From: Nannochloropsis salina CCMP1776
Taxonomy: Eukaryota; Sar; Eustigmatophyceae; Eustigmatales; Monodopsidaceae
NCBI GenBank assembly: GCA_004565275.1
Contig: SDOX01000145.1
Location: 441,071-505,070, forward strand
Direction: 5' to 3'
Length of the DNA stretch: 64,000 nt
Shown here: in pieces, positions 1 through 64,000 of the stretch
How positions within the stretch are numbered: the first letter of the stretch is position 1
Layout: each line of letters starts with the position of its first letter
Position numbers and translations under genes: made by a program
Notes under the pieces: generated by a model
What the model was told of the DNA's origin: nothing
Seen by the model: the letters and a program-made list of their open reading frames with translations, nothing else
Databases searched by the model: none

Positions 1-3000
1 CAGGCTCCGCAGAGGATGACATCAACACGTGAAGGTTGGAGGTGTGAGGTTGACCACTGCCGGCGAGGACCGACGCGCTCTCCAGATCCTCATGCGGGTC
101 CACAGGATTGGCCTGTATGTGCCGCTGCTCGTCAGGGTCGGGTCCGGCGCCGCGAAGGGTGGAGCGAGGCCCTGCGATGATGCTCCCGGGATGGCGCGAC
201 GGCCTTGCCGCAGCGTGCGAGCTCAGTTCGGATGCGGACGACCACCCTTCCCCTTCCCCCCGTCCCTTCCGTCCGCTCTCCTGTGCGGAGGCCCAGAACT
301 GACGTCCTCCATCCTCCCGGCCGCAGACCACGCGCACAATCTCCATGACGTCCACCAGCCCCACCACCGACCCGTCCCGGCTGTCCGTCACGGGTAGGTG
401 CAGATAATGGTTCTCGCGCATCATGTACAAGGCCTCCAAGACCGTGGCCTCTGCCTCGATCGTGTCTGGCCGGGCCGTCATAACACTCGAGACCGCCGTG
501 AAATCTGGGCTCAGTTCCTGGGACACCACCCTGCCTAGCATGTCCTTGGGGGTGAAGATCCCCACCAAGCTTTCATCCTCGTCCACCACCAACACCGCCT
601 TCCGACACTTACTCATAACTTCGGCGGCCGTGCGTACGTTCACAGTGGCCCGGACAATGTTGGTCGGTGCCCCCTGCTGCCCTAATAATGCTCGCAGAGA
701 TGGGTTACAGTCTCTACCGGGCTCTGATTGCTCCTGCAACAGCTGCATGAGGTGCATTAAAGCTCCATGCCCCCCCTGGGCGACGCCCGCCGATGCGGCT
801 GCCAGGGAGGAGGCAGTTTTCTCTTCTCTCCTCTCCAGTCGGGTGATCGCGTCGCTTAAACACTTGGCGATGTCCAACAAGCCCACTACCTGACCATGCG
901 GGCCCATCACAGGCAGGTGCCGGAAGCGGCCTTTCACCATAGTGGTCAGCGCATCGATACTGTCACTGTCTTGCGAAACCGACTTGGGGTTCTCAGTCAT
1001 GATGGTACTTATGGGGGTCTCGGCCTCCGCTCTGTATTGTGCAATCACCCGGCGCGTCACGTCATTGTCTGTTAAAATGCCCAAGACCTTTCCCGTCCGG
1101 GAAGTCACTAGGGCCGCGTCTGTACGTTTGTGGACCATCGCCTTCGCCACCTCCGCAACAGACGATGCCCCGTCGACCACCAAAGGGTTGCGGGGCCGTA
1201 ATTTGGAGACAGGCCGGAAGGACGAATCTTTCTTGCCTCGGAGCGCGATATGAGGGATGCTCCCAACCCCCGACAGCCCACTGCGCATGGAGCCAGCTTC
1301 GGACTGCGACTCCCATGCATCGTCTCCTTCCCCCATCGTCGACGCCCAGAACGACCTCCCGCCGTCGTCCTTCCCTGTCAACGAGCTCAGACTCTGCACG
1401 ATCTCCATCGCGCTCAGCAGCCCCAGAGCGCGGCCACTCTCCTCCACCACAGGCAAGTTCAAGAAGTGTCCGTCCCGCATCGTGTACAACGCATCCAACA
1501 GTGACATGTCCGGGGTCACGCTCGCAGGCTTCGGCGTCATCACCTCGCCCAGACTCGCCCCCCCCGGCGACAGCCCCTTCGCCACCACCCGCCCCAACAC
1601 GTCCTTGAAGGTGACCAAGCCGATCAGCTCACCGTTCTCACCCACCACCAGGCATGCCTTACGCGAGGCTGCCATCTCTCTCGACGCCTCAAGAACCGTG
1701 GCCTCTTTCAAGAGAAGCGCTGTAGAAGAAGCTCCGCTGAGCATACTCCCCACACTCGGCAGCTTGCTCCCACCGTCCTCTCCATTCCCGCCGCTGGAAG
1801 AAAGCAATTGCATGAGCGTCGAGACAAGCGCCGTCTGGTGCTTCCCCCCGCCCCCACGTCCTGCTAACGCCATTGCCATCGCCGCTGCCTCCAGCTGCTT
1901 GTTCGTACCGCTGCCCGACTGTTTCTCCCGATGCTCCTCCATCTTCTCCAACCGAGTGATGGCATCGTTCAAGCACTTGGCGATGTCCAGGCATCCCACC
2001 ACCGCGTCCCCAGAGTCCAGCACGGGAAGATGACGGAAGCTGCCCCGTACCATCAAGGTCAGCGCGTCCAAGCAATCATCCTCCAGCGTCACCGTCGTCG
2101 GATTCGCAGTCATCACGTCTTCCGCTGTCGTCCCTTCCACCGACAGCTCCTTCGACACCACACGTCGGGTCACGTCTGTGTCCGTCAAGATGCCGCTCAA
2201 AGTCCCGTCCTTGCCTGTCAACAACACTGCTGCGGCGCGACGCTCCACCATCACTTGTGCAAGGGCAGCCACACTGGTCGTCGCCGCCAGCACCAGCGGC
2301 TTATCCGGCCGAAGCTTCGACACGGGCCGAGAAATTGACCTGGCTTGCAATTTAGAAGCACCTTTGCGATATGATACGGCACTGCGCATGGAGCCAGCTT
2401 CGGACTGCGACTCCCATGCATCGTCTCCTTCCCCCATCGTCGACGCCCAGAACGACCTCCCGCCGTCGTCCTTCCCTGTCAACGAGCTCAGACTCTGCAC
2501 GATCTCCATCGCGCTCAGCAGCCCCAGAGCGCGGCCACTCTCCTCCACCACAGGCAAGTTCAAGAAGTGTCCGTCCCGCATCGTGTACAACGCATCCAAC
2601 AGTGACATGTCCGGGGTCACGCTCGCAGGCTTCGGCGTCATCATCTCGCCCAGACTCGCCCCCCCCGGCGACAGCCCCTTCGCCACCACCCGCCCCAACA
2701 CGTCCTTGAAGGTGACCAAGCCGATCAGCTCACCGTTCTCACCCACCACCAGGCATGCCTTACGCGAGGCTGCCATCTCTCTCGACGCCTCAAGAACCGT
2801 GGCCTCTTTCAAGAGAAGCGCTGTAGAAGAAGCTCCGCTGAGCATACTCCCCACACTCGGCAGCTTGCTCCCACCGTCCTCTCCATTCCCGCCGCTGGAA
2901 GAAAGCAATTGCATGAGCGTCGAGACAAGCGCCGTCTGGTGCTTCCCCCCGCCCCCACGTCCTGCTAACGCCATTGCCATCGCCGCTGCCTCCAGCTGCT

Positions 3001-6000
3001 TGTTCGTACCGCTGCCCGACTGTTTCTCCCGATGCTCCTCCATCTTCTCCAACCGAGTGATGGCATCGTTCAAGCACTTGGCGATGTCCAGGCATCCCAC
3101 CACCGCGTCCCCAGAGTCCAGCACGGGAAGATGACGGAAGCTGCCCCGTACCATCAAGGTCAGCGCGTCCAAGCAATCATCCTCCAGCGTCACCGTCGTC
3201 GGATTCGTAGTCATCACGTCTTCCGCTGTCGTCCCTTCCACCGACAGCTCCTTCGACACCACACGTCGGGTCACGTCTGTGTCCGTCAAGATGCCGCTCA
3301 AAGTCCCGTCCTTGCCTGTCAACAACACTGCTGCGGCGCGACGCTCCACCATCACTTGTGCAAGGGCAGCCACACTGGTCGTCGCCGCCAGCACCAGCGG
3401 CTTATCCGGCCGAAGCTTCGACACGGGGCGTATTTGCTGGGACCTCCCAGTCGACTTGGTTGGGGTCGTGAAACTCATCGCTGAAAGTTTTCGGCCAGAG
3501 ACAGACTTGCTCGGAGAGAACTTGGCAGGGGAGATAGTGCTGGCAATGGAGCGTGCGGGCGATGACACCGCTGAGGAAGGAGCAGCACGCGCGGATGATA
3601 GGACCTCAACGGCTTCCTGCGGCATGGCGGCCCGCAATTCACGAATCTCTTCCTGGATTCCATCGACTTCCGATTGTAAAGGTTCGCAAGCCACGAACTT
3701 TTTGGCAGCCAACAGCTTCTGAATTTCCATTTTTAGATCTGCCGAGCGACTCTCGAGTTGGCTCAAGGTTGGAAGAGCAGAAAGCTCGGCCTCCAATAGG
3801 TCAAGCTCTTTTTGGAGGCTTTCACACCGCGCGAACTCTTTGGCCGCCAGTTTCAAGGCCAACTCCTTCTTGAGAGTGCTGATGTCTACTTCCAGGGCCG
3901 AGCGGCTCTTTTTGCTTTTCTCTCCTTCAAGCGATTCCTGCTTGTCCACACTCAGGGAAGCCCCGGCCTCTACTGCCTCGCGCTTTTCCTGTTCTACTAT
4001 GGCTTGTAACGATTGACGAGCATCCTCCACTTGCTGCTGGAGTCGGTCACATTCTATATACTTGCGGTCCTGCGCCGCTTGTCTCACCGCCGCTTCCAGA
4101 TGCTCGATTTCGTGCTCCTTCTCAGCGGAGGTAGGAAACAATTTCCGCATGCCCGATAAACGATTCACTTCCTCTTGCGCCTTTTGACATGCTGCAAAGT
4201 TCTTTGCGGCCTCCAGATGCATCAGCTCTTCCTCCGCCGTCTTGACTGCCGCTTCGAGATCCCCACGGCCTCTGAAACCCGTGGCTTCCGCGGCGGAAGG
4301 TTCCTTCGCATTTAAAATATCGCGAAATTTGAGTTCCAGCACTTTAACCTGGAGTTGAACCTCGTCGCATGCTTTGAAATTTTTGCTTTGGAAATGCTCG
4401 TCAATAGAGGTTTGAAGTGCAGCAATGTCATTCAGTACCTCTTGTCGCGTGGGCATGAGCCTTCGTAGCTCGATAAGGCTTTGCAATTCTATTTGCAGTT
4501 TCGAGCAGGCCACAAAGTTCTTCCGCAGGGACATATCCTCGATCGCGCTCTCGACCTCGGCCACCTTTCCCTCCAGGCTCTTGCGAGTGTACGGCAAAGG
4601 CTCACGCGCCTCCCGAACAGATGTAAGCGCACATTCAACCATCTTGATCTTCTCAGCCACAGCCACACACTCGTCGAAAGCTTTACGTTCATCCGCCGTC
4701 TTCGCATCTGCCTCCAGCTCAATGATGAGGCGCAGCAGCGCATCCTCTTCGAGCTTATTGTACGGATTAGTAATGCGTCGGTATTCTTGAACGCACAAGA
4801 AGCTCCGAACATAGGCCTGCAACTGGATGACCCCGCGTCGTCCAACCAGGTAGGCTCGGCGAGCATTTCGCATGCGGCACATAGCCTGCGCGGCTGACAA
4901 TCTTCTGACAAATGCGAGAAAGCGCCGACGAGTCTGATACTTCCGGATGGTAGCCTGGAGTCTGACAGCAGCGCGGTGCCGGCGCAGTCTAGTCCACGCT
5001 CTTTGAATGGTGTGAGCGCCGAACTTGACACGCAGCTCCAGGAGGCGTGCGAGTTTTTCCGCCATGGACTTGCGCATGAAGACCTTGCTCACCCCCATCT
5101 GCCATTCCCGCGCGTCCACGTTCAGCATTCGGGAAAGCTTCTCCACCAAGTCAGGGAGACTTGCACACCCGGGAACTAGGCGAGCGAATTGTTTGTACAT
5201 GACCGAATGAGGCTCGCGCAATGCGTAGCCTTGTTGACGGATGCGAATCGCCTCCATCATCCCTGCATACCTCAGCTGCCTCAGGATTTCCTTGGAGTCA
5301 AAATGCCCCGACAGCTTCTCGTGATTGGGTTTGACGCAGCGCACGTATCGCGGGGTGGTCATGTCCAGTGTTTCTACCAAGGTCGCCAGCGAGCTTCGGA
5401 ATTGGGACGACAAAGAGGCCTCCCGCAATCGGGAACCCCCTCCTTTCCCCCCTCGTCCCGCGCTCCCCGGTCCGGCGCCAGCGCCTCCCTTTTTCCTGTG
5501 CGACCGCTCTTCAAAGAGTTTTACGTCCAACAGAATGTCGTCACGAATGAGCGGATCGGTGCTGGATAATGCCAAGGCCCGCACATTCTGGTGCAGGTTC
5601 TCCACATTCCGCTCCACAAAGCCGTCGACCTCGTACAAGACGAGGCCGGCATAGTGTTTGACCCCAAAGCACACGTCGGAGTGCAAGCGAGGCCGCACGT
5701 ACGCTTCGCTTTTTCCTGCGAACGTTGTGTGCAACGCCGATAGGAAGCGGGCGTCCGCTTTGCCTGGGCCCCCGCCCACACTCTTGACGTCGTCCAAAAT
5801 GTTGAACAAGCAGGAAGCCCCCGTCTTTCCTCCTGTGGCAGCTACGGCCCCTCCTGCAGCCTCCCCTTCCGGAGCCCCGGCTTCCCGGTAATACCGAGAG
5901 TCGAGCAGTGCCAAGCACGGTTGGTTGTCGTTGAAAGAGACGTAGCTCCAGTCGATCCCTTCCCGCTCGTAGTCCTCCTGCTCCATCTCGAAGATATGCC

Positions 6001-7922
6001 GATTGAACTGGTTTTGAAGCGTCTCGTTGGCAAAGTTGATGAGAAGCTGCTCGAACGAGTTGTGCTCGAAGGCCTCGAAGCCGTAGATATCCAGCACGCC
6101 CCTGAATATCAAATGTGGTGGCAACAAAGAACATGTTAAGAGGTGCAACACTCCTTAATATTGTACCTGTACGCACGTAAGGATCCGACCAGTACATTCA
6201 CCCGCCGGTGTGCTTTCTGTCTTCCCGAGGACCCCTTGCCTGTCTTCCTCTGCCCTCCCCTCCCCGCCGAAAATATCCTAGCCACGTACATGAACCCCCA
6301 ACATTTATCCGCCGCGATTGTCAGATTCAGGCGGCGGACTAGCCAATTGAAGACACAGGAATAGACCGTTTTTGCCAGCGTGTCGCGCTTGTCTGCGGCC
6401 TCTGCCGCGTCATTGGGTTTGACCACCGTCTCGTCTTTCCGGGTGGTGATCTGCTTCGAGCAAAAGGTTTTTTGCATCTCCCCGGCGTCCAGCTTCAAGA
6501 AGCGGGCGGCCAGCTCCAGGTGTTTCTGAGTCGACGGCTCCGGCACCGAGCCGCCCTCGCCTGCGTCCTGGAAGCTGACGTTGCCCAGATGCAAGACCGC
6601 AGCCACCAATTCCAGCATGGTTCGCTGGAGGCGAGCGTCCAATCCAATGGCGGTCATGCATTCCATCGTCACCTTGAAATCGTCCACGTCAGATTTCCCC
6701 GCAATGTCCGTGCAGTGCCCGTGCGTGAGATATCGGAAGGCTCCGGTCCCGTCCTTCTCGTCTAAGCACAAATCCGCCAAGAGGTCCTTGTCGCCCCCTC
6801 GGATAATTTGGTAGAAAATGTGGAAATTCCTCTCTCCCTCCGCCTGTCGCACGATTCGTGTTTTTTCCAACAGGTAGTTGGTGATCTCCGCCCCGACAAT
6901 CCTCCCCGTTGCACCGAACTGTATCTTGACGTATTTCCCAAAGCGGGAGGAGTTGTCGTTCATGAGGGTCTTGGCGTTGCCGAAGCTCTCCAGGAAGGGA
7001 TTGGTGGACAAGACCTTCTTCTCTAGCTCCCCAACCTCCAAATGCGGCGCGGCCGCGGTCGTGGTCCCCGAAGCTGCAGCTCCCAGGATCGCCGCACTCG
7101 CACCGGTGAGAGAATCACTCGTGGACTCCGGCGTGGCGGCGACCCGGTAATGCGTGATGCGGGCCAAGTACTGCATGATAATCTTCATCGCCTCCGTTTT
7201 CCCCGCCCCGCTCTCCCCGCTGATGATAATCGATTGATTCGCCGGCAGCTTGGATCCGTCGTTGATGAAGGCCACGTAGGAGGCGTCCGCGACCTTGAAG
7301 AGATGGGGGGCCAGGCGCTCCTTGGCTTGCGTGTGGTGGTGGATCATCGCCGATTCCGAGTAGAGAGCATGATTCCACTTGTAGGGGTTGATGGAGATGA
7401 GGATGGGCCCCACGAAAGTGTACACTTCGTCGCGCGCGTACCGGGATCGGAGGCTCTCGAGGAGGGACATCTCTGTGGGGGCAGGGGCCCAAGAAGAAGG
7501 AGGGAAAAGCGGGATTAATGAGAAAGGAGCTAATCTCTGACAGACCTTTATGAAAATACAAGAAGGTGTGCTCTAGGACTCTTGTGGCAGCAGCCTCCAG
7601 CCCCCGTCTGCTCACCTGAGAAATCATTCAAGTCCAGTATATCTGGCACTCCCTCCTTCGCCTCCGCCTTGACTGTCAAAAGACCCTCTGACGTGAGGCG
7701 GTGCACTTGATCAAATTCATCCCGGACAAGCACAATTTTCTCGCTGACAAGCTCTTGCACGACTTTAACCGGCTTGTAGAGCATCTCCGCCTGCTTGGTC
7801 TCGTCGACCGTGCTGGCAAGGACTTTCCCATCCTTTCCTATCAGCTTGCTGGGGTCGAAGTAGACTTCGCGGGTGATTCGCCCAGTAAGAACGTCCATAT
7901 TACCCCCATCTGGATTCACCAT
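1..7922 (-). CDS. Myosin heavy chain fused to a CBS-domain array (3' end beyond window)
   Basis: Exons: 7922-7616, 7472-6290 and 6101-1, all GT-AG and phase-consistent. The last exon stays open for 6.1 kb to the window edge, giving about 2530 residues so far. The motor shows the P-loop GESGAGKTE, switch I NDNSSRFGKY and switch II DIYGFE. About four IQ-like motifs follow (near 5.1-4.8 kb). Next comes a helical tail (4.7-3.65 kb) with about seven copies of a K-[NK]-F-x-[AE]-C-x-x-x-Q-x-[EQ] motif resembling UVR hairpins. Finally there are three modules of four CBS domains (3.43-2.4, 2.33-1.3 and 1.22-0.35 kb), each starting RPVSKLRP and containing FRHLPV. Module order matches plant/fungal CBSCBSPB1 proteins, so a PB1 domain may lie outside. 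I checked the coil-to-CBS junction (3422-3700) codon by codon: no stop. Expected role: actin motor with a nucleotide-sensing tail (inference). The N-terminus is uncertain; a small upstream exon near 8.0 kb is possible. Confidence 0.88.
1281..2326 (-). repeat. CBS module copy A of a tandem in-frame duplication
   Basis: This 1046-bp segment recurs at an offset of exactly 1101 bp (367 codons) as 2382-3427. By eye only two substitutions separate the copies, near 1542 and 2105. It encodes four CBS domains and their linkers inside the myosin reading frame. Such near-identity implies a very recent duplication, gene conversion, or an assembly artefact. Confidence 0.93.
2382..3427 (-). repeat. CBS module copy B of a tandem in-frame duplication
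   Basis: Partner of 1281-2326 and, on the coding strand, the module nearer the motor. A unique 55-bp spacer (2327-2381), coding for a short basic Ser/Lys/Arg linker, separates the copies. A third module (about 350-1220) has the same architecture but is clearly diverged, so the array grew in at least two steps. Confidence 0.93.
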
Positions 7923-9145
7923 GCCCGACTGTGACGCGATTGGAGAAGCAGGAAGGAGAGGAGGAGAGTGAATACTACCGCTTTGCGTCACTTAGATATT
8001 AAAGCGCCCACTCATGGCAAGGTCTGACAACGACTTCGCCTGCTTGCCGCCAAAAAGATTCACTGAACAACAGTATCATGTGATTTTATCTTAGTTATAG
8101 TCCTAAAAATGCGAGGACGGTTTTGGTGGCATCAGAAGCTCCCTTTGCTGGTTGCTGCTCGATGGACACGCCATCCCAGCTCATTACCACGCCACATCGC
8201 ACGAGATTTGACCTATAAATGGACCTACCTCGCGTGTGCCTTGGTCTGAATGACCAATTCAAGCAGTGAGCTGCTGCCAATATCTGGCACGCAGGATTTT
8301 TTATCCTCGCCCGCGTGCTGCGCGCTACAATCGCTTGGATCAATTCGCTCTCCTGTATGACGTAAAATGGACGAGTTCCAATATTCTGAGTTTAAAGGAA
8401 CTTGCATGAGCCCGACACCGACTCGATAAGGTTACGTCATGTCTTCCATATGGACGTAGTTGGAACCCCGTGGCAGTGGGAAAGTGGTTGTTGAGAGTGC
8501 AAGCCTGACACCAATGTGGAAATTTCAAGTGACCCTCTTGGAAACCGAGACTGCTTGGCGCGTAGAAAAAGAGGTACATTGCAGCCGTACATGTCTACCA
8601 CCACATCCTCAATCGCCATGATTGTCAATCTTATAATGAAAGATCGTATACGATGAGCTCATTCGTGGTACCCATGTTCCTGTTCAGGACAAGATAGGCT
8701 TGAAGGCACCTCAAGCAAGCACCCCTAGGCCGTGCGCCTTGTAAGCTTCGTGTCTTCCTATTAATCAATCTTTCTTGACAGAATCGGCGCCCGCTCCAGA
8801 ATATTGCTATCATTGCGTGCAAAACACCTTATTTGTTGAATTATCTACATCCTAAATTGTGAAGCGGTTGCTGCTTTGCGTGTATTCGCAGTAGAAAGAC
8901 TTCTATCATCATCTTGTACACGTCCCCTTTCTTACGCTCCGCTCGCCTCTTCGAAGGCAACGCACTTTTGACGACAAAACCACCCTTCTCTTGTCCAGCC
9001 CTATCAGAAACATTTGTAGGAGGCGACCCTCTCCGCATCCGGAGCCTAGGGTGACCAAGCGTCGCGAGTGCAAGTTGGCACTTGTATATGACTGATTGTC
9101 GCACGTCCACCTCGAACCGGTTACCCTGTGAAGCTTTTTTAGACC
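7923..9145. other. Intergenic region between divergent myosin and ELMO genes
   Basis: No convincing gene is visible. It probably carries both upstream regions. On the minus strand an ATG near 8025 opens a six-codon frame that stops just before a possible donor near 7992, and a pyrimidine-rich CAG near 7929 could be the matching acceptor; a short first myosin exon here is therefore possible. Confidence 0.5.
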
Positions 9146-10486
9146 ATGGTGGCCCCTGTCCTTGTCGCCTACGAATTTATCGGGCCCGCGGATGCACCTG
9201 AGACGGGCTTCTCGTCCTCGTTCGAGCTCTTTGCTTCCGATTCCCCAACTGACGTGCTTACAGTGCTCGCCCTGCGCGAGGCCTTCCCCTACGTGGGTAA
9301 CTTCCATTTTCGAGCAAAGATTCCTTTCCAAGAGACGCAGTACGCCTGGCTGGATCTGACGGAGGAGGACACACCCTTGCCTCTCTCGACTGAAGAGAGC
9401 GATCAGCCACTCGTGGCGATCCGGGTCCTTCCCATGTCCTTCGAGGACGAGAACGTGGACCGGCAGGGGAAGAATGGAGAAGAGCTGGATTTCAGTGGGC
9501 CAGATTTGGATCAAGATATTGTGGAAAGTTGTATCGTCGGGGAAGGTGGCGGCAGCCGTGTAGGGGGCGGAGACGCTCTGGGAGTGGGAGGGGGGTGCGA
9601 CGCCTCGTTCTCCTCGCCAGGGGGGAGTTATGGCAACTGGGCCCATCAGCTGAAGGGCGTAGGCGAGTCGGTGATAACCTCGGACGTGGCACGAGACCTG
9701 ACCAAGAAGGGGCTGAAGGTGGGAAAGCAGGTGGGAAAGCAGGTGAACAAGCTCTGGCGACTGGTGGGCGAGGGCCTGGGGGGTGGTGAGAGGGGGGAAG
9801 GAGGGGCGGGGGACAGAAGGGAGGGGGACTCGTCGGTGCCTGAAGGCCCGAGCCCGTCGAGCGTCCGCTATTTGCGCAGGTGGGAAGATGCGTTGGTCAC
9901 GCCCCCCGACGCAGAGACCCTGCTCGCACTCTGGAAGGCGCTTTTCCCAGGGGCGGCCTCGCGAGAGGAGGGGGCCCAAGCACGGTCCCGGCAGTGGCGG
10001 AGAGCGGGATGCGAGGAAGAGGACCCCTTGCGAGAGTTCAGAGGGACGGGAAGTATGTGTGTACGGTGCTTAACATATTTCGCGCGGACGTATTCGGAGA
10101 AGACGCAGGACATCCTAGAACGGTACGAGGCTGGAAAAAAGGAGGGGTGTGGAAATCAGGAGATGTATCCATTAATTGGCGTCTCGAACAGCCTAATTTT
10201 GATTATGGTAGACATCTTCAAGCTGCGGGACGCTCGTTACGTACACGTGCAGTCGACGATGTGGAACCTTTTCGAAGGGGGGGGGTATGGCACCATGGAG
10301 GAGGTCTTTTCTGCGGCCCTGGCATACCTGGATCGCAGGTGGATGGAAACGGAGGCGTCTATCGAAGGTTTCTCGACTTTAGCCCGTGAAACAAGGCGGG
10401 CGCTGGAGGGGGTTTTGGGGCAGGGACCGTTGAATCTGCCGCATTTCCAGGCACTGGCGCAGGACGCGGGGTTGGGGTGGGCGTGA
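9146..10486 (+). CDS. ELMO-domain protein with DIX-like N-terminus
   Basis: Single-exon gene of 446 residues starting in a good ACCATGG context. The C-terminal half (about 240-430) fits the ELMO/CED-12 family: an LW-x-x-LFPG segment, the block DPLREFRGTGSMCVRCL, then YFARTY and YPLIGVSNSLI. ELMO proteins act with Rac/Arf-type GTPases, either as exchange-factor partners or as Arf GAPs; which applies here cannot be read. Residues 1-98 (AYEFIG, then FPYVGNFHFRAK, YAWLDL, and IRVLPM) resemble the DIX/DIX-like beta-grasp polymerisation domain. The middle is low-complexity Gly/Ser/Glu with a short amphipathic Lys/Val segment (about 175-210). The ELMO call is fairly secure; the DIX call is motif-level only. 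Confidence 0.75.
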   Translation: MVAPVLVAYEFIGPADAPETGFSSSFELFASDSPTDVLTVLALREAFPYVGNFHFRAKIPFQETQYAWLDLTEEDTPLPLSTEESDQPLVAIRVLPMSFEDENVDRQGKNGEELDFSGPDLDQDIVESCIVGEGGGSRVGGGDALGVGGGCDASFSSPGGSYGNWAHQLKGVGESVITSDVARDLTKKGLKVGKQVGKQVNKLWRLVGEGLGGGERGEGGAGDRREGDSSVPEGPSPSSVRYLRRWEDALVTPPDAETLLALWKALFPGAASREEGAQARSRQWRRAGCEEEDPLREFRGTGSMCVRCLTYFARTYSEKTQDILERYEAGKKEGCGNQEMYPLIGVSNSLILIMVDIFKLRDARYVHVQSTMWNLFEGGGYGTMEEVFSAALAYLDRRWMETEASIEGFSTLARETRRALEGVLGQGPLNLPHFQALAQDAGLGWA

Positions 10487-11756
10487 CGATACGTAGAAAT
10501 TGAGACGAGCGGAAAAAGGAAAAATATGTGAATTAAATCGAGCGATCTAGCTTTTAAGAAAAACACAAGGCGCAGCCTCTAGGGACGGACGGAGTGTGGG
10601 GGGCGTGTGTACACATCTTCATTGATCGCTTCTCCGAAGCGTCCCTCTCTTCCCAGGATTACCCGAGGCCAATCCATCTACCATTACTGTTCCCTTTCAT
10701 TGTACTCCATCCATTACACATTGCTTGTGACCTCGGTCCCCTCTGACACACCCTTCCCAGGTCTCTTACCTCCTACTCTTCCGAGACATAACGTTCGCTG
10801 GTTCTTGCAAATCGCACCAAGGATACCATCGTGGCACGCCAGTCCACGTAAGGCACAGAAGCTATCGACTGCCACAGACACATTTTCCTTCCGAAGCGAT
10901 GAGAATCGAAAAAAAGGCATGAGAGGAACAAGAAAGCGGGCCACGAGGGAGAGTAGGATCCCCATGCCCCCATCTCCCTGTCCATCAGATGGGCCTCTTT
11001 TCCCACCCATCAAAATTCATACACCCATGCGAATCAAACCTGACTTCCAAGCCAAGATGCACTTCAATACGAATCAGCTTCCCATGCACTGAACGCCTCT
11101 TTCGATGAGGTGAGGCACCGGGGGAGGTACAAAGGGTGACGACCCACAACCACATTCAGCTATTGCTCTGCCTCTAGCCTACACTACAATCTCCTACAAT
11201 TTCACAAGCCTACGACTCACATGAATGTGCTCAATTCAACAAATGTTTTATTTCGCCCGATTGCAAGATTCCCTTGCACGCCTTCAGCATGCTCGCTACA
11301 ATGAATCGCACCCAACGCTGCATTTCATAACCCAACCGGCGCCATTCACCTCTCGTCTGTTCGTCTCACTGTCTCCCTTTTTTACTCCCTTTCTGACGCA
11401 AAGACCAGCCAGACAAAGGGCACTTTTTCCCGAATGTGTGCGCGCACGAGTGTGATCAAAAAGTGAAAAAGGCCACTATATGCGATGCGTCTCTCCATGC
11501 AGGAGGGATCCCCTTAAAAGTCCCTCTCGTGCACGTCGCCTATCCTATCTATTTTTACTCGGTTCTCCTAGTTTGTCTCGCAAGTAATTCGCTCCAGCAT
11601 TCCGGCGGATCGTTACCCTTGATCGTGTACAAACCTTGCCTACTCTTCCACCGACCTTACTCTTCACTTGTGAGTGGGCTACTACAGCGCACGTCACGAT
11701 TGGAACTACTCGTACGAATTTCTCACGGAATATATCTCGCGTGACTTCCTCTGCGC
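10487..11756. other. Convergent intergenic region, no gene seen
   Basis: Lies between the ends of the ELMO gene (+) and the NYN-like gene (-). Short open frames on both strands have no recognisable motif or family resemblance. It is long for two 3' UTRs, so a non-coding transcript is possible but unsupported. Confidence 0.5.
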
Positions 11757-14171
11757 TTACAAGGACATTGGGAACAGGACTGCATCTCTCTCTTCGTCAC
11801 CTTCTCCGCGGTGGTCACGGCCTGGTTCCAGTTCGGCCATCTCCTCCAAACGCCGGCCACCGTCTTCACCGCCATCCTCCTCTTCATCGTCCTTGTGACT
11901 CCTCCGCAGCCGCTGCCACCAGACGGGCTTCCCAATCTCGCCCTGCTTCGCTCGGCCCCAATTTGAGGACCTCTTCGAGACCGAGGGAAGACATCCCCGC
12001 AGTCCCACCACCGCCGCTGTCTCTTCGTCCTCCTCCTCGTCAGCTGTCACCTGCGACACCTCTCCCTCTTCCCCGTAAAAGTCCTTCCGGACTGCCTCCT
12101 CAAGCCATCCGTCCTCTTCGCGCGTCGCTCCTTTGTCCCTCCCTTCAGGGTGCTCCGTCACCGATGTAATGGCTTCAGGGAGCTCAGTCACCGATGTAAT
12201 GGCTGCCGAGCGGTCACAAGGGGCGGCAGAGGCCACGGCTGGACGGAATGGACCGCCCCCGACCTGACCCATGAAGTCGCCACGGTTGCCGCGGTCGCTG
12301 GAATGGTTGCAAACGTGACGTCTATCACACTCATCGTGACTGATATGCGAGGCCTGTCGCTCGGCGGGACTCCCTCTTTTAGTGCATGCTTCCCGGAAGT
12401 TGCCGTGGTGGAGACCCCTGCCCTTGCTATGACCACAGCTGCTGCTGCTGCAGCTGCTGCTTGTGATGGAGCTGACATGAGGAAATGCCATTTGATGGTA
12501 AGGACCGCCATTGCGACACGTCCTGCCTGCACCACACGTGTGCTGGAAGGCAGTGAGATGGTCGAGTTTACTCTTCGAGAAGGGGGGAGGGCTCGTCTGC
12601 CCGCTTCCTCCCCCGCTCCCCCCAGCTGGAGAGCAGCGGTGGGACTGGTTCACTTCGTTCCAGTGTGCACAGGTTCTGACAGTACCATCCAAGGGGATTT
12701 TTTGGCTCGCGCCTTCTGACAGGTAAGCCGCAGTGCCGCGAAGGTAGTCACAAGCAGGCCCATGGGGACAGAAATCCGCCCGGGGAGATAAGCTTTGCCG
12801 TCGCTGTTGCTGCTGAAGTTGGCGCTGCTGTAAATGCTGCCTGCACCGACGACGGTGCCACAAAAGGGCTTCGGCTGCGCTGACAAGGAGCCAGTCCAGC
12901 GTGATTCCCCCCGTCACGAATTGCGAGAGCGGTGTGCCGTACAAGTCTTTCTGGAGACCGATCACAAAGACCGATCCACTCCTACCCGCTATCACGTCCA
13001 AAGTCTCCGAAAGCTCGGGTCGTGCACTTAGAACCACTAGCACCGTGGGTTGAGAGCTATCCTGTGGACCGGCAGCGGGCGCGCCGGAAGCGTGGCGGAG
13101 CAAATCCAGGCTCATGGAGACATCCAGTCCGCTTTCGATCAAAAGGGTGGTCTTTTCACCGCCCTGCATGTTCTCTCCGCCCCCGTACAGCGATGCCATA
13201 CTGCTGCTGCTTCCACTATTATTGCTGTAGAGGCTACTCGTGCTGCTTTGGCGGACTGGTTCCCACGTGTGCGGGTCAACGGCGGCGCCTGCCACTGCTT
13301 TCACAGCATGCATGCGGATACGAGCTGCGATTGGGGGTGCCGCCAAGAGACGTCCCAATGCGGTAGGCTGGCCCAGTGCTGTGCTGCAGTCATGGAAGAT
13401 GCTGTAGTGTGGGATAAAGCGGGTGAGGCGTGACTGAGAAGGGCAAGGTAGGGGAGGGGGGAGATGAATCTGGAAGGCTGCATGGGTCCAGGTAATGCCA
13501 TCGCAAACCAAGGGGTATGAAATCCAGGTTGAGCATCTCACAATACAAGTATGTACAAATATATCACGTCTTATACTTCTGGATATAGAGCGCTTATCAT
13601 CAAGTAGCTGAAAGAGCGCTTGCCGAACAGGGTCCGCCGGGGGGGGGGGGGTACATACGTTGACGGACATAACTACACGAAATTCACCAATAACATTCCA
13701 GCCTCTGCTCCCGCTTAAAATGTCAATAAAAAACATATAAGGACACGACCATGCATTTATTTGGGATATGATACGGAAATATCTTTCACAAAGGGACCCC
13801 ACCGATTTTTTGGGAGGCCGGGGGCTGTCCGAATGTCAGATTCTTATGTGCCCGTCCACCAAAACGCACCTTTTGCTAAAAGTGACGCGAAACTCGCTTT
13901 CCAAGGAAGCCATCAGCCCCTGGACGACAACAGGTAGTTCGTCTTGGGTTAATCCTGGAAAATAAGCGTCGAGCGCTTTGTGCAAGTGTGGACCATCCAT
14001 TACCAACACAGCGCGTCTAGACACCCCGCCGGAGGAGGGTGCAGCGGCTTTCGAGGAAGCAGGACTTAGCGCAACAACAGGCTTGAAACCAGGAATCTGG
14101 TTTGAGCATCCCGCAACATGACTGTGTGATGTTGCAACTAGCGTGGGAGCCGTGTCCAACATGTCCACCAT
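11757..14171 (-). CDS. Putative NYN-domain (PIN-like RNase) protein
   Basis: Proposed exons 14171-13870 and 13401-11757, joined at AAAG/GTGCGT and CTACAG/C with matching phase 2. Exon 1 carries AVLVMDGPHLHKAL, like the NYN start (hydrophobic strand then D-G-x-N/H-L). Exon 2 continues with a Lys-Thr-Thr-LLIESGLDVSMSLDLL segment and LVVLSARPELSETLDVI, resembling later NYN strands and acidic positions. If correct, it is a metal-dependent ribonuclease. The remaining ~300 residues are Cys/His/Ser-rich, then acidic, with no recognised domain. Canonical NYN aspartates are not all obvious, so activity is uncertain. Upstream open sequence in the same frame lacks an ATG; an extra 5' exon cannot be excluded. 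Confidence 0.45.
12143..12202 (-). repeat. Two-copy 30-bp in-frame tandem repeat
   Basis: Copies at 12143-12172 and 12173-12202 differ at few positions. They encode a ten-residue repeat around EAITSVTE within the C-terminal disordered part of the NYN-like protein. Confidence 0.8.
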
Positions 14172-15394
14172 TGCTGTTATAGGGTTCGTGAAGGGGAGTG
14201 AGAAGGTGAAGTGCGCCTGCGGACGAGGAGGCGGGTGGGGGGAGGAAGGCTGCTTGAATCTTGGTCGAAGCCGTCCCCTCGCATCCAAGACAAGCCTCGC
14301 GAGCCACAGCCATCATATTGTTCATAAACACGACAATTTCAGTCGATGAAATAGTGTAATGACAAGGTAGTGGTATTTAAAAATTACCCCCGTCCTCCCG
14401 CGGGGGCTTCCGGAATGAGCGCGTGACTCCCGGTGGACAGCACGAGACAGCAGGTCGGAAACCGATATATCCACAGCCCTACTTGCGAGTACACCGTTTC
14501 TACGTCAACATGCTGCACTTGCTTCTTCAACAACATGGAAAGACTTGTTTGACGAGATATTTTGGGTTACTAAAGGTTGTGAATGTTTGCTGGCTCTCCG
14601 TGTGTGTGGGTGTGCAAACTTCTGCCCCCGTGATTCGAAGGCCACGTGCTTTTTAGCGTTTCAGTCGTGGCAAAAGCAATCTCCGACGACTTCGGGATCG
14701 GTCAGACGCCGATGACCGGACAAGAGATATTTCATGTTTATGGCCCGGTGTGAGACAAAAATGTCTGAAGAGCCAAAGCATTGGACATAAGACACTAAGA
14801 AGAAACAGGCATTGGGACGCTAGTATCCATTCAGTTTTTCATTCAACCTGACCCGGCCAGGGATCTTTCTTAACGAGTGGCTGCTACTACTGACGTGCTC
14901 CTAACGCGACATCTTCAGCGCACTTTTCATGTCGGGACGTAAATTGGGGCATTATACCTGGAAGTAGTGAGTTCATGTGTCTTTAGTAAAGTACACCATT
15001 GCCGCGGGTCTTCCGACAAGGTAGTAGTGAAGGCATGGACAAATGGAGTCGGACGCGTTGGGCGAGGAACAAGATATGCAAGCTCCGGTTATTCACTGAA
15101 CACATCAGAGACAGAAAATGTGCGATTCTGGTTAAAGATATTTTCATTTACACCAAGGTAGTTTAATCCGAACGATAGCAACAAATTTGTAAGGGGTGAA
15201 AAAAACCGACCTTCCTCTCAAAAAACTTGGCATGCAGCCGCTCGTTTGCTTTGCCCTCCTCGCGCTTTCTCATCACGTTACTGATTGACCGCGTCTGACT
15301 TGTTGATGCTACTTTATTCTTCAATGTAATATGATCCTCCCAGTCGTCTTCAAAGTCTACCACATCCGAGCCCTCCTGCTTCCTTGTTTTTGTG
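14172..15394. other. Intergenic region, no gene seen
   Basis: Lies upstream of the NYN-like gene and downstream of the G3P dehydrogenase gene, both on the minus strand. Only short frames are present and none shows a family motif. It should hold the NYN-like gene's promoter and the 3' UTR of the dehydrogenase. Confidence 0.5.
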
Positions 15395-16974
15395 TCATAG
15401 ATTCCACATTTCCACCCTGACAGGCATGGCCATCAGATCCCGCAACCCCTCCGCGGGTGTCCTTTTCCCCTCCAATATTTCCTTGACCCCATATATAATC
15501 GGAAACTCCAGTTCTCGGCGATACGCCCGGTTTGTCTTTTCAATCAGTTGCACTAACGAGAACGCCGTTGCGTGCCCTTCCGCCACTTCGGTGGACGACC
15601 CTAGTATATTTTCGAGTCGTTCTCCTTTCCCCAAGCGCACGCCAAGGTTTCGGTTACGACTCAGCGGCCCAAAACACGTCCCGAAGGTGTCGCCTACGCC
15701 GCTCAAGCCAGTCAAGGTTGATGGCCGCGCCCCTAGGCTCAAAGCCAGCCTTTGCATCTCGTTGCATCCCCTGGTCACTAGGGCGGCCATGGCATTCGTC
15801 CCAAGCCCGAGCCCTTCACACATGCCGGCCGCAATGGCAATAACATTCTTGACCGCACCACCAACCTCCACCCCCACTACGTCTGTCGAGGTAAACACCC
15901 GGAAGTAGTTGCAGCCCATGATGTCGCAGATCTCATTCGCAAGAGCCTCCGACTCACTGGCCGCCACAACGGCCGTAACCAGACCAAGGGCGATTTCCCG
16001 GGCAAAGGAGGGCCCCGACAGGTACGCGGTCTCGCGATTCGGACCCAGCGTCTCCAAGAGGATGTCCTGCATCATGCAGAGGGTCCCCGTCTCGATGCCC
16101 TGAGGGAGGGGGGATTGGAAAGGTGAATTCGCGTGCACGCCTTCGAGATGGACGCATGTTGGCTCCTAAAGAGAAAAGAGAGAATACGACAGCCCGCACG
16201 TCCCGTAAACACGGAGTAAAACCGTGCTTTATGCACTTCGACACGCTACAAAAATGATGACAATCCACCAACAGAAGCTTCCGAAAGATGCGCACCTTCG
16301 ACGTGGAAATAATGGGCGTATTCTTCGGTACATGTGGGGCTATGTCCTCAAGAAATTTCCGAGAGTACTGGACGGGGACGGCGTGGATGATGAAGGATGC
16401 GTCTCTCAACGCCTCCTCAGGGTGCACGGTGGCGCGAATGCTGGGTGCCAAAGCGATATCAGAGAGATAGGTAGGGTGACGATGATGTAGATTAATGTGC
16501 TCGGCAACTTCTTCTTTTCGCACCAGTATCGTGACCGGAATGCTTTTTTTGCCCAGCACGGAGGCCAAAGCAAGCCCAAAGGACCCCCCACCCAGCACCG
16601 CAAAACGAACAGGATAGGGCAATGGCCGCATGGAGCGACTTCTTCTTGCAGAGAGCTGCATTATTGTCTGTATTCATCCAAAACAGGTGGGACGGGTAAA
16701 ATATGAATACGGATGTGAAGAAATGGGTCAAGGGAGGAGATAGAACGATGTACTCCTGCAGAGAGCAGTCTGGGTTCCCTTGCGATCCGTCCAATAATAC
16801 CAATGCTATGGCCCTTACCTGCTCTCGTCTTGCTTGTGGGGCTTTTGCGAGCCTATTACCCAAGCTTTTCGTACTTGCTCCCGGAACAAATGCGGCATGC
16901 GGGGGAGTCCCGGAAGCAACGCCATGAAGACAGCAACATCCGAGGAGGGCGACCACCGCCGACAATTTGACCAT
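15395..16974 (-). CDS. GPDH: NAD+-dependent glycerol-3-phosphate dehydrogenase, probably plastid-targeted
   Basis: Exons 16974-16819, 16655-16296 and 16099-15395, all phase-0 GT-AG joins, about 406 residues. The enzyme interconverts dihydroxyacetone phosphate and sn-glycerol-3-phosphate, the backbone of glycerolipids. Visible motifs: the Rossmann loop VLGGGSFGLALA; STSKGIE formed exactly at the exon 2/3 junction; LSGPSFAREIALG; GAVKNVIAIAAG with the catalytic-type Lys; and GLSGVGDTFGTC. Exon 1 encodes a hydrophobic signal peptide followed by HAAFVPG, like the ASAF motif of bipartite plastid presequences. The architecture is the bacterial GpsA type. Low-scoring upstream in-frame ATGs exist, but 16974 starts exactly at the signal peptide. 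Divergent from BUD13. Confidence 0.93.
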
Positions 16975-17581
16975 AAATATCTGCAATTTGAAGGGGGCAT
17001 TTGAATGTCTTCTGTGAAAGGTTGGACTCATGGCTATGCTGATCCAGAAGTCAAGTCTCCGCCCCCGTGTGTGAAGTTTAATGGGGCTAGGAAGGGGGTA
17101 CGCAAGCGCTGAGCTCCCTTGGCCCCTGCAAGGTGTGTGGCAGCAGTGAGAGGGGAACGGGCGAGACACTTTTATGTGAGCGATCAAGGCGAATGGGATG
17201 CCCCGTTGGCCCTTGCATGCCCATATGTTTGTGCATACTGACAAAGTGTGTAGCTAAGACCATGGCGCTGCCAGTCCGGTGAATGATGGTAGTGGGGCCG
17301 CTATCGAGCTCAGGATATCAGAATCTCACAGCGTGGGCGAGGAGGCGATGCCACAGGCCCACAAGAGGGAAAGAATGCAGCGGAGCAAATCATTTGTGTC
17401 CTTCAAAGTTAATACATGGACTGATGCATGCTGCACTATTAATTGATTATGTACATCACCTCATAGTTGTCTCAATTGCGGTGCCATTTCCTCCGACGCT
17501 CGACCAGTGGCAAGAAGGACGGGTGTGCAAAGCTTCGATATACGAGTAACCCATAAAGTAGGTGATTTGGGATTTACAGGC
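16975..17581. promoter_or_regulatory. Divergent intergenic region (GPDH / BUD13)
   Basis: 607 bp between two divergent start codons, so it likely contains both promoters. I could not pin down a core promoter element. Confidence 0.4.
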
Positions 17582-19231
17582 ATGTCAGCACCCGGTATCA
17601 AGTCGAAAGCCGACATTTTAAAACGCTACCTCTCCTCCTCTACGAGCGACGCTAACGGTAAGGCGTTGGAAAGGGAGAGGGGGAGAGCTAAGCGTTCCGG
17701 GACGTGCTCTCAGCACTTCAACGATAAGACGTCAACATCTTCCCAACTTGGTTTCACATGCTAACGACACTCTCGACAGAGGTGATGAAGACGAAGAGAA
17801 AACGAAAAAAGAAGGCCGCTGTCCTGACGGGAGGAGTGCGGGTGGTGGATGCTGACGAATGGGGGGAGGCGGGGCAGAGGGACGGGAGCAACGACGAAGG
17901 TAGGTTGTGTGAAGCATCCAGAGGAAGTGGGAGTCAGGCCTTCGTGGCAAGGAAAACAAAGATGAGTCGGTGTCATGTGTGAGCTTAAGGTACGGCAGTC
18001 CATGCAGCCTCTGCGTGTCCTCACCCTTCTCCTCGCCTACTCCCCTTGACTCCCTCCGGTAGGAGACGGACCGTTGATTGTGGACGACAAGGGCGATCAG
18101 GTCACGGCCGCTGGCATGGGCAGAAGGGGTTCTCGTGCGACACAGGCGGGCGCACAGGACCTGTCCCCACTCCGTCGCCCTCGCTCCGCCGGCCCCCAAA
18201 GCGACGTCTCCCCTCCCCGCAGGACGCGCTCCGAGCGCCTGCCTGGCACCGATGCCTCGTCCCCCCGGCGACCTCGCCGCCGCAGTCCTTCTGTTTCCCC
18301 TCCCGATCCTCCTTGTCATTCGGACACCACTTCTGGAGAGCCCTCCCGTCCTCACCAACCTCGGCCCAGCCCTTCCCCTTCCAGAGATCCAGGGCCCAAG
18401 GGCGGGGACATTTCCCCCCCCCGCCGCAGGCGCCGGCATGACAGTCCCTCTCCTCCGCGCCGCAGACGCCGGCACGAAACTCCCTCCCCTTCCCCCACCA
18501 GGGACGATGACCCTCCCAAGCGTGGCGGCCAGGGCACTCGGGACGACCGTGGAGCGGTGGCAGTCGCCGTGGGCTCGGAGTCGGGGAAGACCGCATCGGC
18601 GAGGCCCAAGGAGGACGGGCTCAAGACAGGGGCCGAATTTCGGGCCGAGCTGGAGGCGCAGAAGGATGCCAAGGCGCACGCCTGGGCGGAGGGTGCCAAA
18701 GACGCAGGTGTGACCGGCCAACACGCCGAGACGGTGGTCCGTGATCGTCGGGGGCGGAAGTTGGAGATGCTCAGCGAATTTTTGAACCAGGAGGCGTACA
18801 AGGAGGGGAAGGCGGCCAAGGAGGCGAAGGAGGAGTACGAGTGGGGGCGAGGGAAGGTGCAGAAGGAAAAAGACGAGGATCATCGGCGGGAGCTGGAAGA
18901 CATCAAGAATGCGCCGTTCGCCCGCTATGAAAGCGACCTTAAACTTGAGCGGGCACGCAAAGAAGAGATTCGGGCGGACGATCCCATGGCGGCGTACATG
19001 CTTCAGAAGCAACGTGACGCCCTTGCGCAAGAGGCGATAAGAAGTGGAAAAGTTCTTAAGCCGGAATATAAAGGGCCGCCGCCCAAGCCGAATCGGTTCA
19101 ATATCCGTCCTGGGTATCGATGGGACGGCATCGATCGTGGGAATGGGTTTGAAGCGAGGTGGTTTAAGCGGCAGAGCGAGCTCGTGACCAGACACGAGAG
19201 GGACCGTGCATGGGGCATGTCGGATTTGTAA
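17582..19231 (+). CDS. BUD13: BUD13/CWC26 pre-mRNA splicing factor (RES complex)
   Basis: Exons 17582-17657, 17780-17899 and 18063-19231 join in phase to give 454 residues. The N-terminus (SKADILKRYLSS, then a Lys-rich run and GVRVVDADEW) and the C-terminus (YKGPPPKPNRFNIRPGYRWD, then IDRGNGFEARWF) are diagnostic of BUD13. This core subunit of the retention-and-splicing complex binds SNU17 and acts in the activated spliceosome in the nucleus. The middle (about 75-210) is an Arg/Ser/Pro-rich tract with SPPRRRRRH-type repeats, as in animal BUD13. The conserved ~150-residue C-terminal block, rich in Lys/Glu/Arg helices, is complete. Confidence 0.96.
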
Positions 19232-20014
19232 AAAGGACAGCGACACGAAAAAATTAACGTAGACGTCAGACTGTCATCGTGCGTCATTTTCCGCGCGATA
19301 CCGTATTTCTTTTCAACGATCTTTTAGCTGTTTCAGTCACTATGTCCTCGCCCATCAGGTCGCAGCCCTTGCTCTCACGTCCTTGTGGACATTTCTCGAA
19401 TTTTGGTGCAACAGATAGACTTACATACCCATATTATTCGATCCCATGCCGGCGTGGAAACAATTTTGAGAATCTTCCCGACCCTATCTTGCAATGGTTC
19501 AACTGTTACTCAATGTGGTGCTTCCTTGCGACGATGACGACGACATGAATCCGCTTCAAAGTCCTCCAAGCACCCGTGATAGAGTGACCGGACACAATTT
19601 GGCTTTCAATGTTTGATTCTTGAGCTTGTAAGGTGGTATCATTCCCATTTTACGCGTATTATTTCGTCCAGTTTCCCGCTCCCAGGGTCGACCTCAGGCT
19701 CGTCGCCAGAAAGAAAAAAGGCGCAAAAAAACACACTGAAGGACAAAAATGAAGTCTCAACAAAGTGATGGGACCATTCTATGAATCTCACAATCGATGA
19801 GAAGAACGTGTGCGGTTCGTCAAAATTTGTTACTGAGGCATACATCCGGACAAGAGAAGTGCGTCTGGCTTGGGCCATGCCTAGCTAGATTTCTTTCTCC
19901 CTCGTCCCCTGGCTAAATCAGACCAAGACGACTGGTCATTTTCACAGCTCACGATCTTTAATTATAGCAACAGTGCTCTCTCCGTTGGTAGCACTGGTGG
20001 ATTTGGAATCTCCC
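19232..20014. other. Intergenic region between BUD13 and MZT1
   Basis: Both flanking genes are on the plus strand. The stretch is relatively AT-rich, with short frames only and no recognised product. It probably holds the BUD13 3' UTR and the MZT1 promoter. Confidence 0.5.
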
Positions 20015-20632
20015 ATGAACGGGGCAAATTTCATGAAGCGGGATAAGGAATGGCACGAAGCCTTAGAGGGTAAGTTTATGGGGGCACGTGCTTTAATCAC
20101 CTATTTCCATTACAATGGGGTTATTAGTCCGAGAAGCTCCTTTCTTTCTTGGCAGAGCCAATATATGCAGTTTAGAAGGCGAGTATAGCTCTTGTCATGC
20201 GCCGCTTCGTAAGGGAAAGCTTAGCTTAATAATCACTGGCGTGACTCCAGCATCCGAACTCAAACGAGTGTCCAACAAGGATAATACTCCAGAGTTGTCT
20301 CATACGCCCATTTTCCCGAAAGCCATGCACGAAATATCCAAGATTCTCAACACAGGTCTGGATCGTGAGACGCTCGCTATCCTGGTCAATTTGTGTGAGG
20401 CAGGCGTCAATCCTGAGGCCTTGGCCCTCGGTAGGTAATTGAGAAGTGGAGGGTTTCGCAGATTGCCGGATTTTTTCTTTCTCGCAATGAATGCCTCCAA
20501 ATAAGTGATTGAGTCCAAGGATCTCTGGTTCCCCGTACAGTGGTGCAGGAGCTCCGGGGAGAGGCCGCTCGAAAGAGACAGCAGCTAGGGCAGGGCAATG
20601 GAAGGAGTTGGTCAAGGCCACAAAATCAGTAA
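20015..20632 (+). CDS. MZT1: MOZART1 (gamma-tubulin complex component)
   Basis: Tiny gene missed by simple ORF calling. Exons 20015-20069, 20323-20430 and 20541-20632 join in phase to give 84 residues, close to the family's usual ~80. Exon 2 carries the signature [20 protein letters not shown] followed by [12 protein letters not shown]; exon 3 supplies VVQELR, as in human MZT1. The first join gives EALEAMHEISK, matching the family's N-terminal helix. MZT1 binds N-terminal regions of gamma-tubulin complex proteins and helps place and activate microtubule nucleation at spindle poles. It lies about 4.7 kb from NDC80 and 6 kb from kinesin-12. Confidence 0.95.
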
Positions 20633-20924
20633 TTCAAGAAAAAGAGCTATGGATGGGAGAGAATGGCGCCGAGACGGTGGCACTGTTGATGAAACGTGCT
20701 TATGCTGTGTACAAAAAGAAAGTGTTACCTTGAGTCGCCGGATCACAAGAGTTTCTTCATAATTGCCAACAATAGAGATAGAAAATAAAATGAAATTTAT
20801 TAGAGAAGCCATCTCCGGAAATAAGCAGGTCGTTAGCTGCAGGCATTTAAAACACTGAGTGTGCTTTGTCAGCTTACAAACAAGGGAAGGAGCCTCGCCA
20901 GATCCGACTCTCCATGTTTCCATG

Positions 20925-22034
20925 CTATTCCCGCTGCTTTTCTTCGTACAAGTGCTTCACAAGCCTGTCGCCCACCTTAGCAGGCTTCCCCGAGGCCACA
21001 AGGACTCTCTCATTGTGGACACCGAGCAGCCGCAGCATCTCCGCCACACCCGCCTCGCCTTCCTGCCTTCCTTCTTGGCCCCACTCCTCTACCAGACTTA
21101 AGGCCGCTTCAAGGGTGGAAATCCCGTCGGCCCGCGTGCGGGTTCGTAGCCTGAACATTGTCGGTTTCTCCGTCACCTCAACACGCACCCTCACCACCTT
21201 CTCGCTTACCCTCCGGTTCAGCGCCCGTGCCTGTCGCCAAGTACCGTCAAGGAGAATGACGTGCAGGCGACCTGTGGTGCCGCTCTCCTCCCGGCGTTGC
21301 TTTAGCTCGGATATAGATAAGGAGCCTGCGCACGGCATCAAGACAACCACCGAGTAAGGCTCTCGCACTGCGGCGGCCTCCAAGGCGCTGAGCTTTTGCT
21401 CGTCGTCTTCTTTCCCTTCGACCAGGAGTCGAGAGCCTGGGTGTGCCAGGGCAAGAAGGTGGCCGCTGTTACTGATTCTTAGGAACTCCTTGTAATGAAG
21501 GAGGACGGAGAAATCCATCGGCAGAGAGACGGGCACAAGTCCGTCACAGAGACAGTGCCGCTCTAGTAACCAGCAGCTTTTACATCTGTGCCGACTGAAA
21601 GTCTCCTCTTTGGTTTGTATGACAATTTTAGTCATATGCTGGAGGCGGATGTCTTTGGGATAAGAGAGAATGTGAGGGCCCAGCAGTCTTTTCGCGTGTC
21701 GCGGATGAGGGACTCCAGCCGTGTCCCCCCGGCGACGGCGTCTTCGGCTTTGCCTGCTGTTGCGACCGTAAATAGGAAGAACGAGACTTTGTTCTTGCGA
21801 AATTTGATCTTCATCTTCAATGTCAGACAACTCCAATTCTTCTTCCTCCCCCGGCCCGCGTGACCTATCAGCTCCTTGTTGCTTCGTTCGTGACTGTGCT
21901 GACGGCGTTCCCTGCTGCTGCGCCAAAAACAAGTAGACCATTACCAAAGCTCCACTTGCCACAAGTGAAATGCCGGCTCCGATGGTCAACCACAGGCGCG
22001 TGGAGGCAACGTACCCCTTTGTGCCTAACGGCAT
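20925..22034 (-). CDS. DTW-domain protein, probable tRNA-uridine aminocarboxypropyltransferase
   Basis: Single exon, 369 residues. The Cys cluster RCKSCWLLERHCLCDGL and the motif LLDGTWRQARAL define the DTW family (TapT/YfiP, DTWD1/2). These enzymes transfer the 3-amino-3-carboxypropyl group of S-adenosylmethionine to a tRNA uridine (acp3U). Residues ~12-38 form one strong hydrophobic segment, followed by an acidic and then Arg-rich stretch before the catalytic domain. This suggests a membrane anchor or targeting signal, unusual for a soluble tRNA enzyme. Convergent with MZT1, leaving under 300 bp between stop codons. Confidence 0.85.
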   Translation of the reverse strand: MPLGTKGYVASTRLWLTIGAGISLVASGALVMVYLFLAQQQGTPSAQSRTKQQGADRSRGPGEEEELELSDIEDEDQISQEQSLVLPIYGRNSRQSRRRRRRGDTAGVPHPRHAKRLLGPHILSYPKDIRLQHMTKIVIQTKEETFSRHRCKSCWLLERHCLCDGLVPVSLPMDFSVLLHYKEFLRISNSGHLLALAHPGSRLLVEGKEDDEQKLSALEAAAVREPYSVVVLMPCAGSLSISELKQRREESGTTGRLHVILLDGTWRQARALNRRVSEKVVRVRVEVTEKPTMFRLRTRTRADGISTLEAALSLVEEWGQEGRQEGEAGVAEMLRLLGVHNERVLVASGKPAKVGDRLVKHLYEEKQRE

Positions 22035-22923
22035 CGTGGCTGCAAGTGGTACGCGTCAGCCAAGATGTAGAAAAAATGGAAGCAGGCATCAGAGTGGTAT
22101 TGTCAATTGAATCGAATACTTCTACTTGGTTCTCTTTGCCACGCCAACCTACAATCCATCGTTGGTCATCGGGTGTGGGTTGACTTGCCACTTTGCAGCA
22201 CTCGTACACTTTTAGCGTGTACGGGAGCGGCCATTTGCTGACGCTGGGAGCAGGAGGTTAAACTACTACGCGTTATCTGTGTTTTCAGCACAAAGAAAAG
22301 GCAAACAATGGGGAGCCGTTTACGCACTGTCGCGTGCTTGTAAAAATTACAAGTGAGTCAAATTTGATGATGTAGATATCATCCCGACGGAGCGTTTCTT
22401 TCGTACTGAGCACAACTGAAGAGGCTCGTGGGGGCGACTTCCGTCATGAAAATAACCCCCAATCTGAAACAAATCTGTTTCGCAAACATTATTTTTTTAG
22501 TTCGTCTGCTTCCATTAAATGAGTTCCTCCTTGATATCTTTTGCATGTCTTGTTGCTGAAAGCTTTCAGAGTGCGTTCCTCCTCAGATCTTTTCCTCTTC
22601 CCCACGCCCTACATGTGTAGGTGAATTGAATTCACGGTTCTATGTGGTAGCAACAGCTGGTTTCTACGAAACCACGCGAAGGACAAGCGGCACTTTGGAA
22701 CCCGAAAATGTAGGCCCTTATTGGTCTCTCGGATCCTCTTAAGCACTCGTCTCTCCGAACCCCTGCCTTGAGAGCATCCCTGCTTTCTCAACTTTAATCA
22801 TGCCACAGGCGGATATACACAGTGAGAATTCAATCACACACGAATGCCCTCCAAAGTCAACGCTCGCACACATACATACATACAACCACACCCCTATTAC
22901 ATCCTTCTGGGTCAGCCTACAGT
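22035..22923. other. Intergenic region, no gene seen
   Basis: Lies between the start of the DTW gene and the end of NDC80, both on the minus strand. It has short AT-rich segments and a few CATA repeats near 22.87 kb, and no recognisable frame. Confidence 0.5.
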
Positions 22924-25346
22924 TTACTGCATAGGCTCGGGTAGGCTCAGCAGTTTGTCCCGTTTCTGCAGGCACTGTTCGCGGAACTCCTCTGAGTGTG
23001 CAAGTGAGAAAGACGAAGAGGGAGAGGAAAAGGAAGGAGGGGGAGCCGAGGGTATGTGTAAGGTTTAATGGTCGTGTAGAATGAGTCAATCGTGTACCGG
23101 GGCAGGGGAGCAAAAGCTCTCCCAGTTTCCTGTCCCCGGCAAACATACCTAAACGTCGCTTGACCTCCTCCTTGTGGTCAGCCAGGGCGTGCAAGGCCCC
23201 CATGATACTCTCGGAGATGGCTTTGCTCGCCTGCTCGTGCTCCTCCCGCTCCAACCCTAGTTCTGCCTCCAGCTGGGCGAGTCGCTGGTGGTTGCGACCT
23301 GTACGCGTCTCCAAGTCCACGAGCACCTTGCTGCGGAGGTGCAGGACTTGCTCTTCCACTGCATCCACGTTGGACGACTGGACGATGAGACGTAGGTGCG
23401 TGAGTTGTCGAAGCACGTGAGGAAATGGTGTGGAGGGTATGGCTCCCTGTGTGAAACTTCCTGACGCCCCTCTACCCTCTTTCTTCTTTCTTTCCAGCCT
23501 TACCTTTTCGGCCATGCTCGCCTCCATGCGGGCCTTCTCTGCCTTGTAGCCTTCCTCCTGCTTCTTCACCTTTCCTTCCAACGTTTCCAGCTCCCCCACT
23601 GCCTCCGCCACCTCCTCCTCCGTCTTCGCCTCCTCGTCCAGCATCTTGAGCACAGAGGTGCGGGCCTCGTGGACCTTGTCCAGCATGACATTCTTGATCT
23701 GAGCCAGGCTGGGTCGAATCAACCCTTTCATGTCGAGCCCAATCAGCTCCTCTGGCTCCGCGCTCGCCGAGACAGCCCCCTTGGACACCACCATCTCGTA
23801 CTGGATGCCATTGCTGTTGCGAGCAGTAATGGGAATCAGGTTCAGAGCGGCGGCCTTGGTGTTGAAGGTCTGGGCAGCCGTCTCCAAATCCACGACAGCG
23901 CGGGAGACCTCGATCTCTGCCTCCCACAGTGTTTTGTGCATCTTGACCTTGTGCTCCCTTGCCTTGTCCAGGGCCTCGTCAAGGCGGGCTCGTTCCTGCT
24001 GCATGCGCGCCACGTCTTCGGGAGAGAGCTCCTGGGCCGCCACCACCGCCTTCAACTCGCCTACCTCCCCCCGCACGTCCTCCAGGGAGCGGTACAGGGA
24101 GGCCAGTTCCTCTTCGCGCTTTTCCACCTTGGCAGCAAGCCCTTCCCGGTGTGCGGTCAACTGCTCAATCAAGCTCCGGAATTTCCCCAGATCGCTCAGG
24201 TAATCCGAATGGCGCTGTTGCAGCCCCGGCAAGGCCGCGTGGCGTGTGTGGCAGGCCGCCATCTCCGTGCGCATGTCTTCGATCTTTGTCTCCAGCGCTT
24301 GACACTGCGCCTGCATTTCTCCACACCGGGTCTCGAAGGAGCCTACCAGGCTGTCTTCCAGCTGGGCGTACAGGTCGTCGTCCCCGTCCAAGAACGCCTT
24401 GTACGCCTTCCCCAGGTATTCGAACAGGGCCTTTTCGTCCGCCCTTTCGAAGTCATCTACGCTTCCACACCCACTCCCACTCCCCGCCAGAGCCGCCTGG
24501 TTCGCCGCGTCGTTCTGGACTTCCTCGTCGTAGGTGAGAAGCTCCACCATCCAGGTGATGGAGGCCAGGAGGGTCGGCCACGTGTGCATGGTGCCCACCG
24601 CCTGCATGCTTGCCTTAGAGATGGCGAAAGGGTAGCGCATTGCCTTGAAGAATGCCAACACCTCGTCCTCCAGTTTACCGGTGATCCGAAAATTCCCATC
24701 GACTTGCCGAAAGAGGAAGGAGACGATGTAGGTGAAGTCCTTGGCTGTCGGACGCTGCAAAATCTTGGCCGAAAAGGGCTGATCGTAATTGTGGTCTGTC
24801 AAATAATTGATCAGGCCGCGAATGCTGGCTTGAATGTACCCCTTGTCGGTGTTGGGGCGCGGGTCTTGACGTACATGGGATCCGTAGGCTGTTGACTTCC
24901 GCAGACCAGTGGAAGATTTACGGGGAGGGCCATTGGAGTTTCGGAGGGATGAGGATGCCGTTGTGGAGGAGAAAGAGGAGGACGACGATGAAGGATGGAG
25001 CGATGCACGTCCCTAGCAGAATAAATCGAAAGGAGGGACACGTGACGAGTCAGGTGGTTGTAATCCCACCGTTAGCCCTCCTCGTACATCATACATCATA
25101 CATTACATACATACACCCAAGACAATTCGCGCACTTCCACACGCCGTATTAGGGGCCAGTTAATCTACGCTCAATATCATTGTGACGACTTCGGTAAAGA
25201 CGCACCTGTGGCTTGCTAACCTTATCAAAATTAGGTCCCAAAGAGGTGCGAGAGACACCGCGACTAGGCATGCCCATGCTCTGTCGCTGATTAAAGCCAC
25301 TGGAGGAGAGCGGCTCCAGGGTACCCCTGCGCCGGCTCAACGCCAT
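22924..25346 (-). CDS. NDC80: Kinetochore protein NDC80 (HEC1)
   Basis: Exons 25346-25221, 25012-23504, 23446-23149 and 22991-22924 join in phase, about 666 residues. The N-terminal tail is basic and Ser/Thr-rich, as in HEC1. It is followed by DPRPNTDKGYIQ, the calponin-homology domain with KDFTYIVSFLFRQVD, and HTWPTLLASITWMVELL. Long coiled coils fill the rest, interrupted by a GIQYEMVV segment typical of the family. NDC80 with NUF2 couples kinetochores to spindle microtubules; the basic tail is the usual Aurora B target. The exon 2/3 acceptor is ambiguous: a CAG near 23.35 kb, also in phase, would remove a Pro-containing stretch and leave a cleaner coil. The first exon was found by matching its phase-0 donor. 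Confidence 0.95.
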
Positions 25347-26191
25347 GATGACTGTATAGAAGCGATTAAAGTTGCGCTGTATCATAATAAGAACAGATGA
25401 ATGAATCGTAAGTCGTGCGTCTAGAAAATCTTCATGCAGATGAAGGGATCGATTGCGCGGAAGGGAAACAGGCGGGGATGAGGCAAACACACTCATCCAG
25501 CGAGCGGCATAATCGCAACTATACCCAGTTGTGTGAAACAATTTACAATAAAACAGACCATTGTTTGGAACTAATTCAACAGGAGCTCTAAACACAGTAA
25601 GAGGGATGGGCGGTATCAAACCAGCAAACAAGCGATCAACTCTCTCATCCCTTTGTAAGTTGCCCTCGGCTCCAGCTTCTGACAATTCCATAACAAGAAC
25701 TTTCACATCGCCCATTTCTCACTTATCACTTGACATGCTTCATTTGGTGCACCGCATGCGTCGCGCATGCCCCTGGTTTCATCTAACTGGCTTCGAGAGT
25801 GGCCTCAGTGTGGGAGGGAGCAGTCCCCACCTTAAGTCCTGTGACCGAAAAGGCGCCAACACCGAGCTGGCCACGCCGCTTGTGCGCCGCCTCTCTTTTT
25901 CTCTCCCATTTATACATGCGGTGGCCTGTGGCGGAGAATGTCACGGGCTACCCGCCGCACTGTCCTAACAACGTCCAGAGATGGGCCTGGGGACGTATTT
26001 CGAGGAGATGTCGTTGCTACTCGCTAATTTTTTTGTCACGGTACAACTTGCCGCTTGGCGAGCCTTGCCACTGATTGACCGACCTCAGGTGTTAGCACTT
26101 AACAATCTTATGACTGACAGCCGAACATGCATGGATCCCCATAGCTAGGTATAAAACTTGGTCAGTTTGTGCCTGCTACGAATCTAAAAGC
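25347..26191. promoter_or_regulatory. Shared divergent upstream region of NDC80 and kinesin-12
   Basis: 845 bp separate the start codons of two mitotic genes transcribed in opposite directions. An E2F-like GCGCCAA lies at about 25853-25859 (7 of 8 against TTTGGCGC on the other strand). Co-regulation in the cell cycle is inferred, not shown. Confidence 0.4.
26150..26156 (+). promoter_or_regulatory. TATA-like element upstream of kinesin-12
   Basis: TATAAAA about 36-42 bp before the kinesin start codon. If functional, the 5' UTR would be very short; chance occurrence is possible. Confidence 0.2.
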
Positions 26192-29100
26192 ATGGGGGAC
26201 CGGCGGGCTAGCACATCAAGTGACCTGGGTGAAGGCGCAGAGGAGGAAGACCACATCCGTGTCATCTGCAGGTACTCTTCCATTTTAAGACTTTTCACGA
26301 AATTTCTCGACATTCTGACTTGATCGATCAACCTTTTGTTCCCTAGCAAATTTGATGAATGTAAATAAAATAAAATTCTTCTGCAATTTGGCACTAATGC
26401 GTTTATATTGCCTCTTACATCCCTGCTACAGGGTGCGCCCCCCACAAATCCGTGAGGGACGGAGCAGTGCCCTTGGTCTCCGCACATGCGTCACAGTAGG
26501 TGAAACGAGGAAGACCGTCACACTTAAGCAAGCTTCGGGGCCAAAAGTTTTCACTTTTGATCATGCTGTGGGTGACGACGCTTCGCAGGAGTCGGTCTTT
26601 CAGCTTGCAGGAAAACCAGCCACCAAAGCTTGCATTTTGGGCTACAATGGCACAGTGTTCTGCTACGGACAGACAGGATCGGGGAAGACCTATACCATGT
26701 TTGGTCCCAATGTGGACGCCTGTGGAAGCGACGACGAGCATCGTGGTCTGGTTCCTCGTGTACTTGAGTATCTCTTCGCCCATGTGGCGCGAGAGGAGAG
26801 GCGGAACGGGGGCGCCATCACTTACCTGTGCCGGTGCTCTTTCTACGAGATTTTTAATGAAAGGGTTTTCGATCTGCTAGATTCGGACTCTGGATGTTCC
26901 GTTGGAGGGCTGCAGACCCGGGAGGATATGAAGAAGGGCGTGTATGTGGAGGGGCTGACGGAGGAGGCAGTGGACTCGCCCTACCAGGCTTACCAAGTCT
27001 TGACTCGCGGATATCGCAACCGACACGTGGGCGAGACTGCCATGAATCGGTAGGAGGGGGCGGGGCCCGGGAATCTGGGGGATGTGGGCCCTTGCAGGGG
27101 GTGCGGAGGGAGCATCCTGACTGCTTCGACTCCGGCACCCATGCACGCGCCTGTCCTGTCACCCTCCTTCATGAATGCCGCCCTCCCACCCCTGTCTCCA
27201 CTCTTCCACTTCCACAACACAGAGAGAGCTCCCGGTCCCACGCCGTCTTCACGGTCGTGTTGGAGTCCCGGGAGGTGGACACCGTGGACGGGATTACCCG
27301 CGCTCGATGCGCGTCCTTCAACTTGGTGGATCTGGCAGGCTCGGAGCGGCAAGGACAGACGGGTGCGTGTCGATCCGGACGTCCAGTGGCCATAGACTGG
27401 ACCGTGAAAGTGGCAGGAGATAGAGGCCAGCGTCTCTTGCCCTAACGCTCGCCAACCCCCTGAACATACTAGGTGCCACGGGCGAGCGGCTGAAGGAAGC
27501 AAGCAGCATAAACAAGTCCCTCTCGGCGCTTGGCAACGTGATCAACGCGCTTGTCTCGGGCCGCACCCGTTATGTTCCCTACAGAGACTCGCGCTTGACG
27601 TTCCTCCTCCGGTGAGTTGAGATCATGGCGAGCATCTTCATGTTTCGGGTCACGCAATCTCACCCTTTCTGCTGTCCTCCCCCTGCCCGTCCAGGGACTC
27701 CCTCGGCGGGAACGCGAAGACCTTCTTGGTCGCCTGCACCTCTCCCAACGATGAAAACTTTGCCGAGACGCTCTCCACGCTCAAGTTTGCCCAACGGGCA
27801 AAGATGGTGGGTATACGAATCCTGCGTGGGGAAGAGGGATCTTTACGGTAGCACACCGCAAAAGAGTCCCGAGACTCACCCCGCGTACGATCCTTCCTTC
27901 CCTTTCCTCTCTTTGGCAGATCAAAAACAAGGCGGTCGTGAACGAGAACACGAGTGGAACCGTCGAGGCCTTGCAGAAGCAGCTCCGCACCCTGCGACAA
28001 GAGCTTCTGGCAGCACGCGCTGTTGTGCAGGCTTCGGGGGTAGCGGTTCCTCCTTCCTCCAACGATGAGTTATCGGGGGCACCCACAACGCTCGCGGCCT
28101 TGCGCCGGACGGAGGAACTCTTGCGGGAAGCCTTGGAGCGTAATTTACACATGGAACAGGCGCGCGATTTGGCCGAGAAAATGGCAGGAAATGTGCAAGC
28201 TACTGTCGATCGTCTGGAACAGAGCCTGCTGCACGAGCGGATGGTCCGCAAGATGAAGGAATCGCACATCAGTCGCCACTTGAAGAAGAAGGCTGACAAG
28301 GGCGGGGCGGAGAGTAAGACAATTGAAGAGGACCTCCGCCTGGAGATAGAAACCTTGCGGAAGGAAATGAGCCAGGTGCCTGTGGAGGCGATCAAATGGA
28401 GGGCTGCCGCCGAAAATGCGCAGGCCCAGTTGGACGCCTTGCTGGACGAGAAAGAGGGATTGGGCATGTGGGTCGATGACAGGGAGAAGACCTTCGCGAC
28501 AGCGTTGGAGGAGCGACTGAGAGCGACCTTGGTGGAAAAAGCGGAGTTGGAAGCTCGTGTCTTTGGCGGGACGGCAGGCGGGGATGGAGAGGCAGGGAAA
28601 GGGCAGAAGAGGTTAAGCAACGGTGGGATGAACCGGCTGAGGGAGGCGGAGATGAGCACAGTGCGGTTGGAGGAGGAGTTGACCGCGGCGACACGACAGG
28701 CGGAGGACTGCGAGGCAGAGTTGGCGGAGGTCCGAGCCCGGGCCGCGCAGGCAGTGAGCGCACAGTCCCAGATCCAAGTGCAACTCACCCACGCAGAGCG
28801 ACGGTTGGAGGCCTTGGAGGGCGAGAATAAAGTCTTGAAGGCGGATAGGGACTTCAACATGGCCCTGCTCCAGGAGCGCATCGAGGACACGCAGAGCCAG
28901 GCCCAGGCGGCCAAGCAGGACGTGGAAGCTCAGCTGGCTGCGGCCTGCAAGGACAACGCCATCCTCTTGCAGCGCTTGAAGAAGACGGCAGAGGAGGCCG
29001 AGAACCTGGGCGCCCTGCAGGAAGCGGCAGAGAAGCAAGTCCAGACTCTCCGGGATGAGATCGAAGGGGACCTGAGACCGCGCCTGGTAAGGCTGGAGGC

Positions 29101-30895
29101 CGAGCTCGAGGAGCGGGAGAAAGACCTCGCGGACTCCCAGGAAAGTGTGGCGCTCAAAACAGCGGAAATGGAGGCGGCCGCCACCCAGGCCCAAGAGGCA
29201 GCAACCGCCGCCGCTGCCACGCATGGAGAGGAGCTGCAGGGACTTCGCGTCGCATTGGACGAGGAGATCGGACGGGCGCAAGCCTTGCGAGCGGAGAAGG
29301 ACGAAGGGGCCTTGCAGTTGGCGAACCTGCAGGAGGAGCACGACACCTTGACCCAGCTCCTGGAATTCACGCGGGGCCAGAATGCCGAGATGGAGCAAGG
29401 AATGGGGACCCTCCAGGCCCGGTTGGAAGCCTTGGAAAAGGAGAAAGCACGGACAGAGGGCGACTTGGAGGACGCGCGGGCGCAGGTGCTCGAACTGGAA
29501 TGCCGGCTGGACAAGGCGGGGGGCGACGCAGCGGAAGAGAGACGGGCCCTGCGTGCCTTGGAAGGGGTGCACCATGCGCTCGCCCAGGAGCGCGACCAAT
29601 TGGCGGAGGTCGCGGAATCTCTGCGGGAGGAAGTTAAGGGTGCTAAAGCCGCCCATGAACAGGCAAAAAAAGAAGCGACGCGCACGGCTCAGGTCTTGAC
29701 GGATTTGGGAGAGCAAGTCGGGCGTTTGCGGGCAGACTTGGCGGAGGCACAGGCGAAGGAGCAAGCTGCGAGATCAGAAGCGGAAGGGCTGGGTCAAGAG
29801 AGGGAGGACTTGTTACAGAGGGCCCACGAGGCTGAGGATTCTCAGGCCGAGATGGGGGAGGAGATGATGGCGTATCTGGACGAGATCACCATGCTCAAGA
29901 CCCGACTCCAGGAGGGAGAGCGGGTTCACGCGGACCGGACGCGGGAGCTGGAGGCAGTATGGAAAGCCGCCGAGAAGGAGTCGGGGGCACGGGCCGCGCG
30001 TGTGGCGGTCCTCGCGAATGAGGTGAAAGGGATGCAGGAGCGGCTTGACCAGCAGCAGGCGGCGGACTACGACGCCAAAGCCATGATGCAAGCCGAGCTG
30101 ACCCGTCAACAGCAGGAGGCAGAGTGGAAGCACACCAAGGCGATGGCAGACCTCCAGCAGGAGCTGGCCGAAGCAACTGCGCGTGGGGCAGAAGCTGCTC
30201 GTTTCAAGGCCGCGTTAGGCAGCAGTCAGTCCCAAGTGGAGGCTTTGCGGGAGTCGCTGGTCGAGTCGAAAGCGGCGTTGGAGGCCGCAAGCGTCAAGGG
30301 AAATGCGGCGGAAGAGAGGTCTCGGTCACTGGCCCACCAATTGGGCGAGGCCCTGGCGCGGGAGAGAGACGCGGGGAAATGGCGCGAGGAGAAGGCCCGG
30401 TGGGAGTTGGAAATGGCGCGTGCCAGAGAGATGGAGAAGGAGGCTTACGAGCGGTGCGAGACGGCGGAGCAGGAGAAGGCTAGCTTGGGCAAAAGCGTGG
30501 AGGCGTTGGAAGCAGAGGTGGAGGAACTAAAGTCGGTGAACGTCCGATTGGTGGGCCATGCCAACAGCCGGCAGAAGATTCAACTGCACAGCAAGCTGAA
30601 AGAGGAGATCACGGAGTTGAGTCGTAAATATAAGATGCTCGAGGAGGAGAATTATTCTTTGAAGGTGATGATGGGCCCAACGGAAGGGGGGAAAGGAGAT
30701 ACGAAGGGCGGCAGCCTAAGCCTACGGAGTAAAGGAAAGTCGACGCCGGCTGCTCCAGTGGACGCCGCGGAGCCAGCCGCCCTGAGCAACGTGACGAATA
30801 CGAGCGGTAGGCGCCCGACCCGGCGGACGGTAACGAAGAAGGGCGTGGGCCTGGAGGCCTTGGCGGCGGAGGGACCTGAGGCGACGGAGACGTGA
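26192..30895 (+). CDS. Kinesin-12 family motor (KIF15/POK-like)
   Basis: Six exons: 26192-26271, 26432-27049, 27223-27362, 27473-27611, 27695-27806 and 27920-30895. All join in phase and give 1354 residues. The N-terminal motor shows IRVICRVRPP (across intron 1), the P-loop [22 protein letters not shown] (across intron 2), DLAGSERQ and [10 protein letters not shown]. The neck [13 protein letters not shown] matches kinesin-12. The remaining ~1000 residues are nearly continuous coiled coil, Glu/Ala-rich, ending in a basic [12 protein letters not shown] tail that could bind microtubules. Kinesin-12 proteins work in spindle bipolarity or, in plants, division-plane placement. All introns fall in the motor; the coil is one 3-kb exon. 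Divergent from NDC80. Confidence 0.96.
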
Positions 30896-31471
30896 CGGAG
30901 CTGGGCGCGGGTAGAACGAGTGGGGCGGTGATTCCTCTTTCCCAATTATTCCCGAATGGTTACTTTCTCGGCGATATTTTTGCCTGTATGTAGTTCTTGT
31001 GGCTTTCGGGGGTATGTGTGGGGCAGGAGGGGATGAGAAGTACCGACTTAAGGTAAAGGACGTCGAATTCCAACCTGAACAAACAGGAAGGCAAAAAAGA
31101 AAAACTTACAGAAGATGCCTGCCAGCACAAAGCTTCTAATCACAATTTATCCGAACATTGATTTTACACAAAAAAAAATCAGCTTTGCGATGCAAAGAGT
31201 CTGCGTCGTTTCCGCGACTCTATCGTCGCCCCCCCCCCCTACTTGTTGACATGTTTCTGTCGATACCGTCAAGAGATTTTTACAGACCGCACTGCGGTCG
31301 ATCGTTCAGTCAAATAGAGCCGCTTGGCCCTTCGTGTGCTCATCTTCCCCCCCCCTCCATTAAGCCCTCGGGGCCAACCAGTGGTCCTGCCACCGCGCCA
31401 CCGTCTCGAGTGGGAAGCACGGGACGAGGCCTTTGTCCGTCGTCGCTTTTCCAACGCACTGGCGTTACCAT
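30896..31471. other. Convergent intergenic region, no gene seen
   Basis: Lies between the ends of kinesin-12 (+) and the GGC1-like carrier (-). It contains A, C and T homopolymer runs (for example near 31.17 and 31.23 kb) and no supported frame. Likely the two 3' UTRs. Confidence 0.5.
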
Positions 31472-32440
31472 TCATTGGTCCCTGGCCTCCAGGACCGCGT
31501 CCAACCAGCTCATGACCTGATTGTAAACCGTGAAGGAGAGCACCAGCTTTGGGCACACCACCATAAATTTCGTATTCAAGCCTTTAAACAACGCCCAGGG
31601 GCCCTCCTTCTTGAGCATCTCCCTCAAGATCTCTCTTCCCTTCGTCTGAGTCCCTTCGTGGCTGGGCGATAAACAGGCCCTCTGGACGCGGGCTTTGATG
31701 ACGTCGGCGGGCGAGGACAGGGTCAGAGACCAGACCGCTCCCGTGCAGCTAGCCAGGAGTTCCTGAAGCAGGGTAGCGTCCTTGTATTGATCAAGGTGGA
31801 AGACTTTCTCCTTGACGAGGGCTGAGCCCCCAAACAGGGCGAAAGAGCCAGGAAAATTCCGAAGCACGGTCCAAGAAGCCCCCCGGTAGAGGCGAAAGCC
31901 TTCCTGACGCACAAGCTGGAGGAAAGAACGGCTCCGAAGGGAAGCAGGATTGGTTTGGCTAAGGATTTTAAGAGTGTCCAGGGGGATGAAGATGACTTCC
32001 GCCGTGCCCATGACGGCAGCGGCAGTGGCGAATTCCAAGGCCCGCGCCCTCTTGCTTCCGATCAGCGAGACGAAGCCCTCGTGGTGGTAGGCGTGGATGT
32101 AGTCGAAAACGAAGGGCTGTAATCCGTAGGCCGCGGTACGCTGGCAAAATTTGTAATAGGCGCCGAATTTGAGGCCTGCGTACAAGGAGCGGAGCTTATC
32201 GATTGGGCCGGAATGAAGCTTTTCTCGAAAAACGACGCTTCGAATTTTCCCGTACTTGGCTGTCAGAGACAAGCCTTCTGCTGTCAAAAGCCGGCCCTGA
32301 TGAGTAATGATCCGTTTACAGCATGTGTCCAGAGGCTGAAAGATGACAAGCTCAAAGAGCGCGCTGCTACTCGAACCCATGAAACGGGCCAGAGGGTGGT
32401 GACTCCCTCCAGCCTCTTTCTCAGGCCTGCGGAGGACCAT
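31472..32440 (-). CDS. GGC1: Mitochondrial carrier, GGC1/YHM1 type (GTP/GDP)
   Basis: Single exon of 322 residues, the standard three-repeat carrier size. P-x-D motifs of the three repeats are visible: FQPLDTCCKR, FIPLDTLKI and SSPADVIKARVQ. Beyond the general family, it shares long runs of character with yeast Ggc1: LARFMGSSSSALFE near the N-terminus, RNFPGSFALFGG in repeat 2 and GLNTKFMVVCPKLVLSF in repeat 3. Yeast Ggc1 exchanges GTP for GDP across the inner mitochondrial membrane and affects iron homeostasis. Substrate assignment rests on this resemblance. The ATG at 32440 is directly followed by a short basic head and then the first helix. Confidence 0.9.
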   Translation of the reverse strand: MVLRRPEKEAGGSHHPLARFMGSSSSALFELVIFQPLDTCCKRIITHQGRLLTAEGLSLTAKYGKIRSVVFREKLHSGPIDKLRSLYAGLKFGAYYKFCQRTAAYGLQPFVFDYIHAYHHEGFVSLIGSKRARALEFATAAAVMGTAEVIFIPLDTLKILSQTNPASLRSRSFLQLVRQEGFRLYRGASWTVLRNFPGSFALFGGSALVKEKVFHLDQYKDATLLQELLASCTGAVWSLTLSSPADVIKARVQRACLSPSHEGTQTKGREILREMLKKEGPWALFKGLNTKFMVVCPKLVLSFTVYNQVMSWLDAVLEARDQ

Positions 32441-34228
32441 GTGGCTGCCCCAATTAGAAGATCACGGGACCTATACCACGGTAGAACCCCGTAAATCAGA
32501 GGGACACTCAAATTTCTTAAGATTTCACGTTGTTTAATAATTAATTGTCGTCGATGAATGCCTGCACAAAGGTGTCAAAAGTATTAGGTTACGCGCTAAG
32601 GGGGGTAGGCGAGACCGAGATTCCCAGGGCAAATTATCATTTGATGGATCCTTATACGTCGGACAAGCCTTTCAAACGATGAATGTGCAGTAAAATGACC
32701 TCCTGTCATTGCTCTAGGTCCATGATGAGCCCTTTCAATTGTCCGTTGTGACTTAGGCAGTAAATAAGAGCTCGCCGGTATGGTCGATCTTTGGTCTCGG
32801 CGGCAAATTCTCACCCCGTCTCAATCCTTTCTTTGAGCGACGCCACGGTATGAAGGCCTTCGCAGACATACAGGATGCCAAGTGTATCACGCTCCGCCAG
32901 GTTGCCCTGCCTTTAAATGTAAGTGCTTCACGGGCGCTAAAATACTTTTTAGTTCCAGCTGACAAGTGTGAAGTGACTTCAAATCCTAGGGCAGGGGTGG
33001 ATGCAGACGATCAGATCGAGGTCGACTGCACATCTGCCCGTCTTGCACATACATTCTGCCTTTGTTCGATCCAAAATTGTCCCCCAAATACTACAACATG
33101 AGGACAGTCCACAGGCTACAGGGAAGAAGGGTAGACGCATTTCAAACCTCCAAAGGTTTATGGGAGGCCCCTCCTCATCGACGCCCTCGTGCCTCGTTGG
33201 CATTGGCCCCGCCGCCTCATTATCAGTCGATGCACGTGAAAACGTGTATTCACATTCGGTACGTGCCTCAAGCAAAGTCTCTATACCTTTGTTGTCAAAT
33301 ATGAGTAAGGTAGGTGAGAACTCGAGCGTTGCCCGTGGTAAATGAACCACCTCGAAGCTTTCTCAAAATTATGCTCGTATCCACTTACACTTCGTGACCC
33401 CGTGGATTGTGCCAATTTCAGCTCATTCCTCGCATGCTTGTGCGTTTTGAAACAATTGACCCGCGATCGGCTGCCTCTTCCAGCTCAATAAATGTCGTCA
33501 AGGATGCATATTATACGTCGCTATATTGATGAAGTCCGTGAAAACAAACATCGAACTCAAACAAAAAGCAACACCATACTGAAGACGACGTAGAAGCAGA
33601 GGCAGGTTGACTGTGTGGGCTTGTACGATATGCCCTGAGTCTCATATCTGTGGTTTCTCGCCTCCCTTCTCCTCCTCCATCCGCGCAGGGCGTGAGAGTC
33701 ACGTAGCGGGGACTGTGTCTGCAAACTTATGGGCGGGAACTTTGATCAAAGACTCCATATCGCTTTCTCTATGGGGAATTTAAAGTGATGGACAGGTCCA
33801 AAGCCTAAAGAGAGGCTTTCGTGACGAAAGTGAATGGGATCGAGAAAGTAAAAGCGGCATAAAGGCGTTCCAGAAGCTCTGCGAAGAAGGCTGTACAGAG
33901 GCATGAGGTGATGTAAAACGATATGTAAACTCCCCACGATGTTCGAGCGAGTCTTTGCTTCAATGTATAAGAAAGAAATTGTGGCAAGTCATCCTCTTTC
34001 TCGGTGCTGTGCCCTCTTACTTTGCTTGTCGAATCGATTTCCAACACGGAAACTAACGCCCTACTCCCCACGTCCTCTTCGAAGCCCCCCACGCAAATGC
34101 TTCATTTTCACCCGCCTCGCACAATGTGCATCCCTGTCCATCCCGCAACAAAGCATCCCCCACCTGATTGTGCCATTCTCCTCGTCTTCCCTAAGATGTC
34201 CGACGCATCCCCGCAGCCCCAGGCACCG
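32441..34228. other. 1.8-kb intergenic region with unassigned open frames
   Basis: Upstream of the carrier and downstream of the NEK kinase gene. A plus-strand frame from 32850 has a possible donor near 32920, and frames on both strands cover 32979-33350. None shows a recognised family, a coherent composition or conserved-looking motifs. A small intron-containing gene around 32.85-33.35 kb cannot be excluded. Confidence 0.35.
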
Positions 34229-36609
34229 TCACAGGCGCCACTCCTCAATGTCGGGCTTTTCGCCCGTCGGGGGGGTTCGACGTCCGTTCGCGTTGGCGAA
34301 GAAATTCTTCACCTCGGCCACGGGAAAGGCCTCCAAGGTGGGAAACGACGGCAGCCCCTCCCCATCGAAGACCCGCCGGATACTGCTCCTCTTCGCCTTG
34401 CCTCCCGCCGACGTGCTCGTGGCGGGCGACCCTGCCACGTCACCGACATCGTCGTACTCGCCGGTGTCAATGAAGACCGCCCCCCCTCCATATTCACCCG
34501 CGGCGATGGCGGCCAGGCGCGCCTTTTCCTCCTTGGACACTTTCATACCCGGAGGTCGGACCGGCAAATGCCGCACCATGTCCCGGCCCATGTCTTGCAG
34601 AGCAGGCAAGAGGGAGGACAAGGGGGAGCCGCTGCGAGGAGGCGAGCCGGGCGCGGCCGTTGGAGCTGTTGAGGTGCCGTTGGAAGGGCTCGAGGGCTTG
34701 GATCCGCCCAGCTTGGAAGAGGTAAAGGGGAAGGAGGGAAGCATCTGGGTAGGCGAGGGTGTCTTGAGGGGGGAGAGGCGGCCTCCCATTGGAAGCTGCG
34801 ACGGTGAGGTTGGTGGGGAGGAGGGCGGGGGGGAAGAGCGTGGGGGACGGCGTGGGGCGTCTGCTGGAGGACTGGACTGTACCCGAGGGGCGGGCTTCAT
34901 CCTCGCAGCCGAGCCTCCAGAGCTATTACTAGGGCTAGTGGACTCCCTGGCTGGATGGCTGGCGGGGCTGTTGGCCTTTTCTTTGGCGCGTGGACTGGAA
35001 ACGACAAAGACACTGGTGGGCGACCGAGGGCTTGGGGGGCGGTCGCGCGCCCCTCTTTCCTTTCCCGCTCGTGTTCCTGCCCCGGTCTCCTCTTCTTCGT
35101 AGGCAGGGCCAGGCAACCGGATGGTCTTGGTGCCCTCCTTGTCCGAGGCGACCCGGATGGTGGGGAGCATCTCTCCCTCCGCCTCCTCCTGGCCGGCGGG
35201 GAGCGGGTGGAGAAGGAGGTATTTGTGGCGCTCCACCAAGGGGTCTTTCAGTATCTCCTTGGCTTCGGGGCGATCGGAGGGATTGATTTGAAGCAAGCGG
35301 CCGATCAGAGTGGTCAGGCTTTGGCCGAATACGCTTGGAAGGGGGTCGAAGGAGCCCCGTATCACGACTCGGCGGAGATTTTGAATGCTGCCGGTTCACG
35401 AATAAAGAGCGAAATGAGCGTTGACCCTCCCCAGAAATTGACATGCGCTCGAAAAAAAGCATTACCCTTGCCTCTGCTTCTGCATGAACACACCAAAATC
35501 TCGAAGAGCACGATCCGTGCCGAGGGCCTCCCCCACAAATATCGAGATCACCCGTCTATTCTTCTAATCCATCCTCTCTAATTCCCTCTCACTTACTTGT
35601 CCGTCCCATCCTATCTAATTCCCTCTCACTTACTTGTCCGCCAGGAAGGGTGGGCGCAGGGCAGCCAGGTTGTAGAGGACACCCCCTAGGGACCAGATGT
35701 CGGAGGTGGACGTGTAGGGCCGCTTCAGGTAGATCTCCGGACAAATGAAATAGGGAGTGCCCACCTGCGTTTGCATGTTCCCTCCCTTCGAAACTTTGGA
35801 GATGTTCATGTCTGCAATTTTGACGCATCCCTGGCTGTCAATGAGACAGTTAGCCGGCTTTAAGTCTCGATGCACGACGCCCTTGGAATGTAAGGCCGCC
35901 AGGCCCTCCAACAGGTTCACGGCGTACACCCAGATCTCTCGCTCGTCGATGTATTGCTTGCGATGTTTGTGCCTTTTGATTTTTTGTTCAAGGTCGCCGT
36001 ACGGACACAATTCCATGACGATGCAAAGCTCTTCTTTTGCGTTTTCGACGAATGTCTCGTACCAGCGGATCAGGCGGGGATGCTTGAATGAAGCGAGGAT
36101 GCGAATCTCATTCAGGGAGTCCTCAAGGTCCTTTCGAGAGTTTGGAAGTCGAGATTCGTGAAAGCGAATATGAAATGCAACGTGGCATCAAGGATCATAT
36201 CGCGGGGGGGGGGGACATTCGACATTCCTCTTTGCCGAAGCCATGCCCCTCTCAGGTTCAAGGACATACCTTGGGAGGAATTGTCGAGATATTCACGCGC
36301 TTGAGTGCATACACTTTTCCGTCTATCTTTCGTTTGACCTTGATACGTGAGTATTGTATATTAGAGTTGTACGCCTTGAAACGATAAATTCAGTAAGCAA
36401 GAAGAGGTAAACAATTTGTTGTTCCCTTGCAATTTTGTACGATAGGACTCGGAATAAAAATAATTATGTTGTGAGTCGATACCGATGATCCTATGGTGTT
36501 GTAGACATGGTTCCATTTTGAGCCATATGATTCATCAACTCACCTTGTCAACGCGGGCAAAGGCACCCTTCCCCAGACCTTGAATAACTTCAAAATCATC
36601 CAAGCCCAT
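34229..36609 (-). CDS. NEK-family Ser/Thr protein kinase with variant DFG (DMN)
   Basis: Exons 36609-36544, 36338-36270, 36130-35634 and 35387-34229 join in phase, 596 residues. The kinase domain starts at once: GLGKGAFARV (Gly loop), YALKRV (ATP Lys), ELCPYGDLEQKI, HRDLKPANCLI (catalytic loop), KIADMNISKV where NEKs usually have DFG, then GTPYFICPEIY and SDIWSLGGVLY. The magnesium-binding Asp is kept, so activity is plausible. The join FLADN/IQNLRRVV fits the NEK alpha-G region. The ~310-residue C-terminal tail is disordered, Pro/Ser-rich and without an obvious coiled coil. NEKs act in mitosis or cilia. The exon 3 acceptor could be upstream by a few codons. Confidence 0.9.
35571..35640 (-). 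repeat. 37-bp tandem duplication carrying a splice donor
   Basis: Two copies with a 37-bp period; the shared core is 35577-35603 and 35614-35640. The copy nearer the exon contains the exon 3 end and its GTAAGT donor in the NEK gene. The second copy repeats the same donor inside the intron. Confidence 0.85.
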
Positions 36610-38696
36610 GATTCATGCAGTCGTCCAGATCCACTATGACGCTATCAATATCTTTTGAGTAGTGTCCTTGTTGTGGTCGTCCCGTCGTCGAACGCTGTCT
36701 TAAAGGGGCAGGAGAAGGGTATGGGGTACCAAACGAACAAGAATACCGACAGACATTGTCTTACTGACAGGATATGCTTTGCGAGAACGCTACTTGTAGC
36801 GATTGAATCATGAATACTTTGTATTGATAAGTAAGAAGATAGGATTTCGTTTTTTACTCTGGTGGGTCTCCCGCCTCTGAGCTCCTTTCATGCACAAACG
36901 AATGTATCGACATGTCCTTGTTAAACGGTCTATTTCCCGGCAAATTCAGCATCCGTGCTGCCTTATCTCTGCGTAATCCTCGAAAACATGGTCATTAAGT
37001 CTTTGAATTCACCAAGAGGTCGTGACAATGGCCAGCTTCACCTGTTACTGAGGTAAGGGTGAGACATAACCTACCGGCACAAGTCGATTGTCTGCCCGGG
37101 TTCCTGCCGTTCGCTTCTTCCGCCTGTCGTTCAAAAATTCAAAATTTTGAAAATGATAAGAATTCATCTTGTTTCATTCTCTCAACCGTGGACCTTGCCC
37201 AACATCATTCCACCATTATGCTGTACCAATTCTCAAGATCAATATACTTGGATAAGGCACCGATCTAGTGATTGCGATTCTCGAAGCAGGCCGTAGCTTT
37301 TCCGTATTGCTACTACGAAAATACCCTCCCTTTTTCAAGCGTACGATGATATGCTAATCATCCTGTCTATCTGTACGATGATATGCTAATCATCCTGTCC
37401 ATCCATGAGTCACTCAACAAAATACAAATCGGTTTACAGTGGGCTGAAAATTATCAAATGAAATCCTGTCGGCTTTTGAAGTATTGTTTCCCTCATCGTC
37501 TTGCTCTTACGTCTTCTTTAAGCGTCGTAAAATGCCCCTCCGCATTTCCTTCACCCTGTGGAATCCAAAATGTTTCAATCATTGCACAGTAGTGTGGCTA
37601 TACTATCTTAGTCAGAACAAGTGAAAACACAAATATCGATGCTGCCCGAAACTCCGACTCTTTTATTTTTTCAAGGAGGCCACGCGTCTCCTGCAAAATT
37701 AGGAGCTTACCTCCATTCTGAAGGTCCCGATTGCAATAAAATCCCAAATATTGTCGACAGTAGTATAAATGTCAAACCTTTGTACCTTTGCAGCTTTAAA
37801 AGCATCAGGGAAAGGCGGGAAATGTCATAAAGCCCCCAAAAAATTCCTCTGCACAATGAAGCTGAATAATTGATTGAAAAAGGTAGATACATGCTTCCAA
37901 TATATCTAAAACATAAATATTTATGACATACATATGCAGTGTCGAATTATTCTCAATTATTAAGTCAATGTCCGTATGTGTTGAGCTTCAGCTTGAATTC
38001 TCCCTTACCTTCTTCCCCCCCCCCCGGGGAATAAAAAGCTTCACATGTTTTTTAAAAATGCATGCTACAAGAACAATCAGTGCAGGCCTTTTCTTTGAAA
38101 AAGAAAAGAATTCGGGCTGTGTATGATCGACAAATTTAATTTGAGATGCTTCTCTTCATAAATATTTCTATTTGTCAAGCAACAGCGTTTCATACTTGCG
38201 GGAGTGTGTAGTAAAAATTATGTCATTCCGTCAAAAGTTTGAGCACAAGGGGTAGTGTAAACGAAGCAATACTTAGCGCCTTTTCGGAAGATTTGCCTCG
38301 CGAATGTCTTTTTCCCATGGAGAAAAAGCGAGGAAACACGATAGTGAATGGAAAGAGAGACGCAACGTTGGCGATCCGACGGCAGTCAATCCCCCTCTTA
38401 GACGCCATGGATCTTGATAAATGTCTCATTGTACCGTGTAGCATAAGATATTGCACCTATGGGCATCACAATTCACCTGTCAAAGGTACCTAGCCTTCAA
38501 AGTGTCCGCACATAAACTTAGTAACGCATTATCTGAAGACCTCCCCGCCGCACCGTCACCGCCACACAATTCGTTAGGATTCTATTGCGTGCACTGAACC
38601 CTGGCCCCTCCACTACGACGCCTGCAGTTTTTGACACGGCATTTATCGTCCTTTCACGTGGAAACCTCTCGCATACCCTGCATTGCTCCTCATATA
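36610..38696. other. 2.1-kb gene-poor, AT-rich divergent intergenic region
   Basis: Between the start codons of the NEK gene (-) and homoserine dehydrogenase (+). Base composition is clearly more AT-rich than the flanks, most of all 36.4-38.3 kb. An 84-codon plus-strand frame at 38239-38493 has no recognised features. It includes the 32-bp tandem repeat at 37.34 kb. I see no gene here. Confidence 0.5.
37341..37404. repeat. 32-bp two-copy tandem repeat
   Basis: Two adjacent 32-bp copies beginning GTACGATGATATGC and containing the inverted pair GATGATATGC/…ATCATC. They differ by one or two bases. Non-coding context. Confidence 0.85.
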
Positions 38697-39974
38697 ATGT
38701 CCTCTTCGTTAATTGTCGGCCTGGTGGGCGGCGGGACTGTCGGCGGGGGGGTTTACGACATCGTCGAACATACGCACAAAGACTTCTTTCGTTCCCTGGG
38801 GGCGCAAGTGCAAGTGAAACGAATCGCGGTTCGGAACCTGAAAAAGCAACGGGACTTCTCCGTGGCGGCTCACACCGAATTGGTTGGTGACTGGCGGCTG
38901 GTGCTGGACGATCCCGAGATCAACACGGTGATAGAAGTCATGGGCGGTATCACCGAAGCCAAAGAGGTGGTCTTTGGGGCGATTGCGAAAGGAAAGCATG
39001 TGATTACGGCGAACAAAGCACTCCTGGCTGCCTACCTTCCCGAGATTGTGGACCTTCTGAAAAAACATCCTCAGGTCAAATTCGGGTACGAAGCGGCTGT
39101 GTGTGGCGGCATCCCCATCATCCACACCCTGCAGAACGACTATCTGGGGGACCAAGTCTCCCAGATACTTGGGATTATGAACGGTACGACGAACTTTATG
39201 CTGACGAAGATGGAGAGTGGCGCGGATTACGGCCAGGTCCTTGCCGAGGCACAAGCCTTGGGTTACGCGGAGGCCGACCCCACAGCCGACGTGGAAGGGC
39301 ATGACGTGCAGGCTAAAATTGCCCTGCTTGCCAAGCTCGCTTTCGGAGTGCACGTTCCTTCGGACCAGATTCCCACAAAAGGAATTTCGTCTGTGGCCTC
39401 TGTGGATTTCGAGTACGCGCGCCTTTTGAACGCCACCATTAAATTGTTGGGGATGGCTCAACTTTCGCCGGACGGTAAAAAGCTTTCGGTGGCAGTCTCG
39501 CCTTTCATTGTTCCTCGAGAACATCCCATCGCTGGGACAAACGGATCCACGAATATTGTCAACATTTCTTCGCGAAATTTGGTGTCTTCCTCTTACATCG
39601 GCCCCGGGGCAGGACGCTATCCCACGGCGAACAGTATCGTCAGTGACCTCGTGCGCCTTGCCCGTGGCTTGGTTGGCCCGCCCTTCCCCGTGGATCGCGC
39701 CATGCCCCTCGAACCGGACTACACATCGCGCTTTTACATCCGACTTCGAATCAGGGATCAGCTGGGCGTGATTCGTGTGGTGGGCGAAATAGCAGAGAGG
39801 CATGGCGTCTCTATCTATGCCATCCTACAGAACCCCATCTCTGACCCGAACGACATTCATTTCGTCGTTACGACAGAGCCCGCTCGCCATTCGCAGGTAC
39901 AGGCTTTTGCGGATGACATCGAAAAACAGGACTTCACCAAGGGCCCACCTCTCTTCTTCGCATTCTTGCTTTGA
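38697..39974 (+). CDS. Homoserine dehydrogenase
   Basis: Single exon, 425 residues from the ATG at 38697. It converts aspartate semialdehyde to homoserine for Met/Thr/Ile synthesis (EC 1.1.1.3). Visible: the nucleotide-binding loop GLVGGGTVGGGVYDIV, IEVMGGITEAKEVV, ITANKALLA, MNGTTNFMLTKM, the active-site block ADVEGHDVQAKIALLAKLAFG, and a C-terminal ACT domain (about 350-420) with LGVIRVVGEIAERHGVSI. It is a monofunctional bacterial-type enzyme without an aspartate kinase domain. The upstream frame (from 38631) adds residues without an ATG and no clear plastid signal appears, so targeting is unresolved. Confidence 0.93.
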   Translation: MSSSLIVGLVGGGTVGGGVYDIVEHTHKDFFRSLGAQVQVKRIAVRNLKKQRDFSVAAHTELVGDWRLVLDDPEINTVIEVMGGITEAKEVVFGAIAKGKHVITANKALLAAYLPEIVDLLKKHPQVKFGYEAAVCGGIPIIHTLQNDYLGDQVSQILGIMNGTTNFMLTKMESGADYGQVLAEAQALGYAEADPTADVEGHDVQAKIALLAKLAFGVHVPSDQIPTKGISSVASVDFEYARLLNATIKLLGMAQLSPDGKKLSVAVSPFIVPREHPIAGTNGSTNIVNISSRNLVSSSYIGPGAGRYPTANSIVSDLVRLARGLVGPPFPVDRAMPLEPDYTSRFYIRLRIRDQLGVIRVVGEIAERHGVSIYAILQNPISDPNDIHFVVTTEPARHSQVQAFADDIEKQDFTKGPPLFFAFLL

Positions 39975-40663
39975 AGAGTAAGTGCATGGGGATGATGGGG
40001 CAAGAAGCTTGCGGAGTAATGAAAATGGAGAAACAATTTAAAGCTGAAATTATTGAACGCAGGAGATCAAGTTGAAAGAAACTAAAGTGCAAATGGAGAT
40101 CTTTGAACGTGGTTCCTATTTTTTTTCGTCTTGCATTCCTTCAAAATTGTTTTGGAAGAGTTGGTCACATCAGCGGTCCCTCAGGCCCCGGGCGAGCCTC
40201 GCTTCCGGCAGTTTTCGTGCATTTCGAAGGTAGTACAATGGTCGTGAAGTTTCCACAGACGGTGGGCCAGCCTCCACGGCAAGATAGAGAAATAGGACAG
40301 ACGCGAGATGTGTCATCAACTCACAGGCCACGACCGCGGGCGTGCGGGCGACTGCGTGTGCTCAGAGATGCCAGGACCTGGTGGCATTCCATCCGATCTC
40401 ATCAGTCGCGAGGGACGAGGACGGTCGTAACGGCACCCATCCCCTCCGCCCCCGAGCCCACGCTCTCACTACTTACTCAGTGTCATCCCGTCCTTCTCCC
40501 CACAGCGTGCACGGTTGCCCCTATCTCAGGCAACCTTAGCTGGCAAGGAAGACGCGCCCATCTTTGTTGCCGATACGTGCCCCCCTCGCTCCTCGCTTCC
40601 ATCATCGTAGTCCTCCTCGATCCTCCTCGCTCCTCCTTCTGGGTTTCATTCCGCAGTCTCGAC
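39975..40663. other. Intergenic region, no gene seen
   Basis: Downstream of homoserine dehydrogenase and upstream of coronin, both plus strand. Open sequence in the coronin frame upstream of its ATG shows no conserved features and is probably 5' UTR. Confidence 0.5.
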
Positions 40664-42505
40664 ATGTCTCATTTCGTCCGCGCATCCAAATATCGGCATG
40701 TATATGTTCAGCCCCCGAAAACCGGAGAGGCTTACTCGAACATCCGTCTATCGACCGCTGTGGGGGAGCAGAATTACATCAAAGCCAACCCCAAGTACTT
40801 TGCAGTGGCCCTCTCGGTGAGTGCAAATTTTTCCCACAAGTGAACATTTATCAGTCTTTCTAGTCGGACACTGTTTTCGATTCAAGGCCTAGAGAAGGCT
40901 CAAAGAGATTGTTGAAAAGCTGGGCACTGTACTGCTCTTGATCCACAGCAATTCGTGCTTATGACCGTCCTCGCGGGCTCATCCCCTGATCGCCCCCTCG
41001 ATTCATAATTTTTTCGTACCAGGGCGGTGGAGGACCATTCACGTGCATCCCCTTCGAAGCAATTGGTGCTCTCCCCGCCGCCCCGCCAGTTTTCAGCGGC
41101 CATACTTCGAATGTCCTCGACTTCGATTTCTCTCCCTTTCATGACCATCTGATCGCATCAGGTGCTGAGGACACTACCGTGAAGGTCTGGGGCATACCTG
41201 AAGGAGGGTTGAAAGAAAGCATCGCCGAGCCCTTGGTCGACTTGCGTGCCCACGAAAGGAAGGTTACTTTGTTGCGCTTCCATCCCACCGCGGCCAACGT
41301 GCTGGCCAGCGTCAGCGCAGACGGAATGATCAAGCTGTGGGACGTGGAGGGAGGGCAGGAGGGAGGGCAGTGCCACGTGCACCAGCAGCTGGTCCAAGAC
41401 GTACAGTGGGACTACCGGGGGAACACGTTTGCGACCACATGCAAGGACAAGGTCCTGCGGGTCCTGGATGGGCGGACGGGGCGGTTGGGGTTGGAGAGGA
41501 AGGATGCACACGAAGGGTCTAAGAGCAGCAAGTGCGTCTTTCTCGGGGACCGAGAGATGCTGCTGACCGTCGGCTTCACCAAGCAAAGTCGCCGTCAGGT
41601 ACGGGGTGCGAATGGGGGCTGGAATCATGAGCGGGCTCGTTCAGGGTTCTCAGTTCCTTTTTTGGAAACGCGTTTTCTCGCTGAATTTTTTTATCCTCAT
41701 TTTTCCTCCTTGTGTGCCAGCTCAAGATATGGGACCTAAAGAATCTGAAGCAGGAGGTAAAAACCCTGGACATCGACCAGGCGGCGGGCGCCATCATGCC
41801 TTTCTTCGACTCCGACACCAACCTTCTCTACCTCGCTGGCAAGGTGCGCTTCCTCCGTCCTTCCCTCTTTTCCCCTTCTCAATATTGTCGTATGCCATCG
41901 CGGCTGTCCACAAAATGGCTTTATGCTAGACAGTCACCCCTTCACTCATATTTATTCTTTCCACTCATCAGGGCGACGGCAATATCCGCTACTACGAGAT
42001 TGTCTCGGAAGCCCCCTTTGTCTTTCCCATCTCCGAGTATCGCTCTACTACCCCCTCCAAAGGCTGTTGCTTGGTGCCCAAGCGCGGGTTGGACGTGCTC
42101 CGCTGCGAGACCGCTCGTGTCCTCAAGCTCACCACTAGCAGCGTGGAGCCCCTCTCCTTCATCGTCCCCCGCAAGGGCGGCTTTTTCCAGGACGACCTTT
42201 TCCCCCCCTCAATGGCGGGCCTTCCCTCGCATTCGGCACCGGAATGGTGGGCAGGCTCTGATAAGGCGCCCTTGCTCATGTCTTTGGACCCCGCGGTCAG
42301 GGAGGGCGGGAAGGAGGGTGGGAAGGATATGGGGTGGAGAGGGGTAGGCTCGCCGTTAGGGTCATCAGGAGGCAGCCTTGGGAACCGTCCGCCATCGGGG
42401 GGAGGGAGGACCACGGGACAGCTGCAAAAGGAGCTGGACGTGGCTTTGGCGAGGATCTCGTTGTTGGAAAGCCGACTGAAAGCTGCAGGACTGGAGTGTT
42501 CTTGA
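40664..42505 (+). CDS. Coronin (actin-binding WD-repeat protein)
   Basis: Exons 40664-40816, 41023-41598, 41721-41843 and 41972-42505, all phase-0 joins, 461 residues, the normal short-coronin length. It begins SHFVRASKYRHVYVQPPK, with NPKYFAVALSGGGGPFTCIP across intron 1, as in all coronins. WD repeats follow (VLDFDFSPFHDHLIASGAED, TTVKVWGIP, LASVSADGMIKLWD), then the conserved extension ISEYRSTTPSKGCCLVPKR and FIVPRK. A Gly-rich linker precedes a short coiled coil (QLQKELDVALARISLLESRL) for oligomerisation. Coronins bundle F-actin and work with Arp2/3 and cofilin. The gene is complete and conventional. Confidence 0.96.
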
Positions 42506-42956
42506 GCGAGGGATGAAGGGGCGGGGAGGGTGTGATATAGATAGGGCGTGCCAGACCACGCCCTGGCCGCGTGCGCGAAGAAAGGCCGGCAAAAAGGAAT
42601 GGAAAATTGCATAAATGTAACGCTGACAGGATTAATAGACAGCAGTTGAAGTCGAGCATCAAAGTGAAGATGAGAAAGGAGGGAGGAAGTGCGAGGGTAA
42701 GAAGAGTCTAGTCACTTCAGCCCCAGACAAAGGGGGTCACCGTTGTATCAATATAATTGACATGCGTTGTTGCATCATACCACTCGACAAGGTAAGCCGC
42801 AGAAAGAAAGGCGGTGGTTACAACGAATTATAGGCGAAAGCACAGGGTTTTGACGACGGAGAGTGAGAGATGTCCGAATGTGGAACTTGAGATATACAGT
42901 AGCGCCGCGCCATTGTGTCCGTCGTCTTGGCCGACATGCTATAGCTCCAATTCCTT
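42506..42956. other. Convergent intergenic region, no gene seen
   Basis: Between the ends of coronin (+) and the alpha/beta hydrolase gene (-); presumably both 3' UTRs. Confidence 0.5.
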
Positions 42957-44885
42957 TCAGGCGTTGCCTCGCCCATTGACGCCTTTTGCTCCTCCCTCCT
43001 GCCCCTCCTCTTCTTCCTTCCTCAAGTAGTCCATGACTGCCTGCACAAACCTCTCCGGAACCTCCTCATGCGGCACGTGTCCCACGCCCTCCAATTCCAC
43101 CACCTCCACCCCTCCCTCTCTCCCTCCGTCCTTCCCGACCTGACCTCTTAATGCCGCCGCCAACCTCCGGGTATTCGAGAGGGGGACCACGCGGTCCCTG
43201 TCACCATGCACTAGCAACACGCGCAGCCTTCCTTCCTTCACCCCGCTCGCCAGTGCCTTGAGCACATCTCCCTTCTCCCCATTCCCCCCCTCTCCCACTG
43301 CGGGTTCCTCTTTCTTCCTTCTACCCGCGAACAGCGGGGCGAGGACGAACCTGCTCAACCCTCCCTCCCACCCGGCCTTCAAGCTCGGAAGCCTGTAGTG
43401 CGCTACCGTCGAAGGAGGGGGAGGGCCGCCGTCACCCCAGGCGAGGCTCAGACCGTCCATCCAGAATTTGTCGGAATAACACAAAGCCCGGAGAAACGAC
43501 GCGGTCAAGAAGAGGAGAGAGGCCCGGAGTGGAGGACCGGTTTTTCGAAAAATGTAACGGGCGACGCGTTCGGGGAATAAGCGTCCCAAAAAGAAACGGC
43601 CAGCCGGAGGCAGCCGTGAAGGCGATTGCCGCATAGGCATGATGGCGGGGGCGATCATGACAAGCGTGACAGGAGCAGTGACGCCGCTTTCTGTCTCTCT
43701 CCCGCCATTCCCGCCTCCCTCCTGCTGCACGTGGCGTAAGGCCATGTACGCCGATGTCAAGGCCCCCATCGAGTGACCGAGGAACACACGACGCTCCCCT
43801 CCCTCGTCCGCTTCCTCCGCCACCCCTCTCCCGCCGTCCCTCTCACCCTCTCGTCCTAACTCCTCCATCAGCCTCCCCCCCAACCGGGCATTGTGCTCGA
43901 AAGTGAACAGCTCACCTTCCCCTCCTCCCGCCCCGTTTACCCTCCCTCCTTCCTTGGGCACCTCGGTAAGCCCGAAGCCCGGCGCATCGTGCGCAACGGC
44001 CAGGGCTGGATGCGTCCGACCGAGAAGGCGGGCCAGGGGGGCGAGGACGGGCTCGAAAGAGAAGGCGTTCGCGCCAAATCCATGGTTGCAGTGGACGAGG
44101 TACCTGGCCCCTCGGTTCCTGGACCGGGACGTCGAAGAGGGAGCACCAGGGCCGGGCCCTTCCCGGTGTACGAGCGCGTGGAGCTTAAGGATGGGGGATG
44201 AGGGAGGAGGGGAGGAGGGCAGCCGGGGGGAGGAAGACGGAAGGTCCTCCGCAGATAGAGTTCGAAACTGAGAGGTAGGGAATCGAAGCATCTCCGGAGG
44301 GACCAGGGAGGGGGCGTAGAAAAGTTGCAATTGGAGCTGTCGTAGTGGGACGAGGTAGACATAGGCCTCCAAGAGCACGAATGCAAGTGAGATGAGGGGG
44401 CTTATGAGGTGGGAGTACGGCAGTCCAGTGATATGCCACCTCCATTTCTTAAAGGGTACGAGCATGCGACGTGCGATTGCCAGGAGAACGGCGGTGCTTT
44501 GGAGAGCGGCGCGGCTGATCCTGGGTCGGGGCTTAAATCCGAAAGAGAGAACTTGGCCATCGGGAAAGACGATCCCCCTCCCGGACCCCTGGAGCGTCGG
44601 GGAGGAGGACACTGCCAGGGGCACGGCGTTGGTGCTGCTGCTGAACAGCCGCGTGGAAAATGAGAACGGCGCCTGATCACTAGCAATGTAGTGAAGTCGT
44701 AACCTGGGTGATAAGATAGGCGCTCGAAGCTTGGCAGAGAGGACCTCAAAAGAGACAGGTCGTGACCAAGCCAACGCGCATTGCACTCTTGACAAAAGTG
44801 AGCACGCCACTAGACCCAAAAGGGCAACGCCGAGGAAAGAGCGCCGCATTAGAGCCAAAAATGAGGAAACTGCCTTTTCAGACAT
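42957..44885 (-). CDS. Membrane-associated alpha/beta-hydrolase
   Basis: Single exon, about 642 residues from the ATG at 44885 (an ATG at 44849 is also possible). The catalytic set is visible: nucleophile elbow LGHSMGALTS, the acid in VHGDRDRVVPLS and the His in GVGHVPHEEVPE, with oxyanion region HCNHGFGAN. The N-terminus is a hydrophobic signal (FLGVALLGLVACSLL), and a second hydrophobic stretch, SPLISLAFVLLEAYVYLV, precedes the hydrolase fold, so the enzyme is probably membrane-bound; plastid or secretory destination is unclear. Low-complexity Gly/Glu/Arg inserts interrupt the fold. Substrate unknown; lipase- or esterase-like activity is only a guess. Divergent from the plastid SAP/S1/RRM gene. 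Confidence 0.85.
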   Translation of the reverse strand: MSEKAVSSFLALMRRSFLGVALLGLVACSLLSRVQCALAWSRPVSFEVLSAKLRAPILSPRLRLHYIASDQAPFSFSTRLFSSSTNAVPLAVSSSPTLQGSGRGIVFPDGQVLSFGFKPRPRISRAALQSTAVLLAIARRMLVPFKKWRWHITGLPYSHLISPLISLAFVLLEAYVYLVPLRQLQLQLFYAPSLVPPEMLRFPTSQFRTLSAEDLPSSSPRLPSSPPPSSPILKLHALVHREGPGPGAPSSTSRSRNRGARYLVHCNHGFGANAFSFEPVLAPLARLLGRTHPALAVAHDAPGFGLTEVPKEGGRVNGAGGGEGELFTFEHNARLGGRLMEELGREGERDGGRGVAEEADEGGERRVFLGHSMGALTSAYMALRHVQQEGGGNGGRETESGVTAPVTLVMIAPAIMPMRQSPSRLPPAGRFFLGRLFPERVARYIFRKTGPPLRASLLFLTASFLRALCYSDKFWMDGLSLAWGDGGPPPPSTVAHYRLPSLKAGWEGGLSRFVLAPLFAGRRKKEEPAVGEGGNGEKGDVLKALASGVKEGRLRVLLVHGDRDRVVPLSNTRRLAAALRGQVGKDGGREGGVEVVELEGVGHVPHEEVPERFVQAVMDYLRKEEEEGQEGGAKGVNGRGNA

Positions 44886-45468
44886 CTTGTCATTATATTG
44901 CTGTCTTGGCTTGTGCAATACATAATGGAAAGGCTGAGCGTTGTGGACGTGGAGGCAGGAAGAACACGACCCGCGGGGGAGGTCGGACTCAGGGGAGTTC
45001 CCCCGAAACCAACAATAATTTCCATCGCACGACACCATACACTCTGGCCATGTCAATATGAGCCTCTTGCGTATCGTATTTGTCGATCCTCGACTGCTTT
45101 CTACGGCACGGTGTGCCAACCTGTGGGGGTGTAACTGATGCGCCGCAAGATCAGCGTTGAAGTTTGTTGTCGACCTTTCAGTGTCTCACTTGCCCTCTCC
45201 CCGAGGACCGCTCATGCCCCTTTTGGTCATTTTTACATGGCCCCCGCTTGCCTTCAGACAGCCATGGACATGTGTGCTACACATTTTCTTAGACTCTGAC
45301 GCGAGCTTGACCATGTTGTCCCCGAAATCCTTCCTGACTTTCCTGTGCCGCGAGGACCCTACTCGCATATCTTGACCGTACGTGTTGGTCGGAGCATTAC
45401 CGCAACATCTCACGCCCACGACCAATGCCTTTGTCGTACCATTACCACAGGCACTCCGAAGAGAGAAA
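44886..45468. promoter_or_regulatory. Divergent intergenic region (hydrolase / SAP-S1-RRM gene)
   Basis: 583 bp between two start codons. Frames extend upstream from both sides but lack ATGs or conserved features, so I read them as 5' UTRs. No specific element identified. Confidence 0.35.
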
Positions 45469-47364
45469 ATGCCCGTGCACAGGATGTTCGTCCTCACGCT
45501 TTCCTCTTTATGCCTATGGCGTGGTCTACCCTCGGCTTCTGCTTTCTTGGCCGCACGCTTCCCTTCCTTTGCCCCACTCAGTGCCGTGTCCGCCCCTTCG
45601 ATTGCCCGTCATATTTCTGTCTTCCTTCCACCAACCCGCGCCAGCATTCGCATGCTCTCATCGTCGTCCGAGTATTTTGCGGTCATTGACGAGATGAAAG
45701 TGACGGAATTGAAGGAGCATCTCCGGCGCCTGAAGAAACCCGTCTCGGGCACTAAGGGGGTGCTGCAAGAGCGCTTGAAGGAGGCTCTGACGGACACCCC
45801 CGTGCAGCTCAGCAGCATCACAGCCCCCACGTCACCAGAAGCGTTAGTGACGTCCGAAGGGAGTGACCAGGGCATGGACGTGGAGGAGGAAGAGCAACTT
45901 CTGCCCCCAGCCGACCTAGGAGATATTGAGGACGGGCCCCTCGGCAATGGCGGCGGGACAAGGGCGAGTCCCCGGGGCCGCGCCGCCCAGACTTCACGTG
46001 CGTACACCGAGCATGAAGACGCGTACGACCAGACTGGTCGAGGCGAGGGCTCCAGAAGGGGGCCAGGCGGGAGAGCCCCATGGAGGGCGGACGAGGAGGC
46101 GTGGGCGCATGCCTCGGAGGAGGTGGTGGAGATCGGGCAAGAGATGGAGGCAGAAGTGATGAGTTTCTCGGATCTGGGCATCACGGTGCGGTTGGACGGG
46201 CGCTACCGGGGCTTGATCTACGAGGACGAGCTCGACTACCAGCGGGACCGGCAAGGACTGCGGGTAGGGGACCGGTGCGTCGTGTACGTGCAAAAAGTCC
46301 GGCGGGACGGAAAAGTGGACGCGTCGTTTCGGAAGTTCGGAACTTTCCCCAAGCTGCAGGACGGTCGGCAGGTGGTGTGGGACGCGCTTCTGGCCTCTGC
46401 GGACGGGTCGTTGCCTCTTGGGGACCGGAGCGACAGCGAGGAGGTGGTGGCGGCCCTTGGGATCAGCAAGAGCCAGTTCAAAGCCGCGGTGGGCATGCTC
46501 TACAAGGCGCGGCAGGTGCAAGCCCCCGAGCCCTATCGGATAACCCTGGTGCCGGAAGAAGAGAGGGGTGGGGAGGGAGAAGAAGGAGGAGAGGAGGGCG
46601 GGCGGGTGGGGGAGAGAGCGGCCTCGATGCCCGCGTTTCAGGTGCGGCCTGACGGGGAGGAGGGGGGCTGGGGCACCCGCACGGAAGGAAACTGGGACCA
46701 GAAGCGGGAGGAGGCGAAGTGGGCGCCGACCAAGGTCTTCATCCGGGGCCTGCCGTTCTCTCTGACGGAGGAGGACGTGCACAAGATGATGAGCAAGATC
46801 GGCGCGGTGGTGGGGATCCGAGGGATGACCCGGAGGGACGACGGTCGGCCGAGCGGCGTGGCGTGGGTGGAGTACGAGGAGGAGGCGGACGCGGTCACCG
46901 CCAAGGGCGTCTTCAATGGGAAGACCTTCCGGGGGCGGTACCTGGAGGTCTTCAGCATGGAGGAGATGCGGAGCGATCAGCACAGAAGAGGCGGTGGCGG
47001 CGGGTACGAGAAGAAAGGGAGTGGGGGTGGGTACGATCAGAGAGGGGGAGGCGGCCGGCCAGGGGGGTACGACAGGCGCGGGGCGAGTCTTGGAGGAGGG
47101 GATTGGAAGGTAGGAGGTGGGCAACGTCGAGAATTTTCTCCTCGGGGGGGTATGGGCGGCAGTCGAAGCTACGACGCGGATGGCGAAGGGGAGGATAGCT
47201 GGGGGGACGTGGGGATGGCTTGGAAGAACCAGGGGGGGGGGAGCGAGGGGAGGAGGACGGGAGGAGACCGAGGGGGGTATTTCACACCGCGAAAGGGTGC
47301 GGGAGGTATGGAGGATGGATTAAATTTCGATGCGGACTTAGATTTTGGAGAGGACGACGAGTAG
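45469..47364 (+). CDS. Plastid-targeted SAP / S1 / winged-helix / RRM / RGG protein
   Basis: Single exon, 631 residues from the ATG at 45469. Residues 1-26 are a signal peptide ending PSASAFLAARF, a textbook ASAF plastid motif. Then: SAP-like helices (about 70-106, KVTELKEHLRRLKKPVSGTK); an S1-type domain (about 220-287, LGITVRLDGRYRGLIYEDEL); a winged-helix segment (about 290-364, LPLGDRSDSEEVVAALGISK then SQFKAAVGMLYKARQV) like the C-terminus of bacterial CvfB/YitL; an RRM (about 419-499) with VFIRGLPFSL and GVAWVEY; and a Gly/Arg-rich tail. It likely binds nucleic acid in the plastid stroma, perhaps RNA processing or translation (inference). SAP could instead contact DNA. I know no named protein with this domain order. 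Confidence 0.88.
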   Translation: MPVHRMFVLTLSSLCLWRGLPSASAFLAARFPSFAPLSAVSAPSIARHISVFLPPTRASIRMLSSSSEYFAVIDEMKVTELKEHLRRLKKPVSGTKGVLQERLKEALTDTPVQLSSITAPTSPEALVTSEGSDQGMDVEEEEQLLPPADLGDIEDGPLGNGGGTRASPRGRAAQTSRAYTEHEDAYDQTGRGEGSRRGPGGRAPWRADEEAWAHASEEVVEIGQEMEAEVMSFSDLGITVRLDGRYRGLIYEDELDYQRDRQGLRVGDRCVVYVQKVRRDGKVDASFRKFGTFPKLQDGRQVVWDALLASADGSLPLGDRSDSEEVVAALGISKSQFKAAVGMLYKARQVQAPEPYRITLVPEEERGGEGEEGGEEGGRVGERAASMPAFQVRPDGEEGGWGTRTEGNWDQKREEAKWAPTKVFIRGLPFSLTEEDVHKMMSKIGAVVGIRGMTRRDDGRPSGVAWVEYEEEADAVTAKGVFNGKTFRGRYLEVFSMEEMRSDQHRRGGGGGYEKKGSGGGYDQRGGGGRPGGYDRRGASLGGGDWKVGGGQRREFSPRGGMGGSRSYDADGEGEDSWGDVGMAWKNQGGGSEGRRTGGDRGGYFTPRKGAGGMEDGLNFDADLDFGEDDE

Positions 47365-47999
47365 GATGATGGAGTGTGAAAGTTGAATAAGGAAGTAGAG
47401 GGTAAGCTGTGCGGCCCTCTGCTGAAAGGACTGCACTTAAACGTGTCGAATCACGACACAAATCACAACCAAATGAAGCGCAAAGCACGGGGTAAATGTC
47501 ATGGTCTTGAATTTCGGACCGACATTTTCATTACTGTTGTTGAGAGTGATCCTTATTGCGCGAAATTTACTTTTCGAAGTGAGAGCAACGTGCAAGGCAA
47601 GGGAAGAGGCTGACAAGAAAGCTCTCCATCTCGATTGCACCATGACCAGCAAAGCCTCTCCATACATGATAGCCAGTGGCATGTGCTCACACACTCGTAC
47701 AATCGACACTAGCAATTCTTTGCAATTCATTTTTCCGGGCAGACGGGCCAGCTAGCAGCAGAGAGGGAGGAGGTTGGCAGTGCGTCCTTCAAGTATATAG
47801 TCTGAGCTTGAAGTGGGCAATTGTTCCATCCAAGACTAGAGATGGTGACTTTCGATGCGGTGCGATAACATACACACATTACCACGGCTTCGACAGGAAC
47901 AAGTACATACCTCCGCTGCTTGTTTGGATCCCCTTGCGAGTACAAATCTGTCAGTGAGTTATTCGCACGCATCCTAAGTGGCCCCGCCCGGATTACCAG
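47365..47999. other. Intergenic region, no gene seen
   Basis: Between two plus-strand plastid-protein genes. Only short frames; likely 3' UTR plus the promoter of the PDZ-ferredoxin gene. Confidence 0.5.
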
Positions 48000-49161
48000 A
48001 TGGCACCCTGTCGGAATGCCCTCACCGTAGCCCTGCTCACGAGCGGCGCATTTACACAAGCTTTTTGGGTCGCGCCTGCCACACCATGGCTCCATGGCTC
48101 CCGTCACTTCTCAAAAGTCGTAACCGCGCCGCTGATGGCAACATCGGAGACTACCAACTCAAACGTCCCCCCTCCCTTGACACTAGAAGAAATATCGAAC
48201 AAAATAAAATTTGAAATCACCGATCTGGATGCAGGCGCCTACGGCTTAGAGAGCAAGGATGTAGCATATGCAGGTGAGCTACAACCATTGAACTTATAAG
48301 TGTAGACCTGACGGGATGAGCATTTTCTAGCTGCCCCTAGTCGCCTTCCCCCTGTAAGGCCGTCCTACGTCCTTCTGGCCGCATCTTTCCCCCTCTCCCC
48401 CCTTATTCTCTCACGCGACGCACATGCTTCCCCAAAAAACAGTGGAAATTGCAAAGGTTGACATTCCCCTGGGAGAGGGCGGCATTGGGCTGGGGCTGGA
48501 GGAATTACGACGGGGGCAGGACGGGCGCGGGTGCGTGCTCGTCTCCTCCCTACCCCCGGAAGGAAACGCCGCCCAAGCGGCCGGAGACGACGGGAAGATC
48601 CGAGTGGGGGACATGATTTGCTACCTGGGCCAAGAGCCTCGGGGCATGGTGCGGACGGAGGGGTTGGACTTCGAGCAAACCATGGGGGCGCTCCGCCGCT
48701 TCCTGGAGACGGGCGCCCCCGCCATCACCCTGGTGCTGAAACGCCTGGTCTTTCGCGCCTCCTTGGACGTTTCGCTCTCCTACACACCCGGCCCCGACGA
48801 GGAGAGCCAGGGCCGCAAGGCTTGGACCCAAACGCTGCCCATGTTGGCAGGCTCCCAGCTTCGGAAAGAGCTCCTTCGCGCGGGTTTGCCCGTGTACAGC
48901 CAGGACACGCTCCGGTTCGACCAGCCTTACGTGACAGGAAACTGCGGGGGGGAAGGGATCTGTGGGACCTGCCTGGTCCAGGTCTTGGAGGGAAAGGAGC
49001 TCTTGAACGAGAAGGACGAGGTGGAGGCGATGGTGACCCGGAAATGGGGAGCAGCCAACTGGCGCTTGTCCTGCCGAGTCATCGTGGGCGCCACCAACAC
49101 GCCGGGTACCGTCCGTTTTAAATTGATGCCCCAGGCGCCCTTCACCAAGAAGAAGCCGTGA
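48000..49161 (+). CDS. Plastid PDZ-domain [2Fe-2S] ferredoxin-like protein
   Basis: Exons 48000-48273 and 48443-49161 (phase-1 join), 330 residues. The signal peptide ends in TQAFWVAP, an ASAF-like plastid signal. Residues ~92-190 form a PDZ-like domain (GGIGLGLEEL, VRVGD-type strand IRVGDMICYLG, TLVLKRL). The C-terminus is a ferredoxin fold: NCGGEGICGTC gives Cys-x5-Cys-x2-Cys and WRLSCRVIVG the fourth Cys. This spacing and CGTCLVQVLEGKELL resemble plant PnsB3/NDF4, a subunit of the photosynthetic NDH complex, rather than soluble photosynthetic ferredoxin. Role as an electron carrier or assembly factor is inferred. Confidence 0.87.
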
Positions 49162-49560
49162 GTGCGGCCGGCGGGAAGGGAGGGAGGGGGGGAGGGGCCT
49201 GTACAGCGGTTGGTTGGGGGGAGTGGATTCCGGGTCAAGGCGCGGATGGAGAGGAGGGTGGTGAGGTCAATCAGTGCGAGGACGGTGGTAGGTCAATCAG
49301 TGCGAGGACGGTTCTGCTTTCTGTATGTGGGGAACAACGTCCTGGGAAGGCGCGAAGCTATGCATTTCCAAGGAATTAGCCGTGGCCGACGTGCCAGGGG
49401 GGCGACTTGACCGAGTGGTGTCTTTGCTTTCTCGGTCCAGGGCTGGGCTCTTTCTTACGTCGCCAGTCGTCTACTTTGAAGCGCGCAAATCTTGCAGGGC
49501 CCGTGTTCCCAACGCAGCTGTACAGTCCCTTGTACCTCCCTCCACTTTCCCACCCACCTT
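49162..49560. other. Convergent intergenic region
   Basis: Separates the PDZ-ferredoxin gene (+) from CEP104 (-). It holds the 26-bp tandem repeat at 49264 and no supported gene. Confidence 0.5.
49264..49312. repeat. Two-copy 26-bp tandem repeat
   Basis: AGGTCAATCAGTGCGAGGAC recurs with a 26-bp period at 49264 and 49290, in the presumed 3' UTR of the PDZ-ferredoxin gene. Confidence 0.8.
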
Positions 49561-52500
49561 CTACCTCTCCATCTCCTCCCTCCGGGCGTTCCGAGGACAC
49601 CGTGTGATGTAATGCGCCCGCACCCCCTCCTCTGATGCCGGCTCGATCGCATAAAAACATAAAGGGCATACCACCTTTGTCCCCGCTCCCTTTCCCCCCT
49701 CCTCCGCAAAGTAGGCCCCCGGTCCCGTCCTCCAGGCTTCCCACTGGTCCCTCCGGACCGCCAGTCCACTCGCTCGGCAGGCCTCGTACTCCCCTCGCGC
49801 CTCCTCACACTCCTCCAACAGGTGCTCCGGCAGCCCGAAAATCTCGATCACCTGCCCGCACTCCCGACACCGCATCAACAAAGGGCAGCTCGTGAAGTAG
49901 TGGCGGTCCAGCGCCTCCTCTGTGAAGCCGGGGTCGTGCAATCCGCAAAATTGACAGGTTTTCTCCTCCTCTTCCCCCTCCTCCTCCTCCTCTTCTCCCT
50001 CCTCCCCTACCTCCTCCTCGCCTTTGTCTCCCTCGCCGAAAAATGGACCCTCCTTCTCGCTTCTTACGCCCACCTCCCCTCCTTCATTTTCCCCAAAACG
50101 CTGTACGTGATGATGAGGAGGGAAGGGGCCTGCCAGCTGTCCACTCCCCTCTGAGGTGGCACCCGCCCCCGCCTCTCCTTCCCCTTCCACCGATACATGC
50201 GGCGAACGCTGGCGTTGCAGCTGTCGTCCCTGCGGACGGATGGCCTCCTCCTCCTCCTCCTCCTCCTCCTCCTCCTCCTCCTCCTCCTCCTCCTCCTCCT
50301 CCCCCTCCCCCTCCCCCTCCCCCTTCTCCGCATGATGAGCAGATGGGCCGGGAGGACTCCTGGCCACTGGCGGGGACAAACGACTCGCCACCCCATTCTT
50401 TCTACCTCCCCCTCCTTCCCCCCGCCCTTCCCCCGCCCTCCGTAGAGCCGCCCCCCCCTGCTGCTCCCGCTCACTGCCTGGCCCTCCTCCACCTCCCTCC
50501 CCCCCTCCCTCCCTCCCTCCCTCCCGCCCCACCGGTAGCACCCCTTCCGCCAGCACTTGGCGAAAGGCCTCCTCGTACTCGTCCCGCTGCTTCCGCCGCA
50601 GCAAGGGCTCGACGAGGGCGTAGACGCTCCCTCCCACCTGCCTGTACAAGGCCACCGTCACCTCCCTCGCCGCGTCCCGAACCTCCCCCGAAGAATGGGA
50701 GAAGGCCCTCGCCGCTCGCATGAACCCCACCGCCTCCTCCACGGGCATCCCAGCCCCCCCGCCCCCCCTCCCTCCCTTCTTCGCCCCTTCCACCACCAAT
50801 TTCTTCAAGAGCAGCAACCGGCAGAGCACCGTCTTTCCCGCCGAGGCTTGCTTGGGTTGAAGCTTCCTTAACGCGTAGGGCCCCACCCCGCCCACCCCGA
50901 CACAGGCGCTCCCGGCCATGTCAGAGAGGCCCGCCAAGGCCGCGTCCCGGATCCGCTGCTGCCCGTCCCCGAGCTTGAGAACCAGGCTGGCGATCACCGG
51001 TTCGACCAGCGGCCCCACCAGGGAGCGTTTGAAACGGCGGGTTTGAACGGCGGTTAAGAGCGAGTGGAGGAGGAGGAGGGAGGACATGAAGACCTGCACG
51101 ATCTTGTCCTCCACCGCCACGGCCAGCACGTCCGCCACGGCTGGCAGCGCCTCCGCCAAGTCCAGCCCTCCCTCCCCCCCTCCCTCCCCCCCTCCCTCCA
51201 CCAACACCTTAACCTTCAGCACTGCGGCGTCTCGCAGCACCCAGAGCTTGGAGAGAAAGCAGCGTGTCCAGTACTCGCCGAAAACGCAGACCAGGGTCGG
51301 TACCTCCCCCGCCCCCGCGTCCTGCCCCCCCAACACTTCCGGGTATGGTAAATCGTGCACGTCGTAGGTTGGGATCCCCGCCAACGGGTGTGGTCCCGGG
51401 CCTGGCCACGCCCCCTCCCTCTCTCCCCCCTCTCCGTCCCCCTTCCCTTCCCTCGCGCCCGAGCCCGCGGCCCCCGCCCCTCCCTCCCGCCCTCCCTCCC
51501 GCCCTCCCTCCCTCCTCGCCCCGCGCCCACTCAAGGGTCGGTCATCGTCGAAGACGGGGGGCACGCGGGAGGAGCGGGGAGGCGAGGGAGGGAACGCCGG
51601 CGGCAGCGAGCTGGAAGCCGCCTTTTCCTCCCCCTTCAACGGCGCGATCGGATCCGAGTCCTGGTGCAAAGGGTGTGGGAAGCCATTGGCCTCCTCCCCC
51701 GCCCCCGCACTCCCTCCGCCCCCGCCCTGCCCCTCCGCCCATCCCCCCGCCTCCAAAGCCTCCCCTCCCCGCGCCCCGCTCCCGACCGGCATCTCGTCGT
51801 ACTCCCGCATCGTCAAGACCGCTCCCTCCCTTGCACCTGCCGAAGCCCGGGGGGGGCTGACCTGCCCACGGCCACCCTCGCCTACCGCACGCACCGGCTC
51901 TAAAGGCGGGTGATGGACATGCTGGGGCTGGAAAAGCGACCCGGAGGTAGAGACGCCCGCCCCGCCGAACGTGCCTTCCGCCCACAGGGGGCCGATCCGG
52001 CCTTCGACCTCGGCGCGGACCCCCTCGATCTCCTCCTTCAAGGCCTTGGCGCGGTCGTACTCCTCCTCCCGCACCGCCTGCCGCTTCTCTTCCTCCAGGG
52101 TACTGATGCGTTGTCCTCCTTCACGCAAGGCCGCCTCGGCCGCCTTGAGTCGCTTGGCTTCGTCGTAGTTTTCCGCCCGCACCGCCCCCTCCTTGGCCGC
52201 TAGCAAGGCACGGAGCCGCCGCGTCGTGTCCGGGTCGAAGGGGGAGAGCTCGTATGCCAAGTCGTGCACCCCTTCCTCGTCCGCTCCCCCCGCGTGGTGA
52301 GGCGGGAGGGAAGGCTGCGGGCTGGGGTCTGGCCCCCCTTCCCCGAGGAGGTTGATGGCGACGAAGCCCACCTGATTGAAGAGGTTGAATTTGTTGACGT
52401 GGCATCGGTGGATGACCAGCTTCAAAAACCTGCCCGAGCAGGACACGAACACGCTCTTAAGCTCGCGGGCTCGAAAGTTGGACCGTTGGTTGCTGTTCAG

Positions 52501-52761
52501 GGATAGGTATCCCAGGCGTGCGAAGGCCGCCTCCGCGTAGCTTCCACCGTCCCCGACGAAGAGCTCTACTTTGGTGGCGATTTTGGACTGATGCGACAAG
52601 ATCTGGACACGTGACAAGTGACAGGGTGTGTCATGTAGGAGGAGGCCAAGCTCTTGAGGGTAGTCACAGAAGCGCGGAGATTGCCAGCCTTCCGTGGCGG
52701 GGCTGTGGACGTTCAACTCTTCCGCCGGATGTTCAGGGTCCTGCCCCGAGGCATAGACCAC
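49561..52761 (-). CDS. CEP104: CEP104 (centrosome/ciliary-tip protein); first exon not located
   Basis: One large exon, about 1066 residues, preceded by an AACCAG acceptor at 52762, so a short 5' exon with the start codon is missing. The N-terminal jelly-roll matches CEP104: ELNVHSPATEGWQSPRFC, YPQELGLLLH, RELKSVFV and HVNKFNLFNQVGFVAINLLG. Next come helical YDEAKRLK/YDRAKALK repeats, a ~240-residue low-complexity Gly/Glu/Arg insert, a TOG-like helical array (about 550-750), a poly-Glu tract and a C-terminal zinc-finger region (CQFCGLHDPGFTEEALDRHY, CRECGQVIEIF). CEP104 caps growing microtubule plus ends at the ciliary tip. Inserts make it longer than the ~925-residue human protein. Confidence 0.93.
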   Translation of the reverse strand: MVYASGQDPEHPAEELNVHSPATEGWQSPRFCDYPQELGLLLHDTPCHLSRVQILSHQSKIATKVELFVGDGGSYAEAAFARLGYLSLNSNQRSNFRARELKSVFVSCSGRFLKLVIHRCHVNKFNLFNQVGFVAINLLGEGGPDPSPQPSLPPHHAGGADEEGVHDLAYELSPFDPDTTRRLRALLAAKEGAVRAENYDEAKRLKAAEAALREGGQRISTLEEEKRQAVREEEYDRAKALKEEIEGVRAEVEGRIGPLWAEGTFGGAGVSTSGSLFQPQHVHHPPLEPVRAVGEGGRGQVSPPRASAGAREGAVLTMREYDEMPVGSGARGGEALEAGGWAEGQGGGGGSAGAGEEANGFPHPLHQDSDPIAPLKGEEKAASSSLPPAFPPSPPRSSRVPPVFDDDRPLSGRGARREGGREGGREGGAGAAGSGAREGKGDGEGGEREGAWPGPGPHPLAGIPTYDVHDLPYPEVLGGQDAGAGEVPTLVCVFGEYWTRCFLSKLWVLRDAAVLKVKVLVEGGGEGGGEGGLDLAEALPAVADVLAVAVEDKIVQVFMSSLLLLHSLLTAVQTRRFKRSLVGPLVEPVIASLVLKLGDGQQRIRDAALAGLSDMAGSACVGVGGVGPYALRKLQPKQASAGKTVLCRLLLLKKLVVEGAKKGGRGGGGAGMPVEEAVGFMRAARAFSHSSGEVRDAAREVTVALYRQVGGSVYALVEPLLRRKQRDEYEEAFRQVLAEGVLPVGREGGREGGGEGGGGGPGSEREQQGGAALRRAGEGRGEGGGGRKNGVASRLSPPVARSPPGPSAHHAEKGEGEGEGEEEEEEEEEEEEEEEEEEEAIRPQGRQLQRQRSPHVSVEGEGEAGAGATSEGSGQLAGPFPPHHHVQRFGENEGGEVGVRSEKEGPFFGEGDKGEEEVGEEGEEEEEEGEEEEKTCQFCGLHDPGFTEEALDRHYFTSCPLLMRCRECGQVIEIFGLPEHLLEECEEARGEYEACRASGLAVRRDQWEAWRTGPGAYFAEEGGKGAGTKVVCPLCFYAIEPASEEGVRAHYITRCPRNARREEMER
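50245..50330 (-). repeat. (CTC)n / poly-Glu microsatellite in CEP104
   Basis: About 19 CTC units followed by CCCTCC variants. On the coding strand this is GAG-rich and encodes a poly-Glu run. It is prone to length variation. Confidence 0.9.
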
Positions 52762-53847
52762 CTGGTTAGCGGAAAACGTTGTAAATTGTGGAAAAGGACA
52801 TGTTGAGCATCACGGCTGATGAAAATGTGACGCTCAACTGAAAGATGGACGCATTGGATGCGCTGGAAGCTTGTTTAAAATGTCCATGCCTCTTTTTTCT
52901 GTCCTGGTACCCGCAGAGACCACGGCAATAATACACAAACCAATGGAATCCTCCACAAAAATACAACATGCTCTTCTTTTCATTAGCCGACAGTCTAGAC
53001 AAAAGGCGATGTCCATGTTTTCCCAGAAAAATTTGCCCTCACGTCTCTTTTCGCCTCATTTTTCTTCTATTTCGCGCGCTCTTGACCAACATACCTGGAA
53101 ACAAATTTTGCTCATCGCCGCAGAGCGCAACAATCACGGTCCTGTTCCAGCGTTGAAATGATTAAAACGTAAAGTTTGTCCGCCGATAATGGCAGCAAGG
53201 CGCTGCTGGCCTGAGGGAGAAGTGTCACGAGGGTTGGGTGAGGCAAAAAGCCAGGGCTTGATGAGGGCCAAAATCCGGCGCGCGAGGGATACTACGAAAC
53301 CCAGGCCCACGTCCCTGGATAGACTCAGACATGGTCACGGGACTCCACGGACACATTCTGCCCATGCCCCCCCGGCACGACCACCACCACAAGCAGACCA
53401 TGCCCACGTCGCCCTCGGGGGACAGTCCGCGTGTCTCCCGCCTGAGTCCTGGGAGCCAGGACCTAAATCCGGAGGGGCCCAATGCGGCGTCAGGGCCCAA
53501 CCGTTACGAATATTTGAGGGCGTGCTTGAACCGCGATGGCCTTGCGCACAATTTCGCCCCGGATATGGCATCGGGGGAGGGACGGACAGGGGAAAGATTT
53601 AGGAAGAAATTGTGGTACCATGGACCAGGCACCGTGGAGATTCGCTCGCTTTTGGGTTTCGTGGTACATTTGTGGCGTCGCGGCCGACGACTGCGGCGTA
53701 AACCTGACGTTCTCCTGTCCTGTCCGTGCACGCGTGAATCTGCCTCGATTCTTCCTCAAAGCGCGACAACCCAGATGGGTCGCATAATATTACAACATCG
53801 CAGGAGTAATCTTTTGACATGATGCACGTGCACGATGCCTTCCGCAC
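52762..53847. other. Divergent intergenic region with missing CEP104 exon 1
   Basis: Must contain the CEP104 start exon, which I could not fix; a donor-like GTACCAGG near 52.91 kb is one option. A 164-codon plus-strand frame at 53331-53822 is Pro/Arg/His-rich without recognised motifs and is not called. Confidence 0.4.
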
Positions 53848-55762
53848 ATGTTTGTGACAAGTATGTTTGTTGTCCTTTTCCGCATTATTGTTTACGATGG
53901 TGCGTCGTGTTTATGTTCAAGACGCGCACCCGCGTCATTTCTGAGCTTTCGCCACGCCATTCATGAACCAAACCGACAGATATCAATGCCTTCGGACAAC
54001 ATTCACGCCGTTGCTGCTACTCCTCGTGCTTCCGCACCACGCCCCTCTCCTAAGAAGGGACGTACACTTGCGGCACCGGAATCTAGGTTGCAAAGCATGC
54101 GCACACTCACACAGGTAAGGTACCAGACGGGGTGAAGCTCAGGAAAATGCAAATTTGCATGCAACTTCCAACTTGTTGTCCGTATGTACCAGCATTAGCG
54201 GTGCCGTGTGTCAACTCGAGATGCATGTCTGTATGTAGAGCACACTTTCACGCGAGCTAGTTGCACTCCATGCTCCCTCGGAGACCCCTAAAGGATCACC
54301 CCGGACCCATCTTCCAACACCTTGTGCGACGGACCGTCTATGTGTGCGTGGTATGCTGCATCGTTGCCTCCTGGTAAACACTCACTCTAAGGCGATGCAT
54401 CCGCGTCTTGGTCTTCGCATTCGCTCCCTGTTTTAGGTCCTATTGCACGAGCAAAAAGGCATCGTTGAGGTGTCCTGGCAAGACGGCACCCGCGGCCTCT
54501 TCCACGGCGCCTGGCTCCGCGACAACTGTCCGGTCTACTTCGACAATTCGACCGGACAACGCACCAAGAACACCTTACAATTAGGTCCCGAGGCCTACGT
54601 GCTCTCCGCGTGTGCCGCCGGCCCCGCCAAAGGTCAACTCTCGTCCGGCGTCTCCGCCGAATTCCTCCAAGTCACCTGGAAGGACGGGTTCTCGCATGCC
54701 TTCCCCTCAGCCTGGCTTCGGCAGCATTGCTATGAGACACGGCAGCACCATCAGGTGAACCCGCGCATGTGGGGCCGCGACTTGGTCTCCTACTTCCCGG
54801 GCTACGTCCTTCCCACCCTTCCTTACTCGGACGTGGTCAAGGTCGCAGCTGGCAGTGACGCGGGCTGGCAGACCTCCGCACAGGGCTTTGTCCAATGGAT
54901 GGTGCACCTGCGTGACTACGGCGTGGCCCTGATCGAGGACGTGCCCACGACCCCCGGGACTGTCATGAAAATGGCCGACCTGATCGCCTACCACCGGAAG
55001 ACGCACTACGGCAACTCCTTCCAAGTGGTGTCGGCCCGCAAACCCGAACATCTCGCCTACACCCCCGTGGAGCTGGAGGTACACACGGATCTGAACTACC
55101 GGGAGAGCAGCCCGGGCATTCAGCTCTTGCACTGTCTGGCTGCTGACGCGGCGGGGGGCGAGAGCACCTTCGTGGACGGCTTCTGGGTGGCGGAGACGCT
55201 GCGTCGGGAGAGTGCCGAGGACTACCGGACCTTGTGCGAGGTGCCCATTCCCTTCCTGGTCAAGGACGGAGAGGGCTTCCACTACCACAAGATCCCTACC
55301 ATCTGCCTGGACGACGCGGGTCGCCTGGTCGAGATCCATTTCAACGAGCGCACCCGCGGGCCCTTGGAGCTGCCGGCGGCCGTCATGGGCCGCGTCTACC
55401 GAGCCCTGGCGCATTTCCAGGCGATCGCCTGCCGACCTGAGCTGTGCGTGGAGGTGAAAATGAAGGCGGGGGACATGGTCGCGTTCAACAACCGGCGCAT
55501 CTTGCACGGGCGGAAGGCCTTTGACCCTCGGACGGGCATGCGGCACCTGGAGGGGACCTACGTGGACATGGACGAGTTCCTGACCTGCCTGCGCAAGCAT
55601 GGCGTCACGCCCCTGAGCATTGTGCGGGCACAGGAAGGGAGCTGGGCCCGGGTGGTGGAAGGGACGGACGGCTTGGAGGAGAAGGGGAAGCGGCGGGAGC
55701 CCCTTGGCATGGTGGGGATGGGCGGGAAGGGGAAAGGGTCTGCGCCGCGGTCGTCTCTCTGA
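53848..55762 (+). CDS. Gamma-butyrobetaine hydroxylase-like 2-oxoglutarate dioxygenase
   Basis: Exons 53848-54114 and 54437-55762 (phase-0, CAG/GTAAGG to TTTTAG). The product is 530 residues from 53848, or 484 from the next ATG at 53986. The N-terminal Zn/DUF971-like domain (VEVSWQDGTRGLFHGAWLRDNCP) and the TauD/TfdA-type core match gamma-butyrobetaine and trimethyllysine hydroxylases of carnitine synthesis. Iron ligands are visible as HTD (about residue 305) and LHGRKAF (about 444), with RHLEGTYVDMDEF for 2-oxoglutarate. It lies closer to BBOX than TMLH by eye (LQLLHCLAADAAGGESTFVD pattern). Localisation unclear: exon 1 has a hydrophobic then Arg/Ser-rich stretch that could be a mitochondrial signal. 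Confidence 0.88.
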
Positions 55763-56580
55763 GGTGCCCACGGGAGCGAAATTTAGACGTGAGAAAGAAA
55801 GTGCGTTAGGAAGAGAGTGACTTGTGGGCGATCGCATCGAAGAAGGGGGAAAATTTATTGAAATGTGAGTCTGACGATTAGTCACTATTTCGAAGTACTG
55901 AATACGTACGTAGTAATGACACAGACGTTTTGGCGAAGGCTTATAAGAAATTTGCTGCTGTGGACATCATTGTCTGTAGTGCCCGGCGCTTCTCATCAAG
56001 CAATGAGGACCATGCAGCCCAAAAAAATAATAAGAAACGGGTTTGGTGTTCAGTAAAGTGTGAGCTAGCGAGGAAGCAAGATAGGCGCGAAGCCGGTCGG
56101 TTAGGTCGGAAGGGGTGCTGGGCTGAGTGACAATTTTAGAAGGGAGAGCGGAGTGATGCAGGTGCGTGGACGGCCGTCGGAAGGAGACTCAGACGTGCGT
56201 CAGGCCCAGCACGATAGGGGCGGCGCTAGCGACATCGGGGATCGGGAGACTGCGATGCGATGCGGCAATGGGGAGATGTAGGCGAATGACACGAGAGGCT
56301 AGGTAAATGAAGGAAATGTGAGGAAGCCCTCTGATTGCGTGAGATGGGGACGAGTGGTCAGAGTGAACGTGCGTCTCCTGCGTGCGATCGAGGCGAAATT
56401 TTACAACATATCCCAAAAGAGATGAAATTTGGCGGCGAAATTTTACAACATTCCTCAAAAAGAAAAAGAAATTAAGGCAACTACCGCGGGCCCTTGCACG
56501 TGAATTTGATTTGAGGGATGGCTTTCGAAAAAGCATCCGTACATATGCTCTTTCACCATATAAACAGCCCCTTAGGATCT
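55763..56580. other. Convergent intergenic region, no gene seen
   Basis: Between the ends of the dioxygenase (+) and MRS2-like (-) genes. It contains the direct repeat at 56.39 kb and no supported frame. Confidence 0.5.
56392..56460. repeat. Two-copy direct repeat, 42-bp period
   Basis: GGCGAAATTTTACAACAT occurs at 56392 and 56434, each followed by a similar T/C-rich and then AAAA segment. Non-coding, in a convergent region. Confidence 0.8.
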
Positions 56581-58314
56581 TCAGACCGGCGGCCTCTCTC
56601 TCCTGGCCTCCGCTACCCGATCACGCGCTTCTCTCCCCGCTGCCTCGAGATCCTCGTCCCCCGAGGTCTCCTGCCTCTCCTGCGCGGCCAGGGACTCGAA
56701 GAGCTTCCGATAGATGGTCGCCTCGCTCGTCTCGTCGCTGTACTTCTGTTGTTGCCGGAATTGGTCGGCCGAGGCCCCAAGGACGTCCATCAAGACGTCG
56801 ACCTCCTCCCACGACACCTCGTAGTTCCGGTGCGCGCTCAGCATCTTCCGAAAGTAGGCACGGGACTCCTTCGTCTTCCCCATAGCCACCTCTTTCGGGT
56901 CTAGAGATGTCTGGTAGATGGCTTGACTCACGGAGCGGATGTGCTTGAAAATGGATTGGAAGGCCGCCACGGACTGGAGGTCTCGACGGACCCGATCCTT
57001 CCCGTGCCCCCTGGCAAAGGCGACGGCAAAAGCGAAGAGACCTGCCCCCAGGCAGATGGAGCCGACCGTGATCCAGGCAAAGGCCTCCGGATGGGTTTCG
57101 AGGGACTCGGGCAGCCGGACGTTCATGCCAAAAAAGGCGCCAATGGTGGCAGCGGAGGCGAGGCTGGTGCTGAGGATGGTCAGGAGCAGCGTGATACGAA
57201 GCACACGGTTCCGCATCAGATCCACGTTGATGGAAAACACCTCCTGCGCGCTCTGAACCCGTGCCTGCAGCATCTTGATCTGCTGCCCCGTGAGAATCAA
57301 CTCCCGAAGGTAGTTTTCCAACAGGAGCTCCACGTCCGAGTGCAGATTGAGATCCAGTCGGGCCGCTTGGCTGGAGACGCGTGCCTTCTCCTTCTGCAAC
57401 GCGCCTTTTTCAGTGAGGAGCATGGCGAGCATGTCCTCGTCGCAGTCCACGAGCTGCTGCAAGACCCCCACGGCCTCCTGCATGTTGTGCTGCGCCACCG
57501 CCAAGCCGTCCTTGAGGGGCACGAGCCTGTACAGCTGCTCTTCCTGGTCGGATCCTTGTGAGTCGACCAGGGCTTTCAATGAGGTTTCGACGATCAAGCC
57601 CAGGAGCTCCTTGATGCGGGAGAACTGGTTGCAGAAGCTGCGTAAGGCCTGCTCCAGCACCACCAGCTCGTAGGAAATGGCGTACGGCTCTAGGACCGAC
57701 CCATTCCCCGACTTGGCCAGGTGAGCCCTCTCCAACTGCTGGATCTTGATGGCGGAAGAAATGTCGGCGATGACAGACTGAACGGTGGGGTCCCCGGGAT
57801 CGAAGGCCAGACAACTGTTCTTGGAAATCACGAGGCGCAAGGGATGCATCACGAAGACGATCACGTCTTTCCGGGGGAGGATACAGGGAGTCAGGCGACC
57901 GCCCCGCTTACGAAGGGCCTCGGGAGAGAGCGCGATCAGGTCTCTGACGTGCATTTGGGTGTCCAGCAAGAGCTCTTTGATGGAAGTCGTGCATGTGCTC
58001 ACCTCCCCCTCGGCGTCTACCTGCAACGCCTGCAATTGTCGGTCAAAGCGCCCGAGTTTTGTGGCAACAATCTCGTAGGGAGACAGGGAGGTGCGTTGCG
58101 GTGCCCTCTTGGTCTCGTCCTTTTGCGTTGAAAAATGAGGGCCATCTTCCCCTTTCCGGCCGATCCTGATGAATCGAAGACCCAGAGAGACAGGAAGAAG
58201 CGGAGGTCGGCTAAAAGTGGGAGGAAGTCTCAAGGCATGAAAAGGATGTGAGTGACTGAAGATGTTGAAGGTCCCCCGGGTATGTCTGCGCCCTTCTTGC
58301 AAAATTCTTCGCAT
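56581..58314 (-). CDS. MRS2/CorA-type magnesium channel
   Basis: Single exon, 577 residues from the ATG at 58314. The CorA superfamily signature GMN is present in AFFGMNVRLPES between two hydrophobic segments (ITLLLTILSTSLASAATIGAF and the later AWITVGSICLGAGLFAFAVAF). The preceding helical region contains ELLLENYLRELILTGQQI, LVPLKDGL and DEDMLAMLLTEK, typical of MRS2. The first ~45 residues are basic with no acidic patch beyond the start (MRRILQEGRRHTRGTFNIF), compatible with mitochondrial import. About 130 charged residues after the last helix are an extra C-terminal extension. Five subunits form a Mg2+ channel in the inner membrane. An upstream frame to 58404 lacks ATG. Confidence 0.92.
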   Translation of the reverse strand: MRRILQEGRRHTRGTFNIFSHSHPFHALRLPPTFSRPPLLPVSLGLRFIRIGRKGEDGPHFSTQKDETKRAPQRTSLSPYEIVATKLGRFDRQLQALQVDAEGEVSTCTTSIKELLLDTQMHVRDLIALSPEALRKRGGRLTPCILPRKDVIVFVMHPLRLVISKNSCLAFDPGDPTVQSVIADISSAIKIQQLERAHLAKSGNGSVLEPYAISYELVVLEQALRSFCNQFSRIKELLGLIVETSLKALVDSQGSDQEEQLYRLVPLKDGLAVAQHNMQEAVGVLQQLVDCDEDMLAMLLTEKGALQKEKARVSSQAARLDLNLHSDVELLLENYLRELILTGQQIKMLQARVQSAQEVFSINVDLMRNRVLRITLLLTILSTSLASAATIGAFFGMNVRLPESLETHPEAFAWITVGSICLGAGLFAFAVAFARGHGKDRVRRDLQSVAAFQSIFKHIRSVSQAIYQTSLDPKEVAMGKTKESRAYFRKMLSAHRNYEVSWEEVDVLMDVLGASADQFRQQQKYSDETSEATIYRKLFESLAAQERQETSGDEDLEAAGREARDRVAEARRERPPV

Positions 58315-58858
58315 TTGGGTGCGCCGTGCTTGCTTCCTGTTAGGGTAGATGCGGATCAAGAGCCCCTCCGGGCTGATTTTCGTCAGATAAGAGGAAAGCG
58401 ACACGATCTAACAAAACTAGAAGCTCAATTTTGATTGGTCATCAACTGCCTCGGCTACAAATTAAGGACCTTAAGTCGATCGTCTCATAAAAACACCTTT
58501 CTAAGAGTGGGAATGCCTTTTGCATCTGGTAGCCAGAAGCAAGCAAGCCGCCGAACACACCCTCAAAAACAGCGACGTCACGACATTAGTTTATAAACGT
58601 TCCCCGTGCCCAAGACATGCTCTCACAGGCGATGTGAGGTAAAGGGGACAATGCTGCCGTGTCGTACATGTGGACGGCGCAATATATCTTTAGGGAGGGG
58701 GCAGTGGAGCATGCGCGTCTTCTTGACGTACGAAGTCTCTGAACAGGCTCCCGTGCAACGCGTGAACCAGAACAATGGTAGCCATGGTAGCACCAAAATG
58801 TTTCACTGATCACACCCATACTTTGTACCGCACTAGGTCCTTGCACAGACTCGTAAAG
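58315..58858. promoter_or_regulatory. Divergent intergenic region (MRS2-like / C2-U-box)
   Basis: 544 bp between start codons. No defined element recognised; short frames on the minus strand are not supported. Confidence 0.35.
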
Positions 58859-61478
58859 ATGAGCAACAGCAGCGGCAAAGCTACGGGACGGGCTACAGGC
58901 GGCGTCGAGACGGGCGGGCGGGGAACTACGGGGGCTGCGAAGGCCGGTGGTCATGTCAAAAGCAACGCCTCCTACCACAAAGTACCCGCTTACGAGGGAG
59001 ATGAAAACTTGGAGGACGGCGAATTCTATAGTTTGACGAGTGTGGGCACCTTGATTGTACGCATCGTCGCGGCCAGGAATTTGCCGGCGGCAGTGGGGGG
59101 AGGTTTTTTCTCGAACGGCCATTCCAACCCGTACGCCATACTCGAGTTTGAAGGAAGCGTGCAGGGTACGTCCGTAGTGCCCCATACGCTGGATCCGGTG
59201 TGGCCCCGAGAGCAGTACTTTTTCCAGGTGAAAATGCCCGTCTTACACGCCGACGAAGACAGGGAGGGGGAGGGAGGGGGAGGGGGATCGTACAGTGGGC
59301 GGCTCTCAGCCGTCTTTAAGGAGGAGATTAAAGGGGGCCAGAGGGAGTACGATCCGTTGATGAAAAAATCGAAGGGCAAGGAAGAGCAGACGGCCATGTT
59401 TAGCAGTGCGGAGCCGCATCTGAACGTGAAGTTGGTGCATCGCCACGACGGCACTCTCTCGGCCTCCCCCAGCCCCCCGCCCGCCTCCACGGCATCCACG
59501 GCCTCGTCCGCCCGAGCACAGGCCTCAAGCTCCGGTCGTAGCCGCGAGATGGGCGTGGAAGGGGCGGGGGGCGGGACGGAGGACCCGACCGAGTTCACCA
59601 AGCCGGGGAGGGCGGGGGGGGGGGAGAGGCCTCCCTCCCTCCCGACGACCGGCTCCTAGGGGAGGCGTATATCAACGTGGTGGATGTGGCGACGGCGCGC
59701 GTCAAGGCCCTGGACGCCTGGTTCCCTCTGAGCGAGGGGGGCGCCGTGCGGCTGGTGATCGAGTACGACGTGCTGGAGGCGGCGCCGGGGGTGGGGGAGA
59801 GTGTGCGTCTGCTTGGTTTTGGCGAAGCGGGAGACTGGTGGCCCATGCCCTTGAAGGAAGCGATGCGGGTGGAGGCACACGTGGACGTGGACGGCGAGCG
59901 TCTCTTGGTCTCGTGGCAGACCTCGGAGGGCTGGCGCTGCCAGGGGGAGGTGCATCGCTTCCACGTGATGAGTTCGGAGCGGCATCAGTCGGGCATGAGC
60001 GAGTACGAGGACCGAGCGCTGGCCTTGGCCCTGGCCCTGCAGGAGATGCCGGCGGCGGTGGCGGTGGGGGAGGTGCTCGACCGTCTCTGCGAGGGGGAGT
60101 CGGTGGGGGAGGTTGCGGAGGCCGTGTGGACCGGAGTGGAGAAGACGTGGGAGAGGTGGTGGGAGGGCGGGATGGGGCTGGCCGTGAGTGACGTGCGGCG
60201 GGCGTTTCGGCTCCCAGAGGGCCTGGTGGGGGGCGGGGAAGGGGGAGGGGAGGAGGGAGGGATGGGGGCGTCGGTGTCGTTGCATGGGGGTGGGAGGGGG
60301 CGGAACCGGAGGAGGAGGCGGAGGAGGAGGAGGAGGAGGAGGAGGAGGAGGAGGGCGGGTATTCGTACGAGTACCTGCCGCGAGAGATGTTGGCCCGCAT
60401 CGTGTGCCCAATCACGAGCCTTCCCATGCAAGACCCGGTCTCCGCGGCGGACGGACACACCTACGAAAGGAAGGCGATCCTGCGGTGGTTCTCCCAGTAC
60501 TCGCACACCTCGCCCTTGACGGGGGTGGAGCTGAAAACGGTGGAAGTCTTTGACTGTCGGGCGATGCGGGAGACGATCACCGAGTTCCAGGCCAGGAACG
60601 AGGCGCTGAGGCGGGCGGCAGAGGGGCGGGGAAGGAAGGAAGCGACGGGCGTGGAGGGCGTGGAGGGCGTGGAGGGCGTGGAGGGCGTGGAGGGCGTGGG
60701 GGAGCTACGGGTAGACGGCGAAAGGGACGGGGGAGGAGGGGAGGAAGAGGGAAAGAAGGAGGGAAGAGGGGGAGCGGGGGTGGTAGTGGAGGTAGAAGAG
60801 GAGGAGGGGCGAGGGAACATCGAAAGGACAAGGGTAATATTGGGCGGAGACGGAGGAGGGGAAGGGCAGGTGGAGGAAAGGCGTAGCGACCTCCCTGGAG
60901 GCGGCCAGGGGGTGATGGGGAGGGAGGGAGGTGCAGAGAGGGAGGAGGCAGCGAGAAGGAGGGCAGACGGGGAGGGATGGGGAGGGGTGGAGGTGGAAGG
61001 GGGACTGGAAGAGGAGGCGAGGGGAAGACGGATCGAAGAGGGGAAAGGAGGGCAAGGAGGAGGGGAGGGCGGCGGGGGAGCAGGCGGGGCCGTGGACGGC
61101 GCGAAAAAGGCCCTTTCCTCCCTACCTTCCGCTTCGCCCGCCCTTCCTTCCTTATCACTCGACGCCATGCCTCCCGCCGCAACCACGCCGGTCCCGGACT
61201 CCCCGTCCTCCTCCTCGTCTTCGCTCTCCATGTCTTCCTTCTTGACCACCCAAACGCCCGCCGGGGTAGGGCGTGGGAACGAGGAGGAGGAGGAGGCGGA
61301 GGGGGAGGGGCAAAGGGGAAGGAATGGGGAGGAGAGAGAGGAGGTGGAGGAAGGGGAGGAAGAGGAGGAGAGGGAAGAGGAGAGAGGGGGAGAGGAGGAG
61401 GGGGAGGAAGAGGAGGAAAGGGAAGAGGAGGGGGAGGAGGGTGTACAGGCGTTGTGGGGAGGTTCAACGAATCAGTGA
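58859..61478 (+). CDS. C2-domain / U-box protein, reading frame broken at G-runs
   Basis: Three consecutive open segments in three frames look like one gene. Segment 1 (58859 to ~59615) has a C2-like domain: GTLIVRIVAARNLPA, SNPYAILEFEG and HTLDPVWPREQYFFQVKMP. Segment 2 (~59625 to ~60290) continues LLGEAYINVVDV, then a UIM-like EYEDRALALALALQEM. Segment 3 (~60303-61478) begins with poly-Glu, then a U-box: MLARIVCPITSLPMQDPVS, ADGHTYERKAILRWF. A U-box recruits E2 enzymes, so this is likely a membrane-linked E3 ligase. Frame changes fall at a G10 run (~59613-59622) and in G-rich sequence near 60.29 kb. Sequencing errors are likely; introns or real mutations are alternatives. The last ~280 residues are Glu/Gly-rich low complexity. 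Confidence 0.7.
60308..60701 (+). repeat. Coding microsatellites: (GGA)n and six 9-bp GVE repeats
   Basis: A (GGA)n tract at 60308-60353 encodes poly-Glu just before the U-box. Six copies of the 9-bp unit GGCGTGGAG at 60648-60701 encode Gly-Val-Glu repeats (the last GVG) after it. Confidence 0.9.
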
Positions 61479-61784
61479 GCAGTTTGAGGAGGTGCGAAAG
61501 GGCGAGGGGGGCACGCTCAGGACTTGTAGGTGCGCGGCCCGGGCCTGAGGGTGGGCGAGGCGCCTTAAGGGAAAGCGATGGATGCGCAGGACAATTTTGA
61601 TTGCAAACGAACGCAAAAAAGACACGAGCCTCTCCTTCTTTTCGGGGAAGAAATCATTCCTTCGAGAGACGACGCAACGAGTGCTGTTGTTTACTTTTCT
61701 CACCCGCAGGGTCCCCCCATGCTCTCTTTCTCTTCCTTTCCCTCGCCTCAGGCCTTGGGCACGCCCGCGCCCCTCCTTCCCGCC

Positions 61785-61929
61785 ATGGAAGACCGCCCGC
61801 CTCCGGGTCGCTTTTTCCACAAATCCACACCCATCAAGGACCTCAAGCTGTTCCAAACCCCATTTTCACCTCCTGTGAGGCTCCCTAGCACTGACGGGAA
61901 ATCAGGAACCCCCTGCCTCCCTCCCTCCC
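61785..61929 (+). CDS. Possible 5' end of an unidentified gene, cut by the gap
   Basis: An ATG in a strong GCCATGG context opens a frame that runs into the N gap (48 codons; MEDRPPPGRFFHKSTPIKDL start). Composition is Pro/Ser/Lys-rich with no recognised family. Its gene, if real, lies in or beyond missing sequence, yet MinC occupies the far side on the other strand. Confidence 0.25.
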
Positions 61930-62029
61930 NNNNNNNNNNNNNNNNNNNNNNNNNNNNNNNNNNNNNNNNNNNNNNNNNNNNNNNNNNNNNNNNNNNNNNN
62001 NNNNNNNNNNNNNNNNNNNNNNNNNNNNN
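61930..62029. other. Assembly gap (100 N)
   Basis: Exactly 100 Ns, the usual placeholder for a gap of unknown size. The flank before it is CTCCCTCCC low-complexity sequence. Confidence 0.99.
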
Positions 62030-62040
62030 TGGGCAAAGAG

Positions 62041-63306
62041 CTATACCTTGAAGGTACGAAACAAGAGCTGGCCCGTTTTTTCCTCCAGAGAGACACTCGC
62101 GGGCCCCCCGACCACCGCCCCGCACCCCTCCCTCCTCCCCCTCCCCCCTCCCTCCCCCACGTCACAGGTGGTGAAGACCTCTCCGATCGCCACCAGCTCC
62201 GCGTTGAACCTCCCCGCAAATATCTTGGCCCGCACGTGCCCCGACAAGCCCGCCAGGGCCCTTCCAGTGAGCTTGCCGTAGATGTGGATGTCCCCGTCAG
62301 CGGAGACCTCGGCGCCCGAGTGGACGTGGCCCAGCACGACCAAGGACGTCCCCTCCGCGACCACCTGCTGCCCCGTGCGTACACTGCCTTCCACCACCAT
62401 GGCGGGGAGGGAGGAGGGCGGAGGAGAAAGGGGCGGGGAGGCGGTAGGGCTGGCGCGGACGGTGGATGTGGAAGGTGGCGGCCTAGTGGAGGAGGAGGGC
62501 GGGGGGGAGGGCGGGGGGGAGGGCGGGGTGGTCGGTGCGGGCCGCGAGGCAGAAGCCCTGATTCCTTGCTTTTCTGTTCGCCGCTGTGGGGACACAGGGG
62601 CGCTGGCCTTGATGGAAGCGAGCGCAGGCGACGGCGTCGAAGGGGAGGAAGGCGCATGTCGGGCCATGAAGCAGGGCAATCCCAGCTCCAAGGCCGCCGC
62701 TCGAACGTCGGTGGCGGTGGCATTCGCGATGCCCACAGGATGGAGCCCTGCCTCCTTCATCGCCGCCACAAAGGTAGCTAGGAGGCTCCCGTCCAGCACC
62801 TCCCCGCCCACGCCCGCGGACGCCGTCCGCACGCCACCGCGGGGCAAAGGCTGAGAAATCAGCCACTCCCCCAGATCCACGACCATGGGGGCGCTTTGAA
62901 AGTATCCGGCGCTCAAACTCGTAGTGGCACGTAGCCCAGCTTTCAATTCTGAGGGTGACAATCCGCGAGGCAGGCGGAGGGTGGGGACCAGGTAGGACTT
63001 CCCCGCCACCGTCATGGCGATGGGAGGAGTATGAGGGGGGGAGAAAGGCTGCTGTGCGTCTCGACTTGAGGCGGGACTGTCTTGATTCTGGCGTCGAGGC
63101 GTGCTGACTGTCCCTGTGCTGCCCATCCACGCGTCTAAATACTGCCGAAGGTGCACCTGGGGCTTTTCGTCCTCAGATGGCGCGGGTGGAGGACTCGGCG
63201 CGGAGACATTGCTGCTATGACTTCGAATAGCGCGCGCATTGACCTGAGAAAAAGAAAAAGAAGGGCCGCACCCGACCCTTGCCGTCGACAGCAACCTTGC
63301 TCGCAT
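62041..63306 (-). CDS. minC: MinC, septum-site-determining protein (organellar)
   Basis: 421 residues from the ATG at 63306. Both MinC domains are present. The N-terminal domain has YLVPTLRLPRGLSPSELKA, SAPMVVDLGEWL, LATFVAAMKEAGLHPVGI. The C-terminal right-handed beta-helix has VRTGQQVVAEGTSLVVLGHV, HSGAEVSADGDIHIYGKLTG, RALAGLSGHVRAKIFAGRFN and AELVAIG. A ~90-residue Pro/Ser linker joins them. Bacterial MinC blocks FtsZ assembly together with MinD; some eukaryotes keep Min proteins for mitochondrial division. The Arg-rich, acid-free N-terminus (MRARLLSTARVGC) could be a mitochondrial presequence. Caution: a strong TTTTTCTCAG acceptor just before VNARAIRS (~63244) suggests the true 5' exon may lie upstream (donor candidate CCGGG/GTAAGC near 63.37 kb). 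The C-terminal AAG/GTATAG at the stop could also be a donor. Confidence 0.92.
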   Translation of the reverse strand: MRARLLSTARVGCGPSFSFSQVNARAIRSHSSNVSAPSPPPAPSEDEKPQVHLRQYLDAWMGSTGTVSTPRRQNQDSPASSRDAQQPFSPPHTPPIAMTVAGKSYLVPTLRLPRGLSPSELKAGLRATTSLSAGYFQSAPMVVDLGEWLISQPLPRGGVRTASAGVGGEVLDGSLLATFVAAMKEAGLHPVGIANATATDVRAAALELGLPCFMARHAPSSPSTPSPALASIKASAPVSPQRRTEKQGIRASASRPAPTTPPSPPPSPPPSSSTRPPPSTSTVRASPTASPPLSPPPSSLPAMVVEGSVRTGQQVVAEGTSLVVLGHVHSGAEVSADGDIHIYGKLTGRALAGLSGHVRAKIFAGRFNAELVAIGEVFTTCDVGEGGGRGRREGCGAVVGGPASVSLEEKTGQLLFRTFKV

Positions 63307-64000
63307 TCTCTCGTTGCTACGTAGCCCTGTACAACCGCATGTGCAGGTACGGGAAAAGAATTAGAAAGCTTACCCCGGTCCATATTTTGTCGCCGGCGGG
63401 CTCCTTGCCGGTTGCTCAGCGAGCTCCTCCCTTGAGTCCCCTCTCCTCCCCACATCCAGTCTCGGAGAAAAGCCGTCTCGAAGAGCTCTGTCTTCCGACT
63501 CGCTTCGGGTGGCATGCCCATCGAGTCGTTTCGGGGGGCTCCGCGAGGTGGACGTGGGAAATGAGCCTTCCTGCGGGCTTCGCGTCGTGACATTGGCGGC
63601 TCTGTGTTGGAACGAGTCTCGGGGCTCCTCGCTTCGCCTTGTGTAACACCTTCCATACCAGCGCCGCCTTGTGTGCGGTGAACACACACACGTCCCGTGC
63701 CTTAGAGACATATACAGCACCGGGAAGGGATGTAGTTGTGAATGGAGAGTAGGTGAAGGATTTTGAGTCGCTCTGTGTTGAATGGTTATAGATATTCGAG
63801 TGGGCGTTGACCTAGTGGGGGGGCCGGCGTCGGCGTTACAGATCATTGGACATTGAAGCTTTTTCTCTAGGTTGTACGGTGCGCACGTGAAGACAACAAA
63901 ACTACGCATTCCAATTGTGTAACATTGAGTTTGCCAACAGCAATGTCGGCGCGGCGTGTAAAAATTCGGATGGTGTCTTATTTGGGGGCTTGTAGGAAGA
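63307..64000. other. Upstream of MinC to window end
   Basis: May contain a 5' MinC exon (63.37-63.9 kb on the minus strand is open in one frame and Arg/Ser-rich). No other gene recognised. Confidence 0.4.

Follow-up and report, generated by a model that had tools for sequence, protein, structure and literature searches.

The locus considered here raises the question of whether a single gene joins a myosin motor to a long array of CBS domains and, if it does, what kind of myosin this is and what such a tail may do for the motor. It lies at one end of the window, by which we mean the whole stretch of 64,000 nucleotides of Nannochloropsis salina CCMP1776 that was analysed (contig SDOX01000145.1, positions 441,071 to 505,070). 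An earlier note on this DNA had described a myosin motor joined to at least twelve CBS domains. The parts of the gene, in the order of the protein, are as follows, with the exons taken from the gene model.

Positions 7616 to 7922, minus strand: exon 1, with the start codon at 7922 and the N-terminal region ahead of the motor core (aa 1-102).
Positions 6290 to 7472, minus strand: exon 2, the motor domain with the P-loop (aa 188) and switch I (aa 274).
Positions 1 to 6101, open at the window edge, minus strand: exon 3, the remaining motor, the neck, the helical tail and twelve CBS domains.
Positions 5042 to 6100, minus strand: second half of the motor, with switch II (DIYGFE, aa 501) and a Gly/Lys-rich stretch which we take to be loop 2.
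Positions 4772 to 5017, minus strand: neck, with IQ motifs by Pfam, by strict pattern and by eye.
Positions 3626 to 4744, minus strand: helical tail, with seven 46-residue repeats around K-x-F-x-A-C-x-x-L-Q-x-E-V.
Positions 2378 to 3430, minus strand: module 1, CBS 1-4 (aa 1388-1738).
Positions 1277 to 2329, minus strand: module 2, CBS 5-8 (aa 1755-2105), near-identical to module 1.
Positions 272 to 1222, minus strand: module 3, CBS 9-12 (aa 2124-2440), which shares 45-46% identity with modules 1 and 2.

In the gene model, the three exons are separated by two introns, 143 and 188 nt long and both with GT-AG borders, and the joined product is at least 2,530 residues long, contains no stop and runs past the window edge. 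The frame of exon 3 measures 2,051 codons from stop to stop, and a stop-free run of 2,033 codons would be expected with a log10 P of -33.5 from base composition alone. The minus-strand locus is a genuine single gene that encodes a myosin motor with a twelve-CBS tail. The claim of the earlier note was borne out in its main points: the joined frame has no stop, Pfam finds both Myosin_head and twelve CBS stretches in it, and switch II lies within exon 3, as had been stated. The description of a single unbroken exon from 6101 to 1 stands as far as the open frame goes, which continues throughout; position 1, however, is the edge of the sequence and not the end of the exon, and the stop codon and the C-terminus of the myosin lie beyond the window.

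The motor itself is well defined. Pfam matches Myosin_head with an E value of 2.4e-195 in the joined 950-residue head and neck, and of 1.1e-72 in the stop-to-stop frame of exon 3. The nucleotide-binding motifs are intact (GESGAGKT at aa 188, NDNSSRFGK at aa 274 and DIYGFE, the switch II motif, at aa 501), and the nearest solved motors by sequence, among the best 60 of 150 matches, are myosins Va, X, IE and II. Residue E450 aligns with a glutamate of myosin Va, and we take it to be the acidic residue at the TEDS position; this residue suggests that the head may not need phosphorylation of the heavy chain. The neck that follows is short. Two IQ motifs are found by a strict pattern, at aa 878 and 901, and further IQ-like stretches can be seen by eye near aa 859 and 921, for a total of up to four, while the single IQ stretch that Pfam reports falls short of the curated threshold (bit scores of 18.7 and 17.3, with the cut-off at 20.3). 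A search of viral contigs for relatives of aa 498-860 of the motor gave 28 pattern matches, none of which was confirmed.

Between the neck and the CBS array lies a helical tail whose seven repeats of 46 residues span residues 950-1322. The pattern by which the repeats were selected demanded the cysteine, so that its invariance among them comes by selection; independent of this pattern, seven of the eight cysteines of aa 940-1330 occupy the cysteine position of the repeat. Outside the ten columns of the pattern, the mean pairwise identity of the repeats is 0.164, compared with 0.083 (s.d. 0.012, maximum 0.134) in 5,000 random-phase sets from the same region; a control based on the whole segment is partly circular. 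The single-sequence model of the tail consists mostly of successive helices, at low confidence (mean pLDDT 61.0, pTM 0.23). Pfam gave no significant family match in the helical tail region, and the single repeats had weak matches to other families only, with ABC_tran_CTD in three of the seven (best E 0.011). The F-x-x-A-C-x-x-L-Q core resembles what we take to be the UVR motif, yet UVR-type hairpins were rejected, with no Pfam UVR match in the region or in any of the seven repeats. A search of the PDB sequences with the repeat profile, at an E limit of 10, gave 19 hits, of which the best had an E value of 0.2 and most were coiled-coil constructs of the GCN4 type. When the model of the helical tail was used for a fold search with the same limit, there were 43 matches, none of them at E up to 0.001.

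The rest of the tail in the window is taken up by CBS domains. Pfam finds twelve CBS stretches in the exon-3 frame (E 1.9e-95), and these stretches together with a reading of the domains agree with the earlier description of three four-CBS modules; every module ends in F-W-A-S. By the T-x-x-D rule for CBS domains, the two members of each pair differ: a count made by reading the domains places T-x-x-D in the first CBS of every pair, or six of the twelve domains (as TDTD, TDND, TFKD or TPKD), and leaves the second CBS of each pair, the other six, without it. The model of module 3, built from an alignment of the three modules in which two of the three sequences are nearly identical, has a mean pLDDT of 67.7 and a pTM of 0.65. 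With this model, Foldseek returned 622 PDB matches at E up to 10; among the best 50 of them, the top five are AMPK entries, presumably chains of the gamma subunit, and archaeal CBS proteins such as MJ1225 come after them. The top AMPK match has an E value of 3.1e-18, TM scores of 0.66/0.70, an rmsd of 6.1 and 17% identity. The predicted model of module 3 thus has the four-CBS fold that an AMPK-gamma-like sensor would have. Searches for the CBS modules gave 132 pattern matches in viral contigs and 13 in contigs of prokaryote genomes, with none confirmed in either set. A tblastn search of plasmids with module 3 found 65 records (five of them listed), all below 60% identity and none covering 80% of the query, and we read these as generic CBS hits.

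What kind of myosin, then, has such a tail? One such class, the class-XXIX myosins, was reported from diatoms, oomycetes and other stramenopiles by Odronitz and Kollmar (2007, PMC2375034). In the passages of that paper devoted to the class, these myosins are described as having three IQ motifs, short coiled-coil regions, as many as 18 CBS domains, a PB1 domain and a transmembrane domain at the C-terminus, and the class is said to have members "from all Stramenopiles species". Like them, the protein described here has a very long tail with many CBS domains, along with a motor, a short IQ neck and a helical, perhaps coiled, region; the motor with intact nucleotide motifs, by Pfam and by the motifs at aa 188, 274 and 501, and the multiple CBS domains, in twelve stretches, are both present. 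The twelve CBS domains seen here compare with up to 18 reported in the class, whose PB1 and C-terminal transmembrane domains would lie beyond the window edge; the roughly 90 residues between module 3 and that edge have no Pfam match to PB1. The passages of PMC2375034 on class XXIX mention neither cysteine repeats nor nearly identical modules. By comparison of its architecture with this published description, we are highly confident that the product of this gene is an unconventional myosin with a long tail, of class-XXIX type, a confidence that concerns its identity alone and not any regulatory mechanism. The architecture is thus not new: this is one more member of a myosin kind known since 2007, and the surmise in the earlier note that such a tail "may already be catalogued" agrees with what the class-XXIX passages of PMC2375034 describe.

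The class number itself may have been revised. The main text of the 2017 reclassification gave no hit for CBS, PB1 or class-29 (PMC5583752), and the classes it gives as common to most stramenopiles are 1, 4, 30, 31, 75 and 81, with 29 not among them. In the open-licence literature, the name "class-XXIX" was found only in PMC2375034. A text search of PMC3942036 found neither CBS nor PB1, and the relevant parts of PMC1592074 cover both myosin and CBS, but as separate matters. Among the matches listed from the open-licence literature, a search with most subscription journals outside its reach, there was no functional study of a CBS-tailed myosin. There is, on the other hand, a related group of proteins. 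As presented in the relevant passages, proteins with CBS domains and a C-terminal PB1 form a family in Chromista, fungi (Mug70) and plants (PMC7051960; for plants also PMC2694836), and the plant CBSCBSPB proteins have two CBS domains and one PB1 each by the count published in 2009 (PMC2694836). They resemble the class-XXIX tail in having CBS domains followed by a C-terminal PB1; compared by their descriptions, they differ from the present protein in having no motor, and in having two CBS domains (in plants) rather than twelve. This family is a likely source of the class-XXIX tail.

Two readings would take this gene apart or change its count. In one of them, there are two genes, with the myosin terminating at about 3.5 kb and a CBS gene starting from an internal ATG, merged only by the open frame. 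The linker between coil and CBS, at aa 1321-1380 (about 3.63-3.45 kb), is the spot where a split gene would need cutting; it is rich in Ser, Ala and Pro, and it holds an in-frame Met. Frames were compared by codon score in 27 windows from aa 901 onward, the codon weights having been trained on aa 103-940 of this gene; its own frame came out ahead in 26 of them, and the sole exception is this very linker, where frame 2 has a narrow lead (-0.07, with -0.17 for the gene frame). The score there carries little weight because of the Ser/Ala/Pro-rich composition, and the fusion at this junction is therefore supported by frame continuity and by published precedent. The gene frame is stop-free in all 27 windows, in keeping with the earlier claim that the junctions are free of stops, and no in-frame stop occurs over 6.1 kb. 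Moreover, the class-XXIX passages of PMC2375034 report the same fusion for an entire myosin class, and this class architecture favours a true fusion; we consider two separate genes highly improbable. The other reading concerns modules 1 and 2, which could be one module doubled by an assembly error, making the true count eight or some other number. The two modules (2380-3430 and 1279-2329) have only three differences in 1,051 nt, a silent one located at the border and two that change amino acids. The copies nevertheless do differ, and by eye no relation is apparent among the linkers that flank and separate them, which would not be expected from a simple duplication in the assembly, so that we regard such an error as improbable. 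From their sequences, modules 1 and 2 look like the product of a recent duplication or gene conversion that was confined to the modules.

The window is part of a gene-dense eukaryotic genome, and the neighbors of the gene point only to a eukaryote. Ten neighboring ORFs, chosen from 34, were scanned, and eight of them matched a Pfam family at E up to 0.001; the matches include ELMO, Ndc80, a mitochondrial carrier, homoserine dehydrogenase, a WD40 protein and a protein kinase. Nothing in the window passed the gathering threshold of Rfam. The ELMO/CED-12-domain neighbor, at 9143-10483 on the opposite strand, lies upstream of the start of the myosin gene, some 1.2 kb away. ELMO/CED-12 is a domain of the actin-regulator type, and its position next to the myosin gene may be a coincidence. 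Elsewhere in the window, the blocks 28001-30000, 46001-48000 and 60001-62000 are strongly strand-skewed, with GC skews of 0.23, 0.29 and 0.33, and the block 50001-52000 has a GC skew of -0.31 and 69.5% GC; all of these overlap long open frames.

As for what the tail may do, the closest structural comparison is with AMPK: among the best 50 of the 622 PDB matches to the four-CBS fold predicted for module 3, AMPK entries rank first. The modules differ from AMPK gamma in their low identity (17% for the top match), in being part of another host protein, and in having T-x-x-D in only two of the four CBS domains per module. Gating of the motor by AMP/ATP or SAM, as proposed in the earlier note, would be plausible, being compatible with the predicted AMPK-like fold and with the T-x-x-D in half of the domains. 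There is also another reading, in which the CBS tail is a ligand-free spacer or a self-association scaffold, and oligomerisation or cargo binding is constitutive. CBS domains can act as dimerisation platforms, and the second CBS of each pair lacks T-x-x-D, both of which would suit a scaffold; against it, T-x-x-D is kept in all six first-of-pair domains, those of the diverged module 3 included, a retention which suggests that the site may be under selection. We give the scaffold a substantial chance, well below even.

A mechanism in which the modules do sense a ligand could run as follows. Each four-CBS module would form a disc like that of AMPK gamma, in which every CBS pair could provide one ligand site, giving at most two per module. 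With an adenine nucleotide or another adenosine ligand bound, the tail modules would pack or self-associate differently, and the changed packing would in turn change the oligomeric state of the motor or its engagement with cargo. We put this mechanism forward tentatively, as a possibility not far short of even. A more elaborate version, in which the adenylate response would be set by the number of near-identical modules, recently added or homogenised by duplication or gene conversion, with the cysteine-repeat stalk between motor and sensors responsive to redox state or metals, appears improbable to us. At the far end, judging from the published class description, a PB1 domain and an anchor in the membrane would complete the protein beyond the window edge; with these at its C-terminus, the motor would move a membrane along actin or tether it there.

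Membrane anchoring, ligand binding and regulation of the motor are thus features that we infer, and the best reading of the gene is that it probably encodes a membrane-associated actin motor whose tail bears a row of AMPK-gamma-like modules, possible sensors of an adenosine ligand. If the CBS array does gate the motor, the energy state of the cell would be tied directly to actin-based transport within one polypeptide.
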